A program made the translations under genes and the position numbers. The notes under the pieces were generated by a model. It was not told where the DNA came from. It made no database searches and saw only the letters and a program-made list of their open reading frames with translations. This document shows positions 1-64,000 of a stretch of 64,000 bases of DNA, piece by piece (the first letter of the stretch is position 1; each line of letters begins with the position of its first letter). Source of the stretch: Ceratodon purpureus (lineage: Eukaryota > Streptophyta > Bryopsida > Pseudoditrichales > Ditrichaceae). Where the stretch lies: positions 96,454,572-96,518,571 of the forward strand of contig CM026426.1 of NCBI GenBank assembly GCA_014871385.1, in the 5' to 3' direction.

Positions 1-581
1 ATGCCGTTACCGGAGGTGGCCATCCGTGTGATGATGAAGTCTAGAAGGTTCATGCTGAATGCCCTGCCGTTACCGAATGTGGCCCGTCCGGAGTAGTTGG
101 AATTTTGCTCATCCACATCAAACAGCGACGCCGTTGCCGGCATCGCCTTTGGAATCAGCTCATCGTTGTTAAGTCAGGATTGCTAACCGCACTGCCGGCA
201 ACGGCATCGCTGTTTCTTTGAACCTATTCACTCCCGTCGAAGAATACACTGACCATGTTGGGTGTATTATCAGGGTCGCCGCCGTTGCAGGCAGCATCTT
301 TTGTGACATTAATGGTTTTTGTAATGATGTTAATATTTCCCGTAGCCTCTGTTTAATGCACTGCCGGTGCAGGTGTTGGCCATTTTGGGCGCTTGAAATT
401 TGATAGAACCCACTGCTAACAGCGACGCCTTCGCCGGCATCTCCTTGTAACTAAGTCCATTTTGTGCGAGTATGCTCTTTGATTGAGCTCGATGACTTTG
501 CTGCCGTTACCGGCTGTGACTATCTAATCCTAATGTTTTCATTTTATTGCCTTGTACATAATGATGCCGTTGACGGCATCA
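1..581. repeat. Cluster of short TGCCG-NNNN-CGGCA hairpin repeats
   Basis: Non-coding DNA holding at least eight copies of a 14-18 base semi-palindrome. The clearest are 192-207 (TGCCG-GCAA-CGGCA), 563-580 (GATGCCG-TTGA-CGGCATC, a perfect 7-bp stem with a 4-base loop), 129-143 and 501-516; degenerate copies lie at 1-16, 65-78, 281-295, 361-373 and 427-440. The flanking sequence differs from copy to copy, so this is a dispersed motif rather than a tandem array. The same motif recurs in introns of the gene at 1882-6522. I see no convincing open frame in this stretch. Confidence 0.7.
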
Positions 582-1461
582 ATTATTCAGCTGTATTCGG
601 CTTAACAGACGCTTGACCTTTATTACCGATCCTACTAACATGGTTACACTTTTTTTCATTATTACTGCAGATCCAGACCCGATTCCACTAACTCGGACTG
701 AGGTTAATTCCAGTGTTGGTCGGGTATAGGGGGTTTAGCCGGGTATCAATACTGGGTATGAATAGGGTCTCACGGAACCGATACAGGGTTACGTGCATGG
801 GCTTAAAATTAGGGTTTATGTATGTTGCCCCTCATTGCGTCTCCGAGATACTGCATTGTATACCCGACTGCGGTGATTTCGTGGGGGCTTAACTGATATT
901 TAGATTTGGATTCCCTATGTGAGGGTACGATGTGCAAGGTAGGGTTTGTTAGAGTGTGTGTAATTGTGAGCGGCATTGACTGAGATCGTGGGTGTTATGT
1001 TGAGGGGCAGAGTGGGGGCTGCCCTTGCTGTGCTTTGAAGGTGCGGTGTTATTGACGGCTTGGTGAGGGAGGTACGATGATCAAGTGGAGTTTTTTTGTT
1101 GTCTAGGACAGTCATCCCTTTTCCTCGCTTTAGTGCCGGGTTCGCATTTAATTTCTTCCTGCTCAACACTTTCAGTGACTTCTTCTGGTGCATGTGATGG
1201 TGGCATTATCGCTGTTTTGTTAAGCTTGTTTCCTTTAAGGATATTTTAAAGGAATCATGTAAAGCCCAACCTGAACCATCAATGATGTGCTGGTCGGTAA
1301 TTGCTTGGGTCCCTCATACAAAACTCATGTTTGTATTCCCATTGCAAGGGAGTGATCATAATTCTGTCTGGACTGTATGTGTATTGTGTCAATTCTGTTG
1401 GACAGTGTAATCAGAGATAGATCTGCGAGTTTTTTGATTGGTGTATGAGTTTTTTGTATGG
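582..1461. other. Non-coding stretch, no supported gene
   Basis: About 0.9 kb with only short, low-quality open frames. An upstream exon of the ParB-methyltransferase gene could lie here (for example after the acceptor-like ctgcag at about 665-670), but I cannot confirm one. No repeat or RNA gene recognised. Confidence 0.4.
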
Positions 1462-1717
1462 TGTATGAGTGATTTTTGAGTGATATCTGGATGAGTGATT
1501 TTTGAGTGATATCTGGATGAGTGATTTTTGAGTGATTTCTGTATGAGTGATTTTTGAGTGATTTCTGTATGAGTGATTTTTGAGTGATTTTTGAGTGATT
1601 TCTGTATGAGTGATTTTTGAGTGATTTTTGAGTGATTTCTGTATGAGTGATTTTTGAGTGATTTCTGTATGAGTGATTTTTGAGTGATTTTTGAGTGATT
1701 TCTGTATGAGTGATTTT
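1462..1717 (+). repeat. Minisatellite, 26-bp unit based on GAGTGATTT
   Basis: Tandem units of about 26 bp, each two GAGTGATTT cores followed by a variable tail (CTGTAT or ATCTGGAT); some units have an extra 11-bp GAGTGATTTTT. The repeat creates an artefactual open frame on the - strand. It lies just upstream of the first supported exon of the gene at 1882. Confidence 0.85.
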
Positions 1718-1881
1718 TAATACCATACCCGTGTGCATATTGCCTTCGTATTAGCTGTGGTGATATTGCGCTATTGATATTTTGCTATTACTCATAGGAA
1801 AAATTTAGATTGATATTGTTAATGATTTTAAACAATACGGTTTTCAAATACCCTGCACCCGCCCTCTCTTGGATTCTACAG

Positions 1882-4800
1882 AATCTCTGTTACTTGGAAC
1901 CGGCTGGTATCTCTAAATTATGATACTCGAACAACACTGGTTAATTCCAAGCTTCATGATCTTGTTGGGGCCGCTACGAGCAACACTGCATCTCGATTGG
2001 ACGCACTGAAGTGGGAACCCAGGTCCAAGTGCCGACTGAAGATCCCTCTATGCAGAATGGTATCGCTTCCGGTGGTGCGACCATACCTCAAGAGTGATGT
2101 ATCGCACTTGGCTTCATACTTTATTGCCAACGGTTACATGGAAGGTAATGGCTTCTTTTATGTAGCCGTTGTCGATAACAATGGACATTCCACCGAGGTT
2201 ACAAGGGAAATTACCGAGAAGTGGAGTCCTGAATGGATGCAGGTGAATGACGAGTTTGAGAAGACACTTCAAGCAGACGAGGATTTAATTGTCTTTTCGA
2301 ATATCATGTTCATGGTCTGGGATGGCAATCACCGATTGCAGGCCTGGATGCCACTCATCGACGAGTTCGACAAGGGTGACATTTCATGGCATTATTCTGT
2401 GGATAGTATCATCCTTGATCCTAAGGGAGATGTACCAGCCGTGATCTCTGTTCTTCACGATGTGAATTGGTAAGTTTCGCCCAGACATTGTTGAATTATT
2501 TAAAGGAAGTTCTGAATTCTTCAAGTCTTGTGACTATCTATATTGGCGACCTGAATCGACTCGCCTCTAATTACTTGTCTGTGGTCCATGCAGGAGAAAT
2601 CAGAAGTCTCATGTGAAGGCAAACATAGTTCACAAGCTATTCAGGATCCAAAGCATAGCACCTCAACCACTTTCGTACTTTGAGGGTCTTGTCTCCAGCA
2701 CTGCTTTGGAAGCCGCGAAATCTAAGCAGGCAGGCCGATCGCGGACTTGGTACACGTTAACTCTTGAGTCCTTGAACGCGGTACTCCACCAAGTAAGGTG
2801 TACACAAACTTTTGAATCAATCTTATTTGGTTGAAAATTTCAATAAAATTTAATAACTTATTACTCATATCGTATGTTGGTTGTCCATCTGCAGCAAGAA
2901 TTAGCTGAGGCAGCTGCGACGGCGGAACGAAAATTTTACGAGAGGTTCCCTGACGAGCGAATGTGGACTAACAAGTCTGTGGACGACTGGATAAACATGG
3001 CCGTAAAGAAGGTGGAAGACAGTCAACAGTCCGAGCTTAGGGAATTACTGCCTATTGCAGACCCCGAACTCGGCCCGGAGTTTTTAAAGGAGATCAAAAT
3101 TCATTACGAGAAGTATGATGATCAAGCCGAAATGCTAAAGGAGAAGCTTTGGATGTTCGCGACTTCCGCTATGCCAACTAAAATGAAGATTAAATGGCTT
3201 CAAAGGTGGAACTCTTCCTCAGCTATTCGAGAGTCGCACAAAAAGTCGCATATAGTGTATGCGGGTGTCAAGGGAAGTATGGGTAGTATGCGAAGAACCA
3301 GCTCCAAGAAGGGCCGATGTCCTACGAAGCACTTCCGTTGCCGGCAGTGCTCACGTAGGCATCGAAGGGTGGATGTTGACTTTCTCACAGTCAACGGGGA
3401 AGGATACCCGGGGCGAAAAGTACGCTGCCGGTGCAGAGGAACTTGCTGCCGGTGCCGACATTGCATAAGCTGGCACTGACGGCTCTGAAAGTTTAATGGT
3501 TTAGACCTCGTTCGTTTCGTATGAATAAAAGGGTTATGTTTTGTACAATAATACAGTGGAGTGGGATGATAATGGGCGTAGAATATCGTAGTAACATTAG
3601 AAGCCACTCTAATGTATTCGTTGATTTGATCGCAGTTGGCGGTCGAGGTTGAGGAGCTTTTTAACGGCGTCATTGAGGATATGGGTGTCGACATCCAGTA
3701 CAACCCGGATGGGCAGGATCCAATGGAGAAAATATTTGACTATGTGGAGGCAATGCGCCGTAACCTATGGGATACAACATTTTTTAGGGAATTCAAGGGA
3801 CAAGATCCGGTGCACAAGAACATGTCTGCGCAGAATCAGCCCAACTTCTATCCTGCTCTTCGAAGGGTCTTATACAGGTATTTTAAATATGTCCTTTTCC
3901 CGAGGAAGGCCATATCGAAGGTGCCGGCATTCTTCCCAAGTTACTTCGATGTTAATGGGAGTGATTGCATGTATACACAAGCTATCATGAAGGCTTGGGA
4001 CCCATGCCATTATGAGCGATGCGGTTGGTATATGGATTGCCCACCCGCTAAAACGCCATCATTCGATATTGCTCTTCGCGATTCTTTACAGCCAGCTCTG
4101 TCCAAGCTGCCTGCGACTACTCCGACGCGACGGTCTTCTGGATCTCCACAAGAATCAACTCCGAAGGAAAAGGGCATGGCCAAACCGGGGACCTCACGTG
4201 CAGGAAAGTGCAAAGCATCGGAAGTTGAGGACGAAGAAGATGACGAAGACATTCCAGCGCTGAATGCGGCAAACAGCAAGCTAGGTGAAGTGGCCGCGGA
4301 GAGAATCACAACAGTCGCCCAGGTACCTCAAGCTAAGAAACGGGGTGGTCAAGGAACCAAAGCAGCTGAGGGGGCCGCAAAGCTTCCTGTAGCGGTAGTG
4401 CCCGATAATCGCGTGATGGATTTTACCCCACCGTCAGTAAAATCAATGTCACAATCTCACGGTTTGACATCCCCGACTGCAACGTCCGAAGTTCTAATCC
4501 TCAATGACTCTGTCCACGGGATGCTGGACTATAAAGGTAAACACGGAAAGTTTCCGGCAACCTTCGATGAGATGAATACATTCCTAACCAAGGTATAAAT
4601 TCTCACACTTCCCTTTTCCTTTAGTTCCAGTTTTTTTCATGTGATCCTGCCGTCTCTTTCATGTGATCCTTATGTCCGTCCACTAGGACCTATCCATCTC
4701 TACTCCATGCACTTCCAGCATACGGTTTAATTTCCTCTTTTTCAAACGAACTCGTCATTTCTCCATGCACTTCCAGCACTCGGTTTAATTTCTTCTACCT

Positions 4801-6522
4801 CAGGAATCTCCCTAGCCTTTCCCTTCACATGCCATAGATCCCCTCCAATGATCACTGCCGGCACCGGCATTGTGACAACCACCCATCCTATGTCGGATAT
4901 CCAGCCTCCCATCTATCGCCCCCTTGGTTCTACACTCATCTCTAAAAAGCTCTGCCGGCAACGGCAGTGCCTCCTCACTTTTGAATTCCCTCTCTTCCAT
5001 CCTAGTTCCCTGTAATATCCCCCTAGCCTTTGGCTATGCCCTGACAATGGTTCATATCCCCCTCTATATAGCAGTGCCGGCAGCGGCAGAGCTTGACGCG
5101 TGTACCTTACCACTTCAAATCCGATCTACAACCATTTGTTTGTATGCAACATTTGTAGTCTGCTTCACTCTTCTTCAAGTGTATTCTCTGAGGCTTGTGT
5201 GTTTACATTGTCTTAGGTTGGTGGAAGCAAACAGTTTTACTTTCAGGGACTTCTTGTGAAAAAACCTGCCGCGGACTTCATAATTGTCCAGTATCTGGAT
5301 GGCCTTCCAGTACCAGGACTATCTAGTGCTGCCCCAAGTGTACCTGCATGGAACGCCGTGATAAAGGATTTTTTTAAGTTTATCATTGGCTTCTGTGGAG
5401 GGTATTTGCATGACGACGGAGCTCTTCTAATTTTTTATCCCAAGAGCTCGCAGATTAGGAGGGAGATTGAATCCTATCTAAAGAACAATGATCTAAGGGT
5501 CAAGGACGAGTGGACAATTATCAACTCAATGCACCTTACGCACCCCACCAATCCTACCAAATACGTAAGTTGTTGAACAGCACTACAATATTATCATTCT
5601 GTAATTTCCTTTTAGTTTAATTTGCTTAGTACTGACACTGTTTTCCTACAATCGCAGACCCTCAAGTTCAAAGCTCTTCTAATGGTTCGGTTCCTGCCAT
5701 TATCTCTGAGGCAACCAAAGGAGTTAGAAATCAAGATGAATCCACGCTTTGGAAAGGTGAAGCTTGAAAAAGACGACTGCATCAACAATGTCGTTACAGA
5801 AGATTCAGCACTCAAGGTCCAGAAGGAAGGGACACTCTGGAGAGGACCTAAAGAGAAGTCAGTATCTTTTATGGAATTGCTTATCACCGGCCTTTGCCCA
5901 GACGATGGCATAGTGATTGATCTTACCGCTGGTACAGGTAATAATTAAGTTTTATCTGCCGATTTCATTTTCAATTGTTATCGTGTTTGTTTTTCTAGAT
6001 ATTTAATCTCGTTGAATGTAATAGGGGCTTCCATTCGAGCCGCTCAAAACACAGGCAGGCACATTCTAGCCCTTGAAGCTGATTCAGGACTTTTCACGGA
6101 GGTTCTTGTACCACTTCGGCCTGCCCCTCCTACCGTTACTACGGAGGTCCCCATGCTAGATGATGATGATGAAGAGGCTCTTCCGGACGTGCATCGAATT
6201 GATCTGTGTAAGTAAGTCTTTTATGTTCTATGTTTTACATACATCTAAATTATACTTTTATATTGCAACCAGTAATTCTGAACTGTGCACTGTGTTTGAT
6301 CACTGCAGTTTGAATTCAAGTAGCTCTATGGTTGGATGGGAGACACCGTCATCATCAGACCTTCAGCTACCATGCTATGCAGAAAGTGTGGCTATCCAAA
6401 TGGCCGAACAATTGTCTGAAAGCTCAAGTGCCTCCTCTTCACCATTCGGGAGATTTGATCCTAGGGTCCGCATTTATTTGGATTTAAGTGCTTCAGAATG
6501 TGAAGACGAATACGACCTTTGA
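1882..6522 (+). CDS. ParB-like domain fused to a DNA N4/N6-methyltransferase-like domain (multi-exon gene, 5' end not found)
   Basis: Exons inferred from GT-AG sites with matching phase: 1882-2469, 2594-2792, 2895-about 3240 (donor unresolved), 3636-4592, 5217-5564, 5658-5937, 6025-6211, 6309-6522 (TGA). About 1000 residues. The first exon ends in a ParB/sulfiredoxin-like signature, DGNHRLQAW at 2321-2347, after a basic segment and a V-S-L-P-V strand. The middle exon holds a Ser/Lys-rich linker with acidic and basic runs. The last four exons look like a beta-order methyltransferase: a strand at 5268-5300 where the catalytic DPPY-type motif is expected but is not seen, a GG..HDDGALLIFYP strand, then the AdoMet-binding loop DLTAGTGAS (5919 onward, split by an intron) and ALEAD. 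In bacteria and phages ParB-like and N4/N6 methyltransferase domains are found fused. Whether this protein methylates or only binds DNA is unknown. No stop interrupts the exons; introns 3 and 4 contain TGCCG hairpins. Confidence 0.65.
3331..5088. repeat. TGCCG hairpin motifs in introns of the ParB-methyltransferase gene
   Basis: Five further clear or near copies of the hairpin seen in the first 580 bases: 3331-3347, 3446-3462, 4855-4870 (loop GCAC), 4952-4967 (CTGCCG-GCAA-CGGCAG, perfect 6-bp stem) and 5074-5088 (loop GCAG). All lie in the third or fourth intron. The stem is constant and the 4-base loop varies. None is in a supported exon. Confidence 0.7.
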
Positions 6523-6739
6523 GCAATTAGTAACACAAGACGTTTCATTTTAGGATTCTTAGAATATCAGGATTATTGTATTGGATTCTGATTAAATACT
6601 TTAGTTATTGAGGATTCTATTTTCTAGGCTTTCATTTTGGTTAAATGGAAAGTTTATTTGTTCAATTATTTTTTTAAATGTCGGCAATGGCGCTGTTAAA
6701 TGTTTGGAGACATTCATTGTTCTAAATCCTACCCCTATC

Positions 6740-7690
6740 TTAGGTTGTTACTCCTTCAACACCCCTTTCATCACCCTTACCCCTCTCTCCCATATATTCC
6801 ATATCCTTCCCCTTACCCCTCCCATGCGGGTACTCCCTCTCCTCAAGCTCACCCCTCCCTCGCTGTCACACATTATCACTCCTACCTCCCCTCTCCCTCC
6901 CGATTACACCCTATCTTTCCCCCCTTACTGCCCGCTCGCGTTCACTCCCTATCCCTTCCCTCCACTCCCCCTCGCGGTTACTCCCTATCCCCTCCCCCCT
7001 CCCCTCCCCCTCGCGGTTACTCCCTCTCTTTCCCCCCCCCCCCTCCCCCTACCATCGCGGTCACTCCCTATCCCTCCCCCCCTCCCTTCTACCTCGCGGT
7101 CTCTCCCTATTTCTCCCCCCTCCTTCTCCCCCTCGCGGTCACTCCTATCCCCCCCCCCTCCCATCCCCTCCCCCTCCCTGTCACTCCCTATCCCTATCCC
7201 TCCTCCCCTCCCCCTCGCGGTCTCTCCCTATCCCTCCCCCCTCCCCTCCACCTTGCGGTCACTCCCTATCCCTCTACCCTCCCTTTCACCTCGCGGTGAC
7301 TCCCTATCCCTCCTCCACCCTTCTCCCCCTCGCGGTCACTCCCTATCCCTCCCCCCCTCCCTTCTACCTCGCGATCTCTCCCTATCCCTCCCCCCTCCCC
7401 TCCACCTCGCGGTCACTCCCTATCCCTCTACCCTCCCTTTCACCTCGCGGTCACTCCCTATCCCTCCTCCACCCTTCTCCCCCTCGCGGTCACTCCCTAT
7501 CCCTCCTCCACCCTTCTCCCCCTCGCGGTCACTCCCTATCCCCCCCCCCCCTCCCATCCCCTCCCCCTCCCTGTCACTTCCTATCCCTATCCCTCCTCCC
7601 CTCCCCCTTGCGGTCACTCCCTATCCCTCCCCTCTTCTCCTCCTCGCGGTCACTCCCAACCCCTCCAGTACTCACTCCCCTTGACGGTTA
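6740..7690 (+). repeat. C-rich minisatellite downstream of the ParB-methyltransferase gene
   Basis: Nearly 1 kb of polypyrimidine tandem repeats whose units end in a core like CTCGCGGTCACTCCCTATCC followed by variable C/T runs. Unit length varies from roughly 40 to 60 bp, and blocks of units are themselves duplicated. The 358-codon Pro/Ser/Leu frame over it is a by-product: all three + frames are open and low complexity. The C-strand bias could favour G-quadruplex or triplex structures on the other strand. Confidence 0.85.
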
Positions 7691-7982
7691 TTAATTTATA
7701 TTTTCACCTTAATATGGAATGTTAATCAATTTTTTACTGTTTTGCTGCAATATGTAATTGTCAATAAACAAAGCAATGAAGTTCCAAAAAATATTGTAAT
7801 TCATTTCTACGTTCTATTAAAGCAGTAGTCACTGAATAAAAATAAATGTCTGACTATCGCTCATTACGGTTGTCCAACGTCTTCTATAAACATTTAAAAG
7901 AAAACTAAAACACTATCCTTGTTATAGTAGCTGATAATGCTGCGGCTCCTTAGAAACTCTATGATAATATGTCGATGTCTTC

Positions 7983-9476
7983 TCAACTCTTGTTTCCTTC
8001 AACTATTGATCGCCTGATACTATCACTAGCTGCCTTTAAGACTGCTGTGAAGCTTCTACATTCATCTTGTTGTTGACTGTTGAGCTCACCACCAAATTGG
8101 GCAACCCAAGGCTCGGAAAGATGGAGTGGGGACGACGCGAGCAGAATATCTTTGCAAATTAAGCATCGATAACTTTGCAAAAGAATCATCTCTGCTGCAC
8201 ATGGAGGATGCAAGAAACATCCGCAAGAAGATAATATTGCTGCTTTCCAAATAAATCCAAGCCCACAGTATGCACAAGCATCTTTACCTGGATAACCGAT
8301 GGGCGGGATGGATTGAATCACTGGATATTCAAACACTCTTGGTGTTTTTAGAATCAGCATCTGCTCCCTTGCTACCGTTACTTCCTTCTTACAGAGTTCT
8401 AACTCTTCCTTGATATCCGCCAAGACTTTAGCCTCAGTTCCCATTTGAAATTCCAACTCAACAACATTCTTTCGATTTTGAGCATCTACATCCCTCATGT
8501 ATGCGAGGTCTTTGTACAACTCCTCAGACTCTGCTATGGTTTTCTTGTAAAGGTCAGTAGCACCCTCTCTACGTAGAATCTGCCTCGCCTCCTTCAGTTT
8601 AAAAGAATACTTCTCATTCAATTCCTCTTCAACACTCTCAAGTGATTCACCTCTCATCCTATCGAGACTAGAATTATACCTCTGTCGTATATCGTGAAGG
8701 CGATCTTCTACTGACTGAAGTGCAATCATCTTGTGCTTCTCCATTTCTAGAACTGTCTTCAGGTCACGTCCTTGTTGATCAGGCAGAGCCACATCAGCAC
8801 CTGACTGAGAGAGCTCTTTGATAATCCGGCACAATCCCTCCACTTGACATCTGGTAGCGACTGGCCCGAGTTTTGATGGATTTCGAAATGCGGACTTCTG
8901 TCGCATTTGGTGTCGATCCAATGCCTCAGCGCACCAATTCACTTGCTTTCCATACACAAAAGAAGCAAAACAGGCTCTTAGAAATCTAAGGCAAAAGTAG
9001 TTGTTATGTGGGCGATTACCATACACCTTAAAGTATTGTTGTCCGAACGCCTGCAGCTGACCATCATCTTCACACCTTGAGAACTCGTACCGCCCCTTCT
9101 GCACTCCTGTCTTCCACACCGCACCTATTTCTTCATCAGATATGAAACTGTAGCACTTCGCCACATCCTTCAGATGCGGACCCTTATCACAGAGTCCTAC
9201 AACACTAGTAAAAAAATCACTCCCGTATACAGCATCACGCCCCATGAGCATCGGAGCCGCAACGACCATCCATTCACGTAGACCCTCCCCAAAGTCCGCA
9301 AGATCAAACGGGTCACTGAACTCCTCGGTACTGAACACTTTATCACTGCTCCCTTCACCATCACTTCTAGCTACAGTATTATCGTCACTAACATATTGGG
9401 TCTCTAATACTTGTTGCACAGAACTGTAAGGTCTAGGTCTATGCTGCTTGGTGGACTTCTTCCTCTTTGACGTCAT
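7983..9476 (-). CDS. Coiled-coil protein with C-terminal RING-type zinc finger
   Basis: Single-exon frame of 497 residues; the ATG at 9476 was chosen because the frame upstream opens only with non-ATG codons. Order: basic Lys/Arg start; acidic Ser-rich linker to about residue 60; a conserved domain at about 60-210 ending in F-V-Y-G-K-Q-V-N-W; a long Glu/Lys/Arg-rich coiled coil at about 225-385; a RING-like finger at about 400-450 (CAYC, then SCGCFLHPPC, then CLIC). RING fingers commonly act as E3 ubiquitin ligases, but substrate and location cannot be read here. The K-x-V-x-W segment matches the start of the genes at 43317 and 61745, so the three form one family. It faces the ParB-methyltransferase gene tail to tail. 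No stop or frameshift seen, so it may be functional. Confidence 0.7.
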   Translation of the reverse strand: MTSKRKKSTKQHRPRPYSSVQQVLETQYVSDDNTVARSDGEGSSDKVFSTEEFSDPFDLADFGEGLREWMVVAAPMLMGRDAVYGSDFFTSVVGLCDKGPHLKDVAKCYSFISDEEIGAVWKTGVQKGRYEFSRCEDDGQLQAFGQQYFKVYGNRPHNNYFCLRFLRACFASFVYGKQVNWCAEALDRHQMRQKSAFRNPSKLGPVATRCQVEGLCRIIKELSQSGADVALPDQQGRDLKTVLEMEKHKMIALQSVEDRLHDIRQRYNSSLDRMRGESLESVEEELNEKYSFKLKEARQILRREGATDLYKKTIAESEELYKDLAYMRDVDAQNRKNVVELEFQMGTEAKVLADIKEELELCKKEVTVAREQMLILKTPRVFEYPVIQSIPPIGYPGKDACAYCGLGFIWKAAILSSCGCFLHPPCAAEMILLQSYRCLICKDILLASSPLHLSEPWVAQFGGELNSQQQDECRSFTAVLKAASDSIRRSIVEGNKS

Positions 9477-10337
9477 CTGTTCTCCAACTCTCCCCTCAAA
9501 GTGTATCAACTGCTGCCTTCAGCTTTTCTGAACAATCAAAACTAACATACTCACATTTCACTGCTACTGAAAGTAGATGGACTGTTCAAAGAAAAACCGC
9601 GAAAACACAAGAAGTATAACAAGGAGACAAGTAGGTGTGAGTAAACAAGGAGTATAACCCAAGATGGAATGGATGAACTGAGCTTAGAGAACATGCGCCC
9701 AAGAAGTAATGATAGCCACTGATGTTCAAAGCCGCAAACCACATGCCCATATTAAATTTTCACATTATGAATGTGTGAAAACATTGATTTATAGGAGGTA
9801 CCTTAATTAGAACTAGAAATCAAAGTCATTAGGATTTGGACCGGCCGGACCTGAACAGTCATGAGCTAAGTACATATTAGCTTGGAGTACAATGAAACGC
9901 GCTAAGACGTTGGAACCCATGCTATACAAGTATTGGTCTACTCCACTAATTTCTGATTCAATGAACCTCTACTTAGACTTGTGCTTTACATTTAATTTTT
10001 CTTAATGTTATTCACTGTTCTCGTCGTATCAGATAACAGTGAAAAAACATTAATTCCTGTTGTCAATCGGGATGGTTTACGAAACACAATAAGAAAAAGG
10101 ATTAAAAAAAGCGCAGGAGGTCTATAAACAAACATGATGTCATCATGACATCAGCCCTAATTTTACCAAAAGAATCTAAATCTTGATAAATAAACTAGTT
10201 ATATATAATTATTCCCACGGAATTACATACACTTAGTTTATAAAATCTAAAAATAGAACTATAATTTTAGTATATATCCACGGTAATAGGGTACATACTT
10301 TTTCAAAATACTAGATGACATGTCAAATCTCTGCTCT
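9477..10337. other. AT-rich non-coding spacer and promoter side of the RING gene
   Basis: AT-rich sequence upstream of the - strand RING gene. No credible gene. A near-palindrome TGATGTCATCATGACATCA sits at about 10134-10152, and a short CCGCTCTCCGCTC repeat at 10347-10378 marks the junction with the truncated left end of Ty3#1. Confidence 0.4.
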
Positions 10338-11900
10338 CTAATTGCCGCTATCCGCTCTCCGCTCTCCGCTCACCGCTCGCATGCTAATTTTCCCCCGGAT
10401 AAAACTGACCTTTCTGGTGCTTGTGAAGTCTATGGGGACTTTGCCGGTGGTCAAATACTGTATATACTGGGATCTCCATTCCTGGGATGTCTCTGGTGCC
10501 AATGTGGCTGCTTGGATATAGGCGCCATTGAAAGAATCGTCGATGCCGTCTTCAGAGGCCGTGGTGTCTCTTGACAGATAGTCTGCTACTATGTGGCGTC
10601 TTCCTGGGATATAGACGACCTCAAAGTCGTATTCGAGCAGGATCATGATCCTGCGTGCAACCCGACCACTAACTAGCGGTTGATTAACCAGGTATGACAA
10701 ACTGTGGTGATCAACTATGAATCTGAATTTGTTACCCAATAGGTAGTGGCGGAATTTTTTGACCGCGTAGATCATTGCTAAAGCTTCTCGCTCCGTGGTG
10801 GAATAATTTTGTTCTGCCGTGTTTAATAGCCGACTTGCATAAGCGACCGGTTGGTCGTGTTTACCGGTTAGGTTTTGGGCAAGCATGACGCTGACGGCGA
10901 CATTAGAAGCATCAGTATGTACGTGAAACGGTTTGGTCCAATCCGGTGCAATTAATATGGGTGCATTGGAATAGGCTATCTTGATTTTTTCTAACGCTTC
11001 TTGAGCTGCAGGTGTCCAATCCTTGGGGTAACTATAGCAAGCATGGTTTAACGCTGTGATCAGTGCAGTTATGTGGGCCAATTTCTCTATGTAGATCCTA
11101 TTGAATTGAGCTAGGCCAAGGAGGCGCTGTACCCTTTTTTGATTCACCGGTGGCGTCATGTTGACTATTCTTGTATTTTCTTTGGATCTGGTAGTTTACC
11201 ATGTTTACAGACAATATAGCCTAAGATAATGCTGGCGAAAAATAGGAACATGCATTTGTCGGCGTTTAAGCTGACTCCGTTGGATCTACAGGCGTCAAAG
11301 ATCTGTCTTAAGTGAGAAATGTGGTCTTTCATGGAACCGTAGACCGTACCATCGTCGAGATAGATGCGAAAGAATCGTTTCAAAAATGGTCGGAAGATGA
11401 GTTCCATCACTCTTTGGAATGTCATGGGTGCATTCTTTGCTCCGAACGGCATTCTCACGAATTTGTACGGACCCCACTCGGTAGAAAAAACCGTTTTATT
11501 TTTGTCTTGGTCGGCCATGGCGACCTGGTAGAACCCCAAAAAACAGTCTAAGAATGAATACATTTTGTGGCCGGCTACCTCATTGATGATCTCCTCCATG
11601 TAAGGTAATGGGTAGTGGTCTTTTCTGGTGGCTGCGTTGAGTTTGCGAAAATCCACACAGATTCTCAGCTCAGCGTTTTTTTTGTAATGATTACCATCGG
11701 TGATAACCATGGAGCGGAGTCGACGGGGGAGATGAATTTGGCTTCCAAGAGCTTATCGAGTTTAGCTTTGACTTGGGTAGCATAGTTGGGGTTCATTCGG
11801 TAGCGGCGTTGCTGGACAGGGTGAGCATTGGGTACTAGATCTATCGTATGCTCTGCTAGTCGACTTGGTATTCCTTTTAGATCTTTGTGGCTCCATGCGA
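10338..11900 (-). pseudogene. Ty3#1 reverse transcriptase and RNase H (broken)
   Basis: Reverse transcriptase motifs are clear: ELRICVDFRKLNAAT, then YSFLDCFLGFYQV, MPFGAKNAPMTFQRVM and the active-site box YLDDGTVY. RNase H follows with VHTDASNVAVSVMLAQN, YSTTEREALAMIYAVKKFRHYLLG, and ends at VADYLSRD. RT and RNase H lie in different frames, with a one-base slip near 11160 and another at an A-run near 11690. The expected integrase does not follow. Role when active: copying element RNA into DNA. Confidence 0.85.
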
Positions 11901-12846
11901 AGATATCGTGGTATTCATGGAATAGCTTAATGGCTGCTTATTTGATTTCTGTTGGGGCCTCTGCGTTGATTTTGACGAACTTAGGTTCGGTTGTGGTGCC
12001 TAAATTAACTAACTCAACTTTATCTTTGGCGCCATGGGACCAGCCGTTGATAGTGTGATGTTTTAATGCCTCGGATGCCGGTGGGGTGTTGACCTTGACT
12101 GTCTCTTGGACTTCTTGCGTGAAGTGTGCAGGGATATCGAATTTTTCCGGCTATGGAGCAAGGCTGGCTAAATGGATTTCTGCTAAGGGGACCAAATTTG
12201 GGTCGACTTGGAGTCCTAATGCTTCTTGTTCTGGAGATAATCCCTTTAACCAGTTAGTGCCTGCATGGTGTCAGATTTGGTCGGCTTTGGCGCGGCTTAC
12301 ACAGATGTCAACAGGGATGACAATGGTTCGTCCTAGTCGCTGTATACGAATTTGATTTCGGGCCCAGTCATGTATGGCGTTCATGTCTCTCAACCATGGA
12401 CGTCCTAGAATTATGGGAAAATTACTTCAATCTGGCATTTCTATGATTACAAATGTTGCTGGTGTCGTGACGCCATGGGTGGTTATTGCTACTGACGACA
12501 ATATCCCTAGTGGCATGACAGGGGCGTCATTGGCCATTTGAAGAATGAACTGTGCGGCTTTGGGACGTGGAAGCCCCAAATTTTCTCTTAGTTGGTTGCT
12601 CATGACGTTGATGCCTCAGCGGCCATCGACTAACACATTGGTGAGTTCAAATTGACGTAGTTGAATACGGATGACCGCAGCATCGGGGTCTAAGGTCGTG
12701 GAGTTAACTTCTATGACGCTGGCATCTTTTGGTCGACTAGGGAGAGCGACCTGTTGTAGATATTTATGGAATTCTAGACTAATTTGGATGAGTTTGGACA
12801 GCGTGATGGTGACATTGGTGTTGTCGATTACCTGTTGGAGGCTCAT
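11901..12846 (-). pseudogene. Ty3#1 aspartyl protease and linker (broken)
   Basis: Reading from 12846 downward, a retropepsin-like segment has NVLVDG followed by an in-frame TGA and then GINVM, where families of this type have a DGG/DGA-type active-site turn followed by a GINVM-like strand. Downstream PIILGRPWLRD is the usual strand after the flap in plant Ty3 proteases. Further stops lie near 12430 (TGA), at 12151 (TAG) and near 11938 (TAA). The linker leads into the reverse transcriptase. Confidence 0.7.
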
Positions 12847-12882
12847 CGGTGGCGGCGTTTCTAATTCTTGTTGTAGGTCTTT

Positions 12883-13652
12883 TCAAATCTGGTGTAATCT
12901 TTCCCAATGTTGTGGCGAAAATGGTTTTCTATGTTCGACCACATGATCATATGATTTTCCAGATGGCATAGCCTGCGTCCTCGTGGATACTGCAGCCGTG
13001 GTTATTGCCGCGACCTTAGCCCCTGCGCCATGGACTTCAGTGATGGTGACTCCCCCTCTCCTTGGCGTCGGTCCTTGGTCGTCCTTGGATTGCGTGTTGG
13101 GGTTTTGTGCTGTTGATGCCCATTGTTGGCGTACAAGGGGGCAGTTATTTCGACGATGATGGAGAGACCTGCATTCCCAGCAACCATCATTGCGTGCTCG
13201 TTGGAATGCATCGACTTCAATTTCCTCCGCCTGCATTGCTGCTGTGGAGGTTCTAGGGCGTCTACTGTCGTCAGGACGTGTATTCGTGTTGGCAAACCAA
13301 CATCGCCCACCATGTATCTTTCCACAATTACTACATGGTGCCGGGGTCACTCAAGTGTATGGTCGTAGTGTGGGCAAAGGTAGTAATGGTGCTTGTAGTT
13401 TGTGAAGGGCGCCTAATTCCCTATTGATGTCATTAGCGGCATCCAGGATGTCCTGTGATTCACACCGCGGATCACCATACCTTGCTAAATCCACGGCAAT
13501 AAACCTTTCTTGAACCATTCACAAAGGTAATGTTCTTCAGGTTTCTGGTTGAGTTTATCAGCGAATTGTTTAAATCGGTCATAAAATTTGTCAACCTGTT
13601 CGTCTTTGTTCTGAGTAATGTTTCCAAGGGCTCGTAGGATCTCTAAGGTAGT
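12883..13652 (-). pseudogene. Ty3#1 gag end with two zinc knuckles
   Basis: The right part carries a Gag capsid tail (DKFYDRFKQFADKLNQ, EWFKKGLLPWI). The left part has two Cys-His knuckles, CSNCGKIHGGRCW and CWECRSLHHRRNNCP; the second fits CX2CX4HX4C. The frame is cut at 13652 by the LTR of Ty3#2, so the Gag N-terminus is not in this window. Confidence 0.75.
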
Positions 13653-14251
13653 TGTTAAAGAGTGATTAAGCTTCACCCTTAAAAAGCTTAGTTACTTCTT
13701 TTAAGTCAAATAAAAATCCCCAAAAAATGTAATACTGATCCCTCTTTTCTGATTCTAACTAATCTGATCCTGCTTACACCAGTAACCTGCTCCCTACTCC
13801 TGATCTGAACATCAATGCAAGGACTCCTCGTTCAATTCGCACCTAACCCTAGCATTCAATACACCATCTGATCTGTAAATCCCAAGGATCTTTACTCATT
13901 ACTTCTCCTAAGTACAATGATCCTGCTCGTAGATCCAGCTCCTTAGCAACATCCCCTCCCTACCTCCTAACCTCCTCCTACCATACAACCATACCTTTGA
14001 AAACACACAAGAGGCTGAGAGAGAGTGAGAGCCGCCACAGCCTCACTCCTCACTACCCCCAAACCCTAGCCGTCGTCATCCACTGTCCGTTTTTCATCCG
14101 AGTTGATTTTTCATCCGACTATCAAAACTTCATCCAAAACGCAGTAACTAAGAAATCCGCAGTAACTAACTATTTTACTGTTCCTAGCAGTTTACTGTTA
14201 CTGCTCCTGTTTTATTGCTCATAGGTAAAACGGCAAAAAATCCCTTTAACA
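13653..14251 (-). repeat. 3' LTR of Ty3#2 (599 bp)
   Basis: Starts TGTTAAAGAG and ends CCCTTTAACA, the same TG...CA inverted ends as the 637-bp LTRs at 16463 and 24255 and partly similar inside. Immediately right is a purine tract on the - strand (AAAAGGGGGATAA, 14252 onward), the usual polypurine tract before a 3' LTR. The expected 5-bp target copy is GTAGT at 13648-13652. Its partner LTR is not in the window. Confidence 0.85.
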
Positions 14252-14389
14252 TTATCCCCCTTTTAGTCTGCATCTGCCCTCAGATGCTCCGGCTCCTAGT
14301 TTTATGTAGTTAGCCAAAAATAAAAAAGGAAATAAAAATTAAAAAAGAGTCCACTATTAGTCCTACCAGTATCTCATGTAATTCTACTC

Positions 14390-15412
14390 CTAGCCACTAG
14401 TTGTTGGAGTCTTGGTGGCTGCTGCACTAGCTCCTTCTGCTGTCAAGTCCGCTCCTGGTGTTCCAATTCCTAGGCTTGGTCCGGCCCCTCCTTCCGCAGA
14501 CGTACCAATATGCCCTTGGTTGTCAACAGGTGGAGATGATACTCGTCCAGGACCCCCTACTAGTGGTGAAGGGACAATTACTGTCCCCACAACCGGCTCC
14601 AAGGAGGCCACCAATCTGTCGACGATGCCATGAACTTCCTCTAGTGCTGTAGGAAAAACTGGTCCCCCATCTTGACCCTGCTGGGCCTGAATCTCCTCTT
14701 CGTGGCCCTGTTCTTTGTCTGACCACTACACGAAGGTAGGGTAGGCATCAACAAACCTTACCAGATACCTGTTGTGCCTCTCCTGGTCCTCGGTATACGC
14801 TGTGATCTCCTCGCTGACCTGTTTCTTGGTAGTGGACAGTAGGTGGCGGGCTAGACCTTTGTTGGCTGGTGAAGCGCTGGTCTCTACTACCTCTAGTTGG
14901 CGACGAAGCTGTATGTTCTCCAAGGCTAATCTGTCATAGTCCCGAAGCCGCACATTTGTCCTTAACTCCAAGTCTAGTCTCTGTCTTCTCCTCTCTTCTA
15001 CATGTCCGCCTTGACCTGCCCATTTGATCTTCTCCTTGTTCTGTTCCTCTGTAAACACAGTCAGTGTTCGCCTAGTCTCGGCCCAGGTGGTCTTCAAGTC
15101 CTCCAACTCTTTTCCTGTGGTTTGTAATTGGGCTACCACTTCTACATTTCTCTGCTCCAGTTCCTGGTTAATCTGGACCAGATCTTCATAGGCTGGTGTC
15201 CTCTCCTCCTGCCGAGACTCTATAGCCTTCAATCGCTCGGTCTCCTCCATACAGTGGCGCATTTGGTTCATAAGCTTCTCCAATCCAGCTGATACCTCCG
15301 ATCGCCCTCCACTCACGGCCAAAAATACTCCCCCCAGGTTCTTTGGCGGTAACCGGTCTGTAGCAGGCGCGATCCCTCCACTCTGCCTGGCCCTGCCTCC
15401 CTCGCTGGACAT
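14390..15412 (-). pseudogene. Ty3#2 extra ORF, C-terminal coiled-coil part
   Basis: A 228-residue open part (14726-15412) is a coiled coil rich in Glu/Gln/Arg with heptads, including DLELRTNVRLRDYDRLALEN; a second part (14390-14633) is Gly/Pro/Thr-rich. The coiled coil matches the end of the second ORF of the Gag-only element (ELEVKTNARLNNFDRLALEN), so both share a 3' ORF. Not a known retrotransposon enzyme. A dimerisation or RNA-binding accessory role is possible but unproven. Confidence 0.55.
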
Positions 15413-16462
15413 TCCTGGTCTCCCTGTGGTCCTTCGATTGGAGTGTCCGGTTGGAGGTCCTCACCTGCTGCTCAAGACGTTCGTAGGGTTAGTAGTGCCT
15501 TTGAAGCTTCCACCGGTGTCTCACCTACTGGTTTGTCATGCTTCCTTTTGGGCCTACTCCTTGTTGCTACTGGTGTCTTCTTGGGGTCCGATGTAATGGC
15601 TCCCCTTTCAACATCCCTCGCCTCCTTAGGGTCAAGAGACCCCGTGCTACTGTCCCTATACTTCGGCTTGTGCTCTTGTCTCAGCCTCTTGAAAGTGACT
15701 CCCTGATTCCTTTGAGTAGAGGGGGACGACTAATCCTTCCTCTTCCTCTTCTTCGTATATTTCTCCTGGCCTGAAGATGATGATGACTGATGCTCGGCCT
15801 CTCCTGTAGGGTCTTCTCTGCCCCTGGTCGATCTTCTTGGTCTGGTCCTCTTTGGGCCCTCTCCACTAGTTACGTCGGGTGCTAGCTCTGCCTCTGATCG
15901 TACTGTGTCAAGTCCGGTGGGAGCTCACTGCCATCGTCTACCTCCTCAGATTCTTGATCCGGCTCCGGGTCCACGTACTCCTCCTGGTCGGGAAACCAGC
16001 TCTTTAGTAGTGTGTCGATCAGCTCTGCTCCTTTCATCTCTCGGGTGGGGCTAGTGTATATCCTAATCAGCATCCTTCTGAGGCTTGAGAGTATCAGGGG
16101 GCCCAAGTTATGGTCTCCTTGCTTCACTGCCTGGTACATGTTCTCCAGCAACTCGTTACTGGCGTAGTGGGACTTCTTCTTGACACACATGATCTCCACC
16201 AGTGCCTTGATCCTGTCCTGGTACACTTCTTCAAACCCGTTGATTCTAGTCCCGTCCGAAGTGTGATCTCCCGGTTTAGTCCAAACATTCTCATATACCT
16301 TGGGTCGAGCTCCCCAGTGGCCTTTGGAATGGCCGCAGTCCTGTTCCATTCAATCCCAAGAGCTTGCTGGATAGTCCAAGCTGTAATCTCAATTGGTATC
16401 CCTCTGACAGTCGCCCGTATCGGTGTAGTATAATCCGCCTTCTCTTCCTTGATGTACTCGAA
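15413..16462 (-). pseudogene. Ty3#2 extra ORF, middle part, cut by the Gag-only element
   Basis: Minus-strand frame beginning at the insertion site: EYIKEEKADYTTPIRATVRG, ITAWTIQQALGIEW, then, after a frameshift near 16230, YQDRIKALVEIMCVKKKSHYASNELLENMYQAVKQ. The frame runs in register across the TCGAA target site into 24897 and above, showing that the sequences on both sides were one ORF. The globular part recalls helical domains common in plant transposon proteins, but I cannot assign it. Further stops precede the coiled coil. Confidence 0.6.
16458..16462. repeat. Target-site duplication TCGAA, left copy
   Basis: TCGAA directly flanks the LTR start at 16463 and is repeated at 24892-24896 after the other LTR. 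Five bases is the usual size for Ty3-type integrases. Confidence 0.95.
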
Positions 16463-17099
16463 TGTTAAAGGGTGATTTAGCTTCACCCTTAAAAAGCTAA
16501 GTCTACTGTCCAAATCTAAAGGAGAACCCAAGAAATTTCAGTACCCACCTAGTTATTTCTACCTCTAGATCCTGCTCCTAGGCTGTACTCAACAAACCCA
16601 GTTCCTGCTCCATTCAAACTGCTCTCAATGCAACTACCCAACACCCCATTTCCCACAAATCCCTAGTAATCATTACACATACTTCAATGTACTCAAAAGA
16701 GTCTACTTTCAGCATTAAAGTCTGTTCCATACAATCAGTCCTGCTCCTAGCAGATTCTGATCTGCTCTAACACACCATCCTCCTCATCCTAACCTCTAAG
16801 TCCCCCTCCTAACCTCCATAGCCACCACAAACTCTGCAAGAGAGTGAGAGAGAGTGAGAGCCGCCACCCTCACTCCTCACTAACCCCCCCCAAACCCTAG
16901 CCGTCCTCCAATCTGTCCATTTTTCATCCAAGTCGATTTTTCATCCGACTGTCAAAACTTCATCCAAAACGCAGTAACTAAGAAATCTGCAGTAACTAAC
17001 TGTTTTACTGCTCCTAACAGTTTACTGCTACTGGCAGTTTTACTGTTTCTGCTCCTAAATTACTGCTCCTAGGTAAAAAGGCAGAAAATCCCTTTAACA
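16463..17099 (-). repeat. 3' LTR of the Gag-only element (637 bp)
   Basis: Begins TGTTAAAGGG and ends CCCTTTAACA (perfect 10-bp inverted ends). On reading side by side I find no difference from 24255-24891, including the 8-C run and the GAGAGAGTGAGAG stretch, which implies a recent insertion. Confidence 0.95.
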
Positions 17100-17114
17100 T
17101 TATCCCCCTTTTAG
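17100..17114 (-). other. Polypurine tract of the Gag-only element
   Basis: On the - strand the bases just before the 3' LTR read CTAAAAGGGGGATAA, a purine run in the position where plus-strand DNA synthesis is primed. The same tract precedes the LTR of Ty3#2. Confidence 0.7.
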
Positions 17115-17169
17115 TCAGCATCTGCCCTCAGATGCTCCGGCTTTCTAGTTTTATGTAGTTAGCTAAAAA

Positions 17170-18342
17170 TTAAAAAGTGTCAAAAAATTTAAAACCGAGT
17201 CTACCACTGGTCCTACTAGTACTCTTCGTACTCAACTGCTGATTCTCTAGTGCCAATCGGTCGAAGTTGTTCAATCGGGCATTGGTCTTGACCTCCAACT
17301 CCATCCTCCTGGTCCTGAGTACCTCTGCCTGGACCCCCTGATCAACCCAAGCCTGGCTCTCCCTCTCTTGGTCCTGCTGAAGTGCCACTAACCGCTGCTG
17401 AGCAAGTTGGAGCTGGTTAGTCAACTCCCGAATCTTCTCCTCTTGACTGAGCCTGAAGCTGATAAGGTCTTGGTAGCTTGGGCCAGACCGATCCTCCTGC
17501 TCCTCCAAATCCTGCACACGAGATGCTTGTGCCAATGCCACTTGCAATTGCTGAACCAACATGCCCACCTCCTTGGTGATACTCACTTGGTCCTCTGGTG
17601 CCTGCTGCCATGCCCCTCCTGATCTGGTTGAGATCGTGGTGTCTACCTGGCTTGTGGATAAATCCACACTTGGCTCCTCCTGTTGGTCTATAGGATCCTG
17701 CTCCTGTGGCTGGTCCATTATAACCTGGTCCTGGCGCTGCTCCTCGGACTGCTCCTGGGGCTGGTCCTGATGCTGATCTTGGTGCTGCTCCTTTTGCTGC
17801 TCCTCTAATACTGGCAGCTGCCTGGTGGGTGCCAACAGTAAAACCATGTCTGGGCTACCAGAGAGCTGTACTGGACTACTCCTCTGCCCACCCATCCTCT
17901 TGACTTGGTGTCCTCCTCTAGATCCCTGTGGCATCCTAGCCTGGTCTTTGGATCTTTGCTGCTCTTGTTCTACCTCCTGCTGGTCCCATTTCTCTTGGTC
18001 AGTTCCTTCATTTTTCTCTTTTTTATTTTTCTTACCTCCTCCATCTCTGGTCCACCTTGGCTCGTCCCTGTATTCTTGGTCATTTGGACTGATGTCCTGC
18101 TGATCCTTCTCCAGACTCACTTTCTTCTGGTCTTCAAGCTCTTGCTGTTGGTCTCCCTGGCAACCGCTCCTGCTATAATCCTGGCTGCCTCCTCCTCTTG
18201 GCTCACAATGCTCTTGCTTTTCTCTGCTTTGGCAGCGGCTCCTACTGAAACCCTGTTTGCCGCCCTGTTTGTCTGATAGCGCTCCTTCTGCTGTCCCATC
18301 TCTTGTTCCTGTTTTAGAGGGCTGATTCCCACTACCCCGCAC
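17170..18342 (-). CDS. Gln/Asp-rich coiled-coil ORF of the Gag-only element
   Basis: 390 residues. The first half is hydrophilic with many Asp-Gln and Gln-Glu pairs; the second half is a coiled coil (EEKIRELTNQLQLAQQRL) ending in FDRLALEN, like the 3' ORF of Ty3#2. It overlaps the end of the gag ORF by 226 bases in another frame, which suggests that the deletion that removed RT and integrase joined gag directly to the 3' ORF. Expression could need frameshifting, a spliced RNA or internal initiation. Function unknown. Confidence 0.6.
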   Translation of the reverse strand: MRGSGNQPSKTGTRDGTAEGALSDKQGGKQGFSRSRCQSREKQEHCEPRGGGSQDYSRSGCQGDQQQELEDQKKVSLEKDQQDISPNDQEYRDEPRWTRDGGGKKNKKEKNEGTDQEKWDQQEVEQEQQRSKDQARMPQGSRGGHQVKRMGGQRSSPVQLSGSPDMVLLLAPTRQLPVLEEQQKEQHQDQHQDQPQEQSEEQRQDQVIMDQPQEQDPIDQQEEPSVDLSTSQVDTTISTRSGGAWQQAPEDQVSITKEVGMLVQQLQVALAQASRVQDLEEQEDRSGPSYQDLISFRLSQEEKIRELTNQLQLAQQRLVALQQDQERESQAWVDQGVQAEVLRTRRMELEVKTNARLNNFDRLALENQQLSTKSTSRTSGRLGFKFFDTF

Positions 18343-21300
18343 AATACTGCTAGCTGCTTCCTTTCTTTCTCTCCTGCCCCTTTTCTGATTACTTCCTCTT
18401 TTTTTTCTCTTTTTTCTATTATTTTTTTCTCTATTTCGCCCTCATCTCCTTTTTCTAAACTTTGGCCCTCTTCCCACCTGTTCTCCTGCTCATGATCTTT
18501 GTCATGTCCCTCTTCATTTTGGCTGTCCTGGTCCTCTCTGTTCCTCCTCCACTCATCTTCGTCTGCTTCCTGATCCTTGAAAAAATTGTTGTCTTGGTCC
18601 TTGAGGCCTGCACTGTCTTGGTCTGCCTCCATGTCCTCTCTTCTCTTGCTCTGCAGGTCTTGGTCTTCTCCCTGGTCCTCTCTTGTCTTGTTCAGGTGGT
18701 CTTGGTCTTCTTCCTGATCCTTGAAAAAATTGTTGTCTTGGTCCTTGAGGCCTGCACTATCTTGGTCTGCCTCCATGTCCTCTCTTCTCTTCCTTTGCTG
18801 GTCTTGGTCTTCTCCCTGGTCCTCTCTTGTCTTGTTCAGGTGGTCTTGGTCTTCTCCGTAGTCTTCTCTTGCCTTGCTTTGCTTGTCATGGTCCTGTGAA
18901 CCTGATGTATGCTTCTCTCTGGTGCCAGCTCTGTCCTGGTAATCTAAATTGTTCCCTTCTTGGCGTGTGTGACCACTATCCCCCTTTTGCTGTTCGACCA
19001 GTCCCTTGGTCGAGTACTCTGGTATAATTTTCAGAAACTGGTCCAGATAGGCTCTTTCTGCTCCTGCCACCGGGTCCTGGTCTCCATCTTTTTGGGGCAG
19101 TGCTACTGTCTCAACGACCAGTACATCCTGCTTGGTGGCCAGCCAATGTTCCTCCTCTTCATCGATGAGTCCTTCAGTAAGGTTGTAGCAGACCAATACC
19201 TCAGGTAAATCTGGTCCAGACTCCTTCTTCTGGCTCACTGATATTGTCTTGACAGTCCCGTTGCCTCGAATTGTGACCAGATTTCTACCCCAGTCATGAT
19301 TGACTTTTGCATCGATCAACCAAGGACGACCTAACAGCATGCTATACTCCTCATTCACTTCCTTATTCTTGATGACAGTCAGTGTAATCAGATAAGGAAT
19401 GCTATGGATGTGTACCTTCACATTTCTGATTATCCCTACTGGTTCCACCACAGTCTGGTCTGCCATCCTCAATCTGTAGGGAGCAGGTTGTGGGTCCTTC
19501 AGTCCTAAACGCTTCTGCTCCTCTTCAGTAATGAGATTGACACCAGATCCACCGTCCAGCAATACCTTGTCCAAGGTCCCGTTGCCAATCTGCATAGTTA
19601 ACATAGGCAATTCTGTGTCAACATCTACTGCCAAGCTGGGTATCAGACCTGGTTGACCTCCTTTTCTGGTCATCTGCTCCATTCCAGCCGTTTCGCCTTG
19701 ACCAGAATCCTTACTGGCCCTTAACTCCGGAAACACATGGGCCTTGACAATCTCAATCATGTTTGGAGCCATCTGTAGTAGCTGACCCAAAGGCACAGTA
19801 ACTGGACTGGCCAATATCCTCCTGCCCACCAAGTTTGCATAATCCTGCTCCTGGTCCCCCCTTGTACTCGTTTCTGCAGGTACTCCTGGTCCCTCTTGAT
19901 CAGTCTTAAAGCTGTAATTGAGGACATCAGAATCTGGGAATTTTGCCCACTCACTGTCTTGTATCTCTGCTTCAGCCATCTCCTGAGCTTCATGTGAGTG
20001 AGCAGTCTTGGTCTGCTCTGCTGCTCTGGCCTCCTGCTCGTCCTTGAGCTGAATGTCATTCAGGGCTTCTAGCATAGAATCCCTGAGCCGTTCATCCTCC
20101 TTCAAGTCTTCCTTGGTCTGGGCCTTCCTTGGTTCTAGTTCCTTGGACTGGTCTTCAATAGGAGGTAATCCTTCCTTCTTCCTTTGGGCCCTGGTCATAC
20201 TGGCCACGTCCACTAGGTCCTGTGGCTCATCCAGCCATTCAATTTCCACATTGCTCACATGGTGATCATGTTTTTTGTTCGTCTTCTCCTGGTCAGCTAA
20301 AAATTGATCCCATTGTGCCTTCTTGGGGCAGTTCCAGCTTCTGTGGTCTGCTCCTCCACACAAGAAGCAACACGGTGATTGATCACCATAACTCCTCTGT
20401 TGACTACTGCCTGCCCTGGAGTTCGGTGGTCTCTGGTACCCATGGCTGTAACTGTAACTTCCTGCAGGTTTAGAAGCAGATACTTCATTGACACAAACAG
20501 GTTCTTCTCCTTCCTTCTTCGCACCTGACCCCCTCTGGTTGGCTGGGTTGTACCAACAGTTTGCATCGTCATGGCCCAGCTTCTTACAGATTCCACAGGC
20601 TTTCCTTGGAGCCTCTTGGCTTGTTTCCTTCCTGGTCACTGTGGCTGCCTTACTGCTGGTCTCCACTTTCTTTACCTCAATCTTAGTGGGTTTACCACTA
20701 GAGTCAGTGCTGTTCTCCTCGCATCTCAAGGCTGCATCCACTAACTCTGTCAAGCTCTTGACTGGTGCTACACTCGTAGTAATCTTGATATACTCCAGTA
20801 GTCCTGCTCGAAAATTAGTGATTCTGAACCCTTCCCCTGGATCAGATTGTAGACATTTGATTAGAGTCATGAACCGATCATAGTAATCTTGTACCTTCTC
20901 TCTGTCCCCCTGGTAGAAGGACTTCAATTCTCTGTATACTGCCTCATCCGTGGTCTGGTCTCTGTACCTTCTCCTGAAAGCAGCTTTAACGTCCTCCCAT
21001 GAGCAGTAGACATGGTTCTCTAGGAAATTCTCATACCATGCACCAACCTTGTCCAGCAAAGTGGTACCCATCAGGTTGATTATCACCTGCTCATCAGTTT
21101 CTCCGTTGTGCCATAGGGTCCTCTCAAACTGCCGTATGTGAGCATCTGGATTCGTCCCTTCCTTGTACTTCGTGTAGGTCAGCGGCTTCCTCTGCGCCAC
21201 CAGAACTGGTCCTGTCACTGGTGGTACTCGGGGTCTTGCAGCTGGTGGGAAGGCTCGTGGACCATGCCTCACTGGATAACTGCTGTCCGCTGTATCCCCT

Positions 21301-22859
21301 GGTACTCCTATTCCTGCAGGTGGCCTAGTATCATACGGCATCCCTCGCATTATCTCCGCTGGCCTTCTGTATCCTGTTCCTATATCAGGGACTCCTACTC
21401 CGGCTTCTGCTCCTCCGCTTGGCCAGTATGCAGTTCTGTTGACTTCTGGTCTGTACTCATCACCTGTGAGGTGATCCACATAGGTAGAATGTGCTCCTCC
21501 TCCTCCTGTTGGGCTCACCCGAGTCCTCGAGGTTGGGAAATGGTCTGTCCCTGGCCTTCCTGGTATAGCAGATGTAGTGTAGGGTGCTCCCATCAATTCT
21601 GCTTCCCTTAGCTGACCTGGTCTGTCCCCCTGGACCACTGATTGGTCATATGCTGCCCACGGATCCGCCCTTGGTTTGGCCTGGAGTTTCTGGCTCTCTT
21701 CCCTCAATATCTCCTGCCATTTGTAAAGGGTCGCCTGCCGGGCAGCTTCTTTCATTTCTTCCTCCTTCTTATTCCGGTCCTCCAGTCTCTGTGCTTCTTG
21801 TAATAAACGCAGAGCTTCCTGTCTTAGCAGGTCCTGCTGCATTGCTTCTTTTCTCTCAGCTGCCTGTTTCATTTCCTCCCTTCTTTGAGTCTCCTGCCAG
21901 GTTCGAAGAGCCTCCTGTCTCTGCTTCTCCTGGTCTTGCTCTTCCAGTTTCTTTGTTTCCTGCCATAGTTTCATGGCTTCCTTCAGTTTGATCTCCTCCC
22001 GATTCTTCTCTTCCCAAGCCTCCATGGTTTCTCTGAACCTAGCTGCCTGGCCTAGCTCCTCCATCTGCCTCCTGTACAGGTCCTCTGTTGCCTGCTGGTT
22101 TCTTCGTTCCCTTTCTGCCTGCCTTCTAGCCTGCTGTCGAGCCTTTAACTCCTCCAGCTGTCTTCTGTCCTCCTCATCTTCCTCCAGCTCCATTCCTTGA
22201 AACTGCTCTTGTGCAAAATGTACCACTGGTCTCCTGGGATTCACCTGTGTGGGCTTACCCGTTTTGTACATCTCTGACAGTGCTGCTGCTCCTGTCGGAA
22301 CTCTGTCCCCAGTGTTAACTTCCTCCAATTTCTTCTTCAGCGTTTCCAATGTCTCCACCAAATCACCTGGTGTTTTCTCCCCTGGTTTCGGTGTGTCTGG
22401 TCTGCTGCCTCCTTTCTTCTCCTCCTCCTGGAAATGGTCATATGCTGATGCCATTCTGGTCTGGGGGTTCCAGCAATGCTGTGTGTCTCCTTCACCTGGC
22501 CTTGGGAATTCCCTCCTGCTGGTCCTGGGTGATAGTGGATGTCCCTCATACTTCCGAATTTCTTCCTCATCCTCCTGCCAATTCTTGAAGCTTGGGCCAG
22601 GTTCTCCTCTTGCTGACCCTGTCCTCCTGCTTATTCCTAGTATTGTCTCCTGGCTTGAATTTTCTCCTATCAGGTCCATGTCAATCAGGTCCCTGGTTCT
22701 CCCTTTAGCTATACTTTCTTCTGAACTTAATTGTCCTCCCATTGGTTTTCCTACTTCTGCTGCTGCTCTTTGCTCTCTGAGTTCGTATCTTGCCAACCGT
22801 TCTGCTGCTTGTCTCCTGGCTATCTCCTCCTTGTCCCACCCTGGGTATTCTCTGTCCAT
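18117..22859 (-). CDS. Gag-protease polyprotein of the Gag-only element (1580 residues)
   Basis: Starts at ATG 22859 and is fully open. Order: a long Glu/Gln/Arg-rich helical N-terminus (residues 1 to about 420, with repeated R-R-x-E-x-x-R heptads); a Pro/Gly linker; a Gag capsid domain at about 600-690 (WYENFLENHVYCSWEDVKAAF, then FYQGDREKVQDYYDRFMTL); two zinc knuckles near 755 (CGICKKLGHDDANC) and 830 (CFLCGGADHRSWNC); an aspartyl-protease-like domain near 1100 (LLDGGSGVNLI, then LLGRPWLID); and an Asp/Gln/Glu/Lys tail of about 300 residues containing two near-identical blocks (18570-18860). Gag packages the RNA; the protease would cut the polyprotein. The active site is DGGSG rather than D-T/S-G, as in the related Ty3#2. 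Much longer than usual Ty3 Gag. Confidence 0.85.
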   Translation of the reverse strand: MDREYPGWDKEEIARRQAAERLARYELREQRAAAEVGKPMGGQLSSEESIAKGRTRDLIDMDLIGENSSQETILGISRRTGSARGEPGPSFKNWQEDEEEIRKYEGHPLSPRTSRREFPRPGEGDTQHCWNPQTRMASAYDHFQEEEKKGGSRPDTPKPGEKTPGDLVETLETLKKKLEEVNTGDRVPTGAAALSEMYKTGKPTQVNPRRPVVHFAQEQFQGMELEEDEEDRRQLEELKARQQARRQAERERRNQQATEDLYRRQMEELGQAARFRETMEAWEEKNREEIKLKEAMKLWQETKKLEEQDQEKQRQEALRTWQETQRREEMKQAAERKEAMQQDLLRQEALRLLQEAQRLEDRNKKEEEMKEAARQATLYKWQEILREESQKLQAKPRADPWAAYDQSVVQGDRPGQLREAELMGAPYTTSAIPGRPGTDHFPTSRTRVSPTGGGGAHSTYVDHLTGDEYRPEVNRTAYWPSGGAEAGVGVPDIGTGYRRPAEIMRGMPYDTRPPAGIGVPGDTADSSYPVRHGPRAFPPAARPRVPPVTGPVLVAQRKPLTYTKYKEGTNPDAHIRQFERTLWHNGETDEQVIINLMGTTLLDKVGAWYENFLENHVYCSWEDVKAAFRRRYRDQTTDEAVYRELKSFYQGDREKVQDYYDRFMTLIKCLQSDPGEGFRITNFRAGLLEYIKITTSVAPVKSLTELVDAALRCEENSTDSSGKPTKIEVKKVETSSKAATVTRKETSQEAPRKACGICKKLGHDDANCWYNPANQRGSGAKKEGEEPVCVNEVSASKPAGSYSYSHGYQRPPNSRAGSSQQRSYGDQSPCCFLCGGADHRSWNCPKKAQWDQFLADQEKTNKKHDHHVSNVEIEWLDEPQDLVDVASMTRAQRKKEGLPPIEDQSKELEPRKAQTKEDLKEDERLRDSMLEALNDIQLKDEQEARAAEQTKTAHSHEAQEMAEAEIQDSEWAKFPDSDVLNYSFKTDQEGPGVPAETSTRGDQEQDYANLVGRRILASPVTVPLGQLLQMAPNMIEIVKAHVFPELRASKDSGQGETAGMEQMTRKGGQPGLIPSLAVDVDTELPMLTMQIGNGTLDKVLLDGGSGVNLITEEEQKRLGLKDPQPAPYRLRMADQTVVEPVGIIRNVKVHIHSIPYLITLTVIKNKEVNEEYSMLLGRPWLIDAKVNHDWGRNLVTIRGNGTVKTISVSQKKESGPDLPEVLVCYNLTEGLIDEEEEHWLATKQDVLVVETVALPQKDGDQDPVAGAERAYLDQFLKIIPEYSTKGLVEQQKGDSGHTRQEGNNLDYQDRAGTREKHTSGSQDHDKQSKAREDYGEDQDHLNKTREDQGEDQDQQRKRREDMEADQDSAGLKDQDNNFFKDQEEDQDHLNKTREDQGEDQDLQSKRREDMEADQDSAGLKDQDNNFFKDQEADEDEWRRNREDQDSQNEEGHDKDHEQENRWEEGQSLEKGDEGEIEKKIIEKREKKEEVIRKGAGEKERKQLAVLCGVVGISPLKQEQEMGQQKERYQTNRAANRVSVGAAAKAEKSKSIVSQEEEAARIIAGAVARETNSKSLKTRRK

Positions 22860-24254
22860 TGCAGTACAGTCTGCTGCTGCTCCCTTGGTACTCTCTGGTC
22901 ACGGCTCTTCTGGTTTGGCTGGTACTTCCAGTCACTGAGTCTGCTCCTTCAAAACTCCTGGGTAGGTGCTGTCGGTTCCTTGTCCTCAGCCCTCCTCTGG
23001 TCCGTTGGATACTAGTCCTCCTGTTTCCTGGTTCCTGTCCAGTCCATCCCTTTTTTCACCCTTCCACTTTGGTTCCTTTGGGACCTGTCAGTCTTTACTG
23101 TCCTACTGTAGACAGTTTTCTGCCCCTAGTTTCGCAAGTTCTAGTATAGTCCTAGTTTTTCCAAGCTTCCATGCATTACAGTTTTGCAAGCTTCTCCCAC
23201 AGATTTTTCCTGGTTCCTTACTGTCCATTCATTTTTGTTTTTAACTTTTCAATTTTCCTCATTTTCCCATTTTCTGCTTAAGCTAATTACTGTTTTCTTA
23301 TCTCATCTTTATTGTTCGCATTTTTACCCTCAGTTTCAACCGTTTTTTACTGACTGATAACTTTTTAACTTTTTATCGTTACTTTTTACTGCTCGATTAT
23401 GTTATTACTGACTGGTAACTTTTCGACTTTTTTACCACTACTTTTTACTGGCTAGTAACTTTTTAACTTTTTACCGATACTTTTTACTGCTCAGATGTTT
23501 TTTACTGGCCAGTAACTTTTCGATTTTTACTGCTACTTTTTACTGGTCATTTTTCACGCAAACTACTGTTCCTTTCCTGACTGTCTGAATTCAATCAGTG
23601 GTTTGGAACATACCTGATACCCGTGACTATCCTCCCTCTGCGTTGGAGCTGTCCTCAGCTCCTGTGTCGTTGACTGATTTCCATTGGCTCCTCTCCCACG
23701 AAATTCTGGAACTTGGCACCCTCAGCTTGAAAAAGTGCTCCAACTGCAGCATTTGTGATCCTGTTGACTGTTTGGACATTGGCTCCTCCTCATTGGATTC
23801 TGGAACCTGATCCCCTCAGCCTGGAACTGTCCTCCTGCTGCAGCATCCGTGGTACTTCTGCTGCTGTAATCCTGGGACTATAAAGCAGTGACTGTAATCC
23901 TGTGACTGCTAATCTGCGACTGTAATCCTGTAACTATAAAGCAGTGACTGTAATCCTGTGACTGCGAATCTGTGACTGTAATCCTGGAACTATAAAGCAG
24001 TGTCTATAATCCTGTGACTGCTAATCTGCGACTGTAATCCTGTAACTATAAAGCAGTGACTGTAATCCTGTGACTGCTAATCTGCGACTGTAATCCTGGG
24101 ACTGTAATGCAGTGACTGTAATCCTGTGACTGCGAATCTGTGACTGTAATCTCTCCCTTGGCCACTGTGCCTGTCAATCTGTTCCAGAACTGTCCTGGAC
24201 TGTACAGATTCGCAGCAAAAGCCACCTGATCCGTTCTTAATGCATGGTCGCCAA
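22860..24254 (-). other. Leader (5' UTR) of the Gag-only element with two simple repeats
   Basis: About 1.4 kb between the 5' LTR and gag. 23860-24160 is a tandem of the type CTGTAATCCTGTGACTG with units of about 55 bp; 23330-23560 repeats TTTTTACTGGCCAGTAACTTTT-like words. The primer-binding site (TTGGCGACCATGCATTAAG on the - strand) adjoins the LTR at 24236-24254. A shortened version of this leader forms 32840-33804 in Ty3#2. Confidence 0.7.
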
Positions 24255-24891
24255 TGTTAAAGGGTGATTTAGCTTCACCCTTAAAAAGCTAAGTCTACTG
24301 TCCAAATCTAAAGGAGAACCCAAGAAATTTCAGTACCCACCTAGTTATTTCTACCTCTAGATCCTGCTCCTAGGCTGTACTCAACAAACCCAGTTCCTGC
24401 TCCATTCAAACTGCTCTCAATGCAACTACCCAACACCCCATTTCCCACAAATCCCTAGTAATCATTACACATACTTCAATGTACTCAAAAGAGTCTACTT
24501 TCAGCATTAAAGTCTGTTCCATACAATCAGTCCTGCTCCTAGCAGATTCTGATCTGCTCTAACACACCATCCTCCTCATCCTAACCTCTAAGTCCCCCTC
24601 CTAACCTCCATAGCCACCACAAACTCTGCAAGAGAGTGAGAGAGAGTGAGAGCCGCCACCCTCACTCCTCACTAACCCCCCCCAAACCCTAGCCGTCCTC
24701 CAATCTGTCCATTTTTCATCCAAGTCGATTTTTCATCCGACTGTCAAAACTTCATCCAAAACGCAGTAACTAAGAAATCTGCAGTAACTAACTGTTTTAC
24801 TGCTCCTAACAGTTTACTGCTACTGGCAGTTTTACTGTTTCTGCTCCTAAATTACTGCTCCTAGGTAAAAAGGCAGAAAATCCCTTTAACA
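24255..24891 (-). repeat. 5' LTR of the Gag-only element (637 bp)
   Basis: Same length and, as far as I can read, same sequence as 16463-17099. Flanked on the right by the TCGAA duplication (24892-24896). It would carry the promoter for - strand transcription. Confidence 0.95.
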
Positions 24892-24896
24892 TCGAA
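24892..24896. repeat. Target-site duplication TCGAA, right copy
   Basis: Second copy of the 5-bp duplication made on insertion of the Gag-only element; the interrupted ORF resumes at 24897. Confidence 0.95.
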
Positions 24897-26800
24897 TCCC
24901 TCCACGAAATCCATGACTAGTTCTGCCCTCGGTACTGGCCATGTATACTCGTAAAAAGATCCTAAGCTTACCTATTCTGCCCAGTGATCGTCCTCCAATT
25001 CCTTCCACTTCTTGCAGTGCTCCAGCGGCATGAATGACAATTCTATGGTTCTCTTCTTCTTCCTGGCCATGGTGATCTTCTTGGGTGCTCGGGCCATCAT
25101 TTCCGCCTGCTTGCGTCTGGACCCTGTAATTGCCCTCCCAGGCTCTGGCTCTCCCTCCTGTGTCTGCGCCTAGCCTCCTTCCGAACCCCTTTGAGTTGGT
25201 TGGGGCGGTGCTCCCTCCTCGCCTCTGACTTCCATTTCTTCCATGCCTCCTGTCATCGTTGGTCTCGTCATGTATTCATGTAGTGTCCCCTTGCTTGCTT
25301 TCCTGGTCGTTGGTGTTGTCTCTCTTGCGTCTCCCTGTCCTCCTGCTCGTGCTATCGCCATTCTCCTTGCTTTCCTTCTGTTTCCTTCTTCTATCGGTTT
25401 TTCTACTTCCTGATCTACTGTTCTCTTTGATGCCCAGTCCCTAAAGGTCAGCAATGGTCCCTGAGCTTCGCCCTCCTCTTCTATTCCCTCTAACTACACT
25501 CTGACTCCTATTCTTTTTTGCTGGTCTCCTCTGTTCTGAGCTTCGACTGATCCCCACTGTCTACTTCTATTTCTAATTGTACTAAGCCCTTCTCGGTCTC
25601 CCTTGTATCCAAGCTGCAATGATCTCCAGGACTTTGGAACGGATACGAATACCTGGGTGGGCTGTTGTTCTTGTCTTCGAGGTTGCTGCTGAGGTCCGCT
25701 TCTCCCTGGTCCTGAGTCTCCTTCCTCGAGCCGTGGATCTTCTCCAACTCCGCCCAGCTCCCCCAATCTACCTGCGTTTTGATGCTATTTCTTCCTCTTT
25801 CGGTATGGTGGTTCGCCTTGATTTTCTTCTCTCCAACGACCCCTTCGTTTGTCGCTGCCTTGATTCTCTGGTCCTCTACTCACTGGCCCGCTGCCGCCTA
25901 GGGTTTCATCCCCTCCGCTTACTATACCGCTGTTCCTTGCTGTACCGCTCAAGTACCGCCTCTGCTCCTCGTCGATTTGCCACCAGTGTCGCTCTTCGAT
26001 CACCCGCCGATGCTCCTCCTCAATCAGCCATTGTTCCTCCTCAAATAGCCGTTGCCGCTCTTCTTCAATCTGCCGCTGCTCTTCTAAGCACCTCCGCTGC
26101 TCCTCTAGGATCGACTGATGCTCTTCTTTGAATGGCCGCCACTGCTCCTTAGTGAACAACTGATGCTCTTCTTCGAACCACCGCCACTGCTCCTCAGTGA
26201 ACTGTTGATGCTCTTCTTCGGGCCGCCGCCACTGCTCCGGTTGAGGATGTGCCTCCGCTGTTCCTAGCCCTTGTGCTCTCAGTTCACTCTGCTGATGCGT
26301 TTTGCCGCACTGCTGCCGTTGTACCCCTCGCTCGGCTTCCTTGCCTTCTCTTCCTATCCGTTGCACTGGCTGTTCCTCATATCTCTTCGCCCTCTTTTCT
26401 AACTCTTCCCACTCCCTTATACCTTCATCTCGCCACAACTCGCTACTGGCCCTGTTTTCTTTGCAGCTCCAAAATGTAAGGTCAGTACCCCGGTCTTGCA
26501 AGGATGTCGCAACCCTAAGAGCCCAATCCTTCCTGAAAAATTCATCCAATTTGGATGGAAATTCTGTCATCATTTGTTGCTGTCCTTGGCTGATGGATGA
26601 CTCCTCATGTCCAGACGAACGTTGTCCTTCTTCTCTCTTAATGGGCCGTTATGCTAACTGTCCCATCCTCTTCTCTTCTATTACTGCTTCTACTACCCCA
26701 CACCCTATTATCTCCAATCTTTCTTTTTTATTCATTTTTTCTTTTTCTCTTTTCTCTTTAATTTTTTCTTTTTTCTGATTTTTCTGCTTTCCATTATTTT
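24897..26800 (-). pseudogene. Ty3#2 extra ORF after integrase, N-terminal part with Glu/His/Gln repeats
   Basis: One - strand frame runs from about 26.8 kb through 24897 and continues at 16462. It contains repeats of the form EEQWRxFEEEHQ (26.0-26.25 kb, probably helical), a basic patch RKRKK, then MARKKKRTIELSFMPLEHCKKW and WPVPRAELVMDFVEGFEYI. Interruptions are TAG at 25785, 25494, 25170 and 24972 and a TAA near 26649; each fits a Gln codon changed by C-to-T. No match to a retrotransposon enzyme. The element therefore had a large ORF downstream of integrase, where env-like or accessory ORFs occur in some plant Ty3 lineages. Confidence 0.6.
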
Positions 26801-26917
26801 TTTCAATCACCTCCTTCATGTCTCCTTCCCTTGACTGCGGCCCTTCTTCTTGCTCATTTTCATTTTTCTTTTGATTTTTAAATTTTCTCTCAATGTTTTC
26901 TATACCCCTCTGCTGTT

Positions 26918-27929
26918 TTACTGCTTCACTACCTCTTTTCCACAGCTTTTTTCACTCTCTATCTCTGAATTTTCTAACCCTGATTGGACACTATCCCCCT
27001 CTTGTTCGTTGACCAGTCCTCTGGTCAAATGTCCTGGTGTCCTCGTTTCCACTACTCCCTTCTCATAAAATTTATATGGTTTTAATTTATTAATGTTAAC
27101 CAAGACTGGGTCTGGTTCGAAATTTTTTACCTGGACCATTAGAGCAGTGTTGTTGGGGAGCCTGTACTGGACCCTATAAGGTCCAAACCACCGACTTTTG
27201 AATTTCCCCACATGCTCCTTGTGGCCCTTGGGATACCAGAGCACATAATCGCCCACTTGAAAATCCTTTCGCTTGTAGTGTTGCTGAATTGGTTTTGAGC
27301 GCCCTTGCCTCCACCCACTTGGTAGCATAATCTGTAGCCACCAGTATGTTCCTGTTCCCTGTTCTGGATGCTGTTGGTTTAATGGGCCCAATAAAGTCCA
27401 ATCCCCATTTCATAAATGGTTCTGCTGGCATACTGGCCACTAATGTAGCTGAACTAGTATTTGCCATTCCCCCCACTCACTGGCATCTGTCACACGCCTT
27501 GCAATATTCTGAAACATCCCGATGTATCGCTGGCCACCAGTACCCGGCGTCCAGTATCTTCCTGGTGGTGATATCTTGCAAAAAATGACCACCTGCTACC
27601 CCATTGTACATCTCCTTCATCACCACCTCTGCCTGCACTAGGTCCAGTACCCTCCTGACCACCAGATCATGTCCTCGCTTGTGCAGAATTCCCTCGACCA
27701 CTGTATAGGGCAGTGACTTCAGAATCAGCTTTCTCTGCTCCTCCTTGGACAAGTCTTGTCGAACAACACCAGATTTCAGGTAAGAACATACATCCTCTAA
27801 CCATTCTTGTTTAACATAAAACAAACTTGCATCCTTGGTCTGGTCCTCAACACCAGTTGCTGGTTCTCCATTGGGCAGTCTTGACATCGCGTCTGCCACT
27901 CCATGATTTTTTCCTGGCTTATACACCAC
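26918..27929 (-). pseudogene. Ty3#2 integrase with deleted catalytic core
   Basis: The zinc-binding HHCC domain is present (HFLQDITTRKILDAGYWWP then CKACDRC), followed by an in-frame TGA and [12 protein letters not shown] with the first catalytic Asp and [15 protein letters not shown]. The frame then jumps to the C-terminal domain ([30 protein letters not shown]). The stretch that should hold the second Asp and the Glu is missing, so this copy could not integrate DNA. Confidence 0.8.
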
Positions 27930-28340
27930 TGTAAAATCATACTCTTAAAACAGCAGTAGCCATCTTGCTATCCTTACTGACACCTGCGGCTTATTGACCA
28001 GATACACCAGTGCTATATGATCAACATAGAAAACAAATTTATTTTCCAGGAGATAATGCCTATACTTGTTCAGAGCATAAACCATTGCCAAAGCCTCCCT
28101 TTCAGTAGTACTATAGTTCCTCTCAGCAAAATTCAGCAGTCTACTGGCATAAGAAATGGACTGGTCACACTTCCCTGTTGGATTTTGGGCTAGCATCACT
28201 CCTATTGCTATATTCGAAGCATCTGTATCCACATGGAACTCCAGGTCCCATCTTGGTGCAATGAGAATTGGCGCATTCTGGTACTGCTCCTTGATTTTCT
28301 TCCATGCATGTTCACACTATTCTGACCAGATGAACTCCTC
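27930..28340 (-). pseudogene. Ty3#2 RNase H
   Basis: DTDASNIAIGVMLAQNPTGKCDQ, YSTTEREALAMVYALNKYRHYLL and FYVDHIALVYLVNKP are standard Ty3 RNase H segments; after an in-frame TAA near 27943 the tether EYDFTVVYKPGKNHGVADAMSR follows. Role: removing the RNA strand during reverse transcription. Confidence 0.8.
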
Positions 28341-28348
28341 GGCCTTTC

Positions 28349-29143
28349 TCATGAGTCTGGTGATTGGCTCCATGATATGTGCATACGACTTAAGTAGCAC
28401 CTATTAAACTGGGCAAAACCGTTAAAAACCTGCACATCACTTGGCTTTTCTGGTCTAGGCATATTCTCCACTGCTTCAATTTTCTTAGTATCAGGAAATT
28501 TCCCTTCCTTAGACACAATGTGGCCCAGTATAATTCCAGAGAAGACCAGTAATAAGCATTTCTCAGGGTTCGAACTTATACCATACTCACGGCATTTCTC
28601 AAAACACTTCCTCAGTTTGACCAGATGACTAATAATGTCACTGTACACACTGAAATCATCTAAAAACAACTTCATAAAATCACCAATGAAATCATGAAAG
28701 GCTTTGTTTACTGCCCGCTGGTATGTGGGAGGTGCGTTTTTCAGCCCAAATGGCATGACTATCCACACATATGCTCCCCAGTCCGTTACAAAAGCAGTCT
28801 TGTGCCGGTCCTCTGGTGCTATCTGAATCTGGTGGTATCCGGAGTATCCATCGAGAAACGAATACATTTCATGTCCTGCCACAGAATCCAACACCTCCTC
28901 AGTAAATGGCAATGGTTACGGGTCCTTTTTAGTAGCAGCATTCAATTTACGGAAGTCAATACAAATTCTCAACTTTCCATTCTTCTTAGGAACAATAACA
29001 ATAGGGGATAACCAGGTGGCATCCTCTACTCGTGTAATGAATCCGGCCTGAAGCAGTTTATCCAAGTCCTGCTTCACAATATTGGCATAATTTGGATTCA
29101 TGCAATATCTGGCTTGATGAGATGGTGGGATATCTTTCTCCAA
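28349..29143 (-). pseudogene. Ty3#2 reverse transcriptase
   Basis: WLSPIVIVPKKNGKLRICID, FRKLNAATKKDP, then an in-frame TAA where relatives have Tyr, then PLPFTEEVLDSVAGHEMYSF, MPFGLKNAPPTYQRAV and the active-site box LFLDDFSVYSD. The thumb continues to PEKPSDVQVFNGFAQFNR. One stop and small lesions downstream make it inactive. Closest in the window to the RT of Ty3#1, but clearly a different family. Confidence 0.85.
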
Positions 29144-29248
29144 CTCAATCCTGTGCTGTGCAATTGAGGGTGGGATACCCTTCAGGTCCTTATAGGTCCA
29201 AGCAAATACCTTGAACTCCCTGAACAGAGCCTTCGCTTCAATAGCCTG

Positions 29249-30344
29249 TTATGGACTAATGGCTGCATTAATCTTCAGATACTGGGGCTCCTCCTCTATT
29301 ACGAGGTTAATTTTTCTCAACTGCTCCGACTCTGGTAAGGTCCAGGATGCAATCTGCAGTTTCTTCACTTTCTCCCGGGCTGGTGTCTCATCTACTTCGA
29401 TGTCACCCTCCTCAAAGTTGTAAAAGTGGTTTGGGTAGGCTCGCTCTAATCCCCCCTCTTGTCCCTGGTCTTGGTCCTGATTCTTGGCCTGGCTCTTGAT
29501 CTCGTCCCGGCCCTTGCTTTTGTCTTGGTCCTTGTTCTGCTCCATTCCAGGCAGAGTGATTGTTCCAACTGCCAGTAAGTCCTGCTCACTTGCTAACCAC
29601 AAGGCTTCCTCCTCATCTGTCAGTCCTTCAGTAAAAATTATAGCAGACTAGGACTTCAGGTAACTTAGGCCTGGGCCCCTTTCTCTGACTGACTGAGATC
29701 GTTTTTATAGTACCATTACCTCTGATGGTGACGAGGTTATTACCCCAGTCGTGATTTATCTTAACATCAATTAACCAGGGTCTGCCTAGCAACATACTAT
29801 AGGCTTCATTAACTTCTTTATTTTTCATAACAGTCAAGGTAATAAGGTAAGGAATACCATGGATGTGAATTTTCACATTTCGAATCATTCCCACCGGGTC
29901 AACGACTGTCTGGTCCGCCATTCTTAGTCTGAAAGGAGCAGGTTGTAGGTCCTTGAGACCCAGTCTTTTACGCTCCTCCTCAGTTATTAGGTTCACACCT
30001 GATCCTCCATCCAATAGGACATTCTCCATAATCTCATTCCCTATCCGCACTGTTAACACCGGCAGTTCTCTATCAACATCAATAGCTAGACTGCCTATTA
30101 AATCAGTCTTACCTGGTCGACTGGTTGTTGGCTTCTTGCTAGGTGCAGGCTCTGGTTGAGTGGGCTGGTCTGCTACCATTTTTAGGTATACGTGGGCCTT
30201 CACAAATTCTGTCAAATTAGGGGCCATCTTCAGCAGCTGTCCTAGTGAGACTATGATGGGACTGTCCAGTATTTTTCTTCCAACTACAGTTGCATAATGC
30301 GGCTCCAGGTTGTCCTCTGTACTGGTCTCCCCTTTTTTGCCCAA
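29249..30344 (-). pseudogene. Ty3#2 aspartyl protease and linker
   Basis: A 238-residue open part holds LPVLTVRIGNEIMENVLLDG and GGSGVNLITEEERKRLGL, the strand LLGRPWLIDVKINHDWG, and GTIKTISVSQRKG, nearly the same as in the Gag-only element. The linker to RT is Asp/Gln/Lys-rich. A frame break separates 29628-30344 from 29249-29602. Confidence 0.75.
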
Positions 30345-30494
30345 TTCCTGCTCTATGGTCTTGGAGCTGTAGGCTAGTGTATCCGAGTCAAGGAATTCTG
30401 CCCACTCATTATCTAGTACTTCGCCATCTCCTTCCTTCTCTGCTCTTTTTAAAGTCGCCTTGAGTCTCTCTGCTTCTGCTTTCTCCTGCTCCTC

Positions 30495-32839
30495 CTAAAG
30501 CTGAATTTCCTTCAAGGTTTCTAGCATAGAATTCCTGATTTTTTCTTCCTCCTGCCAGTCCTCCTTCGTTCTGGCCTTTCTTGGTTCAGGTTCCCTTGAT
30601 TCGTCCTGGATAGGTAACAATCCTGCCTTCAACCGCTGGGCTCTGGTCATGGTAGCTACCCCCACTGACTCTTGAGGTTCCTCTATTAGCTCAATCTCCA
30701 CATTACTTACATGGTGATCCGGTTTCTTGTTGGTCTTCCCTTGGTCAGCCAAAAATTGGTTCCATTGTGCCTTCTTGGGGCGGTTCCAGCTTCTGTGGTC
30801 TGCTCCTCCACTCAGGAAATAACACAGTGGTTGATGGCCATAACTCCTCTGTTGACTACTGCCTGCCCTGGGGTTCGGTGATCGATGATATCCTTGGTTG
30901 TAACAGTAAGTTCCTGGAGGTTTAGAAGTAGATACTTCATTTACACAAACATGTTCTTCTCCTTCCTTCTTAGCACCTGACCCCCTCTGGTTGGCTGGGT
31001 TGTACCAACAGTTTTTATCCTCATGGCCCAGCTTCTTGCAGATACCACAGGCTTTCCTTGGCGCCTCCTGGTCAAGTTCCTTCCAGGTCACTGTGGTTGC
31101 CTTACTACTAGTCTCCACTTTCTTCACCTCTATCTTAGTGGGTTTACCACTAGAGTCAGTGCAGTTCTCCTCGCATCTCAAGGCTGCATCCACCAACTCT
31201 GTCAAACTCCTGACTGGTGCCACACTGGTGGTAATCTTGATATACTCCAGCAATCCTGCTCGAGAATTAGTGATTCTCAACCCTTCTCCTAGATCACATT
31301 GTAGACATTTGATTAATATCATAAAATGATCAAATGTCATTTTCTTTTGTATATTGTTCCTGTATCAGGAACTCCTGCTCCGGCTTCTGCTCCTCCGCTT
31401 GGCCACTATGCAGTTCTGTTGACTTCTGGTCTATACTCATCACCTGTGAGGTGATCCATGTAGGTAGAATGTACCCCTCATCCTCCTTTCGGGCTCACCC
31501 GAGTCCTCGAGGTTGGGAAATGGTCTGTCTCTGGCCTTCTTGGTATAGCAGATGTAGTGTAGGGTACTCCCATCAATTTTGCTTCCCTTAGTTGACCTGG
31601 TCTATCTCCCTAGACCACTAAATGGTCATATGCTGCCCACGGATCTGCCCTTGGTTTGGCCTGGAGTTTCTGGCTCTCTTCCCTCAGTATCTCTTGCCAT
31701 TTGTAAAGGGTCGCCTGCCGCGTAGCTTCTTTCATCTCTTCCTCCTTCTTCTTCTAGTCCTCCAATCTCTGTACTTCTTGTAATAAATGCAGAGCTTCCT
31801 GTCTTAGCAAGTCCTATTGCATTGCTTCTTTTCTCTCAGATGCCTGCTTCATATCCTCCCTCCTTTGAGTCTCCTGCCACGTTCCGAGAGCCTCCTGTCT
31901 CTGCTTCTCTTGGTCCTACTCTTCAAGTCTCTTTGTTTCCTGCCATAGCTTCATGTCTTCCTTCAGTTTAATCTCCTCCCGATTCTTTTCTTCCCAAGCC
32001 TCCATTGTCTCTCTGAACCTGGCTGCCTCGCCTACTTCCTCCATCTGCCTCCTGTACAGGTCTTCTGTTGCCTGGTGGGTTCTTCGTTCTCTCTCTGCTT
32101 GTCTTCTAGCCTGCTGTCGAGCCTTTAACTCCTCCAGCTGTCTTCTGTCCTCCTCATCTTCCTCCAGCTCCATTCCTTGGAACTGCTCTCGTGCAAAATG
32201 TACCACTGGTCTCTTGGGATTCACCTGTGGTGGCTTACCCGTTTCGTGCATCTCTAATAGTGCTGCTGCTCGTGTCTGGACTCTATCCCCAGTGCAAACT
32301 TCTTCCAACTTTTTCTTCAGCGTTTCCAATGTCTCCACCAAATCACGTGGTGTTTTCTCCCCTGGATTTGGTGTGTCTAGTCTGCTGCCTCCTTTCTTTT
32401 CCTCCTCGTGGTAATGGTCATATGCTGATGCCATTGTGGTCTGGGGGTTCCAGCAATGCTTCGTATCTCCTTCACTTGGCCTTGGGAATTCCCTCTTGCT
32501 GGTCGTGGGGGATAGTGGATGTCACTCATACTTCCGAATTTCTTCCTCATCTTCCTGCCAATTCTTGAAGCTTGGGCCAGGTTCTCCTCTCGCTGACCCT
32601 GTCCTCCTGCTTACTCTAAGTAATGTATCCTGGCTCGAATTTTCTCCTACCAAGTCCATGTCAATCAGGTCCGTGGTTCTCCCTTTAGTTATGCTTTCTT
32701 CTGAACTCAGTTGTCCTCCCATTGGTTTTCCTACTTCAACTGCTGCTCTTTGCTCCCTGAGTTCGTACCTTGCCAACCGTTCTGCTGCTTGTCTCCTGGC
32801 TATCTCGTCCTTGTCCCACCCTGGGTATTTACTGTCCAT
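30495..32839 (-). pseudogene. Ty3#2 gag, broken and with an internal deletion
   Basis: Starts at 32839 with the same N-terminus as the Gag-only element (PGWDKDEIARRQAAERLARY). It has several stops, and about 0.5 kb coding for most of the capsid domain is missing at about 31340 (compare 20890-21360). The C-terminal part keeps the capsid end, a first zinc knuckle (CGICKKLGHEDKNC) and a damaged second one in which a Cys is Ser (FLSGGADHRSWN). Clearly a sister copy of the gag at 18117-22859. Confidence 0.8.
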
Positions 32840-33804
32840 TGCAGTACAGTAAACTGCTCTTCCCTTGGTACTCTCTAGTCAGGTGCTCTTCTGGTTTGGC
32901 TGGTGCTTCCAGTAACTGAGTCTGCTCCTTCAAAACTCCTGGGTAGGTGCTGTCGGCTCCTGTCCTTAGCCCTCCTCTGGTTTGTCGAATGCTAGTCCTC
33001 CTGTTTCCAGGTTCCTGTCGAGTCCATCCCTTTGCCACCCTTCCACTTTGGATCCTTTGGGACCTGTCAGTCTTTACTGTCCTACTGTAGATAGTTTTCT
33101 GCCCTTAGTTTTGCAAGTTCTAGCATAGTCTCAGTTTTTCCAAGCTTCCATACATTAACAGTTTGCAAGCTTCTCCCCACAGGTTTTTTCCTGCTTCTTT
33201 ACTGTCCATTCATTTTTGTTTTTAACTTCTCAATTTTCTCAATTTTCATTTTTCTTCTTAAGACACTTACTGTTTTCTTATCTCATTTTTACTATTCTCG
33301 TTTTTACCCTCACTTTCTACTGTTACCTTTTATTGCTCGACTGATTTTTACTCGCTGGTAACTTTTTGACTTTTTATAGCTATTTTTTACTACTCAATTG
33401 TTTTTTACAGGCCAGTAACTTTTTGAATTTTACTGCTACTTTTTACTAGTCATTTTTCAGGCAACCTACTATTCCTTTCCTAACTGTCTGAATTCAACAG
33501 TGCTTTGAAACATACCTGAATATCTGCGACTATCCTCCCTCTCCTTTGGAGCTGTCCTCAGCTCCTGTGCCTTTGACTGCCAGGGCATTGACTCCGCTTC
33601 CACGAGATTCTGGAACTTGGCACCCTCAGCTTCGAAATGCGCTCCAATTGCAGCATCTGTGGTCCTCCTGTAACGTTGACTGCTTGGACATTGGCTCCTC
33701 CTCACTGGATTCTGGAACCTGATCCATTCAGCTGCAAATTATCCTCCTGCTGCAGCATCTGCGGTACTTCTGTTACCGTAATCTTGTGACTATAATCCTG
33801 TGAC
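32840..33804 (-). other. Truncated leader of Ty3#2
   Basis: Parallels 22860-23900 of the Gag-only element, including the TTTTTACTGG-type repeats and the start of the CTGTGACTATAATC repeats. It stops at 33804 where element C begins; the last eight bases CCTGTGAC are the predicted left target-site copy for C. Confidence 0.7.
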
Positions 33805-33879
33805 CAGGGTTTTCTATTCCGTCGCGACGTGACCCTCTCGCGTCATAATGACGGGACGTCACGACGGTGAACAGTCACG

Positions 33880-34320
33880 ACCGGACGTCCCATTCGGTCT
33901 TAATCGCAACGGCCCGAATATTTACGGCAAAATTTTCACTTTTACATTTTTGTCCCGGCGACACCTCGGACAGCCGATGTCCACGTCTGCGATAAAGGTC
34001 GTCTAATACTGGTGGGCCCCAGTACCAGTCCGCTTTGTCCGCGCCACCCTGTACGATCCGATACCCAGTCCGATGTCCGATCCGACATCCGCTTTCCGCC
34101 GGAATCGATGCCCCGTCGTCCAACGGGCCTTCGTGATCTCGTCCGCATTCCGGCATCCCTCAAGGCGCTTATCCGCCATCCGATTGCTGTCGGCTCCGAT
34201 GAAGTCCGCCACATTCTCCTGCACTCCTCGTCGTCGGACCCTGGTTCGGCCACTATCCCGACATCGTAACTTCAACAGCCAAGTTCCGACCTGAGTTTGG
34301 GTCCGACGCATATCGAATTC
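33880..34320. promoter_or_regulatory. GTCCG/TCCGA motif array upstream of the F-box-like gene
   Basis: More than a dozen TCCG or CGGA words in both orientations within 440 bp (AGTCCGATGTCCGATCCGAC at 34069-34088 is the densest run). The same kind of array precedes the other genes of element C. No clear TATA box. Confidence 0.5.
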
Positions 34321-34477
34321 CGATGTCCGGCAACATATCTCGGTTCGCCTCCCATCAAATGGACTGGCGTACTATGCTACGCCTGCTTTATCTTCATGGT
34401 CGTTCTAGGAATCGGTGCATTATTTTCCACTTCGGCAACGGCTCGTTGAAACGTAACACTTTGACTGCATTTCAGCG

Positions 34478-34825
34478 ATGGCTCACAGTGCTAGGATTCC
34501 AGGGAGTCCTATCGCCTTGTTCGGGCCAGCCCAGTTTAGGAACGATTCTGACTTTAGCGACGATGAAGAGTATTTGGCGATCGTGGAGATGGGGACGAGA
34601 GTCAGGCCGAGTTTCTTACCTGCCATCCCGGGAGACGTCTCGGAGGGCATCATCTGGAAGATGTTGATGGTCGAGGACGACGACATCGAGAACTACAGAA
34701 CATGCATACTCCTCCGTTGTGTTTGCAGGGGGTGGAGGAACTTTGTGGATATTCAGCCATGTTGGTACCAGAGCCGACTTGCATTCAACCTGCGGCCTTA
34801 TATGGATTCTGAAGACGAGTCCTAG
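34478..34825 (+). CDS. Small F-box-like protein
   Basis: 115 residues from ATG 34478. After an acidic start, residues 48-95 read LPAIPGDVSEGIIWKMLM, then an acidic loop, then LLRCVCRGWRNFVDIQPCWY. This fits the F-box pattern (LP-x-D-x4-I, then L-x-x-V-C-R-x-W). F-box proteins bind SKP1 and bring substrates to SCF ubiquitin ligases; there is no room here for a substrate-binding domain, so it could be an adaptor-blocking or truncated form. No intron needed. First gene inside the left end of element C. Alternative: chance similarity in a short ORF. Confidence 0.5.
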   Translation: MAHSARIPGSPIALFGPAQFRNDSDFSDDEEYLAIVEMGTRVRPSFLPAIPGDVSEGIIWKMLMVEDDDIENYRTCILLRCVCRGWRNFVDIQPCWYQSRLAFNLRPYMDSEDES

Positions 34826-35516
34826 GAAATTGTTCGTTGAAACACTAAGGTGTAGGGTACCAAACATCGCAGTTTAGTACATCAAGACCTGCAATGATTA
34901 GGGTTTAGCGTAGTTGCAGGTCTGCGATGGTCGGATTGGTGTCGACCATTGTCCGGCACCTATCGGACAACGGGTCGGACACTGCATTGCACCCGAATAA
35001 GGCTGGTTTATCATGATATCATATCCTTAAGTATTGGCATCATGAAACTTTAACTGTTAAAGCATTGATGATACTGTAATCATACTTGTACATGTGTGGT
35101 CACTAATAAGTTCATGATGCCAATACATGTCCGGGGCCGTCTATCAATTCTGTTCTCGAGTGATACTCGTGTGATAGGGTGTATTATGAATGATATCATA
35201 CTCCCTAGACATATCGAGCGTGTTACGTTTTATGATTAAACCGTCGGCCCTGTTATAACTGCGTGTACGTCTGTTCCCAACTTGGGATTGATTTCATAAT
35301 CCAAAATCTAGGTGGATTATTAGTTTTATTGCAACTGAGAGGGAAAATTAAATGCCCATTTGGAACTATGATGATCATCGCCTCCCTTCTTCTATGTGTT
35401 GAGCGCCGTTGGTAATGCAGCACCATTGCGGAAAACGTTCTTCCTGGGTGGTGTAGCGTTGTCTATTCTCCGCGCGCTGACCTGCACCAACCTCAACTCA
35501 TTTCGAGCCGTGCCCG
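34826..35516. other. Non-coding spacer with a long-range inverted repeat
   Basis: AT-rich spacer without a credible gene. GTATTGGCATCATGAA (35031-35046) is exactly repeated inverted at 35111-35126, and the 64-base loop contains CTTTAACTGTTAAAG, itself a palindrome. Other palindromic words (TATCATGATA, GAGTGATACTC) crowd 35010-35230. Confidence 0.6.
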
Positions 35517-36356
35517 ATGGCTTGCTCGCGCGAGTGCCCTCCATCTTGTATGGAAGGGAGTAGCCGGTGCCTAAGCGAGTTTCTCCGATCGGACTACGAA
35601 TCCGCGGATTTGCCAGTGTGGGTTGATGCAGCGAGGAGAAGGGGAGGGGAGTTTCAACATGCGAAAGATGTGCCGAGATCCAAGGAATGTCTACGGACTT
35701 GGCTCGAATCCGTCGACGCGTTTCAGGAAGAGTATGGCCTCTTGTGTCCCGACTTCTCCGCCGTGCCCCTCATGGAGACCCGTCTGTGGGCGTCGAACTG
35801 GGACCCAGTCGCAGTGTTGCAGTTCCAATCCGTGGCGAATTGCACAGGCATCATGCATCCGATACGCGTGCGCATTCCAGCGGAACAGGTGGTGCAAAGT
35901 GGGGTCCGGGGGGACGAGGGACGTCGAAAGATCGTGCGGACACGGACTGGGGGTCCATCGAGCGATCGAGTGCGTGAGGGGTGTGCATGCGCGCATGCTT
36001 GATGGTGGAGGGCTGGAAGTCGGACGAGGACGACGCCACTCCGCCGGGATAGAATTAGAGGACTTGGCCAGGTTTCATTGCATATGGAAGCGGGAGGCGC
36101 TGCGCTGGAATCTCGTAGATCCATAAGGGCCGATGCAGAATCCCCTAATGCGACACGCAGATCCTCCGGTGATGCTAAGAAGCGTAAGGTGGACGAGGAG
36201 GAAGACCACTCGGAGCATGAAAGTGACGAGACTTGCGAAATGACGGACTACAAGTTCCAACGGTATTGCTGGAGAACGATGCCTTATCTCGGTGAGATGT
36301 CGGATATTGTGAACAAACAGGAGGGTTTTCCGCAGGGTTTTTGGGAAAACGCTTGA
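35517..36356 (+). pseudogene. Hypothetical protein with SV40-like nuclear signal, interrupted by TGA
   Basis: One frame from ATG 35517 to 36356 broken by TGA at 36000-36002. The first part (161 residues) has Trp-rich segments (LPVWVDAA, LETRLWASNWDP-like); the second part contains KKRKVDEEED, a likely nuclear localisation signal, and ends in GFWENA. The stop could lie in an unspliced intron, since an acceptor-like CAG precedes 36070, or could be a true mutation. No family recognised. Confidence 0.35.
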
Positions 36357-36732
36357 TTTTTATAGACGAGTGTTGCAGCTGTTAATGATTCTGCTCACTA
36401 CCAATCTTGGAATGCTTAACTCGGGCCTTCTCTTTCTCTGACTATTTTGTATATGGGACGAGAGTTTTCGTAAATTTTCGGCCTTACTATAATATTTATT
36501 CCCCGTTTATTATTATGCTGATCTTCCGATGATCAGAGCATATTTATGTTTTATAAAGACGGAGCTATTCCGAACGTCCCCCGTAGTTTGATATCTCCTT
36601 CCTGTTTCGAAAATATCCATCCAGTGCTGTTTCTAAGCACACATGCATCTTCCAACCTCTTATCTAATTGCGAATGCATTGCGTCAATAACGGAGATTCT
36701 CCGTGTTTAACCGAACACTATTTACTTCGTAA
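36357..36732. other. Convergent 3' spacer
   Basis: AT-rich spacer between the ends of two convergent genes. No repeat or gene seen. Confidence 0.4.
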
Positions 36733-37191
36733 CTACCTAGATTTCCTAGCTTGTTCGATGTCATTCTTCAGTTTCAGGTACTTGGATGGCCAAATCGCCT
36801 CCAGTTCCTCGACGTAAGTCTTAGGCTTTGAAGTTTCGGTCTCTACGGATGCGGCTGGTCTCCCCCGCGTGTTTCTTCGTATCGGACCTATCGCGGTCGT
36901 AGCAGCGGTGGAATGCTTCCTTCCCTGTGCTGGGGATGACCTCCCATTACTACTTCCTCCGGGCTTCCCGTACTTGTTGTTGTCCTTCCACTTGCATCCC
37001 TCGTTAGTTGGAATGCATAGACCTCCCCCCAATACTTGTACCTTGTCTACGCCGATGTCCTTGTCTCCACTGCCCGCTCCTGGAGCAGTTTCCTTATCAG
37101 TGTCCCCAACGACTTCGTTCCTCTCGGGATTCCAAGAGAGCAAGAACTCTAATACCTCATCCTCTAGACTAGTTATGTCACAAGGATCCAT
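36733..37191 (-). CDS. Hypothetical basic protein, 152 residues
   Basis: Open from ATG 37191. Acidic N-terminus (EDEVLEFLLSW), a Gly/Lys/Ser middle (KYGKPGGSSNGRSS) with RRNTRGRPAA, similar to an AT-hook GRP core, and a helical C-terminus (YVEELEAIWPSKYLKLKNDI). Together these could suit a DNA-associated accessory protein, but no family is recognised. A TATA box lies upstream on the - strand (TATATAAAC at about 37267-37275). It diverges from the hAT pseudogene and shares with it a 1.1-kb GTCCG-rich interval. Confidence 0.5.
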   Translation of the reverse strand: MDPCDITSLEDEVLEFLLSWNPERNEVVGDTDKETAPGAGSGDKDIGVDKVQVLGGGLCIPTNEGCKWKDNNKYGKPGGSSNGRSSPAQGRKHSTAATTAIGPIRRNTRGRPAASVETETSKPKTYVEELEAIWPSKYLKLKNDIEQARKSR

Positions 37192-38277
37192 CTTGTAACT
37201 GGAGAGGACTCGTCCACAATAACTTGCGGGCTAACTGCATCAAAAGGGACCTGTGTTATCGCACTTCCCGTTTATATATCATGGCATACCTTGCGCACTA
37301 TAGTCCGCCATTCGCCCTTTGCCGGACGACGCTGCCTCGGATTGAATCCGAACGAACGTTGCCTGCTGCCCCTATCCGACCGTATCGGCACAATCTCCTG
37401 GTAAAGGGCGGATGTGCGAGGTTCGTATTATCCGGCGCCGTTTTCACTGTCCAGACACAATCCGCCTTTCCGAAGTCGGATTCCGCTTCGCAAAGTTTCG
37501 ACCCCTGACTTATGCTCTAGAAGAACGACTCGATATTGTTTAATCGTTCCTGTAATCAACTATGTCCGCCTTCGCCGCAGTCCTGCCCCGAGGTCGCGTC
37601 CGACTGATTCCGGAACGCGCACGTTTCGATCGGCGGACCACGTGTGAGCCTCTAATCCGTCGGGGTACCTCGTTGATGTCCGATTGCGGAGTTACCACAT
37701 TCCGCAAAACGATCGGATTTCAGGTAGTCCGCCCGTCCGTGGTTGATCCATCTCCGTACATGGGCCAATCTCACGGAGTGCGAACCACCTTCCCGATGTG
37801 AGCACACGACTGCCATAATATGCAGATCCTGACCATCTTTTTCCTACAACGCGGACCAAAATCGAATCTGGTTACTGGACCGCCATCGATCCCGCCCTCG
37901 TCCGACTTTGTCCGCAACACCCGGAACAACTCCGCGATGTTCGGCTTCCTGGTCCCGGACACGCTCGGGGAGTGCCATAAAAGATGCGACTCACCACGAT
38001 CTGTTCTCCCTTCTTTGCACTGCGTGTCTCAGGACTTTGGGGTCTCGTCTGAGGTTCCTCTGCATGAGATCCAAGTGTGCTTAAGGGGTCAAGCATAGCC
38101 CACTGGAACGGACCGTCCGAACTCCATCGGAGATCTGGAACATAATCAGGGCAAGTCCATCCCTCCACCCTCGTTCAACGACGCTAGAAGTGCGTTGTCG
38201 GGCGCAATTTCTGTAATAGGTCCATCTCGCCTTAAATAGTGCGTTCACCCTCCAGATTCTTGCTTTCTGTCGCAGGC
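37192..38277. promoter_or_regulatory. Bidirectional GTCCG/CGGAC-rich promoter region of element C
   Basis: Between two divergent genes. TCCG-containing words occur every 20-40 bp across 37310-38000, in both orientations, with different flanks. TATA-like boxes face outwards: TATATAAAC on the - strand near 37270 and TTAAATA at 38232-38238 on the + strand before ATG 38278. Confidence 0.55.
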
Positions 38278-41200
38278 ATGCCGCGAAGAGTAGAGGCCTG
38301 GGATCAGTGGTGGCAAGACTTGGGCGTGGTGGGTGCGAGGCCTCAGAGACAGGTTAGGTGTAGAATTTGTAATGTGACTATTGTGTACTGTCGGGATAAA
38401 ATGTTCGCCCACTTTGGATACAGACCTTTAGGTGGTCCAGGTAACTACGGTATACAAATTTGCAGGTTGCTGAGTGCGCGGGTGAGGAGGTTGTTCGTAG
38501 ACTGCGGAGGTGAAGTTCCTAGAAGAGAGCCCAATGATGTCATGACATTGGCTTGGGAGGTGACGGGGTCCCAGATCCGGTAATACCTCAAGCTCCTGAT
38601 AACGAGGGGGCGTGCGCGAATGATGGGCCAGCTATGCAGGAGCCCGATATGGCACCCCAGGGTTCTCCACCCAAAGAAATGCGTCAAGTGAATATTGTGC
38701 AAGGATTCAAAGCTTCCACGAAGCTTCGATTAGATAAAGTCTGGGCGACGGCATTCTACGAAGCCAATATCCCATTCAACGTTGTTAAGCATCCTGCCTT
38801 CATTAACGCCGTTTGGGAAACAGTGCGATCCCGCTTCCCGACATACCTGCCGCCATCGATGAATGCTATTCGCATAAAACTGTTGAGCGCGAGAAAGGCG
38901 AAAATGGTGAGACAAGTAAAGGAACTCACGGGCAATTCCACAGAGAAATACGGTGTTACGATATGTGCAGACGGTTGGGACAACGTCCAGAGTCGTCCTC
39001 TTCTGAATGTTATCCAGAGTGGGACCAGGGGCAACGTTTTCCTTGGAACCATAGACACGACGGGACACTACAAAGATAGCGATTACATCGCTTCTCAGAT
39101 CCGTCCGTTTGTGGAACGGGTCGGACCGCAACATGTGGTCCAAGTTTGCACTGACAATGCTCCGAACATGCTTGGATCCAGTCGGATGCTCGAGACACGA
39201 TATCCTCACATTTATGTTCAAGGGTGTGCCGCACACTGCTTGGATCTGTTGCTCAAAGATTGGGGGAAGGAGGATTGGGTGAAGCACATAGTCAGAAAGG
39301 CGAGACTTATTTGTCTATGGGTTAGAAATCATCATTCATCAATGGCTTTGTTTCGCAGGATGTGTCCCAATCTGACCATCCGTTTGCCCGTTGAAACGCG
39401 GTTCGCGACGAATTTCATTATGATCGAGCGTCTTGTGGAACTTCGGAATGCATTTGAGAGAATGGTCATCGATCCGGCGTTTGCAGGTATTTTAGCAACC
39501 TATCCTGATGTGAACAGCTCAGCAGGGAAGAGGGTCCGCCTGATGCGGAAGTATGTGCGTGCGGACGGTTTCTGGAACACGTGCCATAACTTCTTATACA
39601 TGGTCATCCCACTAGTGAAGGCATTACGCCTTTTTGATGGGAAGGCACCTGCAATGGGCCTAGCTTGGAGGGCGATGTACGATTTGAAGAACCACGTCCG
39701 CAGTTTTTCCTCCCATCCGTTTAGATTGAACGCGGACCTGGCAGCAGACGCCATGGTCGCATTCGACCACAGATGGGCTATGATGTTGACAGATCTTCAT
39801 TAGGCAGGTGCGATGCTCAACCCGACCCTACGTGGATGGGCGCCACTTCATAACCACGAGGAGTCGAGGATCATTTTAACCGGGTTTTTCGCAAGTTATC
39901 CTCTAACGAGGAGAATTACGTCCAGATCCTTGTCCAGTATCAGGATTTCCTCGAGAATCGGGAGGCATTTGCTGATTCAACCGATCCCCAGGCGCACGGC
40001 ACTGCTATCCACGAATGGTGGGACGCAATGGGAGGTGGAGCCCGGGCTCTCCAAACAATTGCTAGACGTATACTTGGACAGGTTTGCTCCGTGTGTGCGT
40101 GTGAGCGCAACTGGAGCATGTACTCCTACGTGCACAGCAAGGTGCGCAATAGATTGAAACATGTACGAGCGGAGGACCTTGTGTATATCTACACGAACAG
40201 TAGACTCGTTCGTCACCGCCGGGCCCCGCGTCCGGCACAGTGGTATGGCTAAGAGGAGGTTCATTCCGACGATGACCTCGATGGCGAGGATCCGGACGAG
40301 GACGACGAGGAGGAAGACGTCGGACGGGGAGGAGACCATGTAGCGGACGATGTGGCGGACGATGCCCGCATGGATGGTGTCGGACAGGGCGGATTGGGCA
40401 TGGGCGGTGTCGGACTTGCGGACGACGATCCGCCCGAGAGCGACTTTGAGGAATCCGGATCGGACGACGCAGGATCTGACGGTGACAACGCTGGCAATGC
40501 CCGGATTGCCGAGCTCTTCCACAATATGTTCGACGCAGGACATCGCCGAGATGCGGTTGAAGATATCCTCCGCCAGGATAGTCGCGTCGGACGGCAGGCG
40601 TATGCTGGAGGTGAGCGTCGAGCTCAGATCCGATCAACGAAGCAAAAATACAGTCGGACAGAGGAGATGGTAGTCCGGCCCGGAGGATACCTATCGTCGA
40701 CACGGACTTCTCGCAGCCTTGGAGTGATTCTTTGTCATTTGGCCAGAGGGATTTCGACGAGAATCTGGCGAACATGGAGGGAGAGATTCGAACTGTTTTT
40801 CAGGAGGATTTACCACCTATCAATCGCCGGAGAGATGAAATAACGGAGGAAGATTCGAGAAGGAGGATGGCCGATTAGGAAGTTCAGACCCCGTCTGAGG
40901 AAATACGCCATCCCATAACTCGAAGCCTTGCTAGTACGTCCGGAAGTATGGCTGTAAACCAGCAACAGCCAGCTTCTGCCCTGCTCTCCACCCCCGTTGG
41001 TAGGGGTCACATCCTTCCGCAGCAGACCTCCGGCCGGGGACGCAGACGCCGAGCAGTAGGATCTGCTGTAACCAACGGTAGCCAGTCCGTTGTTCTGACC
41101 GCGTCTTCTTCACGCAGCCGGCCCGTGCGGAGAGGGGTTCCATCTACGTCAATCCGGGACCCTGCGGCACGTGCATCTAGTTGCACGACTGGGGAATGAG

Positions 41201-41520
41201 TGTCCAGTGGTCCTGCAAGGGGAAGTGTTATCCAACGAACAACAAGAGGTATAAAGCGAAAGAAAAGGTTCCAGGGGACTGCGTCGCGTTTTGCCCCGTA
41301 CGAACCTGACAACTCCGAAGGTAGACCAGAACTCAATGAAAATGGAATACGCGACCCCCAAGGATCCCGTCCAACGAAGAAGCTAGTTATCACCAGAGAC
41401 GATGAGTTGCGGCTAAGCACTAGAAGTCCGCGGTCTGATGACGACATGAGCACAGATGAATCCGAGGAGGACCGACGTTGCGACGAAGCCAACGACCCAA
41501 CTGTTCGGATCCGAGAGTGA
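38278..41520 (+). pseudogene. hAT transposase of element C, broken
   Basis: Starts with a BED-type zinc finger (VRCRICNVTIVYCRDKMFAHFGY). Then, after a frameshift near 38545, the DUF659/hAT core: YGVTICADGWDNVQSRPLLNV, VVQVCTDNAPNM, CAAHCLDLLLKDWGK and, after more lesions, CACERNWSMYSYVHSKVRNRL. Lesions: frameshift 38545, TAG 39801, frameshift near 39890, TAA 40250, frameshift near 40650, TAG 40876, TGA 41197. The catalytic D, D and E are still readable. An acidic and then basic tail of several hundred codons follows the hAT domain, as in the open copy at 49408. Element C could move only with transposase from elsewhere. Confidence 0.85.
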
Positions 41521-41537
41521 ACGCTCGCCTAGTCTTC

Positions 41538-41545
41538 ATACTACG
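41538..41545. repeat. 8-bp target-site duplication ATACTACG, left copy of element B
   Basis: ATACTACG immediately precedes the B terminus and recurs immediately after its right terminus at 55889-55896. Eight bases is the standard hAT duplication. Confidence 0.9.
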
Positions 41546-41570
41546 CAGAGTTGTCATAATGGACGGACTG
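41546..41570 (+). repeat. Left terminal inverted repeat of element B
   Basis: CAGAGTTGTCATAATGGAC followed by GGACTG. Pairs with 55864-55888 with mismatches only at bases 3, 4, 20 and beyond 23. The CAGAG start is typical of hAT ends. Confidence 0.88.
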
Positions 41571-41696
41571 GCCAAAAAATTGTCGTGTAGTCACGTGACG
41601 AACGTGACGGACAATTATCGGACGGACGCTTATCGGACGGGCTCCCGACCGCGAGCAAAATTACTGTCCTCACAGTTTACTACTGTTTACCATGGG

Positions 41697-42020
41697 TGGC
41701 GCCCGTCGTCGTGTCCGCGCGCGTCTTTGCGCCTGTTTGCGCCGGTCATATGTGGTTGTTCGCGCCCGTCGTCAGTCTCGCGCGCGCGCGGTGATCGCGC
41801 CCGATTACCCTCGCCCGATCAGGGTCGCCCGCGCCCGTCGCGCGCTCGCTGTGATCGCGCTCGTCGTCTGTCTCGCACGCGCACAGTAATCGCGCCCGAT
41901 TACCCTCGCCCGATCACGGTCGCTCGCGCCCGTATCTTAGGAATAACGTGCTCGCGCCCGTAGCAGCCTGCGCGCGCCCAACCTGCTCGCGCCCACACTG
42001 TCAGCCCCGTGAGTATAAAT
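41697..42020 (+). promoter_or_regulatory. CGCGCCCG array and TATA box of the small helical gene
   Basis: About 300 bp of repeated GCGCCCG cores, nearly all on the + strand, with spacers of 3-25 bases such as GTCGT and GATTACCCT. It ends 8 bp before TATAAAT (42014-42020). The downstream leader holds CTTCAACAGCCCAAGGGTAG at about 42071, shared with the next gene. Confidence 0.7.
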
Positions 42021-42141
42021 TGCCACCCTCCTCCACTGATTTCGCACCCCCTCACTTTGTGCATTTTGCCTTCAACAGCCCAAGGGTAGCTGATTGCTTA
42101 GTGCTACGGTGGGTTTCTCAACATTCGCTGTACCGTCCAAC

Positions 42142-42546
42142 ATGAATTCCAACGCCTGCAATTGCCAACAAATCAAGTCCATTATGAGTTTAACGAATGG
42201 TGCCACTCCACCGGGCACTGCACAGCGAACGGACACAGTTATTTGGTCAAAGCTGGAGCGACTCCGTCAACTGATTGAGTTCTTCAAGGATTGGATCTCT
42301 CGCCGTGACAAATTGGTGGCCTACGCAGAGAATGGACGCCCTCTGCCTCCAACCACTGAACAGCAGTTGGCAACTCAAGCGACTGTCGAAGAACTTGACT
42401 GTGAGATTGGCGATCTCATCAAAGAACTGAAGAAGGAGAAGGCAATACTTTGTGTCCCCAATATTGTCTCTAGTGCTCAAACGAACCATTTTGAGACGCA
42501 CTTGAAAGACCTAGAGGACCGGTACCTAGAGTGCATGGCACTGTAA
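42142..42546 (+). CDS. Small charged helical protein, 134 residues
   Basis: Chosen start is the ATG at 42142, about 120 bp after a TATA box. A Cys/Asn-rich start (NSNACNCQQIKSIM), then two long amphipathic stretches (KLERLRQLIEFFKDWISRRDKLV and TVEELDCEIGDLIKELKKEKA) typical of a helical bundle or short coiled coil. No catalytic motif. AATAAATAAAG at 42578 looks like a poly(A) signal. No family recognised; as the first gene inside element B it could be an accessory factor. Open and unbroken. Confidence 0.6.
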   Translation: MNSNACNCQQIKSIMSLTNGATPPGTAQRTDTVIWSKLERLRQLIEFFKDWISRRDKLVAYAENGRPLPPTTEQQLATQATVEELDCEIGDLIKELKKEKAILCVPNIVSSAQTNHFETHLKDLEDRYLECMAL

Positions 42547-42655
42547 TCGACATTACAATGAAGTGATACATTTTCAAAATAAATAAAGTATTTTTTTTTA
42601 ACTCTGAATTTGCAAGTTCTCTTTGGTTAATCTGATTTTTAACAGTGTTCTAGGT

Positions 42656-43038
42656 TGTGGTGGCGCCCGTCCTGGCCCAGTGCTCGCGACCGTCCATTCA
42701 GCGTTGGCGCCCGACGGTCGCGCCCGTGCAATTCGGATCGCGCCTGAATAATATCCGCGCGCCCGCGTCGACGTCCGCGCGTGCGCCCCTTCGGTACCCG
42801 GACGACGCCCGCGCGCGCCCGACGAAGACCGGGTCGGTACCCGCTCGCGCGCGGTAAAACCCGCTCGCGGCCGTCATATACCCGCCACTGAACCGCTCGC
42901 GCCCGTTGATATCCGCGCGGGCGCGGACGGATACACGGCCGAAACCCCGCCGTCGGTGCCCGCGCGCGCCCGTCGGGTTTCCGCTCGCGCCCGTAGCAGG
43001 TTGTTCGCGCCCGTTCCCTGGCGCCCGTGACTATAAAA
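42656..43038 (+). promoter_or_regulatory. CGCGCCCG array and TATA box of the coiled-coil/RING gene
   Basis: About 370 bp dominated by CGCGCCCG and GCGCCCGT, ending directly at TATAAAA (43032-43038). The leader contains CTTCAACAGCCCCCGGGTAG near 43091, matching the leader of the preceding gene over about 30 bases. Confidence 0.7.
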
Positions 43039-43316
43039 GGGCGATTTCCCACCTCATTTTGCACTCCCCCCCCCCCTTTGAGCACCTTGTCTTCAACAGC
43101 CCCCGGGTAGCTGATTGCGTGGTACTCAGGTGGGTCCCAGCACTCTGACACGTGTCCTTGTTTTTGTTCTCCAGAACTCTATGGTGTCTGTGTATTACAT
43201 TTGAGAATTTTGTAAAAGTTTATAATTTGTAAATGTGATTGAGGTTCTGGGGTAGTCGTAGGCTTTTAATTTTGCACCTTCGGAAGACTTCGAAGAACGA
43301 TCTACCTCGAGCAGAT

Positions 43317-45871
43317 ATGGAACGGCAACAACCAAATCAGCCAACGGCGGCAGAGCAGAGGAAAAAACAAAAGGATGCGGGACGGGCCAGGCATGGAAAC
43401 CTCCAACATAAGAGGGTCCACGTCTTATTGAATCCAGCAAAGCTGGCATTCAGAGGGTGGGAAGCTGCATCGCAACCGTGGACTCTAGCAACGTGTGAAC
43501 AATTCATTGAATGGTGCCACATTGGGAAGTTATTTCCGTTGCACCGTCATAAAAACAATCGTCAATCAAACAAGGCGAACATGAAATATTGCAAGAACCG
43601 TCAGCTTGGGAGGCGGAGTTTGGAGGTGTACCAGGTCCTATACAACCAGGCGATGAACGATAGAAATGAGGTTCCGCTCTTTATTTGTAGGATGGTATAT
43701 GCCGAGGTAGTGCTTCATAGGCAGGTGGACTGGAGGACCATACGGTTGACTCCTAGCGTCCAACGGCGTCCACATGAGATGGCGATACCTACAGGGGTCC
43801 TGAGATTTCCAGATGTGGACTGGGCATACTTGGATGATCCTGAGGATCAAGCGCCTGTTGAATGGAGTGACTCAGGGGAGGATAATGATTCTGATGGTAC
43901 GGTAGACCGTCCCCCTCAGTCACAAACAAGAGCAGCGACTAGTGCTAGAATCACACGGTTAAAAAAGAAGGATCCTGTGCTAGCTGCCTGTTTGTCGACG
44001 AGGAATTGTGCACCGCCTGCAAATCCTACTGGACCAGGTATTCCTCATCAGGCTCCTCTAGAAATCGTAGGGGGCCCGAGCAATGTTGATGTTGCTCCTC
44101 CTATATTAGTTCCATAGATTGCGGGCCCGAGCAATGTTGATGTAGCTCCTCATGTACTGAATCCATAGATTGCGGGCCCGAGCAATGTAATGGAAGATGA
44201 TGACACTGGGTTTGCAGATGAGTTGGAGGCTACAATAGCCGCCGCTGATGCCCAGGGCCTGCAAGCCGATGCATTGCAGAAGGAGCTGGAAGGAAAAAAT
44301 GCAATAATTTCTGAGATGGAGAAGACTATCCAGAACTTGTACGAAGAAGCTGATAGGATGAATGAGATTATACGGAAGCAGAATGAAGAGATTTCGCAAC
44401 TTAGATCTGCGAAGACTCCGACTTACGTACCCGAGGCAAGCCAAGCTCCAATCCCTGGTAGCCCTGGAATGAACGAGGAAGACGTGAATGCCATCATTGA
44501 ATCGGCCACGCACGGTCTCCTGGAAGATACCCTGGTCCGAGTTCCCCGTAAGCCAATCATTCCATTCGCGTCATCAAGTCAAGTGATGCACCTCCCCCAG
44601 CGGCAAATCATGTTCATAGATTCTCAAGAGACGGAGGACTCTTTGGGATTTCAACAGCCATCGGTACCCACTGTCTCCGAATTGCAAGCTACCAACGGGA
44701 TGCTCAGAAAGTATCTGATCGAGATGAGCAGACAGTACTACCAATGGAAGATTGCATGCATCATGAACGTCGACCGTTTCAGACAGATGCACGATGAGTT
44801 CAAGAAGATTGACCGCGGTTACCTCCAGCTTAACTCCAAGAGAGATTTCGGACTTACCTCGTGGGCAGATCGAGATGAAATGTTCCCTGACGACATACCG
44901 ATGATTGGTAAAGCAATAGATTGGACGCAGTTGGAGTGGAAGTACAAGACCGCCATATCCAATGAGAAGATCCCTAAAAATACAAAGCCAAGATTGCTCT
45001 GGCCCAATCCAGCGAAGTATGTGTTGGATGGAACCAAGTGTGCAATTTGTTGCAATCTATTTGGGCCAGAGGGGGGCTGGCAATTGGGATCCTGTCAATG
45101 CATGTATCATCCACAATGCTTGATTTCCCATGCCTTGATACGTCGGCGGTGTGCAGTATGTAAGGCCCCCTTAATAAGCGTTTTTATGAGCAATTCGGCC
45201 TAGTGAATTGGATGCCACCGCATTGGGAGCTAAATAAGGAAAATACTCCTGACTTTCCGGACAAGTGGGGTGAAGACTTCATTTGGAATTGGCTTATGGG
45301 AATGCACCAGTCCTATGTTAAACAAATGAGCAATCAGTGGAGGTGGGACCAGAAACCTGCGGAGATTGTACGGATCTGCCACGAACTCATCTAGGCCGGG
45401 ACGGAGGAGGAACTCGAGGGAAGGAGGAATTTCTTCTACCAAGTGCTACATGGGTATTGGGATATTCAAACTTGTACATTCCAGTACGGCCGCCATCCTC
45501 TTGGATTTAAGTGGAATTCCAAAGGGGAGTTGGTTGCGGATCAGATCAAGGAGTTGCACGACATGACTGCAAAGGATTTCCGGATCGCTGAGGAAGTACA
45601 AACCGCGGAATCTGAATGGGATATATTGTTCAAGAATCAAGCCGTGGATTTCCTATGTGCGGAAGTGGCTCCGGATGTCGTAACAGTGCTCCGTCGGATG
45701 CGCAACAACAACTTCATGGAAGCAATGCTTGGAGGAGATGGCATAGCGAAGAGAATCCGTTCTGCCAAGCGGAAACTCATTGCCAACGATGGGGCAGAAA
45801 GTAGTGCAGCATGTACCTCTCGTGCTCGACACGATGAGGGTGGATCGAGTTCCTCCGCACCGGGCACGTGA
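43317..45871 (+). pseudogene. Coiled-coil/RING gene of element B with three TAGs and a frameshift
   Basis: From ATG 43317: conserved N-terminal domain (LAFRGWEAASQPWTLATCEQF, then MVYAEVVLHRQVDWRTI), an acidic linker, a 51-bp repeat carrying TAGs at 44115 and 44166, then in the same frame a coiled coil (about 44190-44400) and a RING-like finger (CAIC, SCQCMYHPQC, CAVC; 45037-45165). A one-base shift between 45150 and 45200 leads to VNWMPPHWELNKENTPDFP, then TAG at 45392 and an open stretch to TGA 45871. Each TAG fits a former CAG. The N-terminal domain matches 61745 and, more weakly, 7983-9476. Either a recent pseudogene or a gene needing stop suppression. Confidence 0.65.
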
Positions 45872-46284
45872 CGTCGTGGAGATCCATGAGTGAAGTCCAC
45901 ATTCTGTAAAAAGATATAGGAATATAAATACATGTAGATGGCATAGGGGTATGGATAGGTTTGGGATTACATTCACATGTTTAATGTTTGATAAACTCAA
46001 ACAATGGATGATAATTTGCTTTTGTAAATCATTGTCGTGATTCTCAAGACGCTTTTATGCTCCCTTCATAATACATTGGCCTCCCTTTTTTTGATTGCCA
46101 ATCATGTTATTCATTCCGCCCGTTGTCTCATCTCCTTCCATCGTATGATAAGTGTATAAATATCTCTGTTGCACACCAAAATGTTTAATATGGTCAGTGG
46201 ATTTAAGTCATGCTAAGAGAACTTAAGTTATTGTAAGTGTATTTAACTTATGGACTGAATTTTATGTTACGTGGATTTGAACTC
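45872..46284. other. 3' spacer of the coiled-coil/RING gene
   Basis: AT-rich; short TTAAGT-rich words (46195-46250). No gene or repeat recognised. Confidence 0.4.
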
Positions 46285-46890
46285 TGATCGCGCCCGCATG
46301 GTCGCGCGCGTTTGCGCGCGCCCGTAGTGTGTGTACTCGCGCGCGCGCAAACCTGCCCCAGCGAGAGTAAACCCAGGATTACGCCCGCACGTGCGCGCGC
46401 GCACGAACTGCTCGCGCCCGTCGCACCAACAGCGCGCGAACGGATACTGAAATGTGGAACACCCGACGGTGTCTCCGTCGTTTCGCTCGCGCCCGATTCC
46501 GCATGCGCCCGCCCGATTTTGCGCGCGCCCGACATTGCACGCGCGCGAGCACTGCAACCCGGGTGAGGGACTAATTTCTCTCCCCAAACCCCCTTTTCCA
46601 TTTGCACGCGCGCGCATTCGCGCGCGCGTCCTGATCGCGCCCGTCAAACCAACCGCGCGCGCACGGTCGCGTGATTCTGAATCTCTTCCTCCCCCCACAA
46701 TGTCTCCCGCAGTCCGTTCGCGCCCAATTTCGCGCGCGCCCGATTGCGCGCGCCCGTCAATACTCGCGCGCGAGCACTGCAACCATATCATGGAACTAAT
46801 TTCGCCCCCCGAACTCCCTCGTTCCATTTGCACGCGCCCGTACGCGCTCGCGCCCATCAATGCGGGCGCCTGTTTTGCACGCGCCCGAGC
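46285..46890. repeat. CGCGCCCG array without a clear gene, partly a 240-bp tandem
   Basis: Dense GCGCGCCCG words. Two units of about 240 bp (roughly 46450-46685 and 46686-46910) share GAGCACTGCAACC, GGACTAATTTC/GGAACTAATTTC and CCATTTGCACGCGC landmarks. Unlike the arrays before genes, no TATA box or ORF follows. It may be a relic promoter or a site for protein binding. Confidence 0.65.
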
Positions 46891-47069
46891 ACTCCAACAA
46901 CATCACTCAAATAAATTTTATGATTCCACCACTCTCCCATCCGATCCCCTTGTTTTTATTTAATATTCCCACACTCTCTAAATTTTTAATTTTATTTTTT
47001 CCCCTTCTTTGAACACTACGTTTTTATTTAACTCCTAATCTCATTTTGTCTGTTCATTTTTATGATATA

Positions 47070-47140
47070 CTAAAGCTAGCAAATCTTCATGTCGACCCAG
47101 AGTCACATGAAGATCCTCTAAGCGCCTGAGTTCAGCTGAT
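47070..47140 (-). pseudogene. 71-bp fragment of a coiled-coil coding sequence
   Basis: On the - strand this reads SAELRRLEDLH-like, and it matches 57507-57577 (+ strand) with six differences in 71 bases. It lies between simple repeats with no surrounding gene, so it is a remnant of a shared gene in an inverted position relative to the other copy. Confidence 0.5.
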
Positions 47141-47182
47141 ATATATCCACTATTTGTTTTTTTTCCACTGTTTTTTTTTTCC

Positions 47183-48040
47183 CCCCTTCGTTGAACACTA
47201 CGCTTCTATTTAATTCCTTCTCTCATTTCGTTTGTTCAATTTTATAATTCCACCTCTCCCCCATCTTCCCGCCTTATTTTTATTCAATACTTCTACGCTC
47301 TGTAATTTGTTTTATATTTTTTTTTCCCCTTCTTTGAACACTACGCTTCTATTTAATTCCTTCTCTCATTTTGTTTGTTCATTTTTATAATTCCACCTCT
47401 ACTCTATCCTCCCGCCTTATTTTTATTCAATACTCCTATGCTCTTTAATTCTTTTTTTTTTTTTTTTTTCCCCCTTCGTTGAACACTACGCTTCTATTTA
47501 ATTCCTTCTCTCATTTTGTTTGTTCATTTTTATAATTCCACCTCTCCTCTATCCTCCCGCCTTATTTTTATTCAATACTCCTACGCTCTTTAATTCCTTT
47601 TTTTTTTTTTTTCCCCTTCGTTGAACACTACGCTTCTATTTAATTCCTTCTCTCATTTTGTTTGTTCATTTTTATAATTCCACCTCTCCTCTATCCTCCC
47701 ACCTTATTATTATTCAATACTTCTACGCTCTGTAATTTGTTTTATATTTTTTTTCCCCCTTCGTTGAACACCACGCTTCTATTTAATTCCTTCTCTCATT
47801 TTGTTTGTTCATTTTTATAATTCCACCTCTCCTCTATCCTCCCGCCTTATTATTATTCAATACTTCTACGCTCTGTAATGTGTTTTATATTTTTTTTCCC
47901 CCTTCGTTGAACACCACGCTTCTATTTAATTCCTTCTCTCATTTTGTTTGTTCATTTTTATAATTCCACCTCTACTCTATCCTCCCGCCTTATTTTTATT
48001 CAATACTCCTATGCTATTTAATTTGTTTTTTTATTTTTTC
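47183..48040 (+). repeat. Satellite-like tandem, unit about 143 bp, six copies
   Basis: Landmarks TTGAACACTACGCTTCTATT recur at about 47191, 47334, 47479, 47621, 47764 and 47907 (spacing 142-145). Each unit has a T-run of variable length, CCCCTTCGTTGAACAC, TTATAATTCCACCTCT and TCCTCCCGCCTTAT. A diverged copy begins near 47001. No coding potential. Confidence 0.85.
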
Positions 48041-48207
48041 CTTCATTTTATAAATTTGAATGCCTATTCGTTTACTTTTTTTTTCTTTTTTTTTCTTTTG
48101 GGTACTCCAATCTCCCATACTAATGTATGGTATTTCAGTGTAGTCCATTCTCTCCCTTAAGCTTTATTTTTTTTTATTTTTTTTGAACTTACGACTTTTA
48201 AACTTCA

Positions 48208-48512
48208 TTGCGCGCGCCCTGTTGGATCGCGCGCGTCCGAACGCGCCTGCAGGCGCCCGCGCGGTGGCGTCTGCAGTCGACCCATTGAACCTGCCCACGC
48301 GCGCGCGCGCACACTTGCAACCGCGCCCGCAAGTACGCGTGCGCGCCTACGTGTTCGACGCGCGCGCGCAACCTCCCCGACGTGCGCTCGCCCTGCTCGC
48401 GCCCACCCGTCCGCGCGCGCGCGACCTCCCCGACCTGCGCTCGCCCTGCTCGCGCCCACTCGTTCGCGCGCGCCTGCTCGCGCCCCACGCCGCCTGCGCG
48501 CGCGCTCGGGGT
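48208..48512. repeat. CGCGCCCG-type array, very CpG-rich
   Basis: About 300 bp of GCGCGCCC, CTCGCGCCC and CGCGCGCG words, including an internal near-duplicate around 48390 and 48445. A TATA box and gene do not follow directly; the array before the transposase begins 330 bp later. The frames open through it on both strands are artefacts of base composition. Confidence 0.6.
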
Positions 48513-48837
48513 TTCAACTGGATTAACGCAGTAACTAGTAAAATTTATCCCATATTTTGAGTTAACACTGCCTGAGGTTAGCTTAAAACGACTTACCTTC
48601 CAGTGGGTGGGCAGAAACATGAAGGGCGAGATGACAGCCTGCTCCAGTTCTTAGACATGTGTGAATGGGGTGGGTAGTCCTCCCGCACTCTCATGTTTCT
48701 CAATCTTTTCACTTAAATAGGATTCCTTTTATGTAGATGTGCACGTGTATGTAGTTTACACACTTTGATTTATTTAAATTTTATTCATTTTTCCCTCTCG
48801 ATGTTACTTCTTCTCGTTGAATTCAGGTGGCCAAATC

Positions 48838-49164
48838 GATCTCGGCCGTTTGATCGCGCCTGCACCCGACCGCCCGTGCGCGCCCGTGCCTGCATTCGCC
48901 CGCCGCTCTCCGCCCGTGCGCGCCCGTGCCGGCATTCGCCCGCCGCTCTCCGCCCGCGCCCGCCCGCTTCGCGATCCAGCGCTCGCGCCCGCCCCCGCTC
49001 GTCTTCCACCGCGCGCGCTATCCGCCACGCGGCCTTCAATCGAGCGCACCCACCTGTGCCCGCCCGTTCGCGTCGGAGCGCGCCCGATCTTCTGGTGCGC
49101 GCGCGCCCGTTCGGTCGCGCCCGTCCGAACAGTACTCGCCCGGTCGCGGGCGGCAGTATATAAA
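48838..49164 (+). promoter_or_regulatory. CGCGCCCG array and TATA box of the hAT transposase
   Basis: Array of CGCGCCCGT and CGCCCGC cores from 48855, with a near-duplicate of about 53 bp (48876-48928 and 48929-48960). It ends at TATATAAA (49157-49164). The leader shares TTGGGTGGGGGGAAT with the leader of the kinase gene. Confidence 0.7.
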
Positions 49165-49407
49165 CTGCCCCCTTGATTTGACATCCACCTTACCTCCTTG
49201 CGTGCTTCATGTCCTGGGTCTCCTTGAGGGCTCCTTGCTTGAAACTGTTAGCTTGGGGAGACACTTGGTTTGGGTGGGGGGAATGTAAAAATTCTTCTCT
49301 CCATAAATCAATGTGTCAAGCACTTTTCAGACACACTAAGTTATTCAGATAATAATCTTTTGGTACTTCTGGTCCTATTAGTCCCGATACTTCCCTAATC
49401 ATTCACT

Positions 49408-52400
49408 ATGGATCCGGTTGAAGCGGTTGAACCGGTTGAAGTGGTTGCTCCGGCTAGAGCCATTCCAAGACTCGGTACGAGAGAGTGGGCACCATGGTTT
49501 TCGGTCAAGCTCCAGGAAGGGTCACTGTCACATAAGGTAGCCCAATGTGTGTATTGCAGGACCAAGTTTTCGTACGTGAGGCATAGGTGCTTTCAGCATT
49601 ATGGTTGGGACCAGTCCAATCTCTCGAGGGTTTGCCAAAAGGCACCTACCGTAGTGAAGAGGAAGTTTCAGTTTTGCGCTGGAAAGATTCCCGGCCCTTT
49701 GACACAGGAGGAGGTGGATGGTATCAGGCCAACGTTCCCCGCGTCAGTTCAACGTGGAACATCCAGTGCTTCCACACACGGCACTCTGTACGGTGGATCC
49801 GAACCCTCGTATAATGATACCGAAGAGGACCGAAATGTCTCCAGTGTTGCACCTAGTAGGGCCGGTTCGAATACCACTAGGAGCTTGCGGCAACAGGACA
49901 TGAGTGAAGCACTCCAGATTGCCAAGTGGAAGGAGCTGGACATGTTGTGGTCATCCTTCTTTTACGAAGCCAACGTCGCATTCAACGTGGCCAAGCACCC
50001 AGCATTTATTAAGGCGGTGAGCACAACCGCGGCTGCCGGATTTAACTACGGTCCTCCTTCCTATGACGCGATGCGAACAACGCACATCAAGGAAAAAAAG
50101 AAGTTAATCAAGGCAAAGATTGATGAACGTACGAAAACCTCGACCGAGTTATACGGGGCTACCATATGCTCCGATGGTTGGGATAATGTGAATCGCCGAC
50201 CGTTGATGAATGTCATGCTAGTATGTCCGGCAGGCGATGTATTTCTTGGGTCTGTTGATACGACTAGCGAGAAGAAGTCAATGGGATATATTGCCGGGGA
50301 GATGAAGAAATATATTCGAGAAATTGGCCCTCAGAATGTTGTCCAGATTTGCACGGACAATGTAGCCAACATGCTTGGCGCCATGGATAATATCCTAGAG
50401 GAGTTTCCCCACATGTACAAGCAGGGCTGTTGTGCCCATATTCTAGATCTTCTTATGGAGGACTGGGGCAAGGAAGTCTTTGTGAAGGATTTGGTCGCCA
50501 AGGCTAAACACGTGTGTCATTACATTCGGAGACATCATGTTCCCATGGCCCTTTTCCGCAAATTTGAACCGAAGTTGTCCTTGGTGGTTCCCGCTGAAAC
50601 CAGATTCGCTTGTAACTATCTCATGATAGCGCGCCTTATGGAGGTTAAATTTGCTTTGGAGCAAGTGGTCATGGCAGCGGAGTGGTTCGAGTATGTCGAC
50701 GGTTTATTCAACCAAACCAAGGGGGTGCGTAATCATGCACGCGCAAGCGTAGTGCGTCAAACAATTCGTGACGATGGGTTCTGGCATCAGTGTGACAACT
50801 TCACGCACCTAGTGAAACCAGCCCTAGTAGCTCTTAGAACCTTCGATGGAAGCCAGCCGGCAATGGGCAAGGCATGGATTACAATGAGCAACCTAAAAGA
50901 TCACGTGTACAATCTCCGAGGATCCCCTTGCTTTTTCCCACCTGTCATGGCAACAAGGATGGAGCTGCGGTTCGACCGTAGATGGGACATGATGCATACC
51001 GATCTTCATTATGCCGCGGCGCTCTTGAACCCTTGGGTTAGAACGCATAAGGGCTTACAAGTCATAGGAGAAGCGAAGGCGGCTCTCAATCGGGTGTTTC
51101 GTCAGGTGGGTGGCCAAATGGGAATTCCATTTGGCGATCTTATGAAAGAGATGATCAAGTTCGACGAGGGACGTGGCCCTTACAGCCCCGAAGTGACCAT
51201 CGATATCAGAGGTTTGAATCTGGAACCCCATCAATGGTGGCAGAGGATTGGAGGGGGGCCCTTGGCAGTCATTGCGAAGCGCATTTTATCTCAGGTCTGC
51301 TCCGCCTCATCGTGTGAACGGAATTGGAGCATGTATTCGTTTGTCCACAACAAGGTACGCAACCGCCTAGGGTTGGAGAAGTCTGAGGCCTTGGTGTACA
51401 TTTATACGAATAGCAGACTCCTCCGCGAACGCCCAAAGCCCAACCCCCTCAGATGCTACGAGAACAATGCATGGTCAGAGGAGTCAGATCCGGAGAGAGA
51501 TCCAAGCGAAGAAGAAGGAGATGACGACGATCATTACATACCAGTTGACCACGCAGGCAGTGGGGATGATGATGTCTGGGGACATGATAACGTCGACGTT
51601 AACACAAATGGGCAAAACGACGGTAATGGCAACGGACGCGGTGACGCTAACCGCAACAATCCGCGTGACCGCAACAACCACGATGATAACGGTGATGCGT
51701 ACGACTTCAACAATGAACCAGAATATAACCAGGGAAACCCGGACATGAACATCTATGGAGACGAATTACCCACACTCCCGGTATTTGATGAAGCGGCTAA
51801 TGCAGAAGGAAGAGGCGCTCGTGACGAAAGAGATGCTATTCCAGTCCAAATCAATCCAGAGAACAATGACGGGGTTGCAGATGATTCATCCAGCGAGGAC
51901 CATCTTGGCAACGATATCCATGCTGGCGATGATGATGAGGACAGTGACGAAGGGGGTGATGGAAGTCATGGACGGGCTGTAGATGGACCTCATTGGACCG
52001 GCCTCGTTAGTGGGGAGGGCAATTGGGGAACCGTTCCGGCACAAGGCGACTCAAGCTTGTTTCAAGAGATTCCTCCTGCTCACGAGAGAAGGACCGTGCA
52101 CGCAATCCCCGCACAGACTGTGGCTCCATCCCAACCCACTGGTACGAGGGGTATCGAACCAGATACAATCGTGGATGGAGGCCTGGCTCGGAGGCCCACA
52201 AGTTCAATGGGCGCAAAAATAGCTCAACTCCTTAGATCATCAGCAGCGGCGAGGCCTCCACTCAATCGAGCTGGTGGTAGTCGGCGTGGTGCCTCCACCG
52301 CCAAGCTAGTCCCCGTGGCGCCAGCTATAGACGACGCCGTACAGAATGTGGCCCAACGTGGTGCGAAGAAGTCCACAGACAAGGTTGTTAGGAAACCACC

Positions 52401-52854
52401 ATCACAAGAACCCCGCGGAGGAACACGAAAGTCAAGCAAAAGAACTGGACCTGATCCCCTTCCATTCTATACAGGGTACACTGAAGGGGGGCCTTCTTCT
52501 GGAACTGGGGTTGTTCGCACACGCATAATCAGTGAGGATGGCATCACAGCCATCGGTAATTCCGGAAAGGAGAGGCCTATGAAGCGCCTAGTAAGTGCCA
52601 GAGATGGCAATACGGGTGAAGTTTCCATGCAAGTGCGCAATATTACATCGGAGGTGGAAGGAGAGGTACAAGCTCCAGTGGTCGGAGCTCCTAAGGATGA
52701 AGGTGACAACGAGCACTCAGAGGAGGGAGACCCGGATTGCGATGAGGCGCCAGATGACGAAGATGTGATAATCCGGCACGAATTGGGGCCCACTGTGGCT
52801 CGGAAAAGACAATCTTCACGCAAGAAGAAGCCCCGCAAAGCAAGGAGAGTCTAG
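49408..52854 (+). CDS. hAT-family transposase of element B, 1148 residues, apparently intact
   Basis: Single-exon frame from ATG 49408 to TAG. BED-type finger at about 30-75 (CVYCRTKFSYVRHRCFQHYG). DUF659/RNase H-like catalytic core with D256 (ICSDGWDNV), D317 (QICTDNVANM) and E637 (SCERNWSMYSFVHNKVRNRL), the DDE set of hAT enzymes; the last is in the hAT dimerisation segment. After residue about 690 comes an unusual 450-residue tail: Asp/Asn-rich and acidic (700-880), then Pro/Ser/Arg-rich, ending in KRQSSRKKKPRKARRV, a probable nuclear signal. The role is cut-and-paste movement through the terminal and subterminal repeats. It is the only gene in the window able to mobilise element B, and perhaps C. 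No lesion seen. Confidence 0.92.
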   Translation: MDPVEAVEPVEVVAPARAIPRLGTREWAPWFSVKLQEGSLSHKVAQCVYCRTKFSYVRHRCFQHYGWDQSNLSRVCQKAPTVVKRKFQFCAGKIPGPLTQEEVDGIRPTFPASVQRGTSSASTHGTLYGGSEPSYNDTEEDRNVSSVAPSRAGSNTTRSLRQQDMSEALQIAKWKELDMLWSSFFYEANVAFNVAKHPAFIKAVSTTAAAGFNYGPPSYDAMRTTHIKEKKKLIKAKIDERTKTSTELYGATICSDGWDNVNRRPLMNVMLVCPAGDVFLGSVDTTSEKKSMGYIAGEMKKYIREIGPQNVVQICTDNVANMLGAMDNILEEFPHMYKQGCCAHILDLLMEDWGKEVFVKDLVAKAKHVCHYIRRHHVPMALFRKFEPKLSLVVPAETRFACNYLMIARLMEVKFALEQVVMAAEWFEYVDGLFNQTKGVRNHARASVVRQTIRDDGFWHQCDNFTHLVKPALVALRTFDGSQPAMGKAWITMSNLKDHVYNLRGSPCFFPPVMATRMELRFDRRWDMMHTDLHYAAALLNPWVRTHKGLQVIGEAKAALNRVFRQVGGQMGIPFGDLMKEMIKFDEGRGPYSPEVTIDIRGLNLEPHQWWQRIGGGPLAVIAKRILSQVCSASSCERNWSMYSFVHNKVRNRLGLEKSEALVYIYTNSRLLRERPKPNPLRCYENNAWSEESDPERDPSEEEGDDDDHYIPVDHAGSGDDDVWGHDNVDVNTNGQNDGNGNGRGDANRNNPRDRNNHDDNGDAYDFNNEPEYNQGNPDMNIYGDELPTLPVFDEAANAEGRGARDERDAIPVQINPENNDGVADDSSSEDHLGNDIHAGDDDEDSDEGGDGSHGRAVDGPHWTGLVSGEGNWGTVPAQGDSSLFQEIPPAHERRTVHAIPAQTVAPSQPTGTRGIEPDTIVDGGLARRPTSSMGAKIAQLLRSSAAARPPLNRAGGSRRGASTAKLVPVAPAIDDAVQNVAQRGAKKSTDKVVRKPPSQEPRGGTRKSSKRTGPDPLPFYTGYTEGGPSSGTGVVRTRIISEDGITAIGNSGKERPMKRLVSARDGNTGEVSMQVRNITSEVEGEVQAPVVGAPKDEGDNEHSEEGDPDCDEAPDDEDVIIRHELGPTVARKRQSSRKKKPRKARRV

Positions 52855-53185
52855 ACTGTGGTCACCTTTTTAGCGCATGAAGTAGCAGTTAATCTAAACA
52901 TACAATGTACCGGCTAAAAACCAAAAAAAATACTATGTTATTCTTAATGTTTTTTTTTTTTTTTTTGGTAGCACCTTCTTATTACGTAGACTTATACTGT
53001 TACTTAGAGTCAACCTAGTTCATTATCACACACTCAAAGGAATTGTATGGTTGTGCTCTGTATTATTTTTTGTGCGCTAAATGCGGTTAATATATCTCCA
53101 TTGAGTAATTTCGCAGTGAATTTTCTTGGTATTTTGTTCAATATACGAGTATACCGTAACCGAACCTGTACAGTGTATGTAACGC
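52855..53185. other. 3' spacer of the transposase
   Basis: AT-rich with a T-run of about 18 near 52950. No gene or structured repeat recognised. Confidence 0.4.
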
Positions 53186-53548
53186 TGCATATCCGGGCGC
53201 GTGCACTGGGACGGGCGCGTACAGGAAGGCGGGCGAGTGCACGGAGTCGGGCGCGTGCGCGGGGACAGGCGCGTGCACGGTCACGGGCGCGTACAGCGTG
53301 CTCGCGCGTACAGATAACCGGCGCGCGCAGGGGTACGGGCGCGAGCACGCGGGCACGGGCGCCTGCGGCGTCGGGCGCGCCCGATGTGGGCTGACGGGCG
53401 CGCACCTGGGCACGGGCGCGGGCAGTCCCCCGTGCGAACGCGGTGGACGGGCGCGTGCGGATGGGCGCATGCGGACGGGCGCGTGTGGAGGCCCTGTGCG
53501 CGCGCGTGTACGCGCTTACGGGCGCGAACAGCCGAGGGGAGCATAAAA
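53186..53548 (+). promoter_or_regulatory. Inverted CGCGCCCG array and TATA-like box of the kinase-like gene
   Basis: Same motif as the other arrays but on the opposite strand (CGGGCGCGTGCAC and similar on +), so its function does not depend on orientation. It ends at CATAAAA (53542-53548). The leader has TTGGGTGGGGGGGAATTT, shared with the transposase leader. Confidence 0.65.
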
Positions 53549-53722
53549 GGCGCCCCTTAACCCTTATTTTCTACTTTTTAAAGTCTCCTCTCCCAGGTGG
53601 CTCCTTGTCCTAGCCCGTGACTCCACGTGCTCTGCTTGGAACTGCAGGAAGTGGGTGCAACCAGATTGGGTGGGGGGGAATTTTTTTTTTTTTTATTGTG
53701 TGTCCAGTTCATTATTCCAACT

Positions 53723-55291
53723 ATGTCGGTCTCTCGTGGATCCGGGAAACGTCCCGCCTACGTAGATCTTGATGCTCCTGTAGATGAGGTGGTGGCAACC
53801 TCCACAGCACCGACCGTTACAGGCTCAAACCCGTCATCAAGCTCATCGGGAAAGAAGAACCGGAAGTCGGCGAGTGAGAGGGACCCGGACTACCCACCTC
53901 CTCGGTACCAGGAATTCGTTAGAGAGCTAGCATTGGAGTGGTACGGATGTCGGAAACGGGAGATGATTACCCGTACGTACGTTGAGAAGGGGGAGACCGG
54001 AATTAAGGACTTGAAGACCCATTTGGAAGAGTATTTGTGGAAGAAGCTGGACCTTTCCGAGAGATATAATGATTGTATTCATTACTTTCATTTCCCTAAG
54101 TGGATGGAGCAACAAATAACAACAAACACTACGAACATTGTGCATGTCTTTGAGTGTGTCAACAAGAAGCCCAAGGAGGGCTACTCGCGGGCGCAGAAGG
54201 AGGAGATAGAGAAGCTCAAATATGTCCAGGATTCGTGCGTGAGATTCTCGAATAATAAGACGAGGGCGAGGCCATGGCTTGAAGCTGGATTGAAAAGCGC
54301 AATGGAGAAGTACTTGTGGGGAGCAGTGGTTGGAGTTCCGAGAGGGGTCAAGTTGGTTCCGCTGTCAAGCACAAAGGAAGGCGGTTATGGTAAAGTCCGA
54401 AAATTACGTATTGTTGGCATGCAAACCATACCTGAGACTTGTGTCTTTGCGGGGAAGAAGTCCAAGGCTCCAGACGAGACCCAGAAGCGGTACAAGACAT
54501 CAATAGAAGCCATGGTTTGCAGGATTGACCATCCCGGCGTTATTAAGTTTTTTGCGGTCAATGACTGGACGATGGAAGCCTACACGCTTTGGTGGAATGG
54601 GGATTGCCTGTAGAATTTTCTGCACAAGTTCAATTCAAATATCGGTGAGGGTACTCAGAACCGTAAGATCCACAAGCAAACCGATATGCCCATGGAAACA
54701 CGTGACCATGTTAAGGCCTTCCGCACCCATAGGGCCAAGCTAGCTTGGGCACTGATCTGTATTATGGACCGGGTCCATAAGGGGTATTTGCAGCATAATG
54801 ACATCTCCCCGGGAAACGTCTTGCTTCACTTCCCAGAGGATAAAGTGAGCGAGGTTTACATTGGAGTATGCGACTGGGGCCTTGCAAGTCGGGTGTGTGA
54901 TACAACTCCTTCAAGGTACGGTTACCCAAGTGATGAGGCGCGTACGGAAGCCTTCAAGGAACGTGGTAGTTTTGTGGCTCCGGAGTTGTGGTACACTTAT
55001 GGTAAGCCAAATTCGGAGACCTCATATGAAACTATAAGGAGGAGACATCTATATACGCAGGCTGCCGATGCGTACTCGGTTGGAGTGGTAGCAAATATGA
55101 TTTGGAAGGACGAGGACGACTTCGACCTTTTCAAGGATACAGCGGGGAAGGCTAGATTTGCGGTGGCGTTGAAGGAGCTCACAAATCTCGATCCCAAGAC
55201 CCGCTCCACCTTGCGTTTGGTCCACGCTACTCTAACAGCCCCTCCCTACAATTTCCAAATCCCAGAGTGTTGTTATCGCAAACATATTTAG
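53723..55291 (+). pseudogene. Protein kinase-like gene with a single in-frame TAG
   Basis: From ATG 53723 one frame runs to TAG 55291 with one internal TAG at 54611-54613. N-lobe: Gly-rich loop EGGYGKVRKL (about 54380) and FAGKKSK with the likely ATP-binding Lys, then MVCRIDHPGVIKFF. C-lobe: LQHNDISPGNVLL (catalytic Asp and Asn; 54794), VCDWGLAS (DFG position is DWG), GSFVAPELW (APE) and AADAYSVGVV. The HNDISPGN loop recalls the HRDIS-GN signature of FunK1-type kinases of fungi. Full-length but for the TAG, which would replace a residue between the two lobes (CAG to TAG fits). An N-terminal 130-residue region is of unknown fold. Could be a fresh pseudogene or need read-through. Confidence 0.75.
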
Positions 55292-55489
55292 AAGTAGGCA
55301 AGTAGTGACAACAATGTGATATTCTCAGTTCTCCATAAGAGGGGACATTTTTTGTAAGTGGTTAACTGCCACAATTTTGCAAAACTTTTCAATAAACATT
55401 GCACTTCCCAATTGCCCTCTTCTGAAATACATGCCCTCTCTTGTCATTTATGATTTTGCCCGATGTCGCTCTTTCCCTACTAACCTGCA

Positions 55490-55748
55490 GCGCTCGCGCC
55501 CGACCGCCGGCGCCCGATGCAGCGCGCTCGCCCGAATGCACGCGCCCGATCCAAGCTCGCGCCCACATGACCGCGCCCGATAAGTGTGCTCGCGACCGTC
55601 AACTGGATCGCGCCCGCAGCGACGCTCGCGCCCGTTCGCAGGCGCACGCGTGCGGCCGGAACGACGCACGCACCCGTGACATCGCGTTCGCGCGGACGCT
55701 CGCGCCCGTCGTCCCGCTCGCGCCCGAGATCGCGCTCGCGCCCGCACT
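55490..55748. promoter_or_regulatory. CGCGCCCG array at the right end of element B
   Basis: Nine exact GCGCCCG cores in about 260 bp, most preceded by CTC or GAT. No gene follows inside B; it lies about 140 bp from the right terminus. It could be a promoter reading outwards into element C, or a transposition or silencing-control site. Confidence 0.6.
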
Positions 55749-55863
55749 AATTCAGCGCTAGGTAAATTCGTTTTACCCTTACCGTGAGTCAACTGGTCAA
55801 CGCCCTTATGTGACGGACACGGGGGTCTGTCTTGTCACCATGACGGACTAACGGACTAACGGA

Positions 55864-55888
55864 CGGTCGGTCCATTATGACAACCATG
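55864..55888 (-). repeat. Right terminal inverted repeat of element B
   Basis: Reads CATGGTTGTCATAATGGAC on the - strand; 15 consecutive bases identical to the left terminus. CGGAC repeats lie just inside (ACGGACTA twice, 55841-55867). Confidence 0.88.
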
Positions 55889-55896
55889 ATACTACG
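55889..55896. repeat. 8-bp target-site duplication ATACTACG, right copy of element B
   Basis: Exact copy of 41538-41545 abutting the right terminus. Confidence 0.9.
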
Positions 55897-56695
55897 ATAT
55901 GAGGAGACCTCGATTCCGTACTTATCCGAGCCGTGTCCAACAACCTCGTCACCCGTCCGCGCATGAATCGGTCTGCTCCGCGACAGATGTGCGACCTCTG
56001 TCCGCCCACGATTAATATCCCCTTTTGGTGGCTCTCCGACCTCGTCCGCCATGGATCCTTTAGTGTTTAGTGTCTTGCCCCTCCCACTCCCCCTCATCGC
56101 ACTCCCCTCCTCGCGCCATCCTCACTTCTGTGTCAGACATGCACTCTTGGCTACCCCGGATATGGCACTGTCCGACTCACTGTCCGGCGCCTATACTGAT
56201 TGGATGATCTCGGAGGCTACTCGTCTGATCCCGTTGCCGGATGTCCGCTGCAGGTCGGACGGGTTGCATTGTAATCTTCGTCCCCGTTTGCGTACAGTTC
56301 ACTTCCCTTCCGTGCGTATTAGAGTGCACCCTCCGCGGTCCCTCAATTTTGTCTATTTTATCCTGTTTCGAATAATAAAAATATCATTATTTCGTAGAGC
56401 ATGCATTGTGGGAAGTCCCATTTGGTATAGTATTCCACATGTGGATGTAATTGTACGTGATTTACAAACAGAGTGAGAATCTGTATTATAAAAAACAAAT
56501 GGAATAAGGAAAACATTGGAATTTTTTGGCATCCGTTTTATAAAAGCCCAAATAACAAGTTATTAAAGCGTGTGACAATCATTTACTGATTTCGGCATTT
56601 ACATTCCAAGATTCCTATAAAATCTCTAATCTTTGGAGATATATTTTTATATTTTTTTTTAAATGTTTGTTTATGCAACCAACACATGAGTATAG
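55897..56695. other. Element C resumes: GTCCG-rich segment with a weak ORF
   Basis: TCCG/CGGA words are dense at 55910-56340, as before other C genes. A 141-codon frame opens at ATG 56051 and includes LSDSLSGAYTDWMISEATRL, but its second half is compositionally unlike coding DNA, so I do not call a gene. The part after 56340 is AT-rich without features. Confidence 0.45.
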
Positions 56696-56708
56696 TAATT
56701 ACATTGAT

Positions 56709-56793
56709 ATAACAAACATGTGCATATAACAAACATGTGCATATAACAAACATGTGCATATAACAAACATGTGCATATAACAAACATGTGCAT
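56709..56793 (+). repeat. 17-bp tandem repeat, five copies
   Basis: AACAAACATGTGCATAT repeated five times with almost no variation. It produces a fake repetitive frame on the - strand. Confidence 0.9.
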
Positions 56794-56838
56794 ACGTGCT
56801 CTCTAAACCCAAATCCCATTATCCTCATTGTTACGGAA

Positions 56839-57282
56839 GGGGGGGGGGGGGGGGGGGGGGGGGGCGGTGGGGTAGTGCTACCTCACAATGCGGTAAGTTG
56901 CGGTACGTTGCGGTAAGTTGCGGTAAGTTGCGGTACGTTGCGGTACGTTGCGGTAAGTTGCGGTACGTTGCGGTAAGTTGCGGTTAAGATTTAATTGAAA
57001 CGCCTTTCATATCCAAAACTTATGGCCTACATATGTTAAACCTTTTGCATACACGCCAACCAACTTTGTCATACCTAGTTAAATCGTAGTATAATTTATA
57101 CGGTCGTTATATTTTTTAAGGAAATTTAATTGTCCTCATCGGAATTGTAGTTGGACTTCTATATTATTTTTAAGTCTACTTTCGCTCTTATGCCATCTAA
57201 TTGATCATTGCCACCAATTAATTTTATTTTTAATATCGTTCCAATACTCCTGTTAGTAATCACTCTGTATTTATCGATAGAT
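56839..57282 (+). repeat. Short copy of a duplicated unit: 26-G tract, decamer array, 300-bp tail
   Basis: A run of 26 G, then CGGTGGGGTAGTGCTACC, then nine exact 10-bp units CGGTAAGTTG/CGGTACGTTG (56891-56980), then a 300-bp AT-rich tail ending GTATTTATCG. The unit is repeated at 57288-58389 with an additional 640-bp internal segment, so this is a shorter derivative. Confidence 0.85.
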
Positions 57283-57287
57283 TGGGG

Positions 57288-58389
57288 AAGGGGGGGGGGG
57301 GGGGGCGGTGGGGTAGTGCTACCTCACAATGCACATGCAGTCGTCTCTCTACTTCATTTCCTCATGTTATCCGTGTGCACATAGCTCCGCTTAGTTGCGA
57401 GGTTCGGCGAAGGGAATTTGTCATTGCCGTTCCATTTACAACGAACGTCTTCTCCAATGATGGCCATGTCTTCTGCTACATTTGAAACAATGGATATTGA
57501 CGAATCATCAGCTGAACTCAAGCGCTTAGAGGATCTTCAGGTGACTTAGGGTCGACTTGAAGATTTGCTGGCTTTAGTATATTAGCTTTAGTATGATATA
57601 GCCAATTGCAAGCCCTGCTGCTCCCGACGTTAAACACATCAAAGTTTAACATAAAGTTTAACAAAAGATACATGTATTTGGTCAAATATGAATTAAAAAG
57701 GTAAAGAGAAACGTATAATAAACACATCAAATTTAACATTGCTAAAGAACTCAATTTGTTAAAAGTCGTAAATTGTTTGTGAATCATTCTTTGAATACAC
57801 AAAATATTTAATCGTCATCCAAGAACAATAATGACGCTAAAAACTTGTAACTTTAGCAAATAATTATAGTATAGAGAGGTTGGGCTTTTTTACTACCATT
57901 AGATTGGACGTTGTCGTACCACTATACTCGTCAAGCAATGTGGCAACTTACTATTTAAAGCAAGTTACTTTACATTACGTTGCGGTAAGTTGCGGTAAGT
58001 TGCGGTTAAGTTGCGGTAAGTTGCGGTACGTTGCGGTAAGTTGCGGTAAGTTGCGGTACGTTGCGGTAAGTTGCGGTACGTTGCGGTAAGTTGCGGTTAA
58101 GATTTAATTGAAACGCCTTTCATATCCAAAACTTTTGGCCTACATATGTTAAACCTTTTGCATACACGCCAACCAACTTTGTCATACCTAGTTAAATCGT
58201 AGTATAATTTATACGGTCGTTATATTTTTTAAGGAAATTTAATTGTCCTCATCGGAATTGTAGTTGGACTTCTATATTATTTTTAAGTCTACTTTCGCTC
58301 TTATGCCATCTAATTGATCATTGCCACCAATTAATTTTATTTTTAATATCGTTCCAATACTCCCGTTAGTAATCACTCTGTATTTATCG
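57288..58389 (+). repeat. Long copy of the duplicated unit, with internal gene fragment
   Basis: Begins with a G-run of about 18, the same CGGTGGGGTAGTGCTACC, then 640 bp containing a short frame (MAMSSATFETMDIDESSAEL, then KRLEDLQVT and a TAG, 57464-57552) whose end matches 47070-47140 inverted. Then come the decamer array (57979-58098, with a few 11-bp units) and the same 300-bp tail. Only a few differences between tails are seen, so the duplication is recent. Confidence 0.8.
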
Positions 58390-58809
58390 TTTTTAACCCC
58401 TAAAGGACAATCTGCCACATTTGGGCTATTTTTGAATTTGGGCATGTACGTATGTTAGCAATTTATTGAAGTTAGCTACAAGATCTTTTGGTTAGATGTG
58501 AAAAAAAAAACCCCCAAGTTTTCAGAATCCACCTTGCTTCGAAGAGGAGCTGTTTTCAGGCGGTTTTGATGAAAAATACCCTCAGAACTTTAGGGCTTAA
58601 TATAGTATTTAGCTCTCAGTATTCTATTTTGTACTCCCACCTCATTCCTTTATCATTCACGAATTTGTTTCTATATCATCCTTATTTAAACATTATTTCA
58701 TAATTTCTCTATAACTTTCCCTTATTTTTTTTTTCTTATTAAACGCTTATTCATCCTTCTTCATTCATAGCGTTTTCTCTTCTCCATGAATTTCGTATTT
58801 TTGTTTATT
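58390..58809. other. AT-rich spacer
   Basis: No gene or repeat recognised. Confidence 0.4.
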
Positions 58810-59060
58810 CTTGGCTGCGTGGTCCGTGACAGTCGCTGTGATCGGAGAATCGGAGCGATTGAGCCATCGGAACCTGCGTTCAACACTAGGAATTACGCGG
58901 TCAGTGGGTCGGACAAGTCGGGAGCGTGCTCTCGTCGGATCCAAATGCACCCAGGTTCAAGCGGACGGGATGCGGAGAGCGCGGATACGAAGGTTGGACG
59001 ACGGATGGCAATGTCGGATTTGAGTGGACGTTCTTCTTTAAGTCATGCACTAACATGTCT
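58810..59060. promoter_or_regulatory. GTCGGA/CGGAC-rich segment of element C
   Basis: At least ten CGGA or TCCG words in 250 bp, alternately spaced, followed by AT-rich DNA and the ORF at 59355. Likely the promoter-type array of that gene; no TATA box found. Confidence 0.4.
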
Positions 59061-59354
59061 CCACTCCCACCAAAACATCAGTACTTATGATTAACATGTT
59101 TGATCTAATCATTGTCACTCTTTCCCTGCTCTCGGATATCATGTCAAATGCATGGTTCAGTCATTATTCACTCATTCTTCTACAACGGCAGTCTACTGTC
59201 TACACGGTAGATTACCTATGCTCTTCCACGATATGCGTATAGTAATTTTGGTTATTCTTGAGACTCTCGTTTTAGAATGAACAGGGTGCGTATTTTTGAG
59301 ACTGTCATTTGAGACTCCCACTTGACTCTCTTGATTTCCGCATCGTCTCGTAGC

Positions 59355-59969
59355 ATGGCCGGGAGCTCCTCGTTTAGAATGCCTAGTCCGACAAAGTCCT
59401 CCCCGCACCCTGAGACCGCCACGGATGTTTTGCAGTGGATGCTTGTAACCGGCGTGATCCACAAGATTCGAGATTTCCGGTAATTACCAAATCACCAGGA
59501 TATTGTGAGGTCTTTGATGAATACTTCTCGTGATTTCCAGTTGACGTCCATTATGCAGGAGCAGTTCACCAACGTCAACAATGTGTTGAACTACACTTGG
59601 GTGCGACGGAGTTTACTCGCAGCCGGAGCTGCGAACTCGGGAGATCAAACTGCACACGTCTCGGCTCACGCGCAGAGCGGAACTCCCACAAACTCGCAGA
59701 CCGGATCACCCACAAGCGCGCATCGCGAGACGGACATCCCCGCTCCAATCCGACCGGGCATATCTTCTCGGACTCTTGCCGGAGGTGGCCGAGTCGCACA
59801 GCATTGCAGAAGTCAGGAACGGCGGCTTAGTCGGGATTACGAAGGTATGCCTCCTCAACCCCCTGCTTTTTGCGGATCCACGACGCCTCGGCGCGTCACT
59901 CGCGACCAGGGAACGCAGACCGATTCCGTGGATCTTCCGTCGGAGCCGGAATGTACGTGTAACTATTAA
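59355..59969 (+). pseudogene. Hypothetical protein of element C with an in-frame TAA
   Basis: From ATG 59355 one frame reads ETATDVLQWMLVTGVIHKIR, DFR, TAA (59481), then LPNHQDIVRSLMNTS, QEQFTNVNNVLNYTWVRRSL and a Thr/Ser/Arg-rich tail to 59969. The helical first half looks like real protein; the tail resembles linker regions of the other element proteins. A donor-like GGTAATT overlaps the stop, and an acceptor-like CAG follows 16 bases later, too short for an intron. Function unknown. Confidence 0.4.
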
Positions 59970-60635
59970 TCCATTTGTAAGTGGACACTACGGAGCCATA
60001 TGAAGTGGAACAGTTTACGGGCTTATTAGAATGGAGCGGGTATTTGCGCAATGGAAGGGGTGGACCTGCATTCGAACGAACAATTTTGTTGAAGTATGAA
60101 TCCGCCAGCGATGTAATGCAACTTCCTTTGAACCCGCCTCTTTTGAGGGTCTGCTAGAGCTGCGGTGCATAATGAGCTTTGCAGTTTTTAAGCTCCATTT
60201 TGAGAACTTTTCTTCACTGTAACTTACGTCTCACAGATCCCTTTTTTGCAGTTCTTTTTTTTTATTTACGGAAAGTGATCCTGGGTTGGATTACTCGGCT
60301 TTTCTAATCCTGCACGAACCTTTGCTAGACATGTTGTTACTATCAGTTTATGTGCCTTTTTACTATGTATAGAACAGTGCTCTGGCAACGTCCAATAAAG
60401 TCCCAATTTCGTAAGATTCTCGTCCAATGGAGTTGGCGGCGTGCATTAAATCTCGGATCATTCATTGTCGTGATATGGAGTCCGCGTTGCGTTATGGAAA
60501 TCTGGCTCTGACGGCTGTCATGTGCCTGCCTTACCCCTAATTAGTTTTTGCGTATGTTGTGTATCCTCTTCATGTACGATACTGGTGTTCTAGGTAGGGC
60601 AATGCGTGATAGACTCTTGCATGCGGGCTTGTAAT
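59970..60635. other. Non-coding spacer
   Basis: Mixed composition with T-runs; I see no gene, repeat or RNA. Confidence 0.4.
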
Positions 60636-60914
60636 CTATCTTTTGCAATGGAATTCCTTTGCGTCAAAAAATAAAATAAAAAATCTTGCATGCAACCTCC
60701 ACCTGTATGGTTCCTTCCTTTTTTTCTCGAACACGATTCTGAATGTGCAACTGTTCAGTAAGAACTCACTGTAGAGCTGATCATCACAAAGAACTTGTGT
60801 AACGATTAATCCAACATCCGGTCGGACACGTCCTTGCAATTCGAACTCATCCTCATCGTGATCCGTAACTATAAACTTAAGGAATACCTCCGAACTAGTG
60901 ATAGTTTTGCACAT
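60636..60914 (-). CDS. Possible short ORF, about 92 residues
   Basis: From ATG 60914: ITSSEVFLKFIVTDHDEDEF, ELQGRVRPDVGLIVTQVLCD, then a basic Phe-rich end. The first 60 residues look protein-like, the last 20 do not. No family recognised. It may be an old exon. Confidence 0.2.
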   Translation of the reverse strand: MCKTITSSEVFLKFIVTDHDEDEFELQGRVRPDVGLIVTQVLCDDQLYSEFLLNSCTFRIVFEKKRKEPYRWRLHARFFILFFDAKEFHCKR

Positions 60915-61059
60915 GTACAATGCTGCAGTATCCTATCTTTTATGTGAAAAGTCGTCCGACGAGGACCTCAATCGGGTCTTTGAGATGAAGTTTGCTCTTT
61001 GGCACAAAAAACATCCAAGAAAGATAATGAAAAAAAATAAGGAAAACTTTAATCGATAA

Positions 61060-61450
61060 AAAACCAAGCCGGATGGACGCAGCAGAACCCTGTCCCGGAT
61101 GGCGTAATAATTGGGGAGCACCAAAGCTTGGAAGAGCGATACGACGGACGAGGTCGGACGAGGTCACTCTGGAACGTTCGCGCGTGTCCGCGATGCAGCG
61201 GACTACAATCCCGATTGTAGCACGGACTGCGGACTCCAAGCCGGACTGACAATTCCGAATCGGAATGCGGATCAGTAGTGGGACTGGACGTCGGATTCCT
61301 GGTCCGAACCGCCGTCGACCTAAAAGGGAACGTTGTGCACTTGACAGGGAGCGGGGAATGTGGAAGGGAACGAGGAATGCGAAGGGGCTAGAGCAGGATG
61401 GGCAGTGGGTCGGGCGGGTGCGGAACGGAGAGGCGGACTCGTATAAATGC
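61060..61450 (+). promoter_or_regulatory. GTCGGAC array with TATA box before the long coiled-coil gene
   Basis: CGGAC/GTCCG words across 61060-61440, then TATAAATG at 61442-61449. A likely 5' UTR intron follows: donor CT|GTAAGT at 61578 and acceptor GCAG at 61722, placing ATG 61745 in the second exon. Confidence 0.6.
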
Positions 61451-61744
61451 AAGTTCGGACGCACATTCGTTCTCCACACTTCTCAACTTTTGCGCCCAGA
61501 CCGCTTGCCTCTCTCTGAGTGTGCGGGCGCTCGGGGTGCGGGGTGAGCGTGGGGTCCTTGTACGACCTGAATATTCTGTAAGTACTAAATTGACCCTATT
61601 CGTGTGCTCTGTCACATTATATACTTAATGTTAATTTTTTCCCCTGAACCCAGCATATGCGAAGTGTCCGTTTAGGGTTTAAGAGTAATCGTATCAGGAT
61701 CTAACCAAGATACTGTGAGCAGGTCCGAAGTTCGCAGCACGAGG

Positions 61745-64000
61745 ATGTCCACCGGATCGGGCACTCCCTCTAGGAGGAGGCCGAGCAGACCGGGCGGAGA
61801 TGAGTCCGCCGGCGGATCGCAGTCCGCCAGTGGTTCCGGGAAGAGAGCCCGCAAAGAACTGGATTTGCAGCTGGACGTTTTCCACAATAGAGCGATACTG
61901 GCTGCTAATGGCTGGGAGGAAGTGCCAGAGCCTTGGGACGTTGCGACGGCTATGCATTTTGTCGACTTTCCTCATTTCGATCGGCTTTGGCCAGATAGTT
62001 CGCACGCACAACACTGTAAGTCGAAGAACGCGAAATATGCATCCTTGACAGACGTGGACGTGAAGTGGAGATTCCTCTGCATTCTTCGGGCAATTTCCAA
62101 TGAATCGAAGTGGCCCAAGAACGAGATCCCGAAGGCTATTCTTTCCCTGATGTATGCCGAGCATGTGTTGAAGAAGAAGGTCGACTGGTCTACCTTAAAG
62201 ACTCCAGGCTCCCCTTTCGGAGGTCTAGGAGAGAAATTGACAGCGAAGAAGCCGGTGCACATACCTTATATAGATGTGCCCGAATGGTTCAAGTGTAATC
62301 CTTCCCTCGTTGAAGATCCAGGGGGTCCGATACCGACAGACAGGGAACCGTCGAGGGCCGAGAGACCACGGCAACGCACAATACAGAATGCCACGTACGA
62401 GGATCATATGGCTGGCATGCTCGGATCCGATTGGCAGGGAAGTGGGTCGGACCCCATCATTGGCGGGAGTGCGGGAGAAGGGTCATGCGCGGCGACTGCA
62501 TCCCATGCGAGGGACGGGGGGAACGATCGGACGGGATCGGCATGGGGACCATCCGAGGCAGGTGAGGAGAGTTCCGGGCCAGATGTGGCTATGGTCGGAT
62601 TGGAAGAAGTCGTCAACGCGACAGTAGCCTCCTTTTCTGGAGCTGACATAGACCTTGACATGGCGCACGGTGGGATCGAGAACGCGAATCCGGGTTTAGG
62701 TAGGTTGGACGAGGGTTTGGGTGCGTCGGACGAGGGTCTGGGTGCGTCGGACGAGGGTTTAGGTGGGTCGGACCACAGATTCGATGGGAGAATCGCTCCG
62801 ACGACCTCACGGGATTGGCGGATGCCCGGCTCGGAACACGGGTTATTCGGACGAGGTGCGACAACTAGCACTGCCCATCACGATCCTCCTCAGCCGAGAG
62901 GTGCAGCAAACGTTGTATTGGGAGCAGACCCGGTAATGCGGCGTCTGCTAGAGGAAGTTTTTGCCAAACATGACGCGGACGTTCGGGAGTTAAAAGCAAC
63001 AATAGGTGGTTTGGAACTGAAGATAGAGGCTCTTCGCGTGTCCGACAGCGGGGACCAGATGGCAGGAACATCGGACACAGAGTTGATGCGAGAAAGGGAC
63101 AAGGCGCCGAGATCCGCTGAGAGAGCGGAGGCACGGGCTAATGCATGGGAAAAGGATATGAAAGCCTCCATGTACGCAGCGAAAACGGCCGAGGACCTGA
63201 CCACGCAGTTATATGGCCAACTCACGGACGCTGAGGAACGCATAATTGCGTTGGAAACGGAAATGAGGGAGATGAGCGTCCGACTCGAAGATGCGGAAAA
63301 GCGAGCAATAGCGGCGGAAGCCACGTCCACGGAGCGGGCTGTCCGACTAGAGGAATCCGAGATACGTGCGAAGGCAATGGAAGACAAATGTCGGAGACTG
63401 TCTCGCCAATTGGAGGAGGAGAAGAAGAATACATCGAAGCAAGGAGAGATAATCCTGCGACTGGAGTCCAAAATGGAAGATAATAAGAATAAGGCTTCGG
63501 ACGCAATAGCTTTGGCAAAGAAAACACAGGAAGAACTAAACGAGCTCCGGGAAGTCGCTACGACGAGCGACAACTTGATACGTGCGGAGGCAGAGGCGGA
63601 GAAAGAAGCAAACAATGCCAAGGTGGTGGAATTGGAGACAGAGAACCTGCGACTACTAGAGGAGGTAACACGGCTTGGGAAGGCCACTGGCGCTGTGAGT
63701 GAAGGTGGTGCCAACGATGATCCAATCCAGGGCTGGTCCGAGTCATTAACTCAGGAGCAGAAGGCATTACTCGTGGGTGCGCTCCAAAAAACGGAGGATA
63801 TGTACATGATCGCTATTGTTGCATTAGCGGGGCAACTTCAGTATGAGAAAGAATTCGAGGCAATTCAGAAAGAGTGGGCGGAGAATGGACAATTGCGACA
63901 CTTGCTCGACGCCTATTGGCCGCCTTTACAGACGATGTACCCTCTGGAATGGGAGGACAGTCCGCAGATGTGGTCCGGTACAGGCAGCATTCAGTGGGAG
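61745..64000 (+). CDS. Long coiled-coil protein of element C, at least 752 codons, continues past the window
   Basis: Open from ATG 61745 to the last base with no stop. Residues 1-36 are a Ser/Gly/Arg-rich start with GKRARKEL, a possible nuclear signal; about 40-160 form the conserved domain (LAANGWEEVPEPWDVATAMHF, then LMYAEHVLKKKVDWSTL) shared with 43317; about 210-390 a Gly/Asp/Ser linker with a 12-residue repeat (LDEGLGASDEGL); about 395-650 a long coiled coil (many E/K/R heptads); then LTQEQKALLVGALQ and a Trp-rich end. By comparison with 43317 and 7983-9476, a RING finger is expected after the window edge. Unlike the element B copy, this one is unbroken so far. Confidence 0.75.
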   Translation, partial: MSTGSGTPSRRRPSRPGGDESAGGSQSASGSGKRARKELDLQLDVFHNRAILAANGWEEVPEPWDVATAMHFVDFPHFDRLWPDSSHAQHCKSKNAKYASLTDVDVKWRFLCILRAISNESKWPKNEIPKAILSLMYAEHVLKKKVDWSTLKTPGSPFGGLGEKLTAKKPVHIPYIDVPEWFKCNPSLVEDPGGPIPTDREPSRAERPRQRTIQNATYEDHMAGMLGSDWQGSGSDPIIGGSAGEGSCAATASHARDGGNDRTGSAWGPSEAGEESSGPDVAMVGLEEVVNATVASFSGADIDLDMAHGGIENANPGLGRLDEGLGASDEGLGASDEGLGGSDHRFDGRIAPTTSRDWRMPGSEHGLFGRGATTSTAHHDPPQPRGAANVVLGADPVMRRLLEEVFAKHDADVRELKATIGGLELKIEALRVSDSGDQMAGTSDTELMRERDKAPRSAERAEARANAWEKDMKASMYAAKTAEDLTTQLYGQLTDAEERIIALETEMREMSVRLEDAEKRAIAAEATSTERAVRLEESEIRAKAMEDKCRRLSRQLEEEKKNTSKQGEIILRLESKMEDNKNKASDAIALAKKTQEELNELREVATTSDNLIRAEAEAEKEANNAKVVELETENLRLLEEVTRLGKATGAVSEGGANDDPIQGWSESLTQEQKALLVGALQKTEDMYMIAIVALAGQLQYEKEFEAIQKEWAENGQLRHLLDAYWPPLQTMYPLEWEDSPQMWSGTGSIQWE

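Follow-up and report, generated by a model that had tools for sequence, protein, structure and literature searches.

A hAT element usually consists of one transposase gene between two ends. The hAT transposase binds subterminal repeats. Gene capture is common among plant DNA transposons. Accessory enzymes are reported to be conserved and passed between families of DNA transposons, such as the fungal hAT7 and IS3EU (PMC12730594). In the VANDAL/VANC anti-silencing systems, DUF1985 is named for the VANC-type gene (PMC5735166). No multi-gene plant hAT was found among the listings of the literature searched, largely papers outside subscription.

We analyzed a window of 64,000 nucleotides from contig CM026426.1 of Ceratodon purpureus. 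It contains a hAT element at positions 41546-55888 (14,343 bp), enclosed by an exact 8-bp duplication, ATACTACG (Table 1). The element starts with CA and finishes with TG. The core of its terminal inverted repeats (TIRs), GTTGTCATAATGGAC, lies at 41550-41564 on the forward strand and at 55870-55884 on the reverse strand. With up to two mismatches allowed, these are the two matches of the window, against 0.09 expected. The sequence ATACTACG itself is found four times in the window (0.66 expected), so the target-site duplication (TSD) call depends on position and not on rarity. The original prediction of a full-length hAT, with inverted ends beginning with CA and the same 8 bp on both sides, was borne out, and its termini, duplication and coordinates were exact.

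The 15-mer core occurs 181 times forward and 183 times reverse in the genome, compared with 0 and 1 for a reversed-letter control. Exact 8-bp duplications flank 18 of the 22 elements with both ends read. We read 11 elements whole, the window copy and 10 others. Nine of them have an exact 8-bp TSD, one has a duplication with a one-base difference, and one has none. Their gene content is identical (11/11). The elements of this family, family 1, measure 13.7-17.5 kb and have four genes. As proposed, a genome search recovered the same termini, and the 10 other whole-read copies share both termini and genes; copies ending elsewhere, or genes only outside such termini, were not seen among them. The window element is almost certainly one copy of a high-copy four-gene hAT transposon with the order A-B-T-K.

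Ten TIR pairs are very long (27-62 kb), with an exact TSD in eight. We read one of the ten, C4:17568670, as a candidate element with more genes, and rejected it: an LTR retrotransposon is nested inside it, and the two 3.5-kb LTRs share 99.9% identity. Preferential insertion into relatives was not found in the flanks (198-435 bp; 42 of family 1 and 2 of the second family, described below), where 1 of 44 matched, the left flank of the window copy. Further out, a copy of the second family adjoins a B-like stretch (L074 1391-1801, 1.1e-9). No general rule of insertion into relatives follows from these two observations.

Table 1. Features of the hAT element and its flanks, in window positions.
Feature	Position	Strand	Evidence
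Left target-site duplication ATACTACG	41538..41545	.	Sequence read
Left terminal inverted repeat CAGAGTTGTCATAATGGAC	41546..41564	+	TIR core match
CGCGCCC array before gene A, forward; TATAAA at 42014	41761..41994	+	
Gene A, 134 aa, open	42142..42546	+	ORF; no Pfam family at cut-off
CGCGCCC array before gene B, mostly forward; TATAAA at 43032	42719..43012	+	
Gene B, coiled coil and RING, broken here	43317..45871	+	Stops, frame change, Pfam/profile
CGCGCCC array after gene B, forward	46289..46886	+	
143-bp minisatellite, 6 copies	47174..48039	+	Repeat analysis
CGCGCCC arrays before gene T, forward; TATA at 49157-49159	48213..49122	+	
Gene T, hAT transposase, 1148 aa, open	49408..52854	+	Pfam, profile, alignment
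CGCGCCC array before gene K, reversed (11 reversed, 1 forward)	53195..53526	-	
Gene K, putative protein kinase, broken here	53723..55291	+	Pfam, alignment, model
CGCGCCC array at right end, forward, without a gene behind	55495..55743	+	
Right terminal inverted repeat, CATGGTTGTCATAATGGAC on the - strand	55870..55888	-	TIR core match
Right target-site duplication ATACTACG	55889..55896	.	Sequence read

The genes A, B, T and K are all open, single-exon and on one strand in 5 of the 11 whole-read elements; the other six, including the window copy, are not open in all four. In the window copy, two in-frame stops (44115 and 44166) and a shift of frame near 45.2 kb disrupt B, and a stop at 54611 disrupts K. 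So, of the complete element with four coding units originally proposed, the four genes on one strand stand (a transposase with DUF659 and Dimer_Tnp_hAT, a kinase, a RING/coiled-coil gene and a small gene). Their completeness does not, with A and T alone open, and this copy is now defective. Among the copies, B (850 aa) is open in five and broken in six, and K (522 aa) is open in 10 of 11, in a sample biased toward good K matches. The median dN/dS values are 0.43 for A, 0.33 for K and 0.39 for T. B shows a value of 0.67 among young copies, that is, a weak constraint. The minisatellite is one of the chief causes of the differences in length among the elements.

T matches the Pfam families DUF659 and Dimer_Tnp_hAT, both above cut-off, and aligns with Hermes in a profile comparison (7.7e-9). 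More precisely, the C-terminal segment with the Glu is strong (31.8 bits) and the segment with the two Asp is weak (3.6 bits). In an alignment of T with 17 of its 43 relatives (18 rows), D256 and D317 are invariant and E637 nearly so. The Pfam scan gave no zf-BED match in T at E<=1. Its N-terminus has, by eye, a CxxC...H motif, and a BED finger is plausible there. For A, no Pfam family reached its cut-off.

B has 18 relatives in a metagenome-rich protein collection. Seven of its C3H2C3 zinc ligands are invariant in 14 rows (B and 13 of the 18), and the eighth is C or H; it is C in family-1 B. The profile match with RNF24 reaches 3.1e-8, and the RING scores 20.1 bits in Pfam, below the cut-off of 27.3. 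With these eight ligands, B is likely a RING-H2 ubiquitin ligase. Its AlphaFold model was poor (pLDDT 51.5) and was left out of the evidence.

In the same collection, K has 32 relatives, and for 22 the alignment spans 87% or more of the query; a search of viral contigs found no relative. The kinase site (Lys, Glu, HxD, Asn and Asp) is invariant in 22 rows, K and 21 of the 32. Pfam Pkinase matches at 31.2 bits, just under its cut-off of 31.7. The structure model of K (pLDDT 76.5) retrieves kinases with Foldseek at probability 1.00, with TM values by target of 0.20-0.69 among the 50 matches listed. Both the fold and the catalytic residues predict a protein kinase.

A second, related hAT family of the same genome also has B and K beside its transposase, and this recurrence is the new point. 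The genes B2, K2 and T2 are present in a different order from family 1, and K2 is 48% identical to K. In one copy of 11.7 kb, the ends are CAGGGTTGT and are flanked by an 8-bp duplication; the TIR of the family is CAGGGTTGTTCATGGGAC. For 31 of 57 B2 genes, a K2 is no more than 30 kb away, where 0.77 would be expected; 28 of these are divergent. Likewise, 24 of 44 T2 have K2 at 0.80-1.06 kb upstream, and there are 11 full sets. Among the scored copies, no K2 partner was seen for 26/57 B2 and 20/44 T2; with scoring limited to 81 out of 1367 K candidates, this speaks neither for nor against a pairing. Present with a transposase in this rearranged family as well, B and K are more than incidental passengers. 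They look like machinery of the element, and the earlier label of cargo undersells genes that recur in a rearranged family and have conserved relatives. We infer that a hAT lineage carries A, B and K permanently as accessory genes. They probably serve the element.

The intergenic regions carry arrays with the core CGCGCCC, which was found in none of the coding stretches examined. The base after the core differs by family: in copy E2 of family 1, 57 of 70 cores are followed by G, whereas family 2 has C after 45 of 47. In the E2 islands, CGCGCCCG occurs 57 times, against a mean of 4.0 and a maximum of 9 in 200 Markov trials. In both families the K array is reversed and the T array forward. The arrays contain short tandem repeats, and their number varies between copies. 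These family-specific variants recall the targets of VANDAL/VANC anti-silencing.

We propose that T cuts and pastes the element. A DNA-binding protein encoded by the element would recognize the arrays, those preceding genes as well as those at the element ends. The likeliest candidates are the Cys-rich N-terminus of T and the N-terminal domain that is conserved in B. Host chromatin or repair proteins might be the targets of the kinase and the RING-type ubiquitin ligase, and in this way the element would keep its own promoters active, in a self-targeted anti-silencing or activation system similar to VANDAL/VANC. We lean slightly toward this explanation as a whole, a four-gene hAT with accessory genes and array-based self-regulation; for the self-regulation taken separately, our confidence falls a little short of even. 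The weak constraint on B, the sub-cut-off Pfam scores of K and of the B RING, and the six whole-read copies with one or more genes broken weigh against the explanation. More tentatively, a plant hAT lineage may have joined a kinase and RING-H2 toolkit to a family-specific promoter motif code, as a self-recognizing regulon that defeats silencing. Anti-silencing of the VANC type might have been invented here a second time, independently, through phosphorylation and ubiquitination. The two claims together are possible, with the balance somewhat against them. Such a lineage would be old enough for its kinases to have diverged to 48% identity inside a single genome.

On the other hand, B, K and A could aid the transposition reaction or its timing instead of anti-silencing, and T would bind the arrays at both subterminal and internal positions. 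For example, T might be licensed by phosphorylation, or repair and competitor proteins removed. The subterminal binding of known hAT transposases and the arrays at element ends without a gene behind are consistent with this. However, most arrays are internal, before genes and in an orientation fixed by gene, and resemble promoter elements more than end-recognition sites. We consider this alternative rather unlikely.

At a similar level, the arrays might be merely GC-rich promoter DNA, spread within a family by tandem-repeat turnover and gene conversion, with no binding protein. The short tandem repeats and their different numbers between copies fit with this, and homogenization is able to carry one variant through the element. 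It is nevertheless doubtful, given a core common to families whose K proteins are 48% identical, an orientation kept gene by gene, and no copy in any examined coding stretch.

A passive origin is improbable. The genes A, B and K would be pieces of host genes, captured once and then amplified as Pack-type cargo. The frequent captures by plant DNA transposons and the broken, weakly constrained B would agree with it. However, B and K recur with a transposase in family 2, in another gene order and with K at 48% identity, which already goes part of the way to refuting this origin, and distant relatives keep the catalytic and zinc-binding residues. Finally, an assembly artefact or a chance pairing of termini has almost no probability: an exact TSD is missing from two of the 11 whole-read copies and from two of the long pairs (10 in all), yet the 18 exact duplications are at different sites, all 11 copies have the same genes, and the window expectation, the reversed-letter control and the TSDs of other copies rule out chance matches.

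In many copies, the kinase and the RING gene have stayed beside the transposase while the families diverged and their gene order changed. The need of a transposon for a kinase and a ubiquitin ligase becomes a testable question. Through the family-specific arrays, sequence-specific anti-silencing could be approached beyond VANDAL elements. Copies of the element lie on a very large contig; if this is a non-recombining sex chromosome, their distribution over it offers a record of the history of the family.

Lanisha (Maumus, McDaniel and Carey 2020) is a DNA transposon lineage named by authors who work on the Ceratodon genome. We rejected it as the identity of the element: it is described as EnSpm/CACTA-like, in a clade that makes 2-5 bp TSDs (PMC12730594). 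The element resembles instead the hAT superfamily (Ac, Tam3, Hermes and the plant DUF659 hATs) in its CA-starting TIRs, 8-bp TSD, DUF659 and hAT dimerization domains, and a D/D/E alignable to Hermes. It differs in its size and its four genes, compared with one gene in those elements. Likewise, T has 1148 aa with a long tail, whereas the three flowering-plant relatives found have 694-779 aa (23-29% identity).

Compared with VANDAL21/VANC, a Mutator-like system of Arabidopsis, the element belongs to a different superfamily. No VANC-type gene was recognized in it, and Pfam scans of A, T, the window B and K pieces and the intact B and K gave no DUF1985. The fungal hAT7, with a TET/JBP dioxygenase, and IS3EU, with an alpha-kinase, are similar as DNA transposons with conserved accessory enzymes. 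These are fungal, with TSDs of 7 or 6 bp and TET/JBP or alpha-kinase genes. K matches Pfam Pkinase, a kinase family different from the alpha-kinase of IS3EU.

The family-1 element and its relatives are a real hAT lineage, with multiple copies and multiple genes. New are a conserved accessory pair, consisting of a kinase and a RING gene, and a family-specific array code. No prior description of such a lineage was found in the literature searched, whose scope left out Repbase and most subscription papers. The original prediction described a hAT of about 14.3 kb, with inverted ends and an exact 8-bp repeat. The window copy agrees with it, measuring 14,343 bp and enclosed on both sides by the exact duplication ATACTACG. 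Other copies with the same ends, suggested as a check, do exist. The 15-base core of the terminal inverted repeat occurs genome-wide in 181 forward and 183 reverse copies (reversed-letter control: 0 and 1).

We read 10 further family-1 elements from end to end. The resulting set of 11, which includes the window copy, ranges from 13,675 to 17,501 bp, and a 143-bp minisatellite is the source of much of this length variation. Exact 8-bp duplications were found in 9 of these elements and in 8 of 10 terminus pairs lying 27-62 kb apart; adding one copy of the second family, the total is 18 of 22. By eye, no convergent terminus pair shorter than 13 kb appeared among 100 listed of the 364 core sites, so those 100 hold no short deletion derivative.

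Features of the window and of two loci on contig C4
Feature	Position	Strand	Remarks
Family-1 element	41546-55888		gene order A-B-T-K
Left terminus	starts 41546		CAGAGTTGTCATAATGGAC, window copy
Right terminus, inverted			CATGGTTGTCATAATGGAC, 2 mismatches vs left
143-bp minisatellite	47174-48039
Decayed hAT transposase, further family	38236-41517	+	59-67% to P0074 over main pieces; broken across several frames
Third-family B-like gene	61676-64000, continuing in L072	+	open frame, 1129 codons between stops; B-profile match
CGGACT-like repeats and TATAAATG	~60.9-61.5 kb		upstream of third-family B gene; by eye
LTR-retrotransposon-like region	16443-24534		direct repeats at 16443/24235, 97% over 300 nt
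1593-aa frame with gag domain	within 16443-24534	-	enclosed by the direct repeats
RNase H-like reverse-transcriptase piece	10338-11195
Two 300-nt copies, right flank	56894-58306		99% alike, spaced 1113 nt; both contain ATACTACG (- strand, 57085 and 58198), by position unrelated to the target-site duplication
Family-2 copy with both ends	C4:12215135-12226856		11,722 bp; termini CAGGGTTGT, duplication GCGCGGAC; K2 with one stop
B-like stretch, yet another family	L074 1391-1801 (C4:12226100-12228300)	-	1.1e-9; adjoins the family-2 copy

The element was inserted 17 bp past the last stop codon of the decayed transposase. The third-family B gene keeps its RING-type finger intact, and about 25% of it lies past the window end.

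The predicted transposase, kinase-like and coiled-coil/RING genes were all recognized: T by Pfam and profile, K by its residues and a model, and B by its finger and helix. T contains DUF659 (1.6e-34) and Dimer_Tnp_hAT (1.9e-5), each past the Pfam cut-off. An 18-row profile built from T and 17 of its 43 relatives matched the Hermes transposase at 7.7e-9. In this alignment the Glu segment is strong (31.8 bits), and the two-Asp segment is in register and weak (3.6 bits). K scores 31.2 bits against the Pfam kinase family, slightly under the cut-off of 31.7. Its catalytic residues are invariant across 22 aligned rows, and a profile search of PDB matched CaMKII and VRK1. The AlphaFold model (pLDDT 76.5) matched kinase structures at probability 1.00, with a helical N-terminal part (residues 50-197) ahead of the kinase domain. 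B combines a coiled-coil-like helix with a RING-H2 finger, which alone is under the Pfam cut-off. No Pfam family was above cut-off for A.

The original prediction also gave a complete element with four coding units. This stands for A and T, which are open in the window copy, but B (two in-frame stops and one frame change) and K (one stop) are broken there. Gene A (134 aa) has an open frame in every one of the 11 elements, against 10 for K (522 aa), 7 for T (1148 aa) and 5 for B (850 aa); these rates are biased because the sample was picked largely via good K matches. All four genes are open in five copies (E1, E2, E4, E6 and E10).

Median pairwise dN/dS values are 0.43 for A, 0.33 for K, 0.39 for T and 0.67 for B, from pairs with dS >0.02 that offer few, non-independent differences. 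About 8000 candidates were scored for each of K, B and T in a metagenome-rich protein collection. K has 32 relatives (29-69% identity, 22 aligned over at least 87%), B has 18 (best 96%) and T has 43 (best 97%). Two of them, P0018 (K) and P0087 (T), carry the label of a 'Bacilli bacterium' MAG, most probably because eukaryotic sequence contaminated the bin.

Querying the genome with distant relatives detected a second family, with counterparts B2, K2 and T2. We scored 81 of 1367 candidates for K2, 57 of 1710 for B2 and 44 of 1537 for T2; with scoring limited to these subsets, missing partners say little. K2 lies within 30 kb of 31 of the 57 scored B2 (0.77 expected). These pairs are divergent in 28 of 31 cases, 27 of them spaced 0.6-3.8 kb. 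K2 also lies 0.80-1.06 kb upstream of T2, on the same strand, in 24 of 44. Complete B2-K2-T2 sets number 11 among the scored candidates. Here B2 runs leftward and K2 and T2 rightward, in contrast to the order of family 1. Between the two families, identity is 48% for K and K2 and 40% for the T N-termini.

The window (G000:C6:96454572-96518571) belongs to an assembly of 362 Mb in 151 contigs. Contig C6 has 110.5 Mb, 30.5% of the genome; other large contigs seen have 18-29 Mb. Presumably, C6 is the one very large U/V sex chromosome of the moss Ceratodon purpureus. A review describes strong enrichment in repeats for the U and V of this species (PMC11062472). One identical score is common to 36 of the 150 K copies scored; C6 holds 6 of the 36. 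By identity to the window K, C6 carries 40 of 45 copies at ≤92%, 22 of 77 at 93-95% and 21 of 28 at ≥96%. C6 may thus retain divergent copies, with a near-uniform recent group spread over other chromosomes; this is an indirect sign only, because identity was taken against the window's own copy.

CGCGCCC occurs 61 times in the window on both strands, always within the element and outside its four genes. In copy E2, CGCGCCCG was counted 57 times in the islands, whereas 200 trials of a second-order Markov model gave 4.0 on average and never more than 9. For A, B and T, the array is followed by a TATA box. The K array is reversed, and no TATAAA stands behind it in the window copy. Family 2 also has a reversed K2 array and a forward T2 array, with arrays at both element ends. 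The core is followed by G in 57 of 70 cases in family 1 (copy E2), whereas in family 2 (four arrays, three loci, two copies) C follows in 45 of 47.

In VANDAL elements, according to PMC5735166, the element's own VANC protein binds such motifs in tandem repeats and induces methylation loss. The CGCGCCC arrays seem to be a solution of this type, with a putative binding protein.
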